Made by a program: the position numbers and the translations under genes. A stretch of DNA of 64,000 nt from Crambe crambe (lineage: Eukaryota > Porifera > Demospongiae > Poecilosclerida > Crambeidae): contig OZ004582.1 of assembly GCA_963924555.1 (NCBI GenBank), positions 7,006,001 to 7,070,000 on the forward strand, given 5' to 3'. The notes under the pieces were generated by a model, which searched no databases, was not told the DNA's origin, and was given only the letters and a program-made list of their open reading frames with translations. Below, one piece after another: positions 1-64,000 of the stretch (positions are counted from its first letter, which is position 1; each line of letters begins with the position of its first letter).

Positions 1-177
1 ATGGGCCCAAGCAGGAACAAGTGGCCTTATAAGGAGGTGGTCTCTCTTTGAAATGGCTGGAAGAGGTTCCATTGGGACATGGCAGAGTGGCCCTTTATTA
101 GAGGAGGTGATTTCTTTAGAAGAGATGGAGAATAGGTGTCATTGGGACATGGCGGAGTGGCCTTAATAAGGCTATCG

Positions 178-265
178 AGTCTCATTACAGGGTGGTCTCA
201 TTACAAGGTGGTCTCATTACAGGGTGGTCTCATTATAGGGTGGTCCCATTACAGGGTGGTCTGAC
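178..265. repeat. Short tandem repeat, unit about 15 bp
   Basis: Five imperfect head-to-tail copies of a unit close to GGTGGTCTCATTACA. It looks like local amplification of the end of the dispersed repeat on its left side. Confidence 0.8.
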
Positions 266-784
266 TATAGACATCAGTATTATAATACCAACCTTAAAAC
301 AAACAAAAAAAACGAACAAAAAAACAAACAAACAAATAAAAAAACAAAAAACAAAAATAAATAACTGTGGAATATTTAGAGTGGCTGCCTGTTGGTACAT
401 AATGTAGCTACTTTTATTAATTCACCCCTGAAATAAGGACAAGGACACTTTTTGCTAGTCCATTATTATATTCACTATAGACCGATACAGTCAATGAAGC
501 TTGCAGCCACTACTGCTATTAGTTCTGCTTGAATGTAACTACTGACTGAGATCTTCACTTGAACACAGCCTAGTGAATATTCAGTCATCTTGCTGACAGT
601 CTTGCCATCAAAGGTCTTACAAGGCATTGATAACAGACGATGATAGCATGAGACACATGTTCATTACCACCCTGGACAACCACGGACTCACTGAGATGCA
701 AGAATGTAACCAGGATTTTTTATATGTATATGTGCTGTACATTCCATTATAATATAGTGGAAACCCTGTGAGAAGATGACATCA

Positions 785-882
785 ACCTCTGTACCAAGTA
801 CAAAAGACAACCTTCAAGGTCCTAAAATTAATGTTGTCAGACCTCTGTACCAAGTACCAAGGACAACCTTCAAAGTCCTAAA
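785..882. repeat. Tandem duplication, 56-bp period
   Basis: The phrase ACCTCTGTACCAAGTAC begins at 785 and again at 841. Both copies continue into similar GACAACCTTCAA..GTCCTAAA segments, giving two imperfect copies. Confidence 0.8.
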
Positions 883-3215
883 TGTTCACTTTCCGCATCC
901 TTTCCTCGACAACCTTTTCTACGAGGAACAAAATGGTTGTCCCCAATGCTCAAAGGTTCCACTGTAAATGAGGACGCCTTAAATTCTTGGACAGCATACA
1001 TACATACTTTTCTATTGTGTACGTATGTCCTATGCCAGTAATCATTTAGTTACGTATTCTTCACCACCGAAATGAAGACACCTCTCTTCCTGAAAGTAGC
1101 TAGAAAGTATCTGTTCTACTGACAGTAACTAGCTCTGTATAAATCACCATTATATAGTGTACATTGCTGCTTTCTATAATAAAACAACAAAAAAAGAGCT
1201 CTGATTCAGAATCGGTCTTTAGAACTGCAATCAGCCCATAAACCATTATACCCTTATCAAGATACAGTGTTATGACTCTTACCTCACTCTGTGTATGCCT
1301 AAGCATGTAATCTTTTACCTTTTTGCAGCTGTTATTGTTCCCATAACTACCCTATCCTAGAGATATGTGGAAGCCTTCCATCCCAGTTGTTTCAATACTT
1401 TGGGCATTAAAGCTACTATTGAAAGAGAAGCTGGAATCTTTGTAGTATACTTTGAACTATTCAGCAGTCAAGTCATAATCATCGATTGTGAATAGTGTTT
1501 CATTCAATAAAGTCTATATATATTCTTATAATAAACATAGGTGTGGAGACCAAAATCTTGTGGATAAAATCATAGAATCCAGGGCGTCATGCATGCACAT
1601 GAGTGCTAATATTTATTTTATATTCATGCCTTTTCTGCTCAGCGACAGACCAAGAAAGGATGAATAGCGTAGATACGTAGCTATTGAAAAGTGAGTATTT
1701 TCTCTAAATAAAAATGTCCTATCCACATCGTCAACATCAATAGTAGCTACAGTGCTCCACAATAATACATCCAGCATTATACATATGTATCAGTTACATC
1801 AGTTATCCATCATAAATAATTGCTTACTTATCTCCATGGAGCATTGAATTAATCAAGTGACCTTAAAAAACCTTGGCAACAAAAATAGGTGATGGTACCT
1901 ATGTATAATTAATATTACAGAGATATTTTTCTCTCTCTGCCCACTTGACCTCAAAAACCGCAAAGTTCACTTGATGAGGCAGTCACACTGTTGATCTGCA
2001 AGTTAGTATGCAGGTGTTCTAGCTATCAGGGTCCACATGGCTGCATGGCTGAGTAAGTAAGTAGCTTCATGGTCACGTACGTATGAAAGAGGTTGTTTTG
2101 TGAGTTCCATCAATCAATCAGCCCGTTCTTCCATATGATTTGGTTTGTGAGTATCAGTATCAGCTGCATCTAAACAGTAAACAGTTGATAGATTACCTCT
2201 AAGATGTTTTCCCCAAAATTCAGCATACATGCATGCATCATTTAATGGTGACATGGTTATGAATATAATTATTATTAAGGATTGAGATAGCAAATCTTCT
2301 GACCTGGCATCATGATTTAGCTACAGTTGCTGATTCTTTTACAGACACAGCTATGTAGCTGGCTGCATACTCAGAAGCAGATATATACCCAGTCCCTCAT
2401 AAAAAAGTTGCACTTTCCTGGCGGTCTAATTCCACTGTTAAGCACTGCATGATGCCTGACTGCAGCGAACAACTTAAGTGGTGCCTTAATACTTTTAACA
2501 AGTGTAAATTAGTTAGTTAATAGGATTATCAGTCTCTCAATATTTGGTGGATTAGTTCAAGCACCATTGCAGTTAAATTCCCAAATAGGAGTGCAGTATA
2601 GATACTTGTATATACAAACTGAGCAGTTGATACTTTCAAATGATGTGTTGCCCATGCACAAGGCCACACTGTTTCAGTGAACATCTCATAGTATAGCTAG
2701 CTATAGAGCTTAGACACACCTCGAAGTTTGATACTTTCTTTGACTTGTACTGAATGGACTCAAAGAGTTGATATTGGGGCATGATGATATAGATCATAGT
2801 GACATGGAGCTCTCATGCATGAGGCCAAGGAGATTGTGCATGGAACCTAATATTTAGAAGGACAATTGTGAACAAAAATTATGTTTCTCCTTCTTCCCGG
2901 AATCAATAGAGTAGGGCTACCACTCATGGTGTTCAGAGCGCCAGAATACAGAACATTTTCAGCCAATGGACATCACCTGGTCCCTTGTTCTTCTGACGAA
3001 CTGAAGTTGCTACTTCTGTACATGCAGAACTGCAATTCCTATAAAAGCCATTAGATAGCTTACTATCATGGATATGCTAGTAATGGATTATAATTATTAT
3101 CGCACATATACAAATCAAAATCAGATCTATCTATCCATACTAACTGCATGCCCAATTGCATATTCATTGACTGAGACCACCACAAGCATTTGCTAATAAC
3201 CAAAGCTGAATTCTG

Positions 3216-3440
3216 ATTGGTCCACCTTAATTAAGTTGTCATGGTAAGATAACAATTTTTAGCTGACACGAGCCCAGACTAATCCAATAATGTCACAAGT
3301 TGATGTCATCATTTCCTTCTTGAGTCAGTAATCTCTTTGTATATCTTTGTGAATCAAGATATGAGATTTGACAGGAAATGGATGCTTGTGGGCTGGGATC
3401 AGCAGCTATAAATAATAGGCCCTGATTGATTTTTGAACCA
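3216..3440 (+). promoter_or_regulatory. Putative promoter of the WT1-like gene
   Basis: TATAAATA lies at 3407-3414. Upstream are a CCAAT box (3284-3288) and an inverted CCAAT (ATTGG, 3216-3220). Together they make a textbook TATA/CCAAT core promoter, with a predicted transcription start near 3435-3440 and about 270 bases of 5' UTR before the ATG at 3709. The assignment rests on motif spacing alone. Confidence 0.5.
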
Positions 3441-3708
3441 TTCTCAGTTTCTTTGCTAACAATTTCATCTCTAGCTAGCTAGCAACAGCTATATATAGTA
3501 AACTCTACAGTCTGCTGGTCCAGCTGTAGAGACTTTACTATAGCTAATAAGTAAATAATAGAGAATTTTAAAAAATAACTGTTAATTTTACAAAGAATCA
3601 TTTAAAGCAAAGATTTACCAGTCGAGGGTTAATTAAGATACTATTGAAACAAAGAAGATATTTTTCAAGTCAAGTTTACAAGATTTCAAGAGTAAGAAAC
3701 GAGAGATT

Positions 3709-5860
<2,152 letters not shown>

Positions 5861-6290
5861 AGTATTGTAAGCCTATACATAGCATTAACTTGATAAAGTA
5901 TCTAATGTACCCTCTCAATACATCTCCACTGGTATTTTACAGTAGCTTAAAAGTAATTTTAAACTCTTAAGTAATTGATTTTGTAAGTAAGTAATAATTA
6001 ACTTAGCTTAGATTTATTATAGTTCTGTTAAATAGATAATCATTGCATGTTATAATTTTACAAGTAAATAATAATAACTGATTTTTTTTTGTGATTTTTT
6101 TTTTGCTTTCTTTTTTTATAATATTTTGTAAGTTAAATTTTAAGTTAATTATGTCAAGTGTAAGTATTACTCTACCTTTATGGTTTATCCAAATTTGAAA
6201 AAAAAATTATTCAAAATGATTGCAACTGTGAGATGCGCGAAAAAAGAAACAAAACACTAAAAAATAAATCATTTCTATAATAAAATTACT
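5861..6290 (+). other. Probable 3' UTR of the WT1-like gene
   Basis: Very AT-rich, with T and A homopolymer runs. AATAAA hexamers at 6263-6268 and 6279-6284 could serve as polyadenylation signals. The transcript end cannot be fixed from sequence. Confidence 0.4.
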
Positions 6291-8340
6291 AGTGGAAAAA
6301 AATTTTTTTTCTATAGTGAAAAAAAGTGATATTCAATCAAACCTTACATGGACTTGTTACTCATCTAGAGCTACAGTGCAATTATACAGTACCTTGAACA
6401 GGAATCCGGTCTTCAAACATAAGGATACATGCCATCATTTTTACTATAACCTAAAATATCTCTTTCATTCGATATGGATCTCATTTTTTAATACCCAATA
6501 GTATCACTATTTTCATCTTTTTTTGGAAGTGTGGTATTTGTGTATGCAGCTATAATAGGATGTAGATATTTGATAATGGTATCAACTTTCTTTCCTTCTT
6601 TCTTTTTTCTTTGCAAACCATAAATCAATCAGCGCTTAATAATCTGAAACCAATATTGCTCTGATTGATATGACTGTTGGCATAGTCAAAGGGGAAGTTT
6701 TATCACATTCGAAAACAAGGCAGCTTCTTTATCAACTTTGGATATGGCTAACTGGCCATCCTGTGAGAGCCAGTCAGTATATAACTTGGCATGTATGAAT
6801 CAAACACCTCACCACTATTAGATTAGCAACCCATGTTTTTTTAAAAAAATCATCATCAATGCAATGCTTTCTTCGCAATAAACTCGGTCCAAATTATGCA
6901 CAATACCCAAAGTCCATGGGGCCAATTAGTTGAGTGGTTTCCATCGATTAGTAACCAAGCATCTTTGAATCTTTTGTTGTCTTGCTTTTATTATGGCGGT
7001 GCATGTACTATGGTCTGGCACGCAGCCTGTCCTCACATGTTGAATGACATGCTGAATAAAAGCATGCAAGGTCCAATACGGGTGGTATCTTGCTTACTTA
7101 CATCCAAACCGCTGCCAAAAAAGACATTTGCTGTTACACACCCAAACTGGTATGAAAGAATTTAAATTTGCAGGATTGAAATCTATAACTTCACTAGTTA
7201 CATTCTTAGCTTGCTAAGAATATTCCAAACTTTCTTTGATCTTGAGTAATGAGTTTATGTATGCACTCAATGGCAAAAGTGAAACCTGTCTAATCAGTGA
7301 GGCCATTCCAAGCAAGGTCACTCCACCATGTCACAGTGCACCTCTCCCGAGAGTATCCAAGCCACTCATTCCTGACCCATATGTGAGTCACTGTAACCCA
7401 GCAGGTTTTAAAGACACATAGAGAGTAGCCATAATAATTATGTATATTCTTCCCCACACTTCCATCTGCCCCTGTCATAATTGATCCAGGGAGAGGGAGT
7501 ACCCCTGGAGGGGAGGGGAACAAAGACCATTGGGCTCGCATCGAAAATATAATAATTAAGGAGAGAAGAGGAAGATAAGAATGGCATTACCATGCATGTT
7601 AGTCCTGATGATAGACAAATTCCCAATAGTTAAGTACTGCATTTACCTATGAAACTATGGACCTGAATAATATGCAAAATACCACCGTATAGACTTTCTG
7701 CTGATTATTAAGTCTAGAAAAATGGCCCGCCAGCAAAAACAAGGCTAATCCTTGCCGTGTGTTTTCTCACCACACCAGTGAAACATCTGGTTAGCACTCT
7801 CCGCCCTTATACAGAATTTTGTTTTCATTTTGTAGTGGAGTGTCACACGCTCGTGTATCTGTTTTTGGCTCACCTTGGACTCTCATATTAATTGCTATTA
7901 TTATTATGATTATTATTTTAAAGTGCCTGTGGTCTTGGATGTCCTTACGTATGTAATTTTTCATAATATCATGGAGTATTGTGTCTAATCAGACCACCCT
8001 ATAATGAGACCACCTCACTACTAACAATGCCACTTACTCCAGCTATTTGAACCTCCTACATATAACAGGGGCAGATCCAGGATTTTTCATGTGAAGGGGT
8101 TGTTGTGTGGTTGTTGTGTGCAGCAACAATGGGGGGGGGGGGGGGGGGGGGGGGATAAATTACACTTGGAAAAGTAGGTTGAAGCTTTGTATAATATGTT
8201 GCTTATTATTGTTGACTCAATAGAAATCATCCTCAAGTGCAGGCTAATGAAAGTAATAGATAATGTTAATTAATCACAGCCTACTTTAAATTAATACAGA
8301 AATCATATCATACAAGTACAATAATTATCAATACCCTGAA
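6290..8340. other. Intergenic, no supported gene
   Basis: AT-rich sequence with short chance frames. A dispersed-repeat fragment lies near 7985-8060 (GAGACCACCTCACTA), and a run of 24 G residues at 8131-8154. Nothing else is recognisable. Confidence 0.5.
8131..8154. repeat. Poly-G tract (24 G)
   Basis: Uninterrupted G run. A similar tract occurs at 47336-47359, and C runs near 32498-32523, 51966-51983 and 63507-63524. The length of such runs may be an assembly artefact. Confidence 0.9.
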
Positions 8341-8345
8341 AATTT

Positions 8346-8625
8346 CCAGGAATATGAGGACACCCCTCTAATAAGGAGACCTTTTCTGGTCCCAAGTGTG
8401 TCCACATTTAAGTTTCCGTGTTTTAATTAAAGGAATGAGGACACACCCTCTAATCATGAGACCTTTTCCGGTCCCAAGTGTGTCCACATTTAAGTTTCCG
8501 TGTTTTGGAATGAGGACACACCCTCTAATCAGGAGACCTTTTCCAGTCCCAAGTGTAAGTTTCTGTGTTTTAATTAAAGGAATGAGGACACCTCTCTAAT
8601 CAGGAGACCTTTTCCGGTCTACATG
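8346..8625. repeat. Tandem repeat, about 60-85 bp unit, 4 copies
   Basis: Four copies of a unit containing AATGAGGACAC, CTCTAATCA, GAGACCTTTTCCGGTC and TAAGTTTCCGTGTTTT. It belongs to the dispersed CTCTAATCAGGACAC repeat class found across the window. Confidence 0.85.
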
Positions 8626-8639
8626 GATGTGCGTAAATC

Positions 8640-10020
8640 CTCATGAATTATTATCGAGAACAAAAATAAGTACTTACTACATTTATTTCACACACAATTG
8701 ATTCCTCACCCTCAAACCATCATATCAGCTTACATCAGTTCTACATACACCTGGTCACAACAGCAATAATGGCTGCCACATGAAACTTCCTCAATCTTAT
8801 TGTGAGTCAGCATGCTGTTTCTATAAGAGATAGTTCAGAGTTCAATCAGTATTGATAAGGAAAATCGATATCCACCATCCGATACACCTTTATACAGCTG
8901 CATATAGAAGGAGCTAATTCTATTCATCTTGATGCATTCATTCAATTGATATTTCCTCAGGATACAGCCAATTTATCGAACCAATGATGTCATCTTGATG
9001 CATGATAACCTGTATAGCTACGTAACTAAGGACATATTTTCCCTTAGATACAGCTAGCTACATACATAAAAGCTATACTTTTCTCACTAAGAGTTCCTTT
9101 ATGTTTCTCAAGAGATTATTTGTTCATTATTTTTTTGTAGAATACACAAGGAAGGGCATAGCATACTCCATGATATTTTAAATGGGAAATGTGTCCTCTA
9201 TCATATCAGCTATAATGGCTCACAGCAGACATGAACAAGGCTTGATCTTTGTGGATTGCTTTGACATTGGAATTCCTCACTATAATAATAGAAACAAAAG
9301 TAGCAAATTAGAACCAATTATTCTTCTTGCCATAATCTTCCCTTTTGTTCAGTCACATGTACATATGTACATGTTACAATACCATGTAGTAGTATGGGTG
9401 GGGCAGAAATGAGGTTTTATTTTTCTGGGAAGATCTCAAGTCCTTGCCAAGAGGTATCATAACTGTTTATGGAGATTGTAGACATGGCCACGGGTTAACT
9501 TAGTATACTCACCAGTTGAAACAACAGAAACCCAGTGGTGTCCTTATGTACGGCACACATCAGCCCCTAGCAACAATGTATCCGGCAGTGATAGGAAGAA
9601 CTACATAAAACAATTCTTTCCTTCGTGTGGAAATAGTCATATTTAGGTATTATACGTACATATCATAGGATGTTATATATTGATAACATTCGCAGTCAAA
9701 GGATGCTATATCAGCAACTTGTGCTCCATGATCTGTTTTAAAGGAGATTACTTGTATACCAGCCACACACACTGTACCTATAAGTGCTCCAAGGACATTG
9801 CTTCTACACTAAAACCCCGAAAAGCTACTCCTGACTATTACCTTCCAAAGACCTGTCCATATACGTAGGCATAGCATTTCAAGCATAAACAATAATTGAG
9901 ACACTTTAAATACTCTGTCCCGTTGTTAATTCACCTCACTTCTCTCTGTCCCCCTTAAGGACCCCCCCTGTAATCAGGACACTTTTTAAAAATTCTAGTC
10001 TCAAAAAGCATCCAAAAAAA
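8640..10020. other. Intergenic, no supported gene
   Basis: AT-rich; frames up to about 76 codons look random. Only a short CCTGTAATCAGGACAC repeat fragment near 9966-9982 stands out. Confidence 0.5.
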
Positions 10021-10023
10021 GTA

Positions 10024-10255
10024 CCCCATTCTTTCTGAGTCAACAGTGCATGATAAATAGGCTTAATGGTGTGTAGAGGAGAGACTACACTCCAGTGGGG
10101 TCACTTACATCGAGATACAACAATACACTTTCTCAAATTCACCAATTCTTTCTGAGACAACAGTGCATGTTGAACAGGCTTAATAGTGCATAGAATACTC
10201 AAGTGGGGTCACTTACATCGAGATACAAACAACTCACTTTTCTCAAATTCACGGC
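10024..10255. repeat. Tandem duplication, about 115 bp, 2 copies
   Basis: Two direct copies (about 10024-10135 and 10137-10255) share CATTCTTTCTGAG, CAACAGTGCATG, GGGGTCACTTACATCGAGAT and CTTTTCTCAAATTCAC, with small indels. Confidence 0.85.
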
Positions 10256-10965
10256 TTTTGTCTACTCACCTTAATGGTCGTGAATAACATTCAAAGAGAT
10301 GAATGGACTTAAAAATCACTTTTAATTGTAATCATTTTCGGTCGGGCTCCACTTGTATAAGTAACACTAGTACACCTCGTGCCAAGGTGAGTTTTATAAT
10401 GAGAATAATTGTGTTGATGTGTCTGGTGCAATGAACCCATCGTTATCAGATTCTAATGGGTCGGTTATAATATAAATAATTTGAGCAACCATCAATGCAC
10501 TTTGTACTTCCAAACTAAGACAGTAAGGAAGTGGATTTTTTAAGTAAAGCTGATAAACTCCCTCTTAGAAAATAATTCACTGTTCAAAGAATTTATGGGG
10601 TGAGAAAGTTTAATATTATCCTGCAAAAAAGAGTATGCAGTAAGTATATCATGTCTTAATGCAAGGCTAAAGAGCTGAAAGGATATACGTACTGCATGTA
10701 GTGATCTTTTACCACTCCATATTTAGACGTTATTCGTCATTCTATACTTTTATTCAAGTATTCAAAAGACAATCCAAAGTAGTTGAACTGCCATATGTAC
10801 GCACATGCTTGCATGCTGCACTATCCCCCTATGACGTCATGACAAGGGAAAAATGATCCATCCTCATGTAGCAGAATGATTAACCTTTTCAATTGATCAA
10901 GGTCATGCTGAAAAAAAAAATCAAGAATAGCTAGCTATGCTTGTACGTATGCAGACCCTTCAAAG

Positions 10966-11036
10966 TTGTAACTAAATACACTATTGGAAAGCTCTCTTTC
11001 AAACTTGTAACTAAGTACACTATTGGAAAGTTCTCA
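10966..11036. repeat. Tandem duplication, about 38 bp, 2 copies
   Basis: TTGTAACTAAATACACTATT and TTGTAACTAAGTACACTATT head-to-tail, each followed by GGAAAG and a CTCT-rich stretch. Confidence 0.8.
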
Positions 11037-11059
11037 AAGAGAGCTCTCTTTTGAGACCT

Positions 11060-12000
11060 AAATCAAGCTTATAGGGGGTAGCATAATGAAGATATGGACA
11101 TTAAAAAAAATCCTTAAGGTCATGGTGTATTGTAATAAACATAAGATTGAAGAAGAAGAAGAGAAGAGCTTATCTAGCTATGCATATGTAGACCTTTCAG
11201 GTTATGCTACATTGCTATAGCTAAGATCAAGAATAGTTACCTTTGCATAAACAGGAAAGACATGAGCATATGCAATCATTTATATTTCCTGCATTACTGT
11301 GTCTGCATGTGAAGTTATTCCTGGAGTTCTCATTCCGGCATATATTATAGGAATTCATGTTGTGCATGTTGGCTAAGTTTTTACCTCTCTCAAGTCTCTG
11401 CTATACAGAAACTGCTTGCAACTTACTCCATTCTTGAGTAGGAATTTTGGTCAAGAATTGAGAAGTTATAGGAGTAGCTAGTTACTATGAAAGACTGTGC
11501 AATATAACATGCATACAATACACTAATTACTGATCATTATGGAAGCTTTGATATAAAGCACTCCTGAGCATGCATGTGAGACGACAGACAAGCCACCTCA
11601 CTTCAAAAGCCGATCAAATAAATTATTTCATACCTGACTACCCTGACATAATTTCACATCATATCCTTCAAAAGAACCTATTACTGCTGAGAGTTCATTT
11701 GGTGGACCCGATTGAAAGGTCAAGCAGATTAAACAAACTATCAAATCCCTTGGAGTCTAGTGATGTCATCGTTAATTTGATTATCTTCACGTTCCTCACA
11801 AAATAACAACTTCACAACAGAAGCTATTGCAGCTGCACTAATAATGTGATTTCATATTTCTATACCGGGGAAGACCCTGCTAATTTATCTTCTATACCTA
11901 CTCACGTACAATACATTTTATAATTGCATAACAAAAAAGTGCATTAGTGAGTGTGGTCAGCAAAAGTGGATATTAATTTCCTACCCACTTCAAAAATCCT
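11060..12000. other. Intergenic, no supported gene
   Basis: AT-rich sequence with no recognisable coding region, RNA gene or large repeat. Confidence 0.5.
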
Positions 12001-12009
12001 GCTGTTGTA

Positions 12010-12226
12010 TGGAATATATACTGGGGAGGATCCTGCTAATTATCCTGCATGCTGCAGCTGCATTTTCATTCTAGGACCTTGCCATAATAACAGCAATTTG
12101 CATCTCATGTGATTATAATTATACTGGGGGAAACCCTGCTAATTATCCTTACAATTATACTGGGGATAACCCTGTTAATTATCCTTATAACTATACTGGG
12201 GATAACCCTGTTAATTATCCTGCTGT
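12010..12226. repeat. Minisatellite, about 40-bp unit
   Basis: At least three head-to-tail copies (from about 12115) of a unit containing TATACTGGGG, AACCCTG and TAATTATCCT. Diverged single copies lie just upstream near 12015 and 11862. Confidence 0.85.
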
Positions 12227-12879
12227 GCAGATTCCAAACCATTACTGCATGCTGGGACCTTAAGTACTTTCCTGGAATAATTTCTCAAGTTCTATACTGA
12301 GACCTATCTATAGATCACATGGAACCAATTTGCAGCAATTGGCTTCACACCATTTACAGTTGGTCCGAACCACCTGCTCTGACCAATCAGAACACTCCAA
12401 ACAACTGTGATATCCAGAGAATTTACATACATATCAAATGAAGTTGCAATTTTTTTATGAAATGTCACGGTCGAATTACTAGTTTCCTTGGAAGAACAGA
12501 TGTCAGTGACCGACAAAGGTCAAAGCACTTCAATAAAAGTGATTATCCCAGATTATGTGCCAGATCTACAGGTTCATAGAATAAATCGGGTCTCTATTTG
12601 TAGATAGTGTTTCGTTGCAATAAGTACTAACTAATATACTCATGATCACACTTCTCATGTTACACTTAACACAATGCATAAACTTCCTATGAATGATATT
12701 CAATTATACTATAGATAGTGGAAGTTCATTGCATGTTGTGATGAATGACACATGACAGTGCTGATCACTATGCACTTTAACATCAGAGCATTTCTAACAA
12801 AATGTGATATAAGAATTAATGTGTTGAAGGATAATACATCAAAATCGTACTCTCTTGAAATGTATACGAGACCTTTTCT

Positions 12880-13185
12880 CTCCTTTTACCTCTAATCAGG
12901 ACACTTCTACCTCTTTCATCAGGACACTTTAACCTCTTAATCAGGACACCTTTACCTCTTAATCAGGACACCTTTATCTCTTAATAAGGACACCTTTACC
13001 TCTTAATCAGGACACCTTTACCTCTTAATCAGGACACCTTTACCTCTTAATCAGGACACAACTAATGAGGACATGCACTTTAAACCTCTTTATAATCAGG
13101 ACACTTTTACCTCTAATCAGGACACACCTTTATCTCTTAATCAGGACATTTTTACCTCTTAATCAGGACACCTTTACCTCACTCT
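12880..13185. repeat. Tandem array, about 22-bp unit
   Basis: About a dozen head-to-tail copies of TACCTCTTAATCAGGACACC with slips and substitutions. This is a local amplification of the dispersed AATCAGGACAC motif. There is no unique spacer between units. Confidence 0.9.
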
Positions 13186-13199
13186 TATGTCACTGCAAT

Positions 13200-13770
13200 A
13201 CAGATATGCACATGTTAATCAAAATTCCACTGGCCACATAGCTAGTTATATAACATTGTTCCGTAGCCAATATTTAAGGAAAGACTAAAAGTTCTAGCAA
13301 TCACAATTATATCCTATGACACAACACGAGGATCAAAAGAGTAACTGAAGATACAGGCAACCTTACTGATAATGAATACCAGATTCACAACAGGAGTAGC
13401 AATGCATACGTACTGTAGGATACACAGGTGAATTTACGCATGACTATATAAAATAAGCAACTATATTAGTTTTGACTAGATGATCCCTTAAAAGAGTGAG
13501 AGCAGGGATGCCGCACAAAGGAGCCAAGGAATTACAAAGTGTGTGAAAGCAGACAACAAAGTACTCCGAGTGATTCTTCAGTTTGTGTGCTCTGAGCTAG
13601 CTATGCAGCCAATTACCGACTTGTGTATCAAGTCAAACGGTTCTGCAAGTCATCATAGTAATTTGTTGCTAATTGCTAGTTGCTTTCAGATCCTTAGTTG
13701 GAATTGTTCAATGTGAACTGTCAGAGATGCAAAAAAAAATATCCATAATTACGTACAATGAAACTGACCA
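13200..13770. other. Intergenic, no supported gene
   Basis: Unique-looking AT-rich spacer between two repeat arrays; nothing recognised. Confidence 0.5.
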
Positions 13771-13771
13771 C

Positions 13772-14095
13772 CCTACCACCCTATAATGAGACTACCTCTC
13801 TATTAAGGCTGCCACTTCACCATGTCCCAATAGCAACCCATTCCAGCTATTAAGACCTCCCTAAAGAGACCATCTCTTTATCAAGGCCACTCCACCATGT
13901 CCCTAACAGCACCTATTCCAATTATTTCGACCTCCCTAAAGAGACCACCTCTCTATTAAGGCCGCCACTCCACCATGTCCCAATAGCACCTATTCCAGCT
14001 ATTTCAACCTCCCTAAAGAGACCACCTCTCTATTAAGGCCACTCCACCATGTCCCAATAGCATCAGCTATTCCAGCTATTTCAACCTCCCTAAGT
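13772..14095. repeat. Tandem array, about 75-85 bp unit, 4 copies
   Basis: Units contain AGAGACCACCTCTCTATTAA, GGCCACTCCACCATGTCCC, AATAGCACCTATTCCAGCTA and TTTCAACCTCCCTAA. The same unit occurs singly at 18640-18830 and inverted near 1-180 and 19085-19170, so it is a dispersed family that has also amplified in tandem. Confidence 0.9.
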
Positions 14096-14199
14096 AAGCA
14101 GGTATGCATACATGAAATCAGTATGCTTCTCTTGAGTACATATGTGACCCATTGCTCTACTGATATGTATTTTTGGAGGAGTGAAGACACCTCAATCTC

Positions 14200-14382
14200 T
14201 AATCTGGACACAACTTTTAAGTAAGTGACCAGAATGTGTATTAGTAGGACACCTCTCTAATCAGGACATTTCTTTTAAATGAGGACACCCCTCTAATCAG
14301 GACACATCTTTTTTATTTGACCCATCGCTGTACAGATGTGTTTAACCCTGAAATGATTGAGGACACCTCTCTAATCAGGACA
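14200..14382. repeat. Dispersed repeat fragments
   Basis: Three or four spaced copies of GAGGACACCTCTCTAATCAG and GGACAC, the same family as the 12880-13185 array. Confidence 0.75.
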
Positions 14383-14384
14383 CT

Positions 14385-14580
14385 TTTATGTGACCTGGAA
14401 TTAGTATACTACTCAGTATATTGCACATTGTTTATGTGACCTGTTGCTTGGAATTAGTATACTACTCAGTATATTGTACATTGTTTATGTGACCTGTTGC
14501 AGTATACTATTGTATACATTGCTTATGTGACTTGTTGCTTGGAATTAGTATACTATTGTACACTACTCAGTATATTGTGC
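14385..14580. repeat. Tandem repeat, about 57 bp, 3 copies
   Basis: Copies contain TTATGTGACCTGTTGCTTGG, AATTAGTATACTACTCAGTA and TATTGTACATTG, with progressive internal deletions. Confidence 0.85.
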
Positions 14581-14939
14581 TAAGCAATTATTTTGTTTTG
14601 CTGGAAGTGCTTACAGAATCAACACATCATATAAGGATAGCCTGTGTATATTATCAATTTCACCTGATATGCATGCTAGCCTCAGCTGTTATCACGTCCT
14701 TCCAAAGTGGACCTATCGGGTTTAATCCCTTGAGGATTCCTGTCGAAGGAAGTTAAATCAAGTTACACCAGTTTTGATAGACAGTTGCAAGCATCTGCTG
14801 CGATCACCACAAGTGTATATTTTGAGAGATAAAGGCAAATGGTTTCTGAGTGGTTGTGGACACTGGATCCATTAAGTGATATTAAATAACCGTGGAAAGA
14901 TGCAACCACAAAAATTATTAATACATATTGCACAACATT

Positions 14940-15135
14940 AGATGCAGGGGAACCTCCGATAAAGGACACTTCAAAAGAACAAACCTCTCCACTAAGGACA
15001 ATCTAAAAAGAACAAACCTCTTGACAAAGATTAATCCTTTGTGGATCTTCTCAATACAAAATAACTTCCAAAAGAGGACAACCTCTCCCAACCTCTCCTC
15101 TCTATCTACAATTAAGAGATAATAAAGCTGGGTCC
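14940..15135. repeat. Dispersed repeat of the GGACAACCTCTC class
   Basis: Contains AACCTCCGATAAAGGACA, AACCTCTCCACTAAGGACA and GAGGACAACCTCTCC. Similar phrases recur at 21040-21170, 25385-25660, 27040-27080 and 35320-35410. I read it as a second dispersed non-coding repeat family. Confidence 0.6.
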
Positions 15136-15432
15136 CAAGTGCATCCATTATCATTTTGGAGGCCCCATCGTTAAGTTACAATGCATGTGTAGAATGGAAC
15201 ATCTCGATTTTGGATTCCCCCAAAAACCGGAGCTTCGTATAATTAATTTTATAAATCAAGCCGTCCCATTGCTAGAACACTTCTCTAGTAGTCAGGTCAC
15301 ACTTTTTCTCGGTCAATAAGTGCTTTACATTGAGATGTTTTTTGCTATGTACATATGACTTTCTGTATAGAACTTGATTCTTGATTCTCGAAGCCACAAA
15401 CAGTCAGTGTTTCACAAAGTAATACACCATGC

Positions 15433-15515
15433 TATCCAGCCAACAATCCCTACATATACGCACTATTACGTATCTGAAGCTACCCGACGTGTATGTAGGG
15501 ATTGTTGGCTGGATA
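15433..15515. repeat. Foldback (hairpin) element, 26-bp arms
   Basis: The left arm at 15433-15458, starting TATCCAGCCAACAATCCC, is matched in inverse by the right arm at 15490-15515, ending GGGATTGTTGGCTGGATA. The loop is about 31 bases. Confidence 0.85.
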
Positions 15516-15519
15516 TACA

Positions 15520-16310
15520 GAACAAAGATTGATCCCATTTCCATCCTTCCATCCTTCTTGTTTCCTTACTTTTTTGAGCAATGGTCATTTTTTCATTTCA
15601 CCCTTATTGTATCATACATCATCATAATTATTCAGCAGTTTGTCTTAATTTTTTCTAAACTGTGAAATTCCGCAGTGTATGGCACGTATGTGGTGCGAGT
15701 TATACATAATCAGTATAACTCAATCAAATCAATTAGTTATTATTATGATAATCAGATTTATTATTGCTACTTTGCATGCATTCTCTGTCAGTGGCTGGAC
15801 ATCAACAGGTTTGTGCATGTCCATTATGGAGTCCCCGACTCCCAGTTTACATGGCACGGATCAGAATCCAGAGTAGTCCACGTGTAAACGCCTTCATCTG
15901 GATCGAAATCCAGGAATTGAATCCAGTATTCAACCCACATTCGGATGTGGATTCAATGCAGATTCAATTCCAATTTACTTTGATCGTTTACATGTAAAGT
16001 GGATTTGTATCTGGATTCTGATCTGGATAAGTGGTGCTGTGTAAATGCACTCCATAATAGACATACGGACACAAGACATATATTATCTTGCATACAGAAT
16101 GCACAGAATGGTCCCTATCCACTTTATGAGCTGATTTTTCTGTGTGTTTTTTTGTTATTGTTGTTTTCTGTTGTTGTTTTTGTTTTGTTTTTGATAATTG
16201 AGAGAAAAAGTTGTGGTGAATGATCATAATAAGCAAATAGACTTTTTTTATGTGCATATGTAATTAGGTAATCTGCTAGTGTCTTAAATGTGAAATTGGG
16301 TCAAAGGTTG
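15520..16310. other. Intergenic, no supported gene
   Basis: Short frames only; T-rich near 16140-16200. Around 15900-16035 the words GGATTCAAT, GAATCCAG and ATCTGGAT recur in both orientations, perhaps a decayed foldback. Confidence 0.4.
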
Positions 16311-16314
16311 GAGC

Positions 16315-16401
16315 AGATACATACATACATACATACATACATACATACATACATACATACATACATACGTACATACATACATACATACATACATACATAC
16401 A

Positions 16402-16430
<29 letters not shown>
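16315..16430. repeat. (ATAC)n microsatellite
   Basis: Nearly perfect tetranucleotide array of about 116 bases with one GTAC interruption near 16369. Confidence 0.95.
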
Positions 16431-16432
<2 letters not shown>

Positions 16433-16439
16433 CACAATG

Positions 16440-17240
16440 AAATCAGGTATGCCCCTTAAAAATGCAACATCAAGTGTTTATTGTTAAAGTTCGGCTTTAG
16501 TATCATCATACAAAACATGTGCACAATATCTACTCAGACAGTAATCATTGGTAATACATATTGACTGGTAGCAATGAAATCAGAGCCATGAATAAGATAT
16601 CTGCCATATATATACCAGGCCACTCAAGCAGCAACGCTAATCATAGGCGCAAATGATTGTGAATAATGCCTACAGGGCAAGCCCAGGGCAGATTCACAAG
16701 CGACGTTTGCCGCTCTGACACAGGTGGGGGGTGAAAACATGGTCACCTGCGCATTCAACTTCTTCCTAATAAGTCCTACGAAGGATACGGTCCTTTTCCA
16801 ATTATTGGTATAATTGGTAAGTAATTTTAAAAATGCCATATCGCGTGTTACACCTGGAATTTTAAATGGTGTCTCAAGAATGCATGAATCTTGGGATTTA
16901 TCATGTGATGGGGTATTATGGTATAGTTTTTAGAGTGACTAAATACATGGCTTTTTTAGAGTAATGTACACTGCACATAGCTATGCATGTGTTGTGGAAA
17001 CATCATGATGTCTTGGGACCAGTAATAACTATTCTGATTACACAGATGTCCTTAATTACGTAGCTATTAAATTTCAGGAGAGTTATTAAAAGGGGTACAG
17101 ACATGATAGATTATAGTGGTCATGTAGAGTGAAACCTTTGAATAATGACACCCAAGGACAATTGTTGATATGATATACACACCTCTCTACAAAAATGCTA
17201 GCAGGTCCAGCCCAACTAATTATTGAAAGGTTCCACTTTT
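16440..17240. other. Intergenic, no supported gene
   Basis: No convincing coding or RNA feature. A minus frame of 71 codons near 16624-16839 has no recognisable domain. Confidence 0.45.
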
Positions 17241-17246
17241 GCTAGC

Positions 17247-17604
<358 letters not shown>

Positions 17605-17609
17605 CTTAA

Positions 17610-18460
17610 GAGTAATGTCATAGCTTGTTGTGGTATTCTCTTACCTTGATCAAAAAAGATGAGAAGAGGAAGAAAGGATGAAACTATTTGTCTTAAAATG
17701 ACCACCAACTCTTATAGTATGTTATTATAGGCATCATCCTATTTGGCCTGTACGTAGATCAAATAAAGAAGTAAACAAGTAAACAAACAAACAAATAAAT
17801 AAACAACTAACATAACAATTATCACTGGGAATGAAAGAATGAATTAACCATGATCGACCCTAACCTATCAGTTATATTTATGTACAGATGTTATATTCAT
17901 GGAGCTGAAATTAATGCATGTATACTAAATGGAACTTTTAATTATAATCAGTTTTTTTGGAAGTGTTCTAATTAAAGGGATGTCCTCATTTCAGAACCTT
18001 TAAATGTGGGCACTCTTAGGACCAGAAGAAAGTGAGGGATGTCCTTCCTTTCAGGGGTGAATTGGCTAATAGGACGGAGAGAAATATCTTGATCTTTCAC
18101 ATATGTAATTTGAGTGGTTCACTGCTCAATGAGACACAGAAAGTGTCAGGAAAAAAATTTTTTTTTCAGAGATCGAGTCCACATTGAAGCTTAGGGGGAA
18201 TTCCTTAATCTCCCAATAATAATATCATACAAGTTTATTCTAACTGAGTGCAGGTCCCATGTTGATTGGAGCATAGGTCTCCCACGGCTAGGAAACTGCC
18301 TTTGGGACCTTGGAAAAAAATTAATTATCATCAGGAATATCGGATTATCAAAGAAACAAAGCGCTTTTGAAATTTGATGCCAATTAGCAACGCTAAGAGA
18401 AAAGAGACGCACAGCTAGCTAATTACTTGTTAATTACACAGTGGGCGAGATCTTTTCAGT
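17610..18460. other. Intergenic, no supported gene
   Basis: AT-rich with an AAACAAACAAATAAATAAAC stretch near 17780 and a dispersed repeat fragment at about 17965-18060 (ATTAAAGGGATGTCCTCATT). No gene seen. Confidence 0.5.
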
Positions 18461-18464
18461 CAGA

Positions 18465-18830
18465 CCATTCTCTTAATGAGATCCTTCTCTTAATGAGACC
18501 ATTTTCTTAATGAGATCCTTCTCTTAATGAGACCATTCTCTTAATGAGACCATTCTCTTAATGAGACCATTCTCTTAATGAGACCATTCTCTTAATGAGA
18601 CCATTCTCTTAATGAGACCATTTCTTAATGAGACTATACAGGCCACTCCACCATGTCCCAATAGCAGCTACTTCAACCTCCTAAAGAGACCACCTCTCTA
18701 TTAATGGAGAGCTCTGACATGCCTATTTGGTGGGAATAGGTTCCTTGAAGGCTGCTCCTTTTTTTGAGACAATTAAGGTCACTCCAACTACCATGTCCCA
18801 ACAGCACTCATTCCAGCTGCAGTGAAACCT
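18465..18830. repeat. 17-bp tandem array next to a dispersed repeat
   Basis: About nine head-to-tail copies of CATTCTCTTAATGAGAC (18465-18635). A copy of the family with GGCCACTCCACCATGTCCC follows, ending near a GTGAAACCTGTCTAATCAGG phrase. Confidence 0.9.
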
Positions 18831-18839
18831 GTCTAATCA

Positions 18840-21190
18840 GGTCTCTTGTGTCTAGCCATTTGTTTTTGATCAGATAAGAGGAAATTGCATAGAAAGTAAT
18901 GGCAAATAGAAATGCTTCATCAAAATGATCAAACGAATATTAACTCATCTGTTGCAGAATCTTATGGGTCCACCTCTCTCTAGCTTATCCATTTTTGCCA
19001 TAGCTATTACATACGTGATGTATGTCCCAACTGAAAACCTGCTCACTCTGATCACTTATAGGCCAGGAACAAGTAGTCTTAATATGGAAGTGGTCTCTTT
19101 AGGGAAGTCGAAACAGCTGGAAAATAGGTGCTGTTGGGGAATGGCAGATTGGAGATGTGATCTCATTACAGGGTGAGAGCCAAGTGTAAAACTTTACAAG
19201 AATTGTTCCAAACTTTTGTTGTGTATTTGACCTTCAAGGACATAGCTAGAATAAAGTGGCCAAAAATGAATGATATGTTTTATTTCTCCTGAGAACTTAA
19301 CGGTATTTGAAAGATTATGCTTCCCTTGACCTCTTGGGTGATATAATGGTAGTTCATCGGTGAATAAACTTAACCTTGTCTTGTTTATTTTAACTGCAAT
19401 TAAGTTACCATTGCACTTGAAAGAGGGAAAGATTTAGTAAAATGGATTACACGTTTAATATGTAAAAATATTGTGCGATCAAGTTTCACTGGACTGGAGA
19501 ATTATGGCCTCTGTGTGAGGCTCCAATCTATTCGCAATGCAGCTACAAAAGTTTGCATACAGCTTCACCATTGCACTCCAATTGAACCCTTTGCATATTT
19601 GCAGGTTTTGGTTTGTTTATCTACAAACAATACTAGTCATGGAGCTTCTGAATCACTCATGTGCAATAGAATGTTGGACCTATGTATCAAAGAAGTAGCT
19701 AAAGGATTTAAGTCATTGTCTATGGATTGAATTGTATTGCAACCATTGCTATTGCTACATAGTCATGCAAACATTGGTAGCTGTTACTATAATAACAAGA
19801 TTCTTTTAAATAAAAATGTCACGTAGGGATGGCCCCAAACTCTAGCTGGATAATTTACTATGACTGCAATCTACATGTAGCTGGATTATGTATGACTGCA
19901 GCATCATATCACCATTGCTAGCTATTGGGCTAAACTATGCACCTGCCACTGGCTATAGGCAAGCACAAGCTATAGATACACAAACTTATCACGATCATAG
20001 CTATTGCCAGGAGGAAAAAAAGTGTCCTGATTACTTGCAAAAGACTAGAGTGCATTATCATATTCCACTTTAAAGCTATCAATGGTTCAGTTATTATAAA
20101 TGTGACAGTTGTCAGTTGTTGTAAAATGTGACAGGGTCAAGTAATAGACACACCAATTGGCCACTTAATGACTCAAAATTGAGTGATTATTTTGCATGTA
20201 AGTAGGTAGGTAGCATACTTCAACTTTCACCACTGCAGCTTCTCTCAAATGCATGCATGCCAATCTCTAATGTGGACTGACTCCCCCCCTGATCGGATTT
20301 CAACTCAAGCAACACTGATACCACTTCTCTCAGTAGAGCTCTTGCATCACCAGGGCTTCCCCTTCTGTTCTATTGTAGATTGTGGGTTTCCTCTGGGATG
20401 AATTCTGATTGGAAGATAAGGAAAAATTTTGATGGATGAGCCAGGGCTGTCTTCCCTTGGACTTCCTCTGGAATGAGTTGTGTGTCCTGATTGGAGGATT
20501 TGCAATTTTTGAGAATGAACCATTAATAGTAGGTGCCCGCCCAGTATCAATAGTGTATTGGAATTGATCTGAAAACTTTCTTTGTAGCTGCTAAATTAAT
20601 ACACAAAAATTGAAAATCTTATACGTAGCTGCAAATGTAAGTAACAGTTTGCTTGCTTCTTACACAGTCATGAAATTATAATTATTATTATTGAATCTCA
20701 ATCTTATGTAGGAGGAAGAAAGGGAGGGTTGCCCAAAGGGAAATAGAGATACTATTATAGAATGACTTGTGAAACCAAAAGGTTGTCACCCAAAACTCAT
20801 AACTTTTGAGACTTTTTTTGAGTGTTTCAATTTTCCAGTCGAGTGGAGTGTGACCAGAATGTCACGACACAAAACAGCTAACTAACAGATTTTTAAGTGA
20901 AGTGGTGGGCCATTTATGATGGAACAAGTAACAGATGTATGTATGTATGTTGAGTGCAATCCTTGAAGTTTCATTTTTTCCCCCTTTGTATGTATATGAA
21001 GAGGCACTATAGCTGTGCTTCTCAAGAGTGCAAGTGGAAGCTTTGATAAAGGACATTCCGAAAAAGGACAAACCTCTCAACGAATACGTAAATTACTTCC
21101 AAAATAGAGGACAACCTCTCTATAAGGGACAAAAGGTTGGATCCCAATCATTACTATAGAGGTTTCACTGTTGTAGCTGTCCTACAGGAC
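18840..21190. other. Intergenic, no supported gene
   Basis: A dispersed repeat in inverse orientation lies at about 19085-19170. An 85-codon frame at 19473-19730 has no domain I recognise. A GGACAACCTCTC-class repeat ends near 21170 in GAGGTTTCACTG. Confidence 0.45.
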
Positions 21191-21194
21191 ATGT

Positions 21195-21520
21195 GAAAAC
21201 ACAAATCACATGATCTGTAACCAATCAGATCCTCTGAAATAATGAATGTAACATTTAACTCTGATAAGCATGCTTTGCAGGAAAGAAATCACATAGCCTG
21301 TAGCCAATCAGAAATACAAATGCAACATTTGACTCTGATAAGTATGCTCTTTTGCGGGAAAGAGATCACATACATATACGTACGTAACCTGTAGCCAATC
21401 AAAAAATGTAACATTCAACTTTGATAAGCATGCTGTGCAGGAAAGAGATCACATAACCTGTAGCCAATCAGAAATATAAATGCAATATTTGACTCTGATA
21501 AGTATTTTTTGCGGGAAAGA
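21195..21520. repeat. Tandem repeat, about 80 bp, 4 copies
   Basis: Four copies contain ATCACATA, CCTGTAGCCAATCAG, AACATTTGACTCTGATAAG and GCAGGAAAGA. Each copy carries a CCAAT core, so the array presents four regularly spaced CCAAT boxes. Confidence 0.85.
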
Positions 21521-23330
21521 GTTATCACATGCATGAGATATTGCGATAAATGCTAGCAGCCGCACCATTAGGTACAACAACACAGTTAAAAAACAACAAC
21601 ACATAGACAGCTGTGGATTGTAAACTGATCTAATCTGCATAAATATCACTAAAACCTCATCGGTTTTTTCGAAGTGGCTGCAGGGCAGACATATGAGTGG
21701 CTCAATTATTCGTTAAGTTCTTTGCGGAGACATAGAGATGGAGAAGTGTGATAGTAAAGCTTGGGAAGTTATGATAGCCATGACCACATACCCAATAAGC
21801 ACTACCAAGTAATTGAGTGACTGGATTTGCTGTGATAATAACAGCTCAGCTTGTTTTGATAGTTGAGTAGTGTCCAACCACAAGCCACTGTGTGTGTCTG
21901 TATGTTTATGCGCATAATAACATACACCTGCATACTGATTGGAGCGGATCCACCAAGATCCAAAAAACAACAATAACAAACATTTATACGTAATGGCTGG
22001 TGGGTTCTAATTGGACACAGGACAGCAGCTACATGTACATCCCAAGTAGGAATCAAATATTAGACTGGCCAATTTGGCTCACCATAACTCACGACTACTA
22101 ATGGCCGTGGTTTAGAAATTCAGTGTAGAGATAGTCTAACCATTATAGAACACATGATAGACGTTTGGAACGAATTTATCAAAGCATATTGGAGAAATTC
22201 AATTAAGCTAATAAACAATTATTATATGGACTGTCACATGTACTGTATTAATATATATTATGCATACATGTATGTATAGACATCTGCTTTTCAGGAATTC
22301 ACAATGAGAGGTCAGTACATCCAGAGATTTCTTAATTAGGTGGAGCAAAAAATAGTGTCAGCATACATAATATCAGATTTCATTCACCAATAGAATATCA
22401 CTTCAAATTGGTGATTCATGCATGTTAATGCTAAATTAATTACCTACAGCTCAGTTATAATTAATTTAAACACTTATTTTTGCAGTACATAACAAGATAT
22501 AAAAATATTTTAATAATGAAATTATAGTATGATAGTATGAGATACTTTACTTTGGCCCAATTCAATCCCATGGATGATTTGATCTCAAAACAAATGATTA
22601 TTTTAAATCAACATCTTCACAATGAAATAGTAACACCAGATGGTACGATCTTCATCAGATGACATTGTTTCCATGGTAATTACACTCTGAACTAATTCAA
22701 TTCAGTTCAGTGAATTGTTCTGTTAATCTTATACGGTAAACAAAGAGAAAATGAAGTCGTACAAGGCATAAAATAAAAACTATGGATAGATATGCAATAT
22801 AATCAACTTCAGTATTTTAATCCCAATAGTGAATCTCAAGTTCAGCAAAATTCAGCTGATCATGAAATTCAATTTGACTAATCTCAAATTCAACACTGTT
22901 TCAGTGCACATAGTTAATACCTCAACACCCATGGATCGAAAATGCATCAGTACTTAAATCAAAATCACATATGTAATTTTTGTGGACTTCCATTTCTCTG
23001 GACCAATGAAATAAGTGTAATTCATCTACATGTATGTCCCATTGCCCCATTGCAATATTTCACCACTGAAGCAAGGACATGAAAAAAGGATATTTCTCTA
23101 ATCAGGACACTTTCCTCTATTATAAGCACCCCTAAAATAAGCTAATCAGGACATTTTTCTCTATTACACTTTTCTCTATTAAAAGCACCCCTAAAATAAA
23201 GGACACCTCTCTAATCAGGACACAAAGGATACCAGGGGACCTCTCCTCTAGTCAGGACACTTTTCCTCTACAAAAGTGCTCCTTTGAAAGCCTCCAGCAA
23301 AAGCATGGAGTCATGGGGTCATGGTATAGA

Positions 23331-23364
23331 GGAAGTGAGGTGAGGTGAGGTGAGGTGAGGTGAG
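23331..23364. repeat. (GAGGT)n microsatellite
   Basis: About six tandem copies of GAGGT within a G-rich context. Confidence 0.85.
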
Positions 23365-23580
23365 TTGTCTCGGCTGAAATTATAGTCCAGATCCCAGGGT
23401 CATGGTCAGTCAATGACCCCTCATTAAACTTTGACCTCACACATAACAATGGATTGGTATCATACATGTAGCAAATGTTTATGATGAGGATAGAATGTGG
23501 TCGATCAATTTACCAACCAGCCATGGAGAAAATATCCAAGTCAGGAGGTACTCATTTACTGTACAACATTATCTTTTGTG

Positions 23581-23582
<2 letters not shown>

Positions 23583-23612
<30 letters not shown>
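23583..23612. repeat. (ATT)n microsatellite
   Basis: About ten ATT units. Confidence 0.9.
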
Positions 23613-26394
23613 CATACATTGTCGGCACGGGTATTGATATAATGTGTAGCTGCGCACGAAACAATTAAACACTTGAAGTCTGAATCTACCAGCTGCAACT
23701 TGCTCACTTAGAGACATAATAAGCGCAGACTTGTGTCTTTCCCAATTTCCATGATCTGCGAGATATTATTGGATAGCAATTGATCCAATATGAAGCATTA
23801 TCATAGCTAAGTGTTATGACTCCAACTCTTCCTCTGTGTGACATGAATTCCTGCTACTGTACTGTTGCAATCATCACAACTTTTCACAACAGACTATGCT
23901 TTGCTCTGACTCTGCTCCAAGGGCCTGAAGGTTTCTAAGTCCCAGCCCGTAGATTCTATTTGCCAAGTGTCTAACTATTATTATTACTTCCATGCCTGCC
24001 ATACACCTCCTATTTCGAACTAAAATTAAGTGAACCCCTATTATTGGCTAGATAATTAATCAAACTGAAATTCAACATGCCATGATTCAGATTTTTTGTA
24101 TTGTACTACATATGTATATACTATTAAAGTACCTCTATGATACTTTTATCACTAATAATTCAATTCAATAAACACTTGACAGCTTCCTTCAGCTTATCAT
24201 TTCCTCCAGCTAATATTATTATTCTAATATTTCTCAGTTTTCATAGCACCATTGGACGCTGGCACGTACACCTGTGTCTCAGGATCCCTTGATGCTAATC
24301 CAATAAAGAACCGATCACTTCATTTTCGCACCTTTGCGGTTACGCTCCTGCAACCTTTTACAACACTGTCTCTCTACCTCAAGCTCCCAAGACACTCATT
24401 GAATTAGCACCAATCAGCTAAGCTGCTCTCAGCTGTATGCACTGCGTGAAATCCAAAACCACTTGAGGATTGGTTGGTATGCTTCTCTTTCCGGTTAGAG
24501 TTCTCTATGGAATTAAAAAGAGGTTAGGCTGATGGTATCGGTACTAGTTACTCGATAGGTGTGATGTTAATACTGATAGTTATTATGAATACTCGATGGT
24601 CATGGGATAGTCTATGCTGGTAGACTAACAATTCATATTAACTGTAGTGATATCAAGTGTCATAATCTTAACAGTATCCAAATAGTTGTCTTTATGCTGA
24701 TCACATATGTACGTAGAGCCTACTGATCAAGTCGCATGTGGAACATTCAACTCATGTACACCATGCATGGCCTCAGACACACTACACAAATACGTAGACT
24801 TTAGCAGTATTAGTTTAACATCATCCTCTATGCTGAGAGTTTTCGTGGGGTAATTAAATATTTCATGGATTTGTGATTTTGGTATTAGGTGGTTGACACC
24901 CTAGCCTTTTTTTCCAAAAAGAATTTCCCAGTTCTGCTACTCCAATTAACTTGACTATAGTCATCATCAATATGATTTTCACTGCAGATGGCTAGGATAT
25001 AAAGTTTATTAGGTAGGATGCTTCCCTGCACAACATCAATGCGTTTAGTCCGCAAATCGATTAACTCAATCAGGTAGAGATCAAAGCGAAGAGAAGTGAG
25101 ACTCATAGAGAGATAACGTGACAAACAGACTATCAGGAATTTTATTCTCGGACATACCCTAATGACTGTGGTTGAGCATGCTGACCATTATCTATCAAGG
25201 ATGGAGGACCCTTGACCATTTCAAAGAGCAGGGAACACATAATAGTATATGAATGTGTCTGCCTACCTTCACACATCCTCATGCTTATGAAGCCACATGG
25301 AAGGAGTAGCTATACACCATGGTCTGAAGCCATGGAAAGAGTATTATGGTATCATCTTGACTTGTTGGAACCTCTGATAATTAATCAAAGGATCCTCTAA
25401 GAAGAGGACAACCTCCTAACAAAGGACACTCCCTTTCCCATAATAATCTTATAGCATTAGTATGTTTTTTTTTTAACCTCCAAGAAAAGGATAACCTCTC
25501 TGATCCCAAAGTGTCATTTAATTGGAGGTTACATTAATAATAATGGACACTTGGGACCCAGCCTTTTGTCCTTTGTAGTCGGCTAGAGTTTGTCCTCTTT
25601 TGGGGGTTATTTTATATACAAAGACTGTCCTTTACTGAGAGAGGTTTGTCCTAGCTCTTTCAGGAGATATACTTTGTGATATCAATACATAATCTTCCTA
25701 CATACTCTAGCTCCCCATGCTTTGAAGCCATGGAAACAGTATATCCTGGACGATTAATGATTTTCCACACCTTATGATGAGCCTACACTCACATAAACCC
25801 ATCCTTTGAAGTCATGGAAACAGTATAGCTACATCCTTAACGATTAATCACATTAGATTCTAATCTCTACCATATTATGCTGTGCAGACATACCACATCA
25901 GGGCTTCAAGTGGGGGATATTGTATACCATAGCATGATATTATGTTGATGTCTGGTGAGTTATGGCGTAGACAGTGCATGCTTGAGTAGGCGAACACATG
26001 CTACTGCATGTTGAGGCTTTTTATTCTGCAAAAAAGCACACACACACATGTCAGCGTGGCTGTCCAGACTAACCGGATGCCTCTGTACATAGAAACCAAT
26101 GGCAACTTCAGAGAGAAAGGCTGGGAAATCGAGCTCAGATTGGGCTCTGTTTTCACTGGGCATAATAATGGTATTTGGGTTAATGCCACGACCGAATCAC
26201 TTGTTTTTCTGCAAAATATTTTGTCTTCAACCGAGTCGTAATGTTGTTGATAGCTATGCAGTACAGTGTATTTCTGGAATTATTCACATTGCAATGTGAG
26301 AAAATTGCATTACAGTTTGGATTCTCAAGTCATAATCAAATGAATAAAGTGTCGCATGTTGTCCAAATGAAGACCGCATCTCCTCAAGGTGATA

Positions 26395-26875
26395 CTTTAT
26401 CCACATCAAGAAGTCACAGAACTAGATCATGTTCAGTTTCTTTGTCATGCATTGAAGCATTCTGTATCTCTTCAATAATCAGGTGACTCTTTCATATGTG
26501 CTGCATCAAGGAATCACAAAACTAGATCATGTTCAGTTTCTTTGTCATGCAGTGGAGCATTCATTATTGCATGTTGTCAAGTCAATTATCTCTATCATGT
26601 GGCTCTTCCATATCTGCTTCAAGAGGTCACAAAATTAGATCTATCAAGAAGTCATGGAACTGTATTATGCTCATGCAGTGAAGCATTCATCAACCAGTTA
26701 ACAATAAACAGTATCTCTTTGATATTCAACCAGGTGACTCTTCCATATCTTTATTAAGAGGTTACAGAATCAAATTATGCTCAGTTTTGCATTGGAGCAT
26801 TCACCAACTACTGATTATGTGACAGTTCTATCTGCATTAAGCAAGAGGTCACAGAACTCAACTTCTTCCCCTGCA
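26395..26875. repeat. Degenerate long tandem repeat, about 110-130 bp unit
   Basis: Four to five imperfect copies contain TCAAGAAGTCACAGAACTAG, TCATGTTCAGTTTC, ATGCAGTGAAGCATTCAT and CAGGTGACTCTTCCATATCT. Frames across it are chance products of the repeat. Confidence 0.75.
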
Positions 26876-26879
26876 GTGT

Positions 26880-27780
26880 TTAGCTATCGTATGTACGTAT
26901 GTATATAAAGGGGACGACTCTTAATGTATGCAGTTTTGAACCAGAACAATGTCCTAGCTCTCCTTGAGGTCACTAGTGGATTCACACATAACCACATTGA
27001 GTGATACCAATGTATACAGCTCTGAACAATGAACACACTTGGGACTCAGCATTTTGTTCTTAAAAGAGAGGTTGTCCTCTTTTGGATATTATTTTGTTTA
27101 GAGTGTATAATTATACAAAGGTAATATACGTATAGCATTTTCATGCATCCTTTTACCATGCCAATGGCGGCCACAATCTCCATAAAGCATAATACTAATT
27201 GTGCACCAAGCCATTGGCATAGTGAAAGGATGCATTGCAAATTAACGCTCAATACAGAGATTGTTCTTTGTTCTTCAGAGTGTCTTGTATTCCTTTATTG
27301 GAGGTTCCACAATACCTCTAGTAGTTGCAATTCTGCAGGCTATTAAATCTTCTTCCTATTATAGTTGTTACACTCTAATGAGTATGACCAATTTTCCGGA
27401 AAATTAGAATATAATTGTGGTCATTGACTATCAAAGTAATGTCATTAGTTGTCTAAACTTTACTACAATTAATTGGATTAATTAGTATATTGGATATGTT
27501 ATCACTCAATTAGATTAATTAGAATCATTAGAATCATTACCACAAAAATTTTCAGCTAAGAAATATATATACATTGAGACCAGAAGAAAGTGTCCTGATT
27601 ATACAGGTATCCTGATAGAGAGGTGTCCTGATTATAGAGGTGTCCTGATTATAGAGGTGTCCTTATTAAGGGTTACACAAAAATAGTAATTATTCTTAGT
27701 CCCTGCTCATAATGAAAATTAATATCACACGATATAATTATTACACTTAAGTCTGCTGGGATTTGCAATAATAATTAGCT
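26880..27780. other. Intergenic, no supported gene
   Basis: Contains GGACAACCTCTC-class fragments near 27040-27080 and three tandem GGTGTCCTGATTATAGA copies at about 27585-27665. Confidence 0.5.
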
Positions 27781-27783
27781 ATA

Positions 27784-27984
27784 TAAGGTAAAGCAGGGCT
27801 ATTCTGTAGGTTCAAATATTTCTGAAACTACTGAGACTTCTGAGCTCAATGTTAGAGGATATAGCTAATCTACTATAATAGTAGAATATATCTTTCAAAA
27901 TAGAGCTCGTAAGCTCGTGGAGTTTTGAAAATATTTGACCCTATAGAATAGCCCCGCCATTTGAAATAGCCCTGCTTTGCCTTA
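27784..27984. mobile_element. MITE-like foldback element, about 200 bp
   Basis: The outer ends TAAGGTAAAGCAGGGCTATT (27784) and AATAGCCCTGCTTTGCCTTA (27984) are inverted copies. Inside, TCAAATATTT recurs in inverse beside GGGCTATTCT and AGAATAGCCC. There is no coding capacity, so this is probably a non-autonomous DNA element. Confidence 0.75.
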
Positions 27985-28810
27985 GTTACTTGTGATTAGA
28001 CTCTGAAGGTGGAATTAAGTGTCACTTACGAAGTAAATTTAAGTAACAGCTATTATTTTAAATTCCACTGAAAAGTTTTGGTACATGATTCATTTGTGGG
28101 TCCATTGTACTTCCTCTTACAAAAATTACTGGGGAATTGTTTTGTGATCTCATTTAGAACTGAAACTACGTGGGGAAAAAAATTAAATCTCCAAATATGG
28201 TCTTACCAAAGAGCAGACAGTAGCTATCACCTGCTCAGATCCACACCAAGAATGCAAATAATCTCCTGCCATCCCTCGGTTCTTACTTCATCTTATGATA
28301 TTACCTGTTAATTATGATATGAGACATGCTCAACAGGTATTGTAAAGGTTTTTTTTTCCTAAGAGGTTTGTCTGGAACCAAGCTGATTGATTCTGTGAAT
28401 TAACATAAAATCACTTACCAGACCAACATATTTGGTATAATGAAAATATTCTACTGAAGACATGAGAGGCTGCATAATTAGTGCAGCCAACATAATTGCT
28501 TTATACTGATGACGACCCTGTACCTCATCAGGTCGGTAAAGGGTATTGGGTATTCATATGAAAGCCACAATTTTTTTCTTTATGCCAGCTCAAACCCTTT
28601 ACCAACTAGCCTAAGGACATCCATAGTCTCACACACTCACACTCTCCCAAGAGTGTGAGAGTCTGGCCCGAATTGTAGTCTAATGTAGTACTCCAAATTT
28701 CCAAGTTCCCAACTATAAACTATAAATCTCATGAACATAGCTACTCTCAGTTGCTAGGTAAAAAAAGTGTCACATACAAAATTACTACCTACACTCATGG
28801 AAGTGTAGTT

Positions 28811-29827
28811 CTATGGTTCCACATAACGATGTTGCAGTACAAAATAGGAAGCAATTATACCGGCTATACCGACTGCACTCAATGCTGCTCCAGCTACTCC
28901 TCCAACGACCGTTCCAACAGGACCACCAAGTGAACCTATTTCCATTCCAGCTGTGATTACAGCACCAATAGCACTGATGATGAGTGGGACTGAATCTGTA
29001 AGGAATTCAGGTGAAAAAACGATAGGCTGTTTCGATAAAGGTTGCTCGAAATCTGCTTTCACCAAATCTTTCTTATGCTTTATCCGGTTGATATTTGCCT
29101 TTAGGAGGCTGGCTTGAGCGCTTGGTTTCATGCGGATTATGCAAGCATACCACAGAGGAGTAAACCAATTGTCTCTGTCTGGCAGACCTTTTTGGTGGTC
29201 ATATCCAGCTGGGACAGGAATGATCTCTTCTGCCACCTCCTTTGGCACACCTGCATTGATAAGTGCTTCATCAAACTGTTTTTTCCATTCTTGAATGCGT
29301 TGCTCAAAGTAATCCTTTTGTTCTTGCTTGATTACTAAATCAGACTGTCCCGCTCTTCTGATCATTTTTTCAACCTTATTGGCGAAAGTAAGAATAATTA
29401 GAGTCCGATTCCAAATTGCTTCACCAAATCGAGATGTTAGCTTCTTGATAGCTTCGATATCATCCTGTCTCATTCGAGTGTCATCCATCCTTGTGCAATA
29501 GAGGACCAAATCTGCCTCACCACAGCCTGCACTTTGCATCATCTGCACATACTCATCTCCTTTCTCCAATTTATCTTGGAGACCTGGAGTGTCCCAGATT
29601 ATTGTTTTCACGCCTTTAATTACCCTTTCGATTGGGATCACTTTGGTTGTGCATCGCTGAAGACTTGTTCCTTCTTCTGTCACCTCAGCACCCACTATTC
29701 CATTTATCAACGTTGATTTCCCAGTCCCAGTTTTACCGGTGATCAGGATCCGCATGGGTTTGTCTTCATTCCATCCCGCTGGAAGGAGACCTTTGGCTTT
29801 TAAATCGCTGAATATCTCACCAGCCAT
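28811..29827 (-). CDS. AIG1/GIMAP-like GTPase with hydrophobic C-terminus
   Basis: Intronless frame of 338 residues from the Met at 29827. An in-frame Met at 29875 would give 354; the inner one, starting MAGEIFSDLK, looks more natural. The G1 loop is GKTGTGKST near residue 31, G3 is DTPG near 80, and G4 is read as FANKVE. The layout, including the conserved YCTRMDDTR and VPAGYD segments, fits the AIG1/GIMAP group of septin-like GTPases, which often act at membranes in immune or stress responses in other organisms. The last 60 or so residues are Gly/Ala/Ile-rich hydrophobic stretches that could form one or two membrane segments. The protein is closely related to the GTPase domains fused to kinases at 44977-45849 and 52927-53778, but it keeps the G3 aspartate they have lost. 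I see no kinase exon upstream. The fold is well supported; the function is not. Confidence 0.82.
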   Translation of the reverse strand: MAGEIFSDLKAKGLLPAGWNEDKPMRILITGKTGTGKSTLINGIVGAEVTEEGTSLQRCTTKVIPIERVIKGVKTIIWDTPGLQDKLEKGDEYVQMMQSAGCGEADLVLYCTRMDDTRMRQDDIEAIKKLTSRFGEAIWNRTLIILTFANKVEKMIRRAGQSDLVIKQEQKDYFEQRIQEWKKQFDEALINAGVPKEVAEEIIPVPAGYDHQKGLPDRDNWFTPLWYACIIRMKPSAQASLLKANINRIKHKKDLVKADFEQPLSKQPIVFSPEFLTDSVPLIISAIGAVITAGMEIGSLGGPVGTVVGGVAGAALSAVGIAGIIASYFVLQHRYVEP

Positions 29828-29939
29828 GGGGCTAAGGCTTAGAGGTTCAAAGGTGGTGTGAATACGCATGCGCAAAGGATTGTGCTGGAATTTGAAGAGT
29901 GAGTACTGTAGACAGGTACCGGGATAGGATAGGGTAGGG

Positions 29940-30850
29940 TAGGTAGGGTAATTCTTTCTGAGCAGGTACTTTTATTCCCAAGAATGTTTGAAGGTGATCT
30001 CAAACTAACCTGTACTCTAGTTTCGCAAGCCACGGCTTGCGAGACTTTGTACTCTAGGGAACTGCCCCACTCAACTATAACTCTCTTCGGTTGCCTTAGG
30101 GAGCCCTCTGGGGCGCACACTGCAAGCTGGGCGTGTATTGCCTAGCCTTGGAGTTACAATGTACACCTAGTGCTAGCTGCGCTCACTCCCTTGCAGGAGC
30201 TAGGGGCTATTCATACATATTGATCCTTGAAAAGAAACTGAACCCATAATCTGTGCCCCATTTTGTTTAAGAGGTTTAGAAATGGGTCAAGTGCTACGTA
30301 CCTAAATTTCAAAGCCCAGCTAAAACTAGTTTGCATTTTAGAACTAGCTTACTACATACAGCTTGTCAGTAAATTACTGCGAGATCCTTGTGTGTTTGAA
30401 AGAATGCCCTACCCCTAGACTTGTGGTTTCTGCCTTATAAAGCTGCATAGAATCTAATAGCTATTTACTTGCCTGTTTATGCAGGATTAGGCTTTTAAAT
30501 TATAACCTAAGTAGGGATGGCAGGTCAAAGGTCATAGGACTGTATAAACTAAAAACTCTTCTTTCTCTTCTACCCTTACTCTACAGGTTCTCAGAAGGCC
30601 ACAGTGAATCATTACATCTACACAGTAGAGAGAAGAATGTTCATTGTTCTCATATTGAACAGCCCTTTAGAGGTGTGCAGGTCATGTGAACTACCCACAG
30701 AGGTTAACCAGACTTAAACACAAGCTTATATAATGATTCAGTGCTAAATCGTATTGGTGCACTGGTTTATTGTTTGTTTTTCCCCCCATATACTAAATAA
30801 CTACATTACTACATGTAGCAATAATAATTATACAAGATTCATGATATGTA
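29940..30850. other. Intergenic between the GTPase and sulfotransferase genes
   Basis: No gene. A small hairpin at about 30020-30045 (TCGCAAGCC with GGCTTGCGA) is the only structure noticed. The GTPase and the first sulfotransferase are divergently transcribed from this interval. Confidence 0.45.
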
Positions 30851-30862
30851 TTGTCAATAGAA

Positions 30863-32308
30863 ATGGCCTCTGATCTATCTTTCTGTACTATCAATGGACT
30901 AAAAGTTATGAATTTCATAACTGAAGAAATGTTCGATGAGTTAAAGACATTTGAGCTGTACCCAGACGACGTGTGGATAGTTACTTACCCAAAATGTGGT
31001 ACCACTTGGACACAACAGATTGTGAAGTTGATCAGAAGTAGAGGAGAGAGAGATGATGTAAAAATAAATGCATCCATTCCATGGCCCGAAGCGATGAAAT
31101 TTTATCCAGGTACTATTTTTTTTGTGAATTTAAAATTGTGGCCTGTCCTACTGGATAGAATTATAATAATTATGATAGAGTTTTATGAAAAAAAAGAAGA
31201 AGAGGAAAATGCCGTGACCAGGATTCAAACCCGGGTTATTACGGCCACAACATAATGTCCTAACCTCTAGACAATCACAGGGGTCAGCATTTTATTCTAT
31301 CACTTGATTATAGAGCTGAAATGGGATGAGCTAAAGTCACAGTTGCCCAAACCTAGAGTGTTCAAGAGTCATTATCCCTACGACCTTCTTCCTTGCGGTC
31401 CTCCCCACACTACCCCATGCAAGTACATCTTTATTGCTCGGAACCCCAAAGATGTGGCTGTTTCATTCTACTTCCACACAAAGACATTGTGAGTCTTAGT
31501 ATAGATGAAGAGAATTGTAAACCTGAACTCATGAAGGTTGCTTGTGGATTATACTGGAGTCACATGGCTTTTCTAGAAGCACTCTATCTTTAATGTGACT
31601 TTCGAACTAATAGTTTTTACGTACCAACAGTAGAAGATTCCAATATCAAAGCACACCAGAGTTATGATTTAAAAGTCCAAATGTGAGTCTTGAATGCCAA
31701 ACACTTTCAGTATTTCTAGATTCAAAGGAAATGAATGTACTTGTGTATGACTCATACTTAATTGATTTCAAAGATCGCCTGTTAAAAGGGAGCCATTGGT
31801 TGCTTGTTATGGATTAGCATTTGCATTATGTTTAACTCTAATGACTTTATTATTTTCATTCATATATAGATACTTCCCTGATATCACCTGGGATTCATTT
31901 TGGAGGAAGTACGTAGCAGGCGATTTAGAGTTTGGCAACTACATGGACCATCTTGTTGGCTGGTGGCCTCGCAGAAATGACAAAAATGTGCTCTTCCTGA
32001 AATATGAGGACATGAAAAAAGACCTCGAGTCTACCATCTCAAAAATAGCCTCATTCATTGGGATAAGTTTGTCCGATGATATCATCACAAAAATAGCCTA
32101 TTTTACAAGTTTTGAGCAGATGAAAGACGACAGCACAGCAAATTACTCATGGAGGGAATACTACCAGAAAGAAGGTGCACCAAAGTTCTGCCGTAAAGGA
32201 ATAGTAGGAGACTGGAAGAATTTCTTGAGTGCTAAACAGTCAGCCGAAATGGATGATATTTGTGCTACAAGACTTGAACCTATAGGTTTAGAATTTGATT
32301 ATGAATAA
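30863..32308 (+). CDS. Cytosolic sulfotransferase, first tandem copy
   Basis: Three exons, 30863-31109, 31314-31488 and 31870-32308, encode about 286 residues, the usual length for cytosolic SULT enzymes. These transfer sulfate from PAPS to hydroxyl or amine groups of small molecules. The PAPS 5'-phosphosulfate loop is YPKCGTTWTQQI, the general-base His sits in FKSHYPYDLLP, the 3'-phosphate segment is ARNPKDVAVSFY, and a C-terminal RKGIVGDWKNF matches the conserved signature. The joints restore the family alignment (YPG-ELKWDEL and TKTL-YFPDITWDSF). An AG lies 2 bases before the ATG in both copies (ATAGAAATGG), so a 5' UTR intron may end there. Intron 1 is about 110 bases longer than in the second copy and holds a tRNA-like insertion. 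The substrate is unknown. Confidence 0.9.
31210..31281 (-). tRNA. tRNA-His(GTG)-like sequence, possibly a SINE head
   Basis: Read on the minus strand, it folds into a near-complete cloverleaf. The D stem is GTC/GAC with an AGAGGTTAG loop. The anticodon stem is TTATG/CGTAA around TTGTGGC, giving anticodon GTG. The T stem is CCGGG/CCTGG around TTTGAAT. The acceptor stem is weak: a C-C clash at the first pair and a T-G wobble at the third. A pyrimidine-rich TTTTCCTCTTCTTC tail follows. It lies in intron 1 of the first sulfotransferase, antisense to it, and the second copy lacks it. It could be a decaying tRNA gene or a tRNA-derived short retroelement. Confidence 0.5.
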
Positions 32309-32329
32309 CTAAGTTAAGTTATTGCAGGG

Positions 32330-33700
32330 TTTCAAAGGTTGCGTTGGTGTGTGTGTGAGTGGGGAGGGGGGATATACTCTGGTTTGCCCCTTGGTCTCTT
32401 CCTCCCCACTCCCCAGGAAACCCTAGCTGTTGATTGGTGCTGCTACTCCTCTTTATCAGTGGTGAAGAACTTGGGGGAGCAGGGGGGCTGTGGCTGTCCC
32501 CCCCCCCCCCCCCCCCCCCCCCCTTGACAGGCCAATTAGCATTTATGTGTATGTGTGTGTTTCAGTTGATGTTAGCTACATGTAACAAGGATTAGCAAGC
32601 AGTAAAATTTAGAGCTTCACACTCTGTGACATCATGGAGGAGAGTAAGGCCTGGGGACAAGGCTAAGTTTCGCCCCCCCCCCCCTCCGCCCATTTTTTGG
32701 TAGTTGTCTCCACTCCTATTTATGCATGAGGGGAATAGTGCATTCATAGTAATTAGGGGATATAAGGCTTAGGGGGATTACTGCTACCATATGCATGGAA
32801 TTATAGCCACTACAAGGACTTGGAAGGAAGCTACTACCAGCTCTATACCAATAGCTAGCACATTCAGTGCATCATAATTCCTTTATTAATGGTGCATATG
32901 ATAGACTCAATCAAAGAGCGATTGTCTCTAGGTGCTGAGCAAGATGGTAGTCCAGTCGCTATCCAGTAGGGGAGATATGACCAAGGCCTAGAGTAAGTAG
33001 CGAGATCCCCCAAAGAGAAAGCTGCCAGCCAACTCCAGCTACTAGCAAGCTCGTCACATTGGTTGCAAATTTTGTTCATGCACTAATTTCTCCTCCAAAC
33101 ATCTTAAATCATGTACCAATGTCGTCCAAATAGTAGTGTCACTGCAGTGTTGTAATCTTGATGCTCTATTATACTAGGTATGCATGGATGTCCTTGGAAC
33201 AACCTCATTCTTGCTTTGATCTATAGCTAGCTATCCCATTGAAGCTATCCCATTGCATGCATAACTATAATTTTATGTACATCACTTCCATCTAGCTATA
33301 GAATATAAGACACTTCCTAACAGCTAGCTAGCTGTTCAGGTCTGAAAGAAAGAGCAAGGATCAAGGTGTGTGTATTAGCTATGTAACTAGCTAGCTATAG
33401 TAGTATTAGCTAAGATCTGCCTGGAACATTAAGTTATCTTATTGGTGAGCTATATAATTAGCTACATATAAAGTGCAATTATTTAAACAGCTAGGTAAAT
33501 TTTTTCCCTCTTCTAGCAAATTGTTAGCAATATAAAAGTGTGTCAGGCTTATAGCTATGATTCAGTATTATTATCTTGAATACACTGAGAGTAGATATAG
33601 AATTGTTTTTTTTACAGTAAAAAATAATGCTGTACATATTTTAGTTAGTTAATGCAATAATAATTATAACTATGTGTATAAGAATGTGCATATTTATTCT
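32330..33700. other. Spacer between the tandem sulfotransferase genes
   Basis: No gene. It contains a GTGTGTGTG stretch near 32347, a long C run (about 32498-32523), a second C run near 32672, and many TAGCTAGCTA repeats between 33220 and 33440. Confidence 0.55.
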
Positions 33701-33711
33701 TTGATATAGAA

Positions 33712-35109
33712 ATGGCCACAAATGGTACAACTTTGTCTTTCCACACTGTCAATGGACTAAAAGTTGGAACATTCATAACTGAAGAGATGTTTGAAGAGCT
33801 GAAGACATTCGAGCTCTACCCAGATGACGTGTGGATAGTAACTTATCCAAAGTGTGGTACCACTTGGACGCAGCAGATTGTGAAGTTGATCAGAAGTAGA
33901 GGAGAGAGAGATGATGTGAAGATACATGCATCCATTCCATGGCCTGAAGCAATAAAATTTTATCCAGGTACTATAGAAATCCCATTTTAAGTAGCAGCCA
34001 TTTCTCAAACATGAAGTTGCCTCAAATTTTTGTATTAATGGTTGGACCATCTCTGTAGAACTGAACTGGGATGAACTACAGACACAGTTGCCCGCACCTC
34101 GAGTGTTCAAGAGTCATTATCCCTACGACCTTCTTCCCTGCGGTCCTCCTCACACGACTCCATGCAAGTACATCTTTGTTGCTCGGAACCCCAAGGATGT
34201 GGCTGCTTCATTCTACTTCCACACAAAGATATTGTGAGTCTTAATTAGCTAATTAACTCTCCTTATAGAATCATATAGCTAGCTACCAAGGGGTTATCGA
34301 GTCTGTAGCTATACTTATTCAGTAGCTAATGCATGAGTACAATAGAACTTCTGACCTGTCTTTTGTCCCTTGTATAGAGAGGTTATCAATATTACGGGAT
34401 TTGTGACCTATTGGTGGAGAAGTTACTTTTGGTGTGTCCCTCTTCCTTGCTGAAATATGTAGCTAGCTAGCATGAATATAATTGTGATAGTACTTGAGGA
34501 AAGGGGTCTTATCACACAAAACAACTCCATTTTTGCTCCATAAGACCCCTTTTCTCAAGTACTATCAACATGAAAACTTTGATGTTCTGCTAGCTACTTC
34601 ATATTTAAGATTACAAACTATGCAGGTTTAACCATTTATCTATGTCTAAATTAATGTTATTTATTCTTAGCTACTTCCCTGATATCACCTGGGATTCATT
34701 TTGGAGCAAATACATAGCAGGAGATTTAGAGTTTGGCAACTACATCGATCATCTTGTTGGCTGGTGGCCACACAGAAACGATAAAAACGTGCTTTTCCTG
34801 AAATATGAGGATATGAAAAAAGACCTCGAATCTACTGTATCAACAATTGCCTCATTCATGGGGATTAATTTGTCCAATGATATCATCACAAAGATAGCCA
34901 ATCTTACGAGTTTTGAGCGGATGAAAGAAGATAACACAGCAAATTACTCATGGAGAGAGTACTACCAGAAGAAAGGTTTGCCAAAGTTTTGTCGTAAAGG
35001 GATCATTGGTGACTGGAAGAATTTCCTGAGTCCAGAGCAATCAGCTGAAATGGATGATATTTGTGCTACGAGACTAGAACCTCTAGGTTTAGAATTTGAT
35101 TATGAATAG
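33712..35109 (+). CDS. Cytosolic sulfotransferase, second tandem copy
   Basis: Exons 33712-33967, 34059-34233 and 34671-35109 have the same joints and phases as the first copy and encode 289 residues. All the landmarks are present: YPKCGTTWTQQI (PAPS binding), FKSHYPYDLLP (catalytic His), ARNPKDVAASFY and RKGIIGDWKNF. Exon 2 is the same length (175 bases) in both copies and exon 3 is identical in length (439 bases), so this is a recent tandem duplication. Intron 2 carries an 81-base foldback. Protein changes between the copies lie mainly at the N-terminus and in the helix after YEDMKKDLEST, compatible with some substrate divergence. Both copies look functional. Confidence 0.9.
34486..34566. 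repeat. Foldback element in sulfotransferase intron 2
   Basis: GATAGTACTTGAGGAAAGGG at the left end is the inverse of CCCTTTTCTCAAGTACTATC at the right end with one mismatch. The arms are about 26 bases and the loop about 29. The first sulfotransferase copy lacks it. Confidence 0.85.
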
Positions 35110-35119
35110 CTAGTTGTAA

Positions 35120-35530
35120 ACTCTTGCTGCTTGAATGTTAGAGTCGTGATATTTATTATAAGTTATAAGCAGCCTCGGCCCTGCTATTCTAACTAATGTT
35201 AAACTATGGAAGCAACTCTTTTTATTAGCTATAGTGTTGCTGTTTGTAATTTAATCAAATAGCTACAACAACCAAAAAAATAAGCTAACAGCAAAATTAA
35301 ATTAGAATGAAGATTAATAAGCCTTTTGTCCTTTGTATAGAGGTTGTCCTCTTTTCTTATAGCTAGAGTGCATAATACTGTCCTTTGATCCTCGTTCAGA
35401 GTGTCCTTCATTGCTGGGAGGCTCTTATCTGTGATGATGTAGTGTGTATGTATGCACTGACAAGGACATTATTATAATGGTGAATAATGTCTGAATACTC
35501 GCCAGTCACTTCTGACTGAATTGTCACTTC
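35120..35530. other. Spacer with dispersed repeat
   Basis: No gene. A GGACAACCTCTC-class repeat fragment lies at about 35318-35415 (TTTTGTCCTTTGTATAGAGG). Confidence 0.5.
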
Positions 35531-35534
35531 GGAC

Positions 35535-35632
35535 ATGTCCAGTAGTCAACAGCAGTTACGCTAAGCGTGAGGACTCGGGTTCGAACCCCAACTTGACCAG
35601 TTTTTTTTTTTCTTCTTCTTCTTCTTCTTCTT
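35535..35632 (+). repeat. tRNA-like element with B box and T/TTC tail
   Basis: GGACTCGGGTTCGAACCCC is a perfect pol III B-box/T-arm. CTTGACCAG follows, then a T run and (TTC)n. The 5' half does not fold into a clean D arm, so I read it as a tRNA-derived SINE fragment or decayed tRNA. Its tail resembles the one beside the tRNA-His-like sequence at 31210-31281. Confidence 0.5.
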
Positions 35633-35656
35633 AATTTTGCTCCAAGATAAGCTTTT

Positions 35657-35870
35657 GGATCATCTGACTAATCCGGCACCTCGAATATTAATTAATTTCG
35701 CGCCATTTCGCGATGACCTCTGCTACAAGATTGTGTTGATTTTGCTGTTTGATTGTCAAGACTATTTTATGAATCAATGAATCAAAGTAAGGCCTGATTT
35801 AGTTGGGGTACTAATTATACAGGGCGCGAAATTAATTAATATTCGAGGTGCCGGATAAGTCAGATGATCC
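35657..35870. mobile_element. MITE with 48-bp terminal inverted repeats
   Basis: Ends 35657-35704 and 35823-35870 are inverted copies (outer GGATCATCTGAC, inner ATTAATTTCGCGCC) with about one mismatch. The 118-base core has no coding capacity. It lies about 360 bases upstream of the kinase-kelch start codon. I could not fix a target-site duplication. Confidence 0.85.
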
Positions 35871-35934
35871 GAAAAAAGTTGGCTGGCCAGTGGCAGGAGG
35901 CCTTAGCTGCTTGTTTAAGGGATTAGAAGTATAC

Positions 35935-36068
35935 TACAGCGGTTTTCCAAAACCTTGCAACAGGAAAACGGAAAGCGGAAGTGATTGGAGCGAACTGGTT
36001 GGTCAGATTGCTCATATTGATCATGTGACTCGCTTTCTGCAGTTGCAAGATTTTGGAAAACCGCTGTA
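35935..36068. repeat. Inverted repeat in the kinase-kelch 5' region
   Basis: TACAGCGGTTTTCCAAAACC (35935) is answered by the inverse GGTTTTGGAAAACCGCTGTA pattern ending at 36068, with one base difference. The arms are 27 bases. A third fragment of the motif (GCAAACCGCTGTACAA) follows at 36175. It may be a foldback element used as promoter sequence. Confidence 0.8.
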
Positions 36069-36227
36069 GCCATTTTTGTCGAGAAACCAACAACAGCTGC
36101 AAATCACGTGATCCAAAGGTAGTCTACCCGCTGAGCATGCGCGAACTCTCGTTCTCACTTTTTGCAAGTTCGTTGCAAACCGCTGTACAACCAAAGCAAA
36201 GACGAGCCACGCCCTAATTTTGCTGTA

Positions 36228-38863
36228 ATGGCTTCTCAGTTGAAAGAGTTGAGCTACGGTTCGGTTGAGATCTACATTGATGATATTCTTGGCATCGGCT
36301 CTTATGGAAAGGTCTGCAGGGCCAAGTGTGGTCAGTTACCTTGTGCTGCCAAGCTTCTCCATGACACTCTCTTCCAAGACAATGACCCAGGGACTCACAA
36401 CCTGACCATGAAGTTCCTGCAAGAGTGCCGGTTCCTCGTCTCCATAAAACATCCGAACATTGTGCAGTGTCTAGGCACTATCAGAGATCCTGAATCGAGA
36501 AGGCCAGTTCTCCTGATGGAGCTGATGGACGAGAGTCTGACCAAACTCCTAGAGAGATCCACCACTTTTGTCCCTTACCACATTCAAGTCAACATCTGCT
36601 ACGATGTGGCACTCGCCCTAGCCTACCTCCACTCCAATGGCATCATCCACCGAGACCTCTCCAGCAACAATGTCCTGCTGATAAGTGCTGGTGGAAGAGC
36701 AAAGGTTACCGACTTTGGGATGTCCAAGTTCGTGGACATGAACCCTCGCATGACCCCACTGACCCAGTGTCCAGGAACCTCAGCCTACATGCCTCCAGAG
36801 GCACTGACAGCACCACCTCAATATTCCAGTAAAATGGACTGTTTCTCTCTCGGAGTGCTTGCTATTCAGGTGGAAACAAGGAATTTCCCCGACCCTGGAG
36901 ATCCTACAACTGTGATAAAAGATGCAAGATTCCCAACAGGACGTGCCTTATTCTTCATCCCAGAAGCCGATCGCCGAAAGAAGGATATTGACTTGATAGC
37001 ACCTGACCACCCCCTCCTGCCCATTATCCTTCAATGTATCAAGGACGAGGAGGGGGAAAGACCATCAGCCAATGAGCTGTGTGAGCGACTAGCCTCACTG
37101 AAGAGGGAGTCAAGGTACACACACAGTGTGGAGCAGACTAGGGACCAGACCTCACGAGCACAGACACTGCAACTGTTGTTGGAGAAGAAAGATGAAGAGC
37201 ATCAACAGTCAGCAAGAGAGTTGGAGAGGAAAGATGAAGATCATCAACAAGAGTTAGCCTTGAAAGAAAGAGAATTGGAGAGAAAAAATGAAGAGCTTCA
37301 AGAATTGATGAAAAAGACAGAAGAGCATCAGCATGAATTAGAGAGGAATAAACAAGAGATTAAAGAGCTTCGACAAGAGTTACGAAAAAAAGGTGAAGAA
37401 TTACAAAAAGAGTTGGCCAGAAAAGAGGAACTCACTGAAAAAATCGAAAATAAACTACAGATCACTGAAGATGCTGATTCGCAGCATCTAACTAGTAAAC
37501 CATTATCTGCAGTCAGCAGTGTTCCTGTAAGTTAGTACAGTATGATAGCTATAGCAAATTCATTGGTACATGTAGTGGGTGATAAGAGTTAATTCACAAA
37601 AACAAACTTCAAAACTTAACCCAATGAATATACATGGTAATTGCGTGATAGTAAGCACTAAATTCCTATAATGTCTTGTTGTAGAGTTATAGCTACTTAT
37701 TTTCATTTCCAATACTTATAGCTAATGCAAGTTGTAGTTATAATTAGATATACACTAACATTGTATTTTAATTGGAGTAGATTGTATTCATAGGAATTGA
37801 CCTTCCTTATGATTAAATCATAAGTCTAATTTACGACTGAACTACAGTACAGTATTCTTAAATTTTAAGAATACTGTACTGTAGTTCAGTCGTGAATTAG
37901 ACTTGCTTTCATTTTCTTTAGGTAACTGATGCTCAAAAGGAAAAGAAAAGATCTGATCTAATACCAGCTGGGCAAATGAAACTATCATGGAGGAAAGGAA
38001 AACAAGCACCACAAACTTTATCATCAGCAGTAGGAGCAGCTGTGGTTCATGGAAACACTGCATTCTTCTCTTGTTACTTTAATGTATATTCATACAATAT
38101 ACTTGAAGATAAGTGGACAAAGTTACAACAATGTGAATATCAACGGACCAGTCTGGCAATTGTTCACGACACCCTTACAACTGTTGGGGGATGCACTAGT
38201 GATGACACGCCAACCAATACCCTCCTCAGTCTCTCACAGAATGGATCAGGGTGGAAAGGGTTGCCATCAATGACGACAAAACGAATCCTTCCAGCTACTG
38301 TCACCATCACCACCCACCTGGTCGTAGCAGCAGGAAAAATGAAATATTTTGGACGTGGTGATTGCCTATCTTCAGTGGAAGTATTGGATACAGAGACTCT
38401 CCAATGGTCCATGGCAAGTAGTTTACCTCAAGTCACCAAGTCTCTTCAAATGACATCATGTAGTGGATATGTTTATCTTTATCTCGATGGTAACACTGTA
38501 TTCTCTTGTTCTGTGGAAGGACTCCTCCAGTCCTGCCAACTGCATCCCCACAAACCTACCTCCATCAACAGCAGTAAGAGTGGCTCTATATGGACTGGAC
38601 AAGCAAACACTCCTGTACTAAAAGGATCCAGTCTAGCAACACTAGGAGAACATGTACTAGCTATAGGAGGACAGTCAACAGCAAACATTCACTGTTATGA
38701 CAGAGCCACTGATTCATGGAGTGTCATAGGAGAGATGCCCACCCCACGATATGATTCCCTAACTGTTATCTCCCCTGATAGTGAACTGATCGTGGTGGGA
38801 GGGAAAGGTGATGGTGTCTTAGAAGAATTTTACATTACTGAGATTGGACATTTGGTGAAATAA
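36228..38863 (+). CDS. TKL-like kinase, coiled coil and kelch domain protein
   Basis: Exon 1 (36228-37526) encodes 433 residues. Exon 2 (37922-38863) joins in phase 0 after a GTAAGT..TTTAG intron and adds 313. The kinase (about residues 16-290) has the Gly loop GIGSYGKV (22-29), K42, E66, HRDLSSNNVLL (141-151), DFG (162-164) and PPE in place of APE (189-191), so it should be catalytic. Ser/Thr or dual TKL-type is likely, since HRDLSSNN is not a classic tyrosine kinase loop. Residues about 310-420 are a Glu/Lys/Gln-rich coiled coil with repeats like KDEEHQQ and ELERK. The C-terminal exon has kelch-type repeats (YSYNILEDKWTKL, VEVLDTETLQWSMAS, HCYDRATDSWSVIGEMPTPR), probably a partner-binding propeller. 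I chose the Met of MASQLKELSY because two paralogues start there. The partner and pathway are unknown. Confidence 0.88.
37822..37904. repeat. Near-perfect palindrome at the kelch exon acceptor
   Basis: The 41-base arms differ at about one base and meet with almost no loop (centre near 37863, TTAAATTTTAA). It ends 17 bases before the exon 2 acceptor. The duplicate at 42700-42805 has only the right arm. Confidence 0.9.
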
Positions 38864-39210
38864 TTAGCTAGCTATGTCCTGTAGCTACTGCTTTGATTAT
38901 TATTATTATTTTTTATTTCTTGCTATTTTTACCAGCTACTGTCTTGAATTGGCACGTGGTCTTACATGATGTATGACACATGATCACGATAAGCAAGATG
39001 ACCCATGTTATATACTCAGCGGGCTTGAGCCCCCCCCCCTTTGATTTAGGAAATAATAAGAATAGTAGCTAAAGAAGATTATTAATTTGCTTCCATGTGC
39101 TCAAGAAATTATTGATCAGCACAGTTGTCAGCATGTGGAGTGCTAGTGATGTATAAATAATATAATGCGTGAACACCATGACCTTCACTTTCATCCTGAC
39201 ATTCTAATCA

Positions 39211-39351
39211 ATATTTCATCTGTGATAGATGAATTGCTAATGTTGATTCAACTTTTCAGGAATCTTTGAGTCAATAATCATGGCCAATCTACTCAACAAT
39301 TCCTGGAAAGTTGAATCAATATTAGCAATTCATCTATCACAGATGAAATAT
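39211..39351. mobile_element. Foldback element, about 52-bp arms
   Basis: ATATTTCATCTGTGATAGAT (39211) and its inverse ending at 39351 bound arms that also share GAATTGCTAAT, TTGATTCAACTTT and GGAAT, with a loop of about 34 bases. Confidence 0.88.
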
Positions 39352-39676
39352 AGCTAATGCAAGACCTTAACACTATTCATGTTCAGTTGCACTGATCACT
39401 GAATGGGTCATTTGAGGATTCTGATGTTCCATTAGTTCCTCAGAGACCAGAAACATTTCCAGACCAAACCCATCAAATAAAGGCATTATACACACTCTCC
39501 TGAGGGTTTCGTGATGAGCACTTGGGGTACTTAAACCTTTAGAATTTGGGGCTTCTGAGATTCATGTTTCTGTACACGCTTCTCTAGACATCCTTTAGCC
39601 TGGCTGGCCAGAACAATGACATGGCATCATCTGATGTAGGGGTCATATGATCTGGTTGAAGGCATGACAAACAGTA

Positions 39677-39848
39677 CAGTGATCCCTGGATTATAAGATC
39701 CCTGCAGGCCACCTGCCTTATTATACAACTTTCTAATGCATTGGTCCTTTTATTTATCCTTTTATTATAGAGACCACCTGCAATATAAGATCACTTTCCA
39801 CTTTCTGCCATCCCAAGGGGTGATCTTATAATCCAGGGACCACTTCAC
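39677..39848. mobile_element. MITE-like element, about 170 bp, CAGTG end
   Basis: CAGTGATCCCTGGATTATAA at the left and TTATAATCCAGGGACCACT at the right are inverted copies. CAGTG ends preceded by TA resemble mariner/pogo-type MITEs. The right end is slightly eroded. Confidence 0.75.
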
Positions 39849-40499
39849 TAGCATCAAGGGGGAAAGTAATAGCACAATTGTAGGTGAGCATGCATGTTCA
39901 GTTTACCCAAGTTCATCATGTACAATGTTAGTGCAATGGAATGTGCTCAATCCAGTTCTCAGTATCACACCAGAGTTTTATCTACTGTGGGGGGGAGGGA
40001 GGGGAGCTTCCCCCCCCCTAATGTTACCCCCCCCCCCCAAAAAAAATAATAATAATAATTTTTTTTTTTTTATGTGTGTAACTATAAAAAACTTATCGTT
40101 TAGAAACACTTGGGCCCTCATCTGAGACATCACTAGAACCAGGCCTAGGCCTTCTGATAACAAATCTGTCCATGATTGTTAACCCCACAGGTCAGGCTTA
40201 AGATGGTGTGTGGTTTAGTTCATGCATTGAAGGGTTTCATAAGATTTCCTCACCCAAGAAAAAATCCCCCTCAGTATTGGCATTTTCCCTCCAAAAACAA
40301 GTAAAATTTTCTTTTGCGCTCCGTGCAAGAGGGGGCACATCCCCTCCCGCACCCCCCTCACTGTGGCTTATGGCCACACAATTGGTGAACTTCCCCCCAA
40401 GGTGAAATTCCTAGATGAAACCCTGCACACTATTATCACCACTTTCTATATTCTAGCTATAGAGGTTCACCAGAGTAACCAGTTATAACCTACATAATA

Positions 40500-40582
40500 C
40501 TTGCGAGCCAGACATATTGCGTGCCAGATGTATTTTCTCCTTCCCTCTCCCCCTTCTTCCGCAATATGTCTGGCTCGCGAGA
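40500..40582. repeat. Foldback element, about 22-bp arms
   Basis: CTTGCGAGCCAGACATATTG (40500) is matched by the inverse CAATATGTCTGGCTCGCGAG. The loop is about 38 bases and pyrimidine-rich. Confidence 0.85.
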
Positions 40583-40903
40583 CTACACAATACCATAGCT
40601 ACGGTGATGAAGCTGAGAGGATCATTAATTGCAAGACTGTCAACACCACCCTCGGAGAATGAACATTTTAGCTAACAGACTTAATTAATAAGCTGTTCAG
40701 AAATTTATTCTGGCTTGGGATCCTCCTCAGGCCAGGAGTGGTTTGGGAACTGCCTCATATCAAGAAATGTAGCTGTTTGCTGGGTGTGCTTTAGGGTATT
40801 GTTAAGCAAAAGTGGGCATGGCCGTGAAAATTTTTTCCCCCACACAAGTGCAAGGATATCCTTCAGCCACCCCTTTTCTAAAATCCTGGCTACAGCCCTG
40901 TAT

Positions 40904-41230
40904 AGCATGACACAACTGATTTCAGTGCAGCAACAGATCAGATCATGATGAAGTGAAGAGAGAATCAAAGCATGATACAGCAGTACTAGTCCACCAACAA
41001 ATTGATGGAACCCAACAGCTCAATCTGATGGTGAATCAATTAAGCATGAAGAGTGTTGCTAAGCATAAAAGATTTAGACTGAGTAAATAAAGTTGCTTCT
41101 GATAAAACTAGCTATAGCAGCTAATGAAGACCGAATTGAAAATGTCTGCACTTCATTGTTTCAAGGAGAAAATGACACGACACTTCAATGGCTTTCTTGT
41201 ACACCATTTTACTTTAGTTGTAGAAAGGAA
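40904..41230. repeat. Segmental duplication, first copy
   Basis: Nearly identical to 43795-44105 (GTATAGCATGACACAACTGA onward). It is part of a larger tandem duplication that also includes the kelch exon. No coding sequence is recognised in it. Confidence 0.85.
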
Positions 41231-41929
41231 ATGGCGGCTGAAAATAATGAGATTGGAAATGGTACTCTACGTAAAGAATGTAGCTGCTAGATATACAGTA
41301 TAAACAAGGTTTTCAGCTTGAGCTCATATTATTACAGTGTCGCATGTGTGCATACATGTATATTGAATATCAGTCTTCTGTGTTGAGTCGAAGGTAGAAA
41401 TCAAACGCTTTCTACTTTTGAAAAAAAAAGTTTGAAAGGCAGAAATTTTTATTGTAAAGCATCAGTCATGACTAGCTAAAACGTGAATAACATTCGATTT
41501 CTACCCTCGACTGTCACAGTTACCTTTACGTAATTCTTCACAGCACCTTTTGACATTGCTAGTCATTATTATTGATATTTATAACTTTTGTGCCATGCTG
41601 TAATTTTTGTTACTCTCAGTCATTTACTTAGCTAGCTATTAACGATGATAAGCTGGTCAGCTATAAGATGATGGACACAATGGATACATACTTATTACTG
41701 GATGTCACATCTTCATTCTGACAAATTTTATCAATACCAATGGAAGTCATAAATAATACAGTGAACTAGCTATAGAGCAGCAAATCTGACATGAAACACA
41801 TTATATACTACTGACATACATACCATTGCAGCTGCCTTTAAGACAGACAAAAATACAATACATCATTATCAGAAAGAAAAGGGTTAAAATATATCACTAG
41901 TTCTAGAGTACTAGGTTAGTGAACATGAA

Positions 41930-42360
41930 GAGGAGAGCGAAGAGAGCATTTGAAAGTGAATTTTCTATTGTGTGTGACTTTTATAAGGAAGAATTTGATG
42001 TAAATGAATTTGCGGCACAGCTGAAAGTATTTCAGACCCTATGTAGAGGTAAATGAACGACCATCTATAAAATCATTGAAAAAATTCTTCTCACTTTAAG
42101 TGTTGCTCAAAGAGCCATGATAAATCTAGCTTTTCAGATGATAGCTATCCATATATGTATCATAGTAGTAATTCCTGCAACAAATGCAACATCGGAGTGT
42201 TCATTTAGTGCTCTCAGGAGAATTAAAAACTACTTGCACAGCACTATATGACTCAAAGTTGTCTCAATCACCTGATGTTGCTGTATTATCACCAAGATTT
42301 GACTGATGAACTAAACAAGTTGCAAATGAATTTATATCTGCAAAGGAACAGCATAATACT
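41930..42360 (+). mobile_element. hAT-type transposase remnant
   Basis: Translated pieces in shifted frames include DFYKEEFDVNEFAAQLKVF and, near 42165-42245, VVIPATNATSECSFSALRRI followed by KNYLHST. The second matches the conserved C-terminal dimerisation motif of hAT transposases. The frame is interrupted several times and no terminal repeats were found, so this is a fossil. Confidence 0.7.
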
Positions 42361-42804
42361 GTATTTGCTAAATACTCCCCACATAGCTACATAGCTACTC
42401 ACAAGTCCGAAGGTCAACCTGACCACTCAAAAATTCCTAACTCCACCCTTGTACATGCAGTGGGTGATAGAGTTAATACATAAAAATAAACTTCAAAACT
42501 TAACCCAACGAACATTTTGTACAACACATGGTAATTGCATGATATTATTGTAAGCACTAAATTCCTACATAATATGCCTCATTGTAGAGTTATAGCTACT
42601 TATTTTCATTTCCAATACTTATAGCTAATGGAAGTTGTAGCTGTAATTTGATCCAAATTGATATACACTAACATTGTATTTTAATTGGAGTAGATTGTGC
42701 TTTCAATAATTATTGATGCATTCATAGGAATTGACCTTCCTTATGATTTAAGAATGCTGTAGTTCAGTCATGAATTAGACTTGCTTTCTTCTTTTTTTTT
42801 AAAG

Positions 42805-43655
42805 GTAACTGATGCTCAAATGGAAAAGGAAAGATCTGATCTAATACCAACTGGGCAAATGAAACTATCATGGAAAAAAGGAAAACAAGCACCTAATATC
42901 ACCAGTAGGAGCAGCTGTGGTCTATGGAAACATTGCATTCTTCTCTTGTGACTTTAATGTATATTCATACAATATACTTGAAGACAAGTGGACAGAGCTA
43001 CAACAATGTGAATATCAAAGGACCAGTCTGGCAATTGTTCACAACACCCTTACAACTGTTGGGGGATGCACTAGTGATCTCATACCAACCAATACCCTCC
43101 TCAGTCTCTCACAGAGTGGATCAAGATGGAAATGGGGAAAAGGGTTGCCATCGATGATGACAGAACGAATCCTTCCAGCTACTGTCACCATCACCACCCA
43201 CCTGGTCGTAGCAGCAGGAGCAAAGGAATATTTTGGTGATGGCCTATCTACAGTGGAAGTATTGGATACAGAGACTCTCCAATGGTCCATGGCAAGTAGT
43301 TTACCTCAAGACATTAAGTATCCTCAAATGACATGCAGTGGATATGTTTATCTCTCTGATGATAACACTGTATTCTCTTGTTCTGTGGAAGGACTCCTCC
43401 AGTCCTGCCAACTGTCTCCCCACAAGCCTACCTCCATCAACAGCAGTAAGAGTGGCTCTATATGGACTAGACAAGCAAACATTCCTGGACTGGGTGGATC
43501 CAGTCTAGCAACACTAGGAGAACATGTACTAGCTATAGGAGGAGTGTCAACAGCAAACATTCACTGTTATGACAGAGCCACTGATTCATGGAGTGTCATA
43601 GGAGAGATGTCCACCCCACGATATAGTGCCCTATATCTTTACCAGCTACTGTCTT
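42805..43655 (+). pseudogene. Broken duplicate of the kelch exon
   Basis: Copy of exon 2 of the kinase-kelch gene with its splice acceptor (TTTAAAG) intact. An 8-base deletion near 42890 shifts the frame, with a stop expected near 42950. Its 3' end is cut: after STPRY it jumps to sequence that in the parent lies beyond the stop codon (ACCAGCTACTGTCTTGAATT, 38934 and 43639). Intron sequence upstream (from 42451, matching 37566) is duplicated too, but no kinase exon is present. The long frame from 42917 is only the remnant. Confidence 0.85.
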
Positions 43656-43794
43656 GAATTGGCACGTGGTCTTACATGATGTATGACACATGATCATGAT
43701 AAGCAAGATGACCCATGTTTTATGGTGTTAGGACTAACTCTACATCATTAAAAACAAGTTGCTATGCAATTGGTTTATGCGAGCTGGTATATAG

Positions 43795-44190
43795 CATGAC
43801 ACAACTGATTTCAGTGCAGCAACAGATCAGATCATGATGAAGTGAAGAGAGAATCAAAGCATGATACAGCAGTACTAGTCCACCAACAAATTGATGGAAC
43901 CCAACAGCTCAATCTGATGGTGAATCAATTAAGCATGAAGAGTGTTGCTAAGCATAAAAGATTTAGACAGAGTCAATAAAGTTGCTTCTGATAAAACTAG
44001 CTATAGCAGCTAATGAAGACCGAATTGAAAATGTCTGCACTTCATCGTTTCAAGGAGAAAATGACACGACACTTCAATGGCCTTTCCTGTACACCATTTT
44101 ACTTTATATCTGAGCATGGCATCCATTCATTTTGACAAATTTTATCAACAGCTTCAAATACCAATGGAGGTCATAAATAATACAGTGAAC
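43795..44190. repeat. Segmental duplication, second copy
   Basis: 43795-44105 matches 40904-41220. About 44120-44190 matches about 41705-41770 (TTTTGACAAATTTTATCAA against TCTGACAAATTTTATCAA). It continues the tandem duplication carrying the broken kelch exon. Confidence 0.8.
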
Positions 44191-44199
44191 TGGCTGTGA

Positions 44200-44970
44200 G
44201 TATTGGCTAGTCTGTAATAATACACAGGAATCACATAACCAGAATAATGACAGAATATAAAGTTTAGAATAGGGTAAAACGGGGTAATTCTGGTCACTCT
44301 TTAGGACTGCTATGTTCAGTCCATTGAAACACAGAGGTTAAGCAAGGATAAGCTTTGAAAAATTTTTTTCCAGATAGCACCTTATTAGTACAGTTTATGC
44401 TCCAAAAAGATAGAGTGCAGGTTGAAATAATGTAGAATTAAAAATAATTTAAAATGTGCAGCTGATAAATTTCAAATTCATGGTTGGCTCATCTATTTTG
44501 CAGTTAATTAAAGATTATGAAGTTGAATTATAAACCTGTTTAGATGCTAGCTACATGGACCTGGAGACAGTTGTAACTAAGTTCTATCAATCATTTGCAG
44601 CGATTTAGATTGAAGATGATAATGAATTCATTAATAATGTCTGGATACTATAGTAGCATGGTCAATTCCTCTCCTCTTTGCCCAGAACCTTGAGGGTTAC
44701 TTCTCAGGCAGTTCCAGACAAAGGTTAAAACCTAATACTTGCAAAGTATTTTTTCATACGCAGTCTGATTTGAGACTAGTCTACATACTAGGTCCTAGTG
44801 GCAATATTTCCTCTGTGTCTGATCTTTAGCTACAAACTAAATACTCTTGACAAGTGAATATGCATGCGTATTAAATGATCGAAATTTTGCATGAATGGGG
44901 GGGGCTCGCCAATTACAAAGCTATACGAGAAACACAGTTCATAAAAAATTAAATCCCCTATTAGCTAATA
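44200..44970. other. Spacer, no supported gene
   Basis: AT-rich sequence between the duplication and the 3' end of the next minus-strand gene. Nothing recognised. Confidence 0.5.
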
Positions 44971-44976
44971 GTACAA

Positions 44977-47299
44977 TTAAGAAATGTTACATCCCTCAGC
45001 TAGTGGCTCTGCATAATTCATGATAATAGGCCACTCTGACAATTTATCTACAAAAGCTTCATCTTTTAAGTCCTCAGGTCGCTTTATTCGGTCGGCTTGA
45101 GCTTTAAAAAGGCCAGCTCGTGCATCTGGCTTCATTTGACTTAAACAAGCATAAAATAAAGGTGATAACCAGTCTTCTCTGTCTGGAAAGCCTCTTACTT
45201 CATCATAGCCAGCCGGAACTACAATGATGTTTTCACTGGAGACACCAGCCTCCCTAAGTGATTCGCCTAACTTTTCTTTCCACTCTTTAATGCGTTGCTT
45301 GAAGTAATCTCTTTGCATCTGCTGTATTTCCTCTTCGCTCTTCTTCGGTTGTCCTTTCTTTGGTCTCCTGATTAATCTTTCAACTTTATTTGCAAAAGTG
45401 AGGATGAAGAGAGTATGCCTCCATATCTGTTCACCGAACCCATCTGTTAGCTTCTTGATGGCTGCGATATCATCTACTCTCAATCGAGTGTCATCCATCC
45501 TTGTGCAGTAGAGGACCAAATCTGCATTACCACAGCCTTTTCTTTTCATCATCTTCATGTACTCTCCTTGGACTTCCACTGTATCTTGCAATCCTGGGGC
45601 ACACCATATGACAATTTTCACTTCGTTACGAGTGAGATTGAATTCTTTCACTTCATAAGTGCCTCTCATGAAATTCCTTCCTTCTACTGCAACGTCAGCG
45701 CCCACGATTCCATTTATCAGTGCGGACTTGCCAGTTCCAGTCTTGCCAGTCATCAGAATCCGTACAGCTTCCCCCTTCCATTTTTTTGGATAATATACCT
45801 CGGTATTTCCAGCCCCTTTTGAAGCTACACTTTCAGATGGATGTGGAACCTATAAAGCACCATTACATAATGATAATAGTGCCAGCATATCTGGATAAAA
45901 ATCCAATATTAGTTGTTACTCTGTAATTTGCTACTCTGCCCCCCTCTCCCCCTCCCCCCAGCTTATATAGGCCTTCCCTAATAATACTTACTGCCGCATC
46001 CATTTTCTTTTTGAATTCATCTAATTCCCTTTTATGTTTTTCTTCAATGATTCGTATTTCATGATGAGATTTCGCTTTAAGTTCACTCTCTTTTCTGGCT
46101 AGTTCTCTTCTGACCTCAACATTTTTTCTCTTCAGATGTTCTTCAATTTTTTGCTCAAGTTCTTTTTGATGTTCTTGCTGAAGTTCTTTAGTCTTTTGCT
46201 TAAGCTTTTGTTGATATTCATCAGCTTTTCTCTTCATCTCTTGCTTATACTCATTAACTGTTTTTTCCATCTTTTCTTGAAGTACTTTGATTTTCCCCTC
46301 CAATTCTGGTTTACGTTCAGCCTCTTGCATTCCATTCATTTGTGTTGAGTCTTCATTTTTTTCCATGTGTACTTGTGGGGTTCCATTTTCAGTTTGCTCC
46401 ATAACATGCAAGTATTCTGGCTCACTCTTCAATATGGCTAGTTGTTCACACAACTCATCAGCTAAAGGTCTGTCCACGTCCTTATCCTTAAGACAATTCA
46501 GCGCCATGGGAAGGAGAGGGTGGTCAGACTTTATCAAGTCAATATCTTTCTTTCGACGGTCAACTTCACGATACTGAATTAGCACTCGTCCGTTAGGATA
46601 CTTAGGATCTTCAACATATCCTCCAGCTTCTCCAGGATTAGGAAAATTTCGAGTCATTATCTGAATACAAAGCACTCCAAATGAAAAGCAATCCAGTTTA
46701 TTGGAATACCCAATTCCTTCGATAAGTGCTTCTGGAGGCATGTAGGCATTAGTTCCTGGACATCTCGTTAATTTGGTTGTTTGAAGGCTCATATCCACAA
46801 ACTTGGACATTCCAAAGTCAGTAACCTTTGCTCTGCTGCCTGAGCCGATCAGCAGGACATTGTTACTGGAGAGGTCTCGGTGGATGATGCCATTGGAGTG
46901 GAGGTAGGTTAGGGCGAGTGCCACATCGTAGCAGATGTTGACTTGAATGTGGTAAGGGACAAAAGTGGATCTCTCTAAGAATTTGGTCAGACTCTCGTCC
47001 ATTAGCTCCATCAGGAGAACTGGCCTTCTCGATTCGGGATCTCTGATAGTGCCTAGACACTGCACGATGTTTGGATGTTTTATGGAGATGAGGAACCGGC
47101 ACTCTTGCAGGAACTTCATGGTCAGGTTGTGAGTCCCTGGGTCATTGTCCTGGAAGAGAGTATCATGGAGAAGCTTGGCAGCACAGAGTAACTGACCACA
47201 CTTGGCCCTGCAGACTTTGCCGTACGCGCCAATGCCAAGAATATCATCAATGTATATCTCAACAGAGCCGTAGCTCAACTCTTTCAACTGTGAAGCCAT
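44977..47299 (-). CDS. Kinase, coiled coil and AIG1-like GTPase fusion, copy 1
   Basis: Minus-strand exons 47299-45992 (436 residues) and 45849-44977 (290 residues) join in phase 0 across a 142-base GTAAGT..TATAG intron, giving 726 residues. The kinase half matches the kinase-kelch protein almost exactly for the first 170 residues (GIGAYGKV, AAKLL, HRDLSSNNVLL, DFGMSKF), then diverges. A Glu/Lys/Gln coiled coil follows (about 325-430). The second exon starts VPHPSESV and holds a GTPase of the 28811-29827 type: G1 is GKTGTGKSA and G4 is FANKVE, but G3 reads WCAPG where the free GTPase has WDTPG, so the Mg-linked Asp is missing. The protein ends GCNIS, a possible CaaX prenylation signal. I infer nucleotide binding with impaired hydrolysis and a membrane-tethered kinase. 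The acceptor and frame match copy 2, which supports the fusion. Confidence 0.87.
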
Positions 47300-47335
47300 T
47301 ATAACGAAAAACACATGCGCGGCCCCGACGCACCA

Positions 47336-47359
47336 GGGGGGGGGGGGGGGGGGGGGGGG
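47336..47359. repeat. Poly-G tract
   Basis: About 24 G residues, 37 bases upstream of the start codon of the minus-strand kinase-GTPase gene and so within its 5' region. Confidence 0.9.
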
Positions 47360-47414
47360 AGTCGGACAAGGTCAATTATTGCTGAGTAGGCATTTTTTAT
47401 TCACATCGCATTTC

Positions 47415-48561
47415 GCGATTTTACAATTTGGGCCCAGTTGGTGGGGTCAAAGGTCAGCATTTAACCCTTTCAACCAGATGGCTTTCCCACGACTTTGGCG
47501 GGAATTTCAGCTATGCTATTGAGAACCAAGAGGCCCATGCTGTAGCCAGGATTTTATGGCTCAGGAGGACCTCAAAGATTAATTATAATGTTACTCAGCT
47601 ATTAAGGTATTTTCAATGCTAATACGAACTATATCAATTCAGTGCAAGTGACTAAGCTATATTATTACCATCAAAGGGGGGAGGGGCTCAAGCCTATTGA
47701 GTCACCTGCTGGCTACAGGCCTGTCTATCCCTCCCACAAAACACCAGAAGGGATCAGAGGAGGTTGATTTGGGCATTGCAAATTATCCATCAGGTGTAAC
47801 GCGCCGGACTGGCCCGCTAAATGCTCTGCTTCTCTTTGCAGTAATTATAATGGAGTGATGACTGACTGACAAGTGATGATTGCACAAAACAACTGAACTC
47901 ACAGACATAGACTGACAAGTGCACACTGTTATACGTTAATATAGCTACTAGTGGCCGGCCCAATGATTGGGGCCCCACGCTCCTAATGACATACTTAATA
48001 TGACATGCATAGCTACATAGTAGCTAACTATAAAGTCAATTATTACACAGGATTGACAAATTCTTCCAACTGCTTTACACCCTTGTTCAGCGCCTGTTGC
48101 ACAACCCTCACTTCAGAGATGCAATGAATAAAATATACATTTCTCATCCTGACAGCCTTTGCACCAAAACATGTAGTTAGATAGCTATACACATAGTGAG
48201 CTAGCTATCATGTTCATCACAAACTTACACCTTTCATTTGTCACAAGATCAGATATCCGAGGGATGTACACTTATGAGACTACTAGTGAAGGCCTGGGTG
48301 GTTACACAGGAAATCCTCTTCTCTCTTTTCAACCATGGCTACTTTGTTGCAAGAAGAGTAGCTATCTCCATCACTTCAAAGAGAAACTGATCTTCACTAT
48401 GCTAGAAAATACTTGCAACTTACTCCTCGTTCCTCAAAGAAGACTCAGGATTAGGATGTAGCAGACACTAAGACTTAGAGACCTAGTAGAGTTAAATATC
48501 ATGACCTTTAACCCCAGTGTGACATTTGACCCCACCAACTGGGCCCAAATTGTAAAATCGC
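47415..48561. mobile_element. Non-autonomous DNA element, 42-bp TIRs, about 1.15 kb
   Basis: The left end 47415-47456 (GCGATTTTACAATTTGGGCC, then CAGTTGGTGGGGTCAAA) is repeated in inverse at 48520-48561 with one mismatch. The interior has only short frames, none with a known domain. The flanking bases do not show an obvious target duplication. It sits just upstream of kinase-GTPase copy 1. Confidence 0.75.
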
Positions 48562-48569
48562 TAGAAGCT

Positions 48570-49325
48570 CAATACATTTTTGGAAGTTGCTATTCCTCGA
48601 GATATGTACGCTTTGAATGAACTTGAATTGGACTGTAGATAGATCTAACAGGTAGATTTCTGAAAATCGACTGAACCTAATCCATCCCCGTCCTGTTTTG
48701 GAGATTCAGAAAAAGGTTAATTGCTAACTGAATTTCAAAGCCCAGCTAAAACTGGTTTGCTTTCTAGCAACTAGCTTACTAGATCTTTCTTGTGCCAAGG
48801 TAAAATCATCTACAAACGCTTAAAGCTGGAGAAACAGCCTATCAAACATCAGGTTAATTACATTCCAACCATTCTTTACTGCGCGTCTATTCTTGCAAAG
48901 CTTTGCGACCTAATTTCGCGAAAAGCTTGTCCTCTGCCCTGCGGCGCCGACGCACGGTCTGCTGTGTTAGATTGACGATCCTATACCTTTCATTTTCATC
49001 TGATCTGCACGAATGTGGAATGTTTTTTATTAGCTAGCTACAAAAATTAATGTGGAAAGCAGAATTACATATAGTTATGATACCATTGTTGCTAAATCCT
49101 GTAGCTGCTAAACTTCAACTGGAAATACGTAGCTAGCTACTTCTTTCCCTGCTCTCTGAACCAAATATTTTGGAGGTAGCCATCTATGGTGGGGATTATA
49201 GAAAAGAATTACATATTACTGGTGAACTCAAAGTGATGTAGCTAGTTAGCTATCTGACCTGCTCAGGTAGCTTGAAATTAGCTTAAGCTTTATAGCTAGC
49301 TCTAATAACTGGCAATGGCTACCAA
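48570..49325. other. Spacer, part of a duplicated GPCR 3' flank
   Basis: About 49020-49330 resembles 55340-55830 and 57890-58220 (CTGGAAATACGTAG, GAACTCAAAGTGATGTAG, CTGACCTGCTCAGGTAG). It is the duplicated flank or intron of the GPCR 3' exons. No gene of its own. Confidence 0.6.
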
Positions 49326-49330
49326 CTCAC

Positions 49331-50048
49331 CATTTCAGTCTCATGCTCTACCAATAACACTCTAGGACGTTGAGACTCTGAATTTGATTCTAGTTCTTTC
49401 AAATTCCCTCTTGTCTCAATTCCATTCTTGAGCAGATTCACGTTGCTCTTAGGAGCCATTTGACCTGCCTATCCATTTGAATGTACACCAGTACATGAAG
49501 AATGGGTTGTGAGGGAAAGGGGGAGGAGGGGGAGAGAAGGCAAGAGGATGGGAAAGAAGGGGGAGAGAATGGGGGAGGAGGAGGAGGAGGAAGGGGAGAA
49601 GAGGGAGAGGAAGGGGAGAAAAGAGGAGAGAAGGAAAAGGAGGGGGAAAGAGATGGAGAGAGGGAAGGAGGAGAAGGAGGGGAATGTGAGGAAACAAAGG
49701 TGGAGGGGAAGAAGGGAAAAAGGAACGAGGAAGAAATAATAAAGGAGAATGGCAGTGAGAGATAAACGGGTAAATTGAGACTAGCTAGCTAACAGGTGTA
49801 CCGAAGAGAGTTCCCTTCCACCAAAGTATCTACGAAGAACACTTGATTTTCTGATTCTCGCCCTCCACCACTTGGTGTATTCTTCTCTGACTTGCTTGGA
49901 AGAGACCACACCGATGAAGAGGCCCTGAAAGGACACCAGGATAGTATAAATATAAGTCAGGGGTAGCAGTGCCTCCACTTTCACTATCAGAATTATCCAT
50001 GTTACTCCCATAATCACCAACAGTGATAATGTTGCCACAAACCAAACC
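49331..50048 (-). pseudogene. Orphan adhesion-GPCR 3' exons, copy A
   Basis: The minus-strand acceptor and frame match the intact GPCR at 58889: VWFVATLSLLVIMGVTWI, then VKVEALLPLTYIYTILVS and VREEYTKWWRARIRKSSV. Compared with the intact gene, residues are missing inside TM6/7 (WIIL for WIIGIF; FIGVVSS for FIFLIIVVSS). A purine-rich tract (about 49500-49730) and the tail exon with GAGACTGAAATG before a GTGAGT donor follow. No exons for the extracellular part or TM1-5 are found to its right, so it is a duplicated fragment. Confidence 0.75.
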
Positions 50049-50663
50049 CTAAACAGAGGTGGAGGAAGCAAATTTTCATTGGTCAGGCAAAAACCATGTA
50101 TGAATTAGCTAGAGATTTTATTGCAAGCCATATTATTTGAAGCCTGAATACAATTATTATTATTATTATTTTTTGCAATGCTGACTTCTCATTCGGTGCT
50201 CATCCCCACTCTACATTAAAGTCTAACTTCTCTGCTTTTTTATAGAGTCATAAAATGGTTCAATTGTTCCACTGTAGCTATGGCCTAAGAAGCATGATTT
50301 TGCCTGCTTAACTAAGCTTTTATTTTTCAGTTATCTAGCTAGCTAAATCCACTGTCCTTTTTTCCTTTGCTAAATCTCTTTTCAGCCTTCAACATGCTCA
50401 ATTACTACTGGACTGACCTTTTCCACATGCATTGTGTCTCTATTTTATTTTTATTTTTTTATTTCTTGCTATACTAGCTAATAGCTAGAATGCCAAAGGG
50501 TAGTCAAACAATATATCTTCATACACTATGCTTTAGTATTTAGCTATATAGCCAGGATCAAGTGCCGATGATCCAATTGTGATTGATTATGAATCAGAAT
50601 CAAGCTTGGAAGATGAATAATAGCCAATAGAAGCTCCACAGACTCAAGTGCCTAGCTAAGAAT

Positions 50664-51060
50664 TTGAAAATCAGAGCAATACTATATGGCAGCAGTGCAG
50701 AGCCCACCACACCCATGATCGATTTTCCTCCAATGAATAAGGGTCTAACCCAATGTCACGGATACTTTTCTCCACATTCTGCTTACCCAAGCTACCAGAT
50801 GCAGTATCCGAGCACACTTTCATCACCAGGTTCTATTAATCCATATGTATCGTGTTTTATCAAGGGAAATATTTCAGTTTGTATTGGATGCAATAACAGA
50901 TATTCTAAATCCCCAGCACCTCCCAATAACTTGTGCATTAAGCACCAAGAATGGAAATAGTTCACACCCCATGGATCAGAGGCACCCCAGAGCATTTACT
51001 ATCACTGTGTATTTGGCTTTGTAACCCCTTGGGATCTTGTAATTGAAGATTTGTAAGATG
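50664..51060 (+). pseudogene. Coding-like remnant, unknown repeat-associated protein
   Basis: A 98-codon frame reads PYVSCFIKGNISVCIGCNNRY then PPNNLCIKHQEWK. After one stop the same frame continues FTPHGSEAPQSIYYHCVF and TPWDLVIEDL. The pattern (GNI..C.GC, P..LC..H.E, YYH) is one I associate from memory with an uncharacterised family common in repeat-rich invertebrate genomes. It is a fragment broken by stops; function unknown. Confidence 0.4.
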
Positions 51061-51298
51061 AAATAGCTATTCAAAGAGCACAAGGATTTATGGATTTTTC
51101 AACTTGTAACTGCTATGACACATTTCTATTAATGCCGACATCTTTTCATTCTGTTGTGGATTAAATGCTTGAAAAAACTTAGCTATGTGGAAGTGGGTTG
51201 CATTGTGTTATTTTATGTTGAATTTTGTGTTCCCAACATGTGCAAAAAAGTTCAAAAGTCAGTGCAGTAGTCCAGTTCAGTCCAGTGAATACAAACAC

Positions 51299-51966
51299 CC
51301 ATAAAATAAAGGTGATAACCAGTCTTCTCTGCCTGGAAGGCTTCTTGGCTACTTCATCATAGCCAGCCGGAACTACAATGATGTTTTCACTGAAGGCACC
51401 GGCCTCCCTAGATTTGCCTAAAATTTCTTTCCACTCTTTAATGTGTTGCTTGAAGTATTTCCTCTTCGCTCTTCGGTTGTTCTTTCTTTGGTCTCGTAAT
51501 CTGTCTTTTAACTCTATTTGCAAAAGGAGGATAAAGAGAGCATGCCTCCGGCTCCACATCTGTTTACCAAATGCAACTGTCAGCTTCTTGATGGCTTCAA
51601 TATCGTCACATCTCAATCAGTTATCATCCATTGTGCAGTAGAGGACCAGATCTGCATTACCACAGCCTGCTCTTTGCATCTTCTTCACTTCGTTACGAGT
51701 GAGATTGAATTCTTTCACTTCATAGCTAAGTGCCTCTCATGAAATTCTTTTCTTCTTCTACAACGTCAGCACCACGATTCCATTTATCAGTGCTGACTTG
51801 CCAGTTCCTGTCTTGCTAGTAATCAGAATTCCCCCGTTCCATTTTTAGCTACCTCGCCCCTTTTGAAACTACACTTTCAGATGGATGTGGGACCTACATA
51901 ATAATAATAGTGCCAGCAGATCTGGATAAAAGTTAACATTAGCTATAATATAATTTGCTACTCTAC

Positions 51967-51997
<31 letters not shown>

Positions 51998-52096
51998 ACA
52001 CACAGCTTGTAGGCCTTCAGAAACAGCCTTCCTTAATAATACTTACTGCCGGCCATATCCATTTTCTTTTTGAGTTCATCTAATTCCCTTTTATAG
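51299..52096 (-). pseudogene. Decayed kinase-GTPase fusion gene fragment
   Basis: Minus strand. 51893-51299 is a broken copy of the GTPase exon, recognisable by VVPAGYDEV, KRKYFKQHIKEW, IEAIKKLTVAFGKQMW and the VPHPSESV start. It has frameshifts, a deletion of about 70-80 bases across the G3 region and a lost 3' end. 52096-52047 is the last part of the coiled-coil exon with its GTAAGT donor. The intron between holds a C run and a CA repeat (51966-52003). The kinase part is gone. It is closest to copy 2 at 52927-55209, just next to it. Confidence 0.85.
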
Positions 52097-52099
52097 CCC

Positions 52100-52680
52100 G
52101 TTGCCATGGTAACAGTCCGATTTACATGGATTTATAAATGTGATACAGTGCATGTAATCATAGCCTGGGGTGGTGTTTACAGGGAAAAGTTAGATATAGA
52201 TTCTGCAAAGTTGATATTGCACTTTTAAAGAGTTGTGCTAGACTGAAAGGTGAGTATATGACAGTATAGAGTTCTGTCCTTATACTAACTACTCTCAGAA
52301 AAGAATTTTATCATTGAACACGGTGCACACGCTATAATGATATTCATTGACCACATTCCACATTTCAAACCCAACAAGCTTTTCAGAAAGTAGCCAGCAT
52401 AAAAGGCAGAACTTGCGAGCTGTGTAACAGCGTGGCTGGTATTCTGCACTAGCTGCCCTACTTGCCATTCAGGGTCCAACCATAATTATGACGCTGTGCC
52501 CCTGCCTTACGTGAGCAAGTTAAAGCACAGCGAGTGGGTGGATTATAGAGTGAAAGATAGTTCGATACCGTATGAATCACGACGTTGAAGTGGGATGGCC
52601 ATATTCTTGTAAGCAGCCAAAAAGTAGCTACATCGCTATAGAGACAGAAGCACTGAGCATGCGTAGTACACTCGCGCGGG
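52100..52680. other. Spacer, no supported gene
   Basis: No recognisable coding region. It separates the decayed fusion fragment from kinase-GTPase copy 2. Confidence 0.5.
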
Positions 52681-52686
52681 CTATAA

Positions 52687-52834
52687 AATAGTTATTAACC
52701 GCGCGCGTGCGGTTTGTAGTGAATTATAAGCACTCGCCCCGGCCCCTCGGGCTTCGCCCTCGGGCCTCGTGCTTCGCCCTCGGGCCTCGTGCTTATAATT
52801 CGACTACAAACCTAGCGCTTGGTTAATAACTATT
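52687..52834. mobile_element. GC-rich foldback element, about 148 bp
   Basis: AATAGTTATTAACC at the left and GGTTAATAACTATT at the right are exact inverses. The arms extend through GTTTGTAG and GAATTATAAGCAC. The loop has a 24-base unit twice (CTTCGCCCTCGGGCCTCGTG). Its GC content is far above that of the flanks. It lies about 90 bases beyond the 3' end of kinase-GTPase copy 2. Confidence 0.8.
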
Positions 52835-52926
52835 ACTTATGATTTGTAAATTGTATTTCATAGCTATCCACTTCACATCATGATAATAATCAACATTACA
52901 AAGCTATAATTATACTCTATTAGCAA

Positions 52927-55209
52927 TTAAGAAATATTACATCCCTGAGCCTGTGGCTCTCCATAATTCATGACACTAGGCCACTCTGACAAATCATTTA
53001 AGTCCTCAGGTTGCTTTATTCGGTCAGCTTGAGCTTTAAAAAGACCAGCTTGTGCATCTGGCTTCATTCGAGTTAAGCAAGCATAAAATAAAGGTGATAA
53101 CCAGTCTTCTCTGTCTGGAAGGCCTCCTACTTCACCATAGCCATAGCCAGCTGGAACTACAATGATGTTTTCACTGGAGACACCAGCCTCCCTAAGTGAT
53201 TCGCCGAAGTCTTCTTTCCACTCTTTAATGCGTTGCTTGAAGTAATCTCTTTGTATCTGCTGTATTTCCTCTTCGCTCTTCTTCGGTTGTCCTTTCTTTG
53301 GTCTCTTGATATTTTTTTCAACTCTGTTTGCAAAAGTGAGGATGAAGAGAGCATGCCTCCACATCTGTTTACCAAATGCAACTGTCAGCTTCTTGATGGC
53401 TTCAATATCGTCATGTCTCAATCGGCTATCATCCATCCTTGTGCAGTAGAGGACCAGATCTGCATTACCACAGCCTGCTCTTTGCATCTTCTTCGGGTAC
53501 TCTTCTTGGACTGCCACTGTATCTTGCAATCCTGGGGCACACCTTATGACAATTTTCACTTCATTACGAGTGAGATTGAATTCTTTCATCTCATAAGCGC
53601 CTCCCCCTCCTTCTTCTGCAACGTCAGCACCCACGATTCCATTTATCAGTGCTGACTTGCCACTTCCTGTCTTGCCAGTAATCAGAATCCGTACAGCTTC
53701 CCCGTTCCATTTTTTTGGATAATATACCTCAGTATTTCCAGCCCCTTTTGAAACTACACTTTCAGATGGATGTGGAACCTGTAAAGCACCATTACACAAT
53801 GATAATAGTGCCAGTAGATCTGGATAAAAGTTAGTTGTTAACTAGCCTTCCCTAATAATACTTACTTCCGTATCCATTTTCTTTTTCAGTTCATCTAATT
53901 CCCTTCTATGTTTTTCTTCAATGATTTGTATTTCATGATGAAATTTCGCTTTAAGTTCAGTCTCGTTTCTGGCTAATTCTCTTTCATGCTCAATATTTTT
54001 TCTCTTCAGTTCTTGTTGATGTTCTTCAATTTTTTGCTCAAGTTCCTTTTGATGCTCTTCAGTTTTATGCTGAAGTTCTTTTTGATGTTCTTGCTGAAGT
54101 TCTTCAGTTTTTTGCTTAAGCTTTTGTTGATATTCATTAGCTTTTCTCTTCATCTCTTGCTTATACTCATTAACTGTTTTTTCCATTTTTTCTTGAAGTG
54201 CTTTGATTTCCCCCTCAAATTCTGGTTTATACTCAGCCTCTTGCATTCCTGTTGAGTCTTCATTTTTTTCCATGTGTACTTGTGGGGTTCCATTTTCAGT
54301 TTGCTCCATAACATGCAAGTATTCTGGCTCACTCTTCAATGTGGCTAGTTGTTCACACAACTCATTAGCTAAAGGTCTGTCCACGTCCTTATCCTTAAGA
54401 CAGTTCAGCGCCATGGGAAGGAGAGGGTGGCCAGACTTTATCAAGTCAATATCTTTCTTTCGACGATCGACTTCACAATACTGAATTAGCACTCGTCCGT
54501 TAGGATACTTAGGATCTTCAACATATCCTCCAGCTTCTCCAGGATTAGGAAAATTTCGAGTCATTATCTGAATACAAAGCACTCCAAATGAAAAGCAATC
54601 CAGTTTATTGGAATACCCAATTCCTTTGATAAGTGCTTCTGGAGGCATGTAGACATCAGTTCCTGGACATTGCGTTAATTTGGTCTTTTGAAGGCTCATG
54701 TCCACAAACTTGGACATTCCAAAGTCAGTAACCTTTGCTCTGCTGCCTGAGCCGATCAGCAGGACATTGTTGCTGGAGAGGTCTCGGTGGATGATGTCAT
54801 TGGAGTGGAGGTAGGCTAGGGCGAGTGCCACATCGTAGCAGATGTTCACTTGGATATGGTAAGGGACAAAAGTGGTGGATCTCTCTAAGAATTTGGTCAG
54901 ACTCTCGTCCATCAACTCCATCAAGAGAACTGGCCTTCTCGATTCGGGATCTCTGATAGTGCCTAGACACTGCACTATGTTTGGGTGTTTTATGGAGATA
55001 AGGAACCGGCACTCTTGCAGGAACTTCATGGTCAGGTTGTGAGTCCCTGGGTCATTGTCCTGGAAGAGAATATCATGGAGAAGCTTGGCAGCACAAGGTA
55101 ACTGACCACACTTGGCCCTGCAGACCTTTCCGTACGCGCCAGTGCCAAGAATATCATCAATGTAGATTTCAACAGAGCCGTAGCTCAACTCTTTCAACTG
55201 TGAAGCCAT
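52927..55209 (-). CDS. Kinase, coiled coil and AIG1-like GTPase fusion, copy 2
   Basis: Minus-strand exons 55209-53866 (448 residues) and 53778-52927 (283 residues) join in phase 0 across an 87-base intron (GTAAGT..TTACAG), giving 731 residues. The kinase has GTGAYGKV, AAKLL, HRDLSSNNVLL, DFGMSKF and PPEAL. The coiled coil is longer than in copy 1 by units like ELQHKTEEHQKELEQKIEEH. The GTPase exon begins VPHPSESV, has G1 GKTGSGKSA and G4 FANRVE, and again lacks the G3 Asp (RCAPG). The C-terminus is QGCNIS, the same CaaX-like ending as copy 1. The interval between the P-loop and G3 is shorter and has a run of four Gly. Both exons are uninterrupted, so the gene is probably functional. It shares its 5' half with the kinase-kelch gene. 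Role inferred as in copy 1. Confidence 0.87.
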
Positions 55210-55214
55210 TATGA

Positions 55215-55470
55215 TGTGTAAAAAATGGCTGTTTACGAAGGTTAGGCACGTGCGCGGCCCGGCCCCCGGCCCGCCCCCGAGGATTTCTAGATAGACTACC
55301 CTTTACCTCCTCACGTCACCAGAGCGAAGGAATGCTTTTTATCTGGAAACAGGTATAGAATTGTGATACCATTGTTGAGCTCATTTCTAAATCCTATAGC
55401 TAACTGGAAATACGTAGATCTAGCTACTTCTTCTGAACGAGGTAGCCGGGATTATAGAAAAGAAGAATCC
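55215..55470. promoter_or_regulatory. GC-rich 5' region of kinase-GTPase copy 2
   Basis: The stretch at about 55245-55285 (GCACGTGCGCGGCCCGGCCC) is a GC-rich island just upstream of the start codon. Copy 1 has a similar GCGCGGCCCCGACGC at 47317-47331, so it may be a shared promoter element. No TATA box was seen. Confidence 0.35.
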
Positions 55471-55473
55471 TAG

Positions 55474-55698
55474 TTTCCTGTCCAAGAAGACATCCACAAG
55501 TGCTGTGGGAGGGAGGTTATTATAATTATTCTATTATTGCTTCGTTGTCTGTCTCAAAGATCCTGTCTTCATCATTCACCACGGGCTTTCCCAAAAAGAA
55601 GCCAAACGTGCGCGCTCTACTGCGCGCATGAACAATGACAGTAATTTATTTTATTTTATGCGGTGACATTTTCAATACGCGGGCGGTGGACAGGAAAC
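55474..55698. mobile_element. MITE-like insertion, about 225 bp
   Basis: Terminal GTTTCCTGTCCA and its inverse TGGACAGGAAAC. The insertion interrupts sequence that is continuous in the duplicate near 49200, so its limits are shown by comparison as well as by the inverted ends. Confidence 0.75.
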
Positions 55699-55835
55699 AA
55701 TCATTCTATTAATAGTGGCCTTACTGGTGAACTCAAAGTGATGTAGTTAGCTATCTGACCTGCTCAGGTAGCCTGAAATTAGCTTAGGCTTTATAGCTAG
55801 CTAGCTCTAATAACTGGTAATGGTTACCATCTCAC

Positions 55836-55985
55836 CATTTCAATCTCATGCTCTACCAATAGCACTCTAGGACGTTGAGACTCGAGTTTGATTCTAGTTC
55901 TTTCGAATTCCCTCTTGTCTCAATTCCATTCTCATGTTGCTCTTAAGAGCCATTTGACCTGCCTGTCCATTTGAATGTATGTAGC
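55836..55985 (-). pseudogene. Orphan adhesion-GPCR tail exon, copy B
   Basis: Matches the tail exon of the intact GPCR (GGACAGGCAGGTCAAATGG on the minus strand, GAGCATGAGATTGAAATG before the donor position), with a purine-rich tract to the right (about 56000-56120). The TM6-TM7 exon is absent. It is a duplicated fragment beside kinase-GTPase copy 2. Confidence 0.65.
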
Positions 55986-56267
55986 TATACCAGAATAGGT
56001 GGTGAGAGGAGGAAAGGGAAGAGGGAAGAGGGGGAGGGAGAGAAGGGGGAAGAGGGGAGGAGGGAGTAGGAGAAGGAAAGGGGGAGGAAGAGAAGGAAGG
56101 GAAGGAGATGAGAGAGAGAGTTATCCCTTTATGATCGTTATTTAAACACATATACACAGTACCAGCTTGAGATGGAAGAAAAGATAGAAGAAGCAAGGAG
56201 GACAAAAAGTGCAATAGAATATGAACTATGGTTTCAAAGAAATTACCCTTCTTTGAACTCTCGAGGA

Positions 56268-56270
<3 letters not shown>

Positions 56271-56362
<92 letters not shown>

Positions 56363-56372
56363 GAGAGAGAGA
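56271..56372. repeat. (GA)n microsatellite
   Basis: About 100 bases of GA with a TCGA interruption near 56361. It follows a short frame (56172-56270, MEEKIEEARRTKSAIEYEL) that looks coding-like but leads nowhere. Confidence 0.95.
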
Positions 56373-56473
56373 TCTACTTAGCGAGTCATATTCAAATTAA
56401 ACCTATCATATCATTGGACAAAATTAATCCCCATTGTTGATACAGTAGATTCTAAGTCCTTTTTTTATTCAGG

Positions 56474-56796
<323 letters not shown>

Positions 56797-57203
56797 TAGG
56801 AATAATCCTAAGCTAAACAAATCTGTGGCTATTCAAGTGTCAAAAGTGACACCTGATTAGCTAAGCCACGCACCCTATAAGGAATATTCCAAAAAGAGGA
56901 CAACATTGACAAATTAATGCTGGGTGCTGCAATGAAGTGAATAATAATAATAGCTAATTAATATTCACCTGAGTGAATAATAACATGCAATGCTCAAGAC
57001 CTGCAAACTGGTATAATTTATTATAGCAACTGTAGCTACTTGTTTCAGCAGTCCATGTGCAGCTTTGAGGTTTATATTTCCATCACTAAAAATTAATTTA
57101 GCTAGCTAGTGGCTCTGAGTCGATCAGTTAGAAATAATTTCTCATTCTTTGTTCAACACCAAAAAATTACAGCTAAGCTGGTCTGGCGGCGCCAACCCTT
57201 TAC

Positions 57204-57263
57204 CATAGATAATCTATACTACGTATATATATATATACGTGTACGTAGTATAGATTATCTATG
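57204..57263. repeat. Palindrome, 22-bp arms, AT-rich centre
   Basis: CATAGATAATCTATACTACG and its inverse CGTAGTATAGATTATCTATG flank an alternating TA centre with ACGT. Confidence 0.88.
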
Positions 57264-57490
57264 CCTTTACCTTCTTTTTCTAGCTACCTTCCTTATTGTA
57301 CGGGCTGGCTCACAGTGGCTTCATTACTTCTTGATTGTCGTTAGTGGCTACGTTATCGTATAGTGACTACTGTTTGCAAGATGTTTGCTAAAGGGGTAAC
57401 CGGAAGGTAGCAAAGAAGTGGGAGTGGCTCTGGAAGATGGGCGTGTTCGGTTTACGTACGCATGCGCGCTTATGAGTAGGTGTCTGGCAT

Positions 57491-57811
57491 ATGCATGGCC
57501 CAAGCAAGGAGCCTCTGTCTTCCTTGGAATTTTCTCAGCAATATCAAACACATCCCAATATAGTACGGCAGCTATCTTGGTGCTCTCATTTAGAAGAAGA
57601 AGACTGGTTAGCTATACTACTGGAAGATATCGAGACTTCTGACCAGAAACAGTTTCAAACTGGCCATCAGTCTGAGAACTGTACTTCACCACTGCTTTCT
57701 GGGACTGCCACTCGTATACAAAATTTTCCAAAGCCAGATGATTCAGGAATTATTTCCAGAGAACCAAGCTTCCCTAACAGGAATGCTTTTTGCAGTGTGG
57801 AAATAATATGA
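57491..57811 (+). CDS. Hypothetical short protein, 106 residues
   Basis: Open frame from ATG 57491 to TGA 57811, with a stop a few codons upstream of the ATG. The product is acidic and Ser/Thr/Gln-rich without low-complexity runs (for example EEEDWLAILLEDIETSDQ). I recognise no domain. It could be a small single-exon gene, one exon of a plus-strand gene, or chance. Confidence 0.3.
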   Translation: MHGPSKEPLSSLEFSQQYQTHPNIVRQLSWCSHLEEEDWLAILLEDIETSDQKQFQTGHQSENCTSPLLSGTATRIQNFPKPDDSGIISREPSFPNRNAFCSVEII

Positions 57812-58222
57812 ATTAGGTAGCTATAATAATAATAATTTTTTGTATATAAATATTGTTAAATTCGTAACATATTATATAAATTCTGCATGCCAGTGATAGC
57901 TAGCTACGTAGCTGTACTTCTTTCCTTGCCCTCTGAACCAAATTGATTGGAGGTCGCTGTCTATGGTGTAGAATATAATAAAAAAAAGTACAATTAATAA
58001 GTGCAGGATGGGAGGAAGATAAGATAGCTATTTTGCCAGATGAAAATACAAGTCTCAGTAATGATGCCTAGAATTACAGCAGTAGCAAGTTAGTTGCCTT
58101 GCTCAGGTTGTTTGGAATTATTTTGCTTTACTTAGCTTAGGCTTGTGCCCCCCCAATCGATGGCAGTGCCAGCTCATTGCCAGCATTAGGCTATTAGCTG
58201 AAATGGCTAGCTACCAACTCAC

Positions 58223-61200
58223 CATTTCAGTCTCATGCTCTACCAATAACACTCTAGGATGTTGAGACTCTGAATTTGATTCTAGTTCTTTCGAATTCCC
58301 TCTTGTCTCAATTCCATTCTTCATGTTGCTCTTAGGAACCATTTGACCTGCCTGTCCATTTGAATGTACACCAGTACATGAAGAGTAGGTTGTGAGGGAG
58401 AGGGGGGAGGGGGAGAGAAGGGGGAGGGGAGAGGAGAGGGGAGAGAAGGAAAAGAAGGGAGAGAAGAGGGGAGGGAGGGAAGGAAGGGAAGGCAGTGGCG
58501 GAGAATGTGGGAGGAAACAAAGGTGGAGGAGAAGAAGAAGGAAGAAGGAAAAAGGAGCAAAGGAATGAGTAAAGGAGAATGGCAGTGAGAGGTAAGAGGG
58601 TAAATTGAGACTAGCTAACAGGTGTACCGAAGAGAGTTCCCTTCCACCAAAGTATCTACGAAGAACACTCGATTTTCTGATTCTCGCCCTCCACCACTTG
58701 GTGTATTCTTCTCTGACTTGTTTGGAAGAGACCACAATGATGAGGAAGATGAAGAGGCCCTGAAAGGACACCAGGATGGTATAAATATAAGCCAGGGGTA
58801 GCAGTGCCTCCACTTTCACTATAAAAATTCCAATTATCCACGTCACTCCCATAATCACCAACAGTGATAACGTTGCCACAAACCAAACCCTAAAACGAAT
58901 TCATGACAGTCATTTGGGATCACATAATGTCTTCATGTAGGCTATATGCATCTATGTAGTTACCTATAACCTTACAAATGTATGAATCTTTGTTCGAAGA
59001 TGCTAAACTCAAACGACCGATAAAACACAGCAAGAGATCAATCAAATAATTACATGATGCATGTTAATTTTGGCGTAAGAAGGTTCATGGAGAGGTCAAA
59101 TTACCTTTTTTGTAGCTAGCGCTACCCCTTAATAATAATTATTCAAATGAATGTGGGAGGGAAAAGAATGATTCATTAGCATTATGTAGCTAGCTAGTAT
59201 GATATTATTATTGTAGCTACATGCTAATGTGACTATATATAATTGGTAAATGAGGTATGACATACTTGACATTCTTCTTGTTCAAGCCACGAGTCTGTTT
59301 CTTCTTATGACGCCACATGATAACAGCAGCCATGATGAAAAACCCGATGTTGATAAAGATGATCACCATGACTGGAACTATGAAGGCCCACACAAAACCA
59401 GTGCTTGGATTAAGGAAACAGCTGCAAGAGGTGTGCGTAGTAGCTATTAGCTAAGTCATGATGTATTCTAATAACAGTGGATCCCCGAAATAATTAATGA
59501 AGAGCTCTTTATTTTGCTACAACCATGAAAAAGACCTGTCCTGTCAAATAGAAATAGGGGTTACAGGAAATTCACATTTAAGGGCCTCCCTGAGCCCCTT
59601 GACCTTAAACCTCTTAATATTGTGGAGCCCTTGAGCCCCTCAATCTGGACTCCCTAATGTTGACTCCCTGAGCCTTACATGCCCTCTCAATCCGGACTCA
59701 CTAAGTCTACATCGAGGGGTTTAGGAAGTCAACGTTTAGGGGGCTTAGGGAGTCAAGATTGAGAAGGGTTCAAGGGCTCCACGTTAACTAAAGGAGTCCA
59801 TATTAGGGGCTCAGAGAGAGTCCACATCAAGTCCACATTGAAGGATGCAGGGAGACCACATTGAAGTTAGTAGCGTAGACCTGCCAATTATCGCCGGGTT
59901 TGTGACGTTTCCTCTTCTACCGGAAGAACTATTGTAGCACTTCACGTCAAACTGCACCTGTGGAAAGTCCCTCTATAGAGGGTTCATGACCTCTAGACTC
60001 AGTTCAATTGAGCACCCTTTACCCGTCCAAAAAATTGCTCTATGCGGACTAATATATCGTGGCGATAATAGGAACGATTTGCCTATTATCGCCATGGGTA
60101 AAATTATATTATTAAAAAATTGTATGTACGAATAATGAAGTATTAGAAGTATATAATTTAAAAAAATGGTTAGGCACAACTTGAACAAACATACTTTGAA
60201 GAATTATTAGCGCAATATGTGTGGACCCATGTTCCACATTTGTCACAATCAACCCAGAAGACAGTGCTCCCACTGAAACCTTCTGGTTCTCGGGCATTGC
60301 ACAAAGCACAGAGTATACCATCATCAGACTCATCACTTCCTGAGTCTGTGTTCTCACGAAACCTAGCTGGGAGTGTATGGACTCGCTGTGAACGTGGGCG
60401 ACTTGAAGTGTCTTCATGCTCACTCTCGAGCTCACTAGAAGTACAAGCTTTATCCTTTCCCTTCCTGGACACACCTTTCCCTTTTCTTCTTGCCTCCACT
60501 CCTTTCCTCTTCTTATTCATCCTTTCTTCCTCTTTCCTTTTCTTCTTCCGCTCTTTTTCCTCTTCTCTCTCTTTCTTCCGCCTTTCTTTTTCCTCTTCTT
60601 TCTCTTTCTTCCGCCTCTCTCTCTCCTCCTTTCGTTGTTGCTTCAGTTCTTCCTCCTCCTTCTCTTTCCGTTCCTTTGCTTTCAGTAGGTCATAATATTC
60701 ATTTTCAGTCAACACTCTAGCATCAGTTATTCTCCTTCTCTTTGGCCTGCTCTCAGGATCATCATGTGGTGTGGAGAAAATGTCAGCTAGATGAGAGGGT
60801 ACAAGTCCGGCGGCAACTAAAGGATTTTCAAATGACGCTTCAGAAGAAGTTGGGGTTGAAGTTAAAGGAGGTGTTACTGTTATAGATGTAGGTGTTTCTG
60901 GTATAATACTGACTTCAGAAAAAGATTGACTACTTTCAGGGACACTTGTGTCTGCATCCACAGTTGTTGCCGGAGAAGAACTTGAACACTCGCCTGCGGG
61001 TGGTAGAGTTGTCGGTGGAGTAGAATTTGATGAACATTCGCCCGTGGGTGGTAGAGTTGTTGGTGGAGTAGAATTTGACGAACACTCGCCCATGGGTGGT
61101 GCAATTGTAGAGCTTGATGGCAGAGCAGAATTGGATGACCTCTCACCCTGTGAAGTCTCACTTGATGTATTGAGAGCACTAGAACTTAAGGGACTATACA

Positions 61201-63802
61201 ATTCTGATGGTAACATCTTAGAGCGATCAATTGCCCCTGGATTGAAAGGAAAAATCCCACATTTTTTGAAACCAGCTTTAATACTGCTCATAGAAAAAGC
61301 TTTCTCAAAGGGATCTTTTACTACTGATGCAAATTCTTTTTTGCTCACCACAAAATTCTTCTTTAAAAAACAGAAGGCACGTAGGGACTTGTAAAATTGA
61401 TCTTTTAATGACTTAAAAACAGAAACATCTAGTGGCTGGAGAGCATGAGTGGTGTGAGGTGGGAGACACAGAAGGATCACATCATTAGCACGAGCTAAAT
61501 CAATTAATTCGAGAGTTAAATGGGACTTATGCCCGTCGATCAGCAATAAAACTGGGCGTTGAGGAACAGCATGAACTAAAAAAATTTTCTTCATCCAAGA
61601 CAGGAAGAGCTCAGAGTCAACCCACCCGGACTCACTTTTGGCATAAACTGCATCATCAGGCCCTTTAAAGGTGTATGCACCCCCAGGGAAAGCTTTTGGA
61701 TAAATTATCATTGGTGGCAAAGCTATTCCTGCTGCTGATGCACCACATAATAATGTAATATGCTCTGTAGTCCCAGTTACTTGACCATAAGCACACTTAC
61801 TCTTTACATAGGTCACTGCTTTCTCTCGTGAACCATCCAGTGGCAGAAACGACTCGTCACAATTGTAGATGCGACGTGGTGAAGTCATTAAAGAATTATC
61901 TTCGAGGGTCTTTTTTAAAAGCTTAAAATACTTATCTACTACCTCAGGATTAAAGTTTTGAGCCCTATTGCGATCGAGCTTGTCCAACTTGCGTAGAGTT
62001 ATTTTAGGATGGCGTCTGCGGAAGTTTGACCACCAGCGATCTCCTGGTCCTGCTTCCTTGTTAAATGCCTTCTCTTTGCCTGAACGTCTTGCTACAGCCC
62101 ACGCGTATGCCATCACCATCCGTCGAGTGAGCGGAAATCCCCTCTCTGCCATATAGATTAGGTAGTTGCAAAGAGCTTCCTCCTCTTCAGAAGTAAGGAC
62201 TGTGGTTCTCCCAGGTTTTCGACCATGGACGACACGACAACGAACTCTATCATCAAGAGTCTTTCTTGGAACATGATTTAGGGCAGCAGCTTTAGAAACA
62301 GTCAATTTATCTTTCTTCACAGCATCCAAAGCCTTAATCATGTCTTCATCCTTCCAAATCAATCTTTTTCTTGCAGACAACCTCTTCCTTCTTGAGGCCA
62401 TTCTATAAATTGACTGAAAAAAATTTGCCTTAAATTGTAGGTACCATCAAAGTAGCTGATATTTTTCCCCAACTTACTTCCATCTTCTAACCATCAGAAA
62501 AAAATTACCCAAGCCCTTTATGAGCTACACAGCTTACCTGAAGTCCTGTCGCTCAGAAACACTTGTGTTAAACCTAGCGCTTGGTGGTGAAAAACAGGAG
62601 ATAAAACTTCACACCTCGATCTGACTGCCGTGTAAACTAGTCTAAATGAGCACGTGGCTCTAGGGATCTACTGCACATGCTCAGAGCTCAATTGAAGCAT
62701 GTGCCTAGGCAGGAGGGGCTGGATGGCGATAATAGGCATAGTGTTTGTGGTGGCGATAATTGGCAGGTCTACGCTAGCTAGCTATAGACTTACGCTGTGG
62801 AGTACCCATAGTTTGGCTGGTTTGGAAGAGCAAAACCCAGTGGAAGAGCCAGGAACCCCACATAGAGCATTGGAACACAATAACTGACTAGGACGAATGC
62901 TATCTTGTGGTTTTTCTCCTTGAGGACAAACACTTTCACGAGAAGGATATACAAGACCACACCCTCCATTAGCATCCACATGAAAGACACGAGAAAGAAG
63001 TAGTGGAGAAGGACAGCTGTGATCTGACAATGGATAGGGACAGTCGGATCAGCACGAGTCACACCAATTACGAAGATTAGCTGAGCTATTCCAAGACTGA
63101 TGCAGAGGTTGACATGGACAAAATTACGTAGATTATGAAGAGCCCTACAATTAATTGAGAAATGGTTTATAATTATTAAAGGCTGGAATTTCTACTTTGG
63201 ACCCGGCCCAATAAGCAGATTAGTCTGCATAATAGACTGCATGTCTATTTATGCAGGGACTTGCAGTTCATAGTAGCTAACTACATATAATTATGAATGT
63301 CTGCCTATAAATTCTCATGGGTAGAAAATGTTATCACTAGATTTTTGGTGGAGTAAAAAAATTGGTGGAGTAAAAAATTAATGCTCTCACTAGCTATTTC
63401 CTGGGTGGAATAACAAAGATTCTAGGAGTAAAGAGTCAAAAAAGAAGCTGAAATAATTTCAGCTAGCTACTTGTCAAAATTCATTTCTCTTTCCGTTTTA
63501 TATGCCCCCCCCCCCCCCCCCCCCAAGAATTGGAGATTGAGACATAGATATACATACTTGAGTGCTAAGAATGTGACAACAGTGATTGCCATAGCTACCA
63601 AAGAGATGGACACACCCACATAACCAATGATCTGAAAGGAGAGAGAGACAGGTTCAGAAATGTTGAGAGGGTGTGGACTCAGCAGGATGGCAAAATGAGT
63701 GAGGTGGCTACACTCGCACACTGTCATAGAGGAATTGGAGAGAGATTCGTTCCTCTCACATCCTTGGTCGGACCACTGCCCAATGCTGAGAATTCCAGTA
63801 TC
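58223..63802 (-). CDS. Adhesion-type GPCR (5' part outside window)
   Basis: Minus-strand exons: 63802-63558 (GPS motif, VCECSHLTHFAILL after WSDQGC; TM1), 63144-62794 (TM2-TM4, starting ALHNLRNFVHVNLC; HYFFLVSFMWMLMEGVVLY), 59421-59266 (TM5, CFLNPSTGFVWAFIVPVMV) and 58889 onward (TM6-TM7, WFVATLSLLVIMGVTWIIG; KVEALLPLAYIYTILVSFQG; VREEYTKWWRARIRK). All joints are phase 2 and restore the family B/adhesion pattern. The open frame then runs through a pyrimidine tract (about 58600-58385); it is more likely spliced, GTACAC near 58628 to CAG near 58361, before a tail exon ending GAGACTGAAATG at 58223 with a GTGAGT donor. The last exon was not identified. The GPS His-Leu/Thr site suggests autoproteolysis. 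A transposon fills most of the intron between the TM4 and TM5 exons. The extracellular part lies beyond the window, so the ligand is unknown. Confidence 0.82.
59560..59870. repeat. Imperfect inverted and tandem repeat in a GPCR intron
   Basis: GGAGCCCTTGAGCCCCTCAA and TGGACTCCCTAATGTTGACT on the left half recur inverted on the right half (TTAGGGAGTCAAGATTGAGA, GGGTTCAAGGGCTCCACG). It lies directly beside the left end of the transposon but outside its terminal repeat. Confidence 0.7.
59873..62774 (-). mobile_element. Complete pogo/Tigger-like DNA transposon
   Basis: The 23-bp terminal inverted repeats are identical: 59873-59895, starting GCGTAGACCTGCC, and 62752-62774. Each end is flanked by TA (59871-59872 and 62775-62776), the target duplication of the Tc1/mariner-pogo superfamily. 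Length is 2902 bp. Inside each end are further copies of a GGCGATAATAGG-like word (near 60058 and, inverted, 60082 on the left; 62724 and 62752 on the right), likely transposase-binding sites. It carries one intact transposase gene. It lies in the GPCR intron, in the same orientation as the host gene, with its right end about 18 bases inside the splice donor. Confidence 0.93.
60170..62401 (-). CDS. Pogo/jerky-type transposase with PHD finger
   Basis: Uninterrupted 743-codon frame inside the transposon. Residues about 10-60 form a psq/CENP-B-type helix-turn-helix (TVSKAAALNHVPRKTL); about 65-140 fit a second CENP-B-like DNA-binding region (GDRWWSNFRRRHP). The DDE domain spans about 175-385 with candidate catalytic Asp at 182 (YNCDES), 289 (LLLIDGHKSH) and 325 (THALQPLDVSVF), so DD35D spacing. 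A Ser/Thr/Pro stretch with a repeated GECSSNSTPPTTLPP unit follows (about 450-490), then a Lys/Glu-rich helix (about 595-660). A C-terminal PHD-type zinc finger (about 699-742: CALC..CDKC..H..C..CSSC) probably reads chromatin. All the expected catalytic residues are present, so recent activity is plausible. Confidence 0.93.
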   Translation of the reverse strand: MASRRKRLSARKRLIWKDEDMIKALDAVKKDKLTVSKAAALNHVPRKTLDDRVRCRVVHGRKPGRTTVLTSEEEEALCNYLIYMAERGFPLTRRMVMAYAWAVARRSGKEKAFNKEAGPGDRWWSNFRRRHPKITLRKLDKLDRNRAQNFNPEVVDKYFKLLKKTLEDNSLMTSPRRIYNCDESFLPLDGSREKAVTYVKSKCAYGQVTGTTEHITLLCGASAAGIALPPMIIYPKAFPGGAYTFKGPDDAVYAKSESGWVDSELFLSWMKKIFLVHAVPQRPVLLLIDGHKSHLTLELIDLARANDVILLCLPPHTTHALQPLDVSVFKSLKDQFYKSLRAFCFLKKNFVVSKKEFASVVKDPFEKAFSMSSIKAGFKKCGIFPFNPGAIDRSKMLPSELYSPLSSSALNTSSETSQGERSSNSALPSSSTIAPPMGECSSNSTPPTTLPPTGECSSNSTPPTTLPPAGECSSSSPATTVDADTSVPESSQSFSEVSIIPETPTSITVTPPLTSTPTSSEASFENPLVAAGLVPSHLADIFSTPHDDPESRPKRRRITDARVLTENEYYDLLKAKERKEKEEEELKQQRKEERERRKKEKEEEKERRKKEREEEKERKKKRKEEERMNKKRKGVEARRKGKGVSRKGKDKACTSSELESEHEDTSSRPRSQRVHTLPARFRENTDSGSDESDDGILCALCNAREPEGFSGSTVFWVDCDKCGTWVHTYCANNSSKYVCSSCA

Positions 63803-63809
63803 CTGTGAG

Positions 63810-64000
63810 GAACTTCAATACACAAAACAAACGATTCAAGATCATGAGTGACAGAGCTATAATAACCTTGATTAGCTACATAGGCATAGGAACCACGGGG
63901 GCTCCAGGGGCTGGAGCCTCCCTTTATTTTTCTAGCAACTGGCCCCCATTTCAAGGTTTCACAGATAGTTTTTATTGTACGTACTTTGGTGAATAGAGGA
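63810..64000. other. Intron or upstream part of the GPCR, edge of window
   Basis: No exon confidently recognised. A 76-codon minus frame here overlaps the GPS exon in another frame and is not supported. The gene continues past the right edge. Confidence 0.45.

Follow-up and report, generated by a model that had tools for sequence, protein, structure and literature searches.

Two nearby genes of the sponge Crambe crambe, here called B and C, are each predicted to encode one cytosolic chain that joins a TKL-type kinase, a charged coiled coil and an AIG1-type GTPase (estimated probability about 0.6). They lie with a third gene, A, in the window, a 64,000-nucleotide stretch of contig OZ004582.1 (Table 1). 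The reading of a first-pass annotation, that one kinase/coil module is followed by different C-terminal exons (kelch in A, AIG1 in B and C), held up.

Table 1. Features discussed in the text, in positions of the window
Feature	Position	Strand	Description
Stand-alone AIG1-type GTPase	28811-29971	-	single open frame, ATG, DTPG, hydrophobic C-terminus; unfused form
Gene A exon 1	36228-37526	+	TKL-type kinase and charged coil
Gene A donor	37527	+	GTAAGT, phase 0, ends exon 1
Gene A exon 2	37922-38863	+	kelch repeats, phase-0 acceptor
Kelch-exon copy	42805-43657	+	about 4 kb downstream of A; frame break near start, 3' end cut
Gene B exon 2	44977-45849	-	AIG1-type GTPase, P-loop GKTGTGKS, G3 = CAPG
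Gene B intron	45850-45991	-	142 nt, phase 0
Gene B exon 1	45992-47299	-	kinase and coil, 436 aa, mosaic
Relic D	51293-52094 (start ~52094)	-	~15 final kinase codons, donor 52046, intron, decayed GTPase exon
Gene C exon 2	52927-53778	-	AIG1-type GTPase, G3 = CAPG
Gene C intron	53779-53865	-	87 nt, phase 0
Gene C exon 1	53866-55209	-	kinase and coil, 448 aa

Exons, junctions and domains of genes A, B and C

The three kinase/coil exons and the three C-terminal exons are all open frames at the places predicted for them. In each gene GTAAGT follows the last complete codon of exon 1, and exon 2 opens with an in-frame Val codon starting GT; the combined open frame runs for 726 codons in B and 731 in C. 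Chance open frames are ruled out because the named domains score far above the curated Pfam cut-offs: Pkinase reaches 134.9-148.7 bits in A, B and C (cut-off 31.7), AIG1 (PF04548) 49.9 bits in B and 50.1 in C (cut-off 27), and Kelch_1 62.1 bits in A (cut-off 20.1). The kinase domain carries the Lys, HRD, DFG and PPE (all found in exon 1 of gene A, together with the glycine loop) and is a TKL-like protein kinase. In the coil, counted from residue 311 onward, E, K, Q and R make up 53-57% of residues in A, B and C.

No usable start codon of their own was found in the GTPase exons of B and C: the sole ATG before the P-loop is residue 33 of B, and exon 2 of gene C has none. The genome's single-ORF GTPase relatives have an ATG upstream of the P-loop. 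Neither AATAAA nor ATTAAA occurs in the two introns, in the 677 nt past the stop of B or in the 627 nt past the stop of C. The acceptors of B and C have a poor pyrimidine tract and were rejected by a tract filter. Given the open frames, the matching splice signals and the lack of a usable start in the GTPase exon, a fused chain is the favoured reading of both genes; we infer from sequence both the splicing of B and C into kinase-GTPase chains and the function of these chains.

Ancestry of the GTPase and kinase exons

In a tree, the GTPases of B, C and a database protein, P0143, form one group that adjoins the genome's single-ORF GTPases, and an N-terminal extension of the GTPase exon is common to all three. 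The P-loop (GxxGxGK[ST]) is intact in B and C, reading GKTGSGKS in the latter. The G3 motif D-x-P-G is replaced by CAPG in both, and its Asp is present in the other 39 of the 41 aligned sequences. P0143, a third open exon of the fused type that is absent from the assembly analysed here, retains the P-loop and DTPG, so a lost G3 is not a defining feature of the fusion. The hydrophobic C-terminal tail of the relatives is missing from the fused GTPases. Fold prediction gave a confident, Toc/GIMAP-like GTPase fold for B. The GTPase of B and C is an AIG1 relative by descent whose GTP turnover is probably altered, and the loss of the G3 Asp predicts a function that does without normal GTP turnover.

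Relic D, whose GTPase exon contains in-frame stops, has the same junction as B and C and represents a third tandem copy. The first-pass annotation had proposed that the family grows by exon exchange. Two independent fusions are rejected because the GTPases form one group and the junction is shared with relic D; B and C most likely arose by one tail replacement followed by local tandem duplication. No kelch match lies within 4 kb downstream of B or C on the same strand, and no kelch remnant was found behind either gene.

Discordant trees for the kinase and C-terminal exons, proposed at the outset as a check on swapping, were indeed found, and exon 1 of gene B is a mosaic in which the 5' part resembles A-type kinases and nt ~541-870 resemble another locus, L052. 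A tree of the N-lobe alone does not reject B, C and L052 as a single clade (AU p 0.175). This pattern points to exchange between paralogues inside the kinase exon, besides the tail replacement and the duplication.

Family-wide partners and competing explanations

The kinase/coil module belongs to a genome-wide family. Kinase places (n = 94, from 97 match rows after omission of 3 second pieces of a match) were compared with all 129 kelch places of the genome and with the other partners over 4 kb downstream of the kinase. A kelch match lies within this distance at 43 of the 94, a Cul7/CPH match at 5 and an AIG1 match at 4, B and C among them; 44 have none of the three. Kinase plus kelch is the commonest form found, sometimes in a single open frame, and a Cul7/CPH exon is a third kind of partner behind some kinase exons. 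A phase-0 GTAAGT or GTGAGT donor ends 22 of the 23 kinase exons read (A, B and C, plus 19 of 20 loci picked from the 97 rows). The Val start had been thought to make the C-terminal exons interchangeable. It is present in A, B and C, and is not universal in the family, where some kelch exons begin with ATA, ACA or GCA; phase 0 is what the C-terminal exons have in common. The kelch-exon copy downstream of A is probably a decayed exon. At one kinase (C15, locus L055) a Macro-domain frame lies behind. A kinase with synaptobrevin (P0081) was dropped at 21.2 bits against a Pfam cut-off of 26.4. C6, where an AIG1 match lies 2.5 kb past a kinase, was not accepted as a fusion; an ATG of its own stands near the start of that GTPase frame.

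Our explanation as a whole, in which the fused chains of B and C descend from a kinase-coil-kelch family by capture of a GTPase and act by sensing and clustering, has somewhat better than even odds. A different view is that the phase-0 slot behind the kinase took up GTPase, kelch and CPH several times and that the family grows by swapping. Three kinds of partner behind one phase-0 donor speak for it, as does a candidate locus, C10, in which a distinct GTPase exon that has a phase-0 CAG acceptor and lacks an in-frame ATG from the last stop to the P-loop follows a same-strand kinase at a distance of ~1.5 kb. At C10, however, the kinase end and ~1 kb of the gap fall outside the sequence read, and four further AIG1 matches lie within ~20 kb. 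With CPH placed between kinase and kelch at locus L056, where it could be a long-standing internal exon instead of a swapped-in one, and with one junction in B, C and relic D and one GTPase group for B, C and P0143, recurrent exchange seems unlikely.

It is likewise doubtful that B and C are decaying chimeras, perhaps transcribed, whose GTPase part has no function. The missing G3 Asp in both genes and the stops in relic D agree with decay, and the dN/dS of the GTPase exon (0.62) indicates weak constraint, which also fits it. Yet the frames of B and C remain open throughout, the P-loop is intact, the fold of B is confident, the kinase exon has a dN/dS of 0.30, and the third fused-type exon, in P0143, is open with both motifs in place. 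Least credible is a pair of close, separate genes, one for a kinase, ending at a read-through stop, and one for a GTPase. The kinase frames do run past the donor to a stop inside the introns, and many kinase places (the 44 above) have no partner nearby, but the gaps in B and C are very short, the phase-0 signals match, the GTPase exons lack the upstream ATG that single-ORF relatives have (residue 33 of B aside), and B, C and P0143 have the same N-terminal extension.

Possible mechanism and known systems

Under the capture explanation, an intronless GTPase gene would have been copied to a site behind the kelch exon of a kinase gene, or in its place, and the copy would have been incorporated by way of a phase-0 acceptor. 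Sensing or docking may fall to the C-terminal domain (propeller, CPH or GTPase), with the coil oligomerising and clustering on a target allowing the kinases to phosphorylate in trans. AIG1-type domains dimerise. The GTPase of B and C could work through a partner-binding surface instead of GTP turnover, and without a membrane anchor of its own. The setting is most likely microbe recognition or the control of immunity GTPases; the initial label of "receptor" is not supported. Integrated decoys are a known concept in plants, and B and C might, as a long shot, be an animal counterpart, in which a fast-evolving cytosolic kinase array uses captured copies of the animal's immunity-type GTPases as bait. 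The captured GTPase would shed its membrane tail and then the catalytic G3 Asp while keeping the surface bound by foreign effectors or other GTPases, and the fused kinase would signal any tampering. The set of copies seems to vary from one assembly to another, and paralogues exchange pieces of the kinase part, a kind of reshuffling also found in other recognition systems.

At this locus the change of C-terminal domain in a signalling protein is recent and easily read, with several stages visible: kelch sisters, single-ORF GTPases, a shared junction, a G3-intact relative and a decaying third copy. B and C are open to direct tests of how the new domain affects control of the kinase. They could also show whether the swapping of sensor domains was how cytosolic kinases became diverse in early animals.

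In the database searched, B and C of the window occur only as unjoined fragments (P0001, P0140 and P0141), so spliced fusions can escape such a search. The one-protein search suggested earlier succeeded for kinase with kelch: P0040, P0060 and P0068, for example, share the kinase/coil module (61-64% identity to the query in the aligned part) and, unlike B and C, a kelch C-terminus in the same open frame and no GTPase. It gave nothing for kinase with AIG1: a kinase domain is listed in 0 of 19 proteins that match the GTPase and are long enough for the full chain, and AIG1 in none of 120 kinase relatives among the matches listed. The closest relatives of the kinase domain by sequence among solved structures are TNNI3K (E 7.1e-23) and TAK1 (E 2.6e-21). 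Both carry other accessory domains, and TNNI3K belongs to the TKL group.

For the GTPase, the nearest solved relatives are Toc33/Toc34 and GIMAP4/5 by sequence, and Toc34/33, then GIMAP2 among others, by fold. All are AIG1-type GTPases (Pfam AIG1 match), as in B and C, which differ by their missing D-x-P-G. Toc33/Toc34 and GIMAP2/4/5 are membrane-bound and are not known to carry a kinase. The named animal relatives come from Amphimedon queenslandica (30-40% identity); in this sponge, proteins such as P0130, P0131 and P0138 also combine an AIG1-type domain with a signalling enzyme, here a caspase (PF00656) in place of the kinase, and have 31-40% identity to the query.

The first-pass annotation knew of no described family with kinase, coiled coil and AIG1-type GTPase. 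Kinase and AIG1 in one chain are already in print: an AIG gene of the snail Biomphalaria glabrata has an N-terminal Pkinase and an AIG1 domain, and its authors also mention salmon and fungi (PMC7053062). By domain order the snail gene resembles B and C, one predicted chain with the kinase N-terminal to the GTPase. It differs in being from a mollusc, and the passages on it mention neither a coiled coil between the two domains nor kelch-bearing sisters nor exon replacement (PMC7053062). No sponge kinase-kelch or kinase-AIG1 family appeared among the literature matches listed, from a search lying mostly outside subscription journals. One further GTPase relative, P0225 (37%), carries the label of a proteobacterial MAG.

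Exon structure and the case for a single chain

The first-pass annotation had proposed six exons in three genes, one joining a kinase/coiled-coil exon to a kelch exon (gene A) and two joining it to an AIG1-type GTPase exon (genes B and C). All six were found where it had placed them (see table), and Pfam scores above the cut-offs uphold the kinase, kelch and AIG1 identities. In each gene the last codon of exon 1 is complete and abuts a GTAAGT donor, and the reading frame is continuous over the junction (introns of 395 nt in A, 142 nt in B and 87 nt in C). The glycine loop, Lys, HRD, DFG and PPE motifs are present in all three kinases, and from residue 311 onward the coil consists of 53-57% E, K, Q or R.

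The argument that the GTPase of B and C is in the same chain as the kinase is drawn from sequence. Both GTPase exons lack a usable start codon for a whole GTPase: that of C has no Met upstream of the P-loop, and the sole Met before it in B is residue 33, beside the P-loop at 35. Single-ORF GTPase relatives in the same genome (L031-L035 and L038) have an in-frame ATG 5′ of the P-loop in six of six cases. The introns of B and C, both short, were searched for AATAAA and ATTAAA and contain neither; the intron of A contains one ATTAAA. Against fusion, the acceptor pyrimidine tracts of B and C are poor and failed the pyrimidine-tract filter, and neither polyadenylation motif was found within 677 nt (B) or 627 nt (C) past the stops.

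Features located in the window
Feature	Position	Strand	Content
A exon 1	36228-37526	+	kinase/coil
A exon 2	37922-38863	+	kelch
B exon 1	47299-45992	-	kinase/coil
B exon 2 (B2)	45849-44977	-	AIG1 GTPase
C exon 1	55209-53866	-	kinase/coil
C exon 2 (C2)	53778-52927	-	AIG1 GTPase
Relic D (decayed third kinase/GTPase copy)	about 52094-51293		~15 last kinase codons, donor, intron, GTPase exon with stops
Long open frame	60173-62446	-	DDE_1, Tc5-type HTH, Psq
C2H2 zinc-finger protein	4730-5857	+	Pfam zf-C2H2
Three sulfotransferase pieces	30845-35106	+	PF00685

Partners of the kinase across the genome

The genome containing the window (143 Mb, 119 contigs) has at least 97 rows matching the B kinase exon, at least 129 matching the A kelch exon, at least 96 for the AIG1 family and at least 12 for Cul7, all lower bounds because the match tables score best candidates only. 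Within 4 kb downstream of 94 kinase places, on the same strand, lie kelch (at least 43), Cul7 (at least 5) or AIG1 (at least 4); among the matches listed, 44 of the 94 have none of the three. Controls on the same listed matches gave kelch 1, Cul7 0 and AIG1 0 downstream on the opposite strand, none of any upstream on the opposite strand, and kelch 14, Cul7 0 and AIG1 1 upstream on the same strand, the 14 probably reflecting tandem arrays. Some proteins have kinase and kelch in a single open frame: in this genome, for example, frames of 666-820 aa on contig C5, and in the database 7 of the 120 relatives among the matches listed. Given the kelch count and these single-frame proteins, kinase plus coil plus kelch is the commonest form found. 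A phase-0 GTAAGT/GTGAGT donor ends 22 of the 23 kinase exons read (the exception is L052), and 13 of 15 kelch exons have a filter-passing phase-0 acceptor (L041 and L056 fail).

A Cul7/CPH exon, an unusual kinase partner, stands behind the kinase/coil exon at L051, L053, L054, L056 and C13:2062665 (Pfam scores 66.0 and 65.4 bits, cut-off 25). It is entered in phase 0 at all three loci read (L051, L053, L054); at L056 the order is kinase, Cul7/CPH, kelch. On contig C10 (8307582-8310483) a different AIG1-type GTPase exon lies ~1.5 kb behind a kinase module and on its strand; it has a phase-0 acceptor and no in-frame ATG 5′ of its P-loop, and the two may make up a second kinase + AIG1 fusion. Of seven kinase matches at C16:2234364-2259130, five lie in open frames of 708-765 aa; none of the seven has kelch, AIG1 or Cul7 within 4 kb downstream among the matches listed.

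A mosaic kinase exon and a duplicated junction

Identity along B exon 1, scanned in 90-nt windows, changes partner. For window starts at nt 121-361 the identity is 96-98% to A, 86-99% to the kinase loci L041, L042, L046, L048, L050 and L057, and 61-98% to the kinase locus L052; for starts at nt 541-781 it is 84-97% to L052 vs 53-73% to A. Between B and A the synonymous distance rises from 0.11 over aa 41-140 to 1.25 over aa 181-290, which protein-level selection alone does not account for. Six maximum chi-square tests gave 78-94 against largest shuffled values of 15-22 (2000 shuffles each). The 5′ kinase tree groups B and C with A-type kinases (99/96), although by itself it does not reject B+C+L052 (p 0.175); the 3′ tree groups them with L052 (100/100) and rejects the A-type grouping (AU p 7.7e-7). 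The same kind of contrast is seen between A and L042, which are 99.5% identical over the first 420 nt and 89.7% over nt 541-870. A-type kinases have a kelch partner. For L052 a kelch match lies 3.2 kb downstream, a link made less sure by the lack of any phase-0 donor found in its kinase exon. On balance, the GTPase was joined onto a kelch-kinase background.

Relic D keeps the kinase end, donor, intron and GTPase, which indicates that one junction was duplicated at least twice in the window. In a GTPase tree of 23 rows, rooted only at its midpoint, the database protein P0143 clusters with B2 and C2 (100/98), and this group is adjoined by the single-ORF pair L031/L032 (95/95). P0143 shares the N-terminal extension (VPHPSES...YYPKKW) and CNIS end of B2 and C2 and, unlike B and C, retains DTPG. 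Its best match in this genome is 72-73% identical, while the database kinase P0002, taken to be on the same contig, is 100% identical to a kinase here; a third open GTPase exon of the fused type thus seems to exist in a different assembly, from this species or one very close to it.

Relation to known proteins, possible function and neighbouring features

The G3 Asp helps hold Mg, and AIG1-type domains, as known from Toc and GIMAP work, dimerise. B and C lack that Asp (CAPG for D-x-P-G), so they probably turn over GTP poorly, and the domain is more likely to be used for binding. The layout, a kinase with a presumably oligomerising coil and an interchangeable C-terminus, suggests that the kinases would be clustered when that C-terminus binds a target or dimerises. 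Passages of PMC11229196 describe changed GIMAP-family expression in the sponge Dysidea avara upon contact with symbiont microbes; an immune setting is thereby plausible, but no more than that.

The earlier idea that no family with kinase, coiled coil and AIG1 in one chain had been described needs qualifying: passages of PMC7053062 report AIG1 with an N-terminal Pkinase in the snail Biomphalaria, as in B and C, and mention the same pair in salmon and fungi. With the highly variable AIG1 multidomain proteins that lancelets have according to part of PMC12373286, the domain pair is not new. Among the papers listed by literature searches there was no report of kelch-to-GTPase replacement in a kinase array, nor of a B/C-type G3 loss or mosaic kinase exon. 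PMC7053062 says in one passage that GIMAP-type genes are absent from Amphimedon, yet database entries so named have PF04548. AIG1 is annotated alongside caspase (PF00656) in the database proteins P0130-P0134, P0136-P0138 and P0254, six of the nine named Amphimedon, a genus to which passages of both PMC7053062 and PMC11229196 deny an AIG1-type family.

Elsewhere in the window, the long open frame, which we take to be a pogo/Tigger-like transposase gene, has a weak C-terminal PHD match below the cut-off. It is flanked on its own strand by two parts of a secretin-type GPCR gene (62793-63191 and 58214-58900) and probably lies inside an intron of that gene. The zinc-finger protein resembles an EGR/KLF-type factor, and the sulfotransferase pieces probably come from at least two genes in tandem. 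At 17220-17711 and 56382-56860, long (CT)n/(GA)n simple repeats give rise to spurious open frames.
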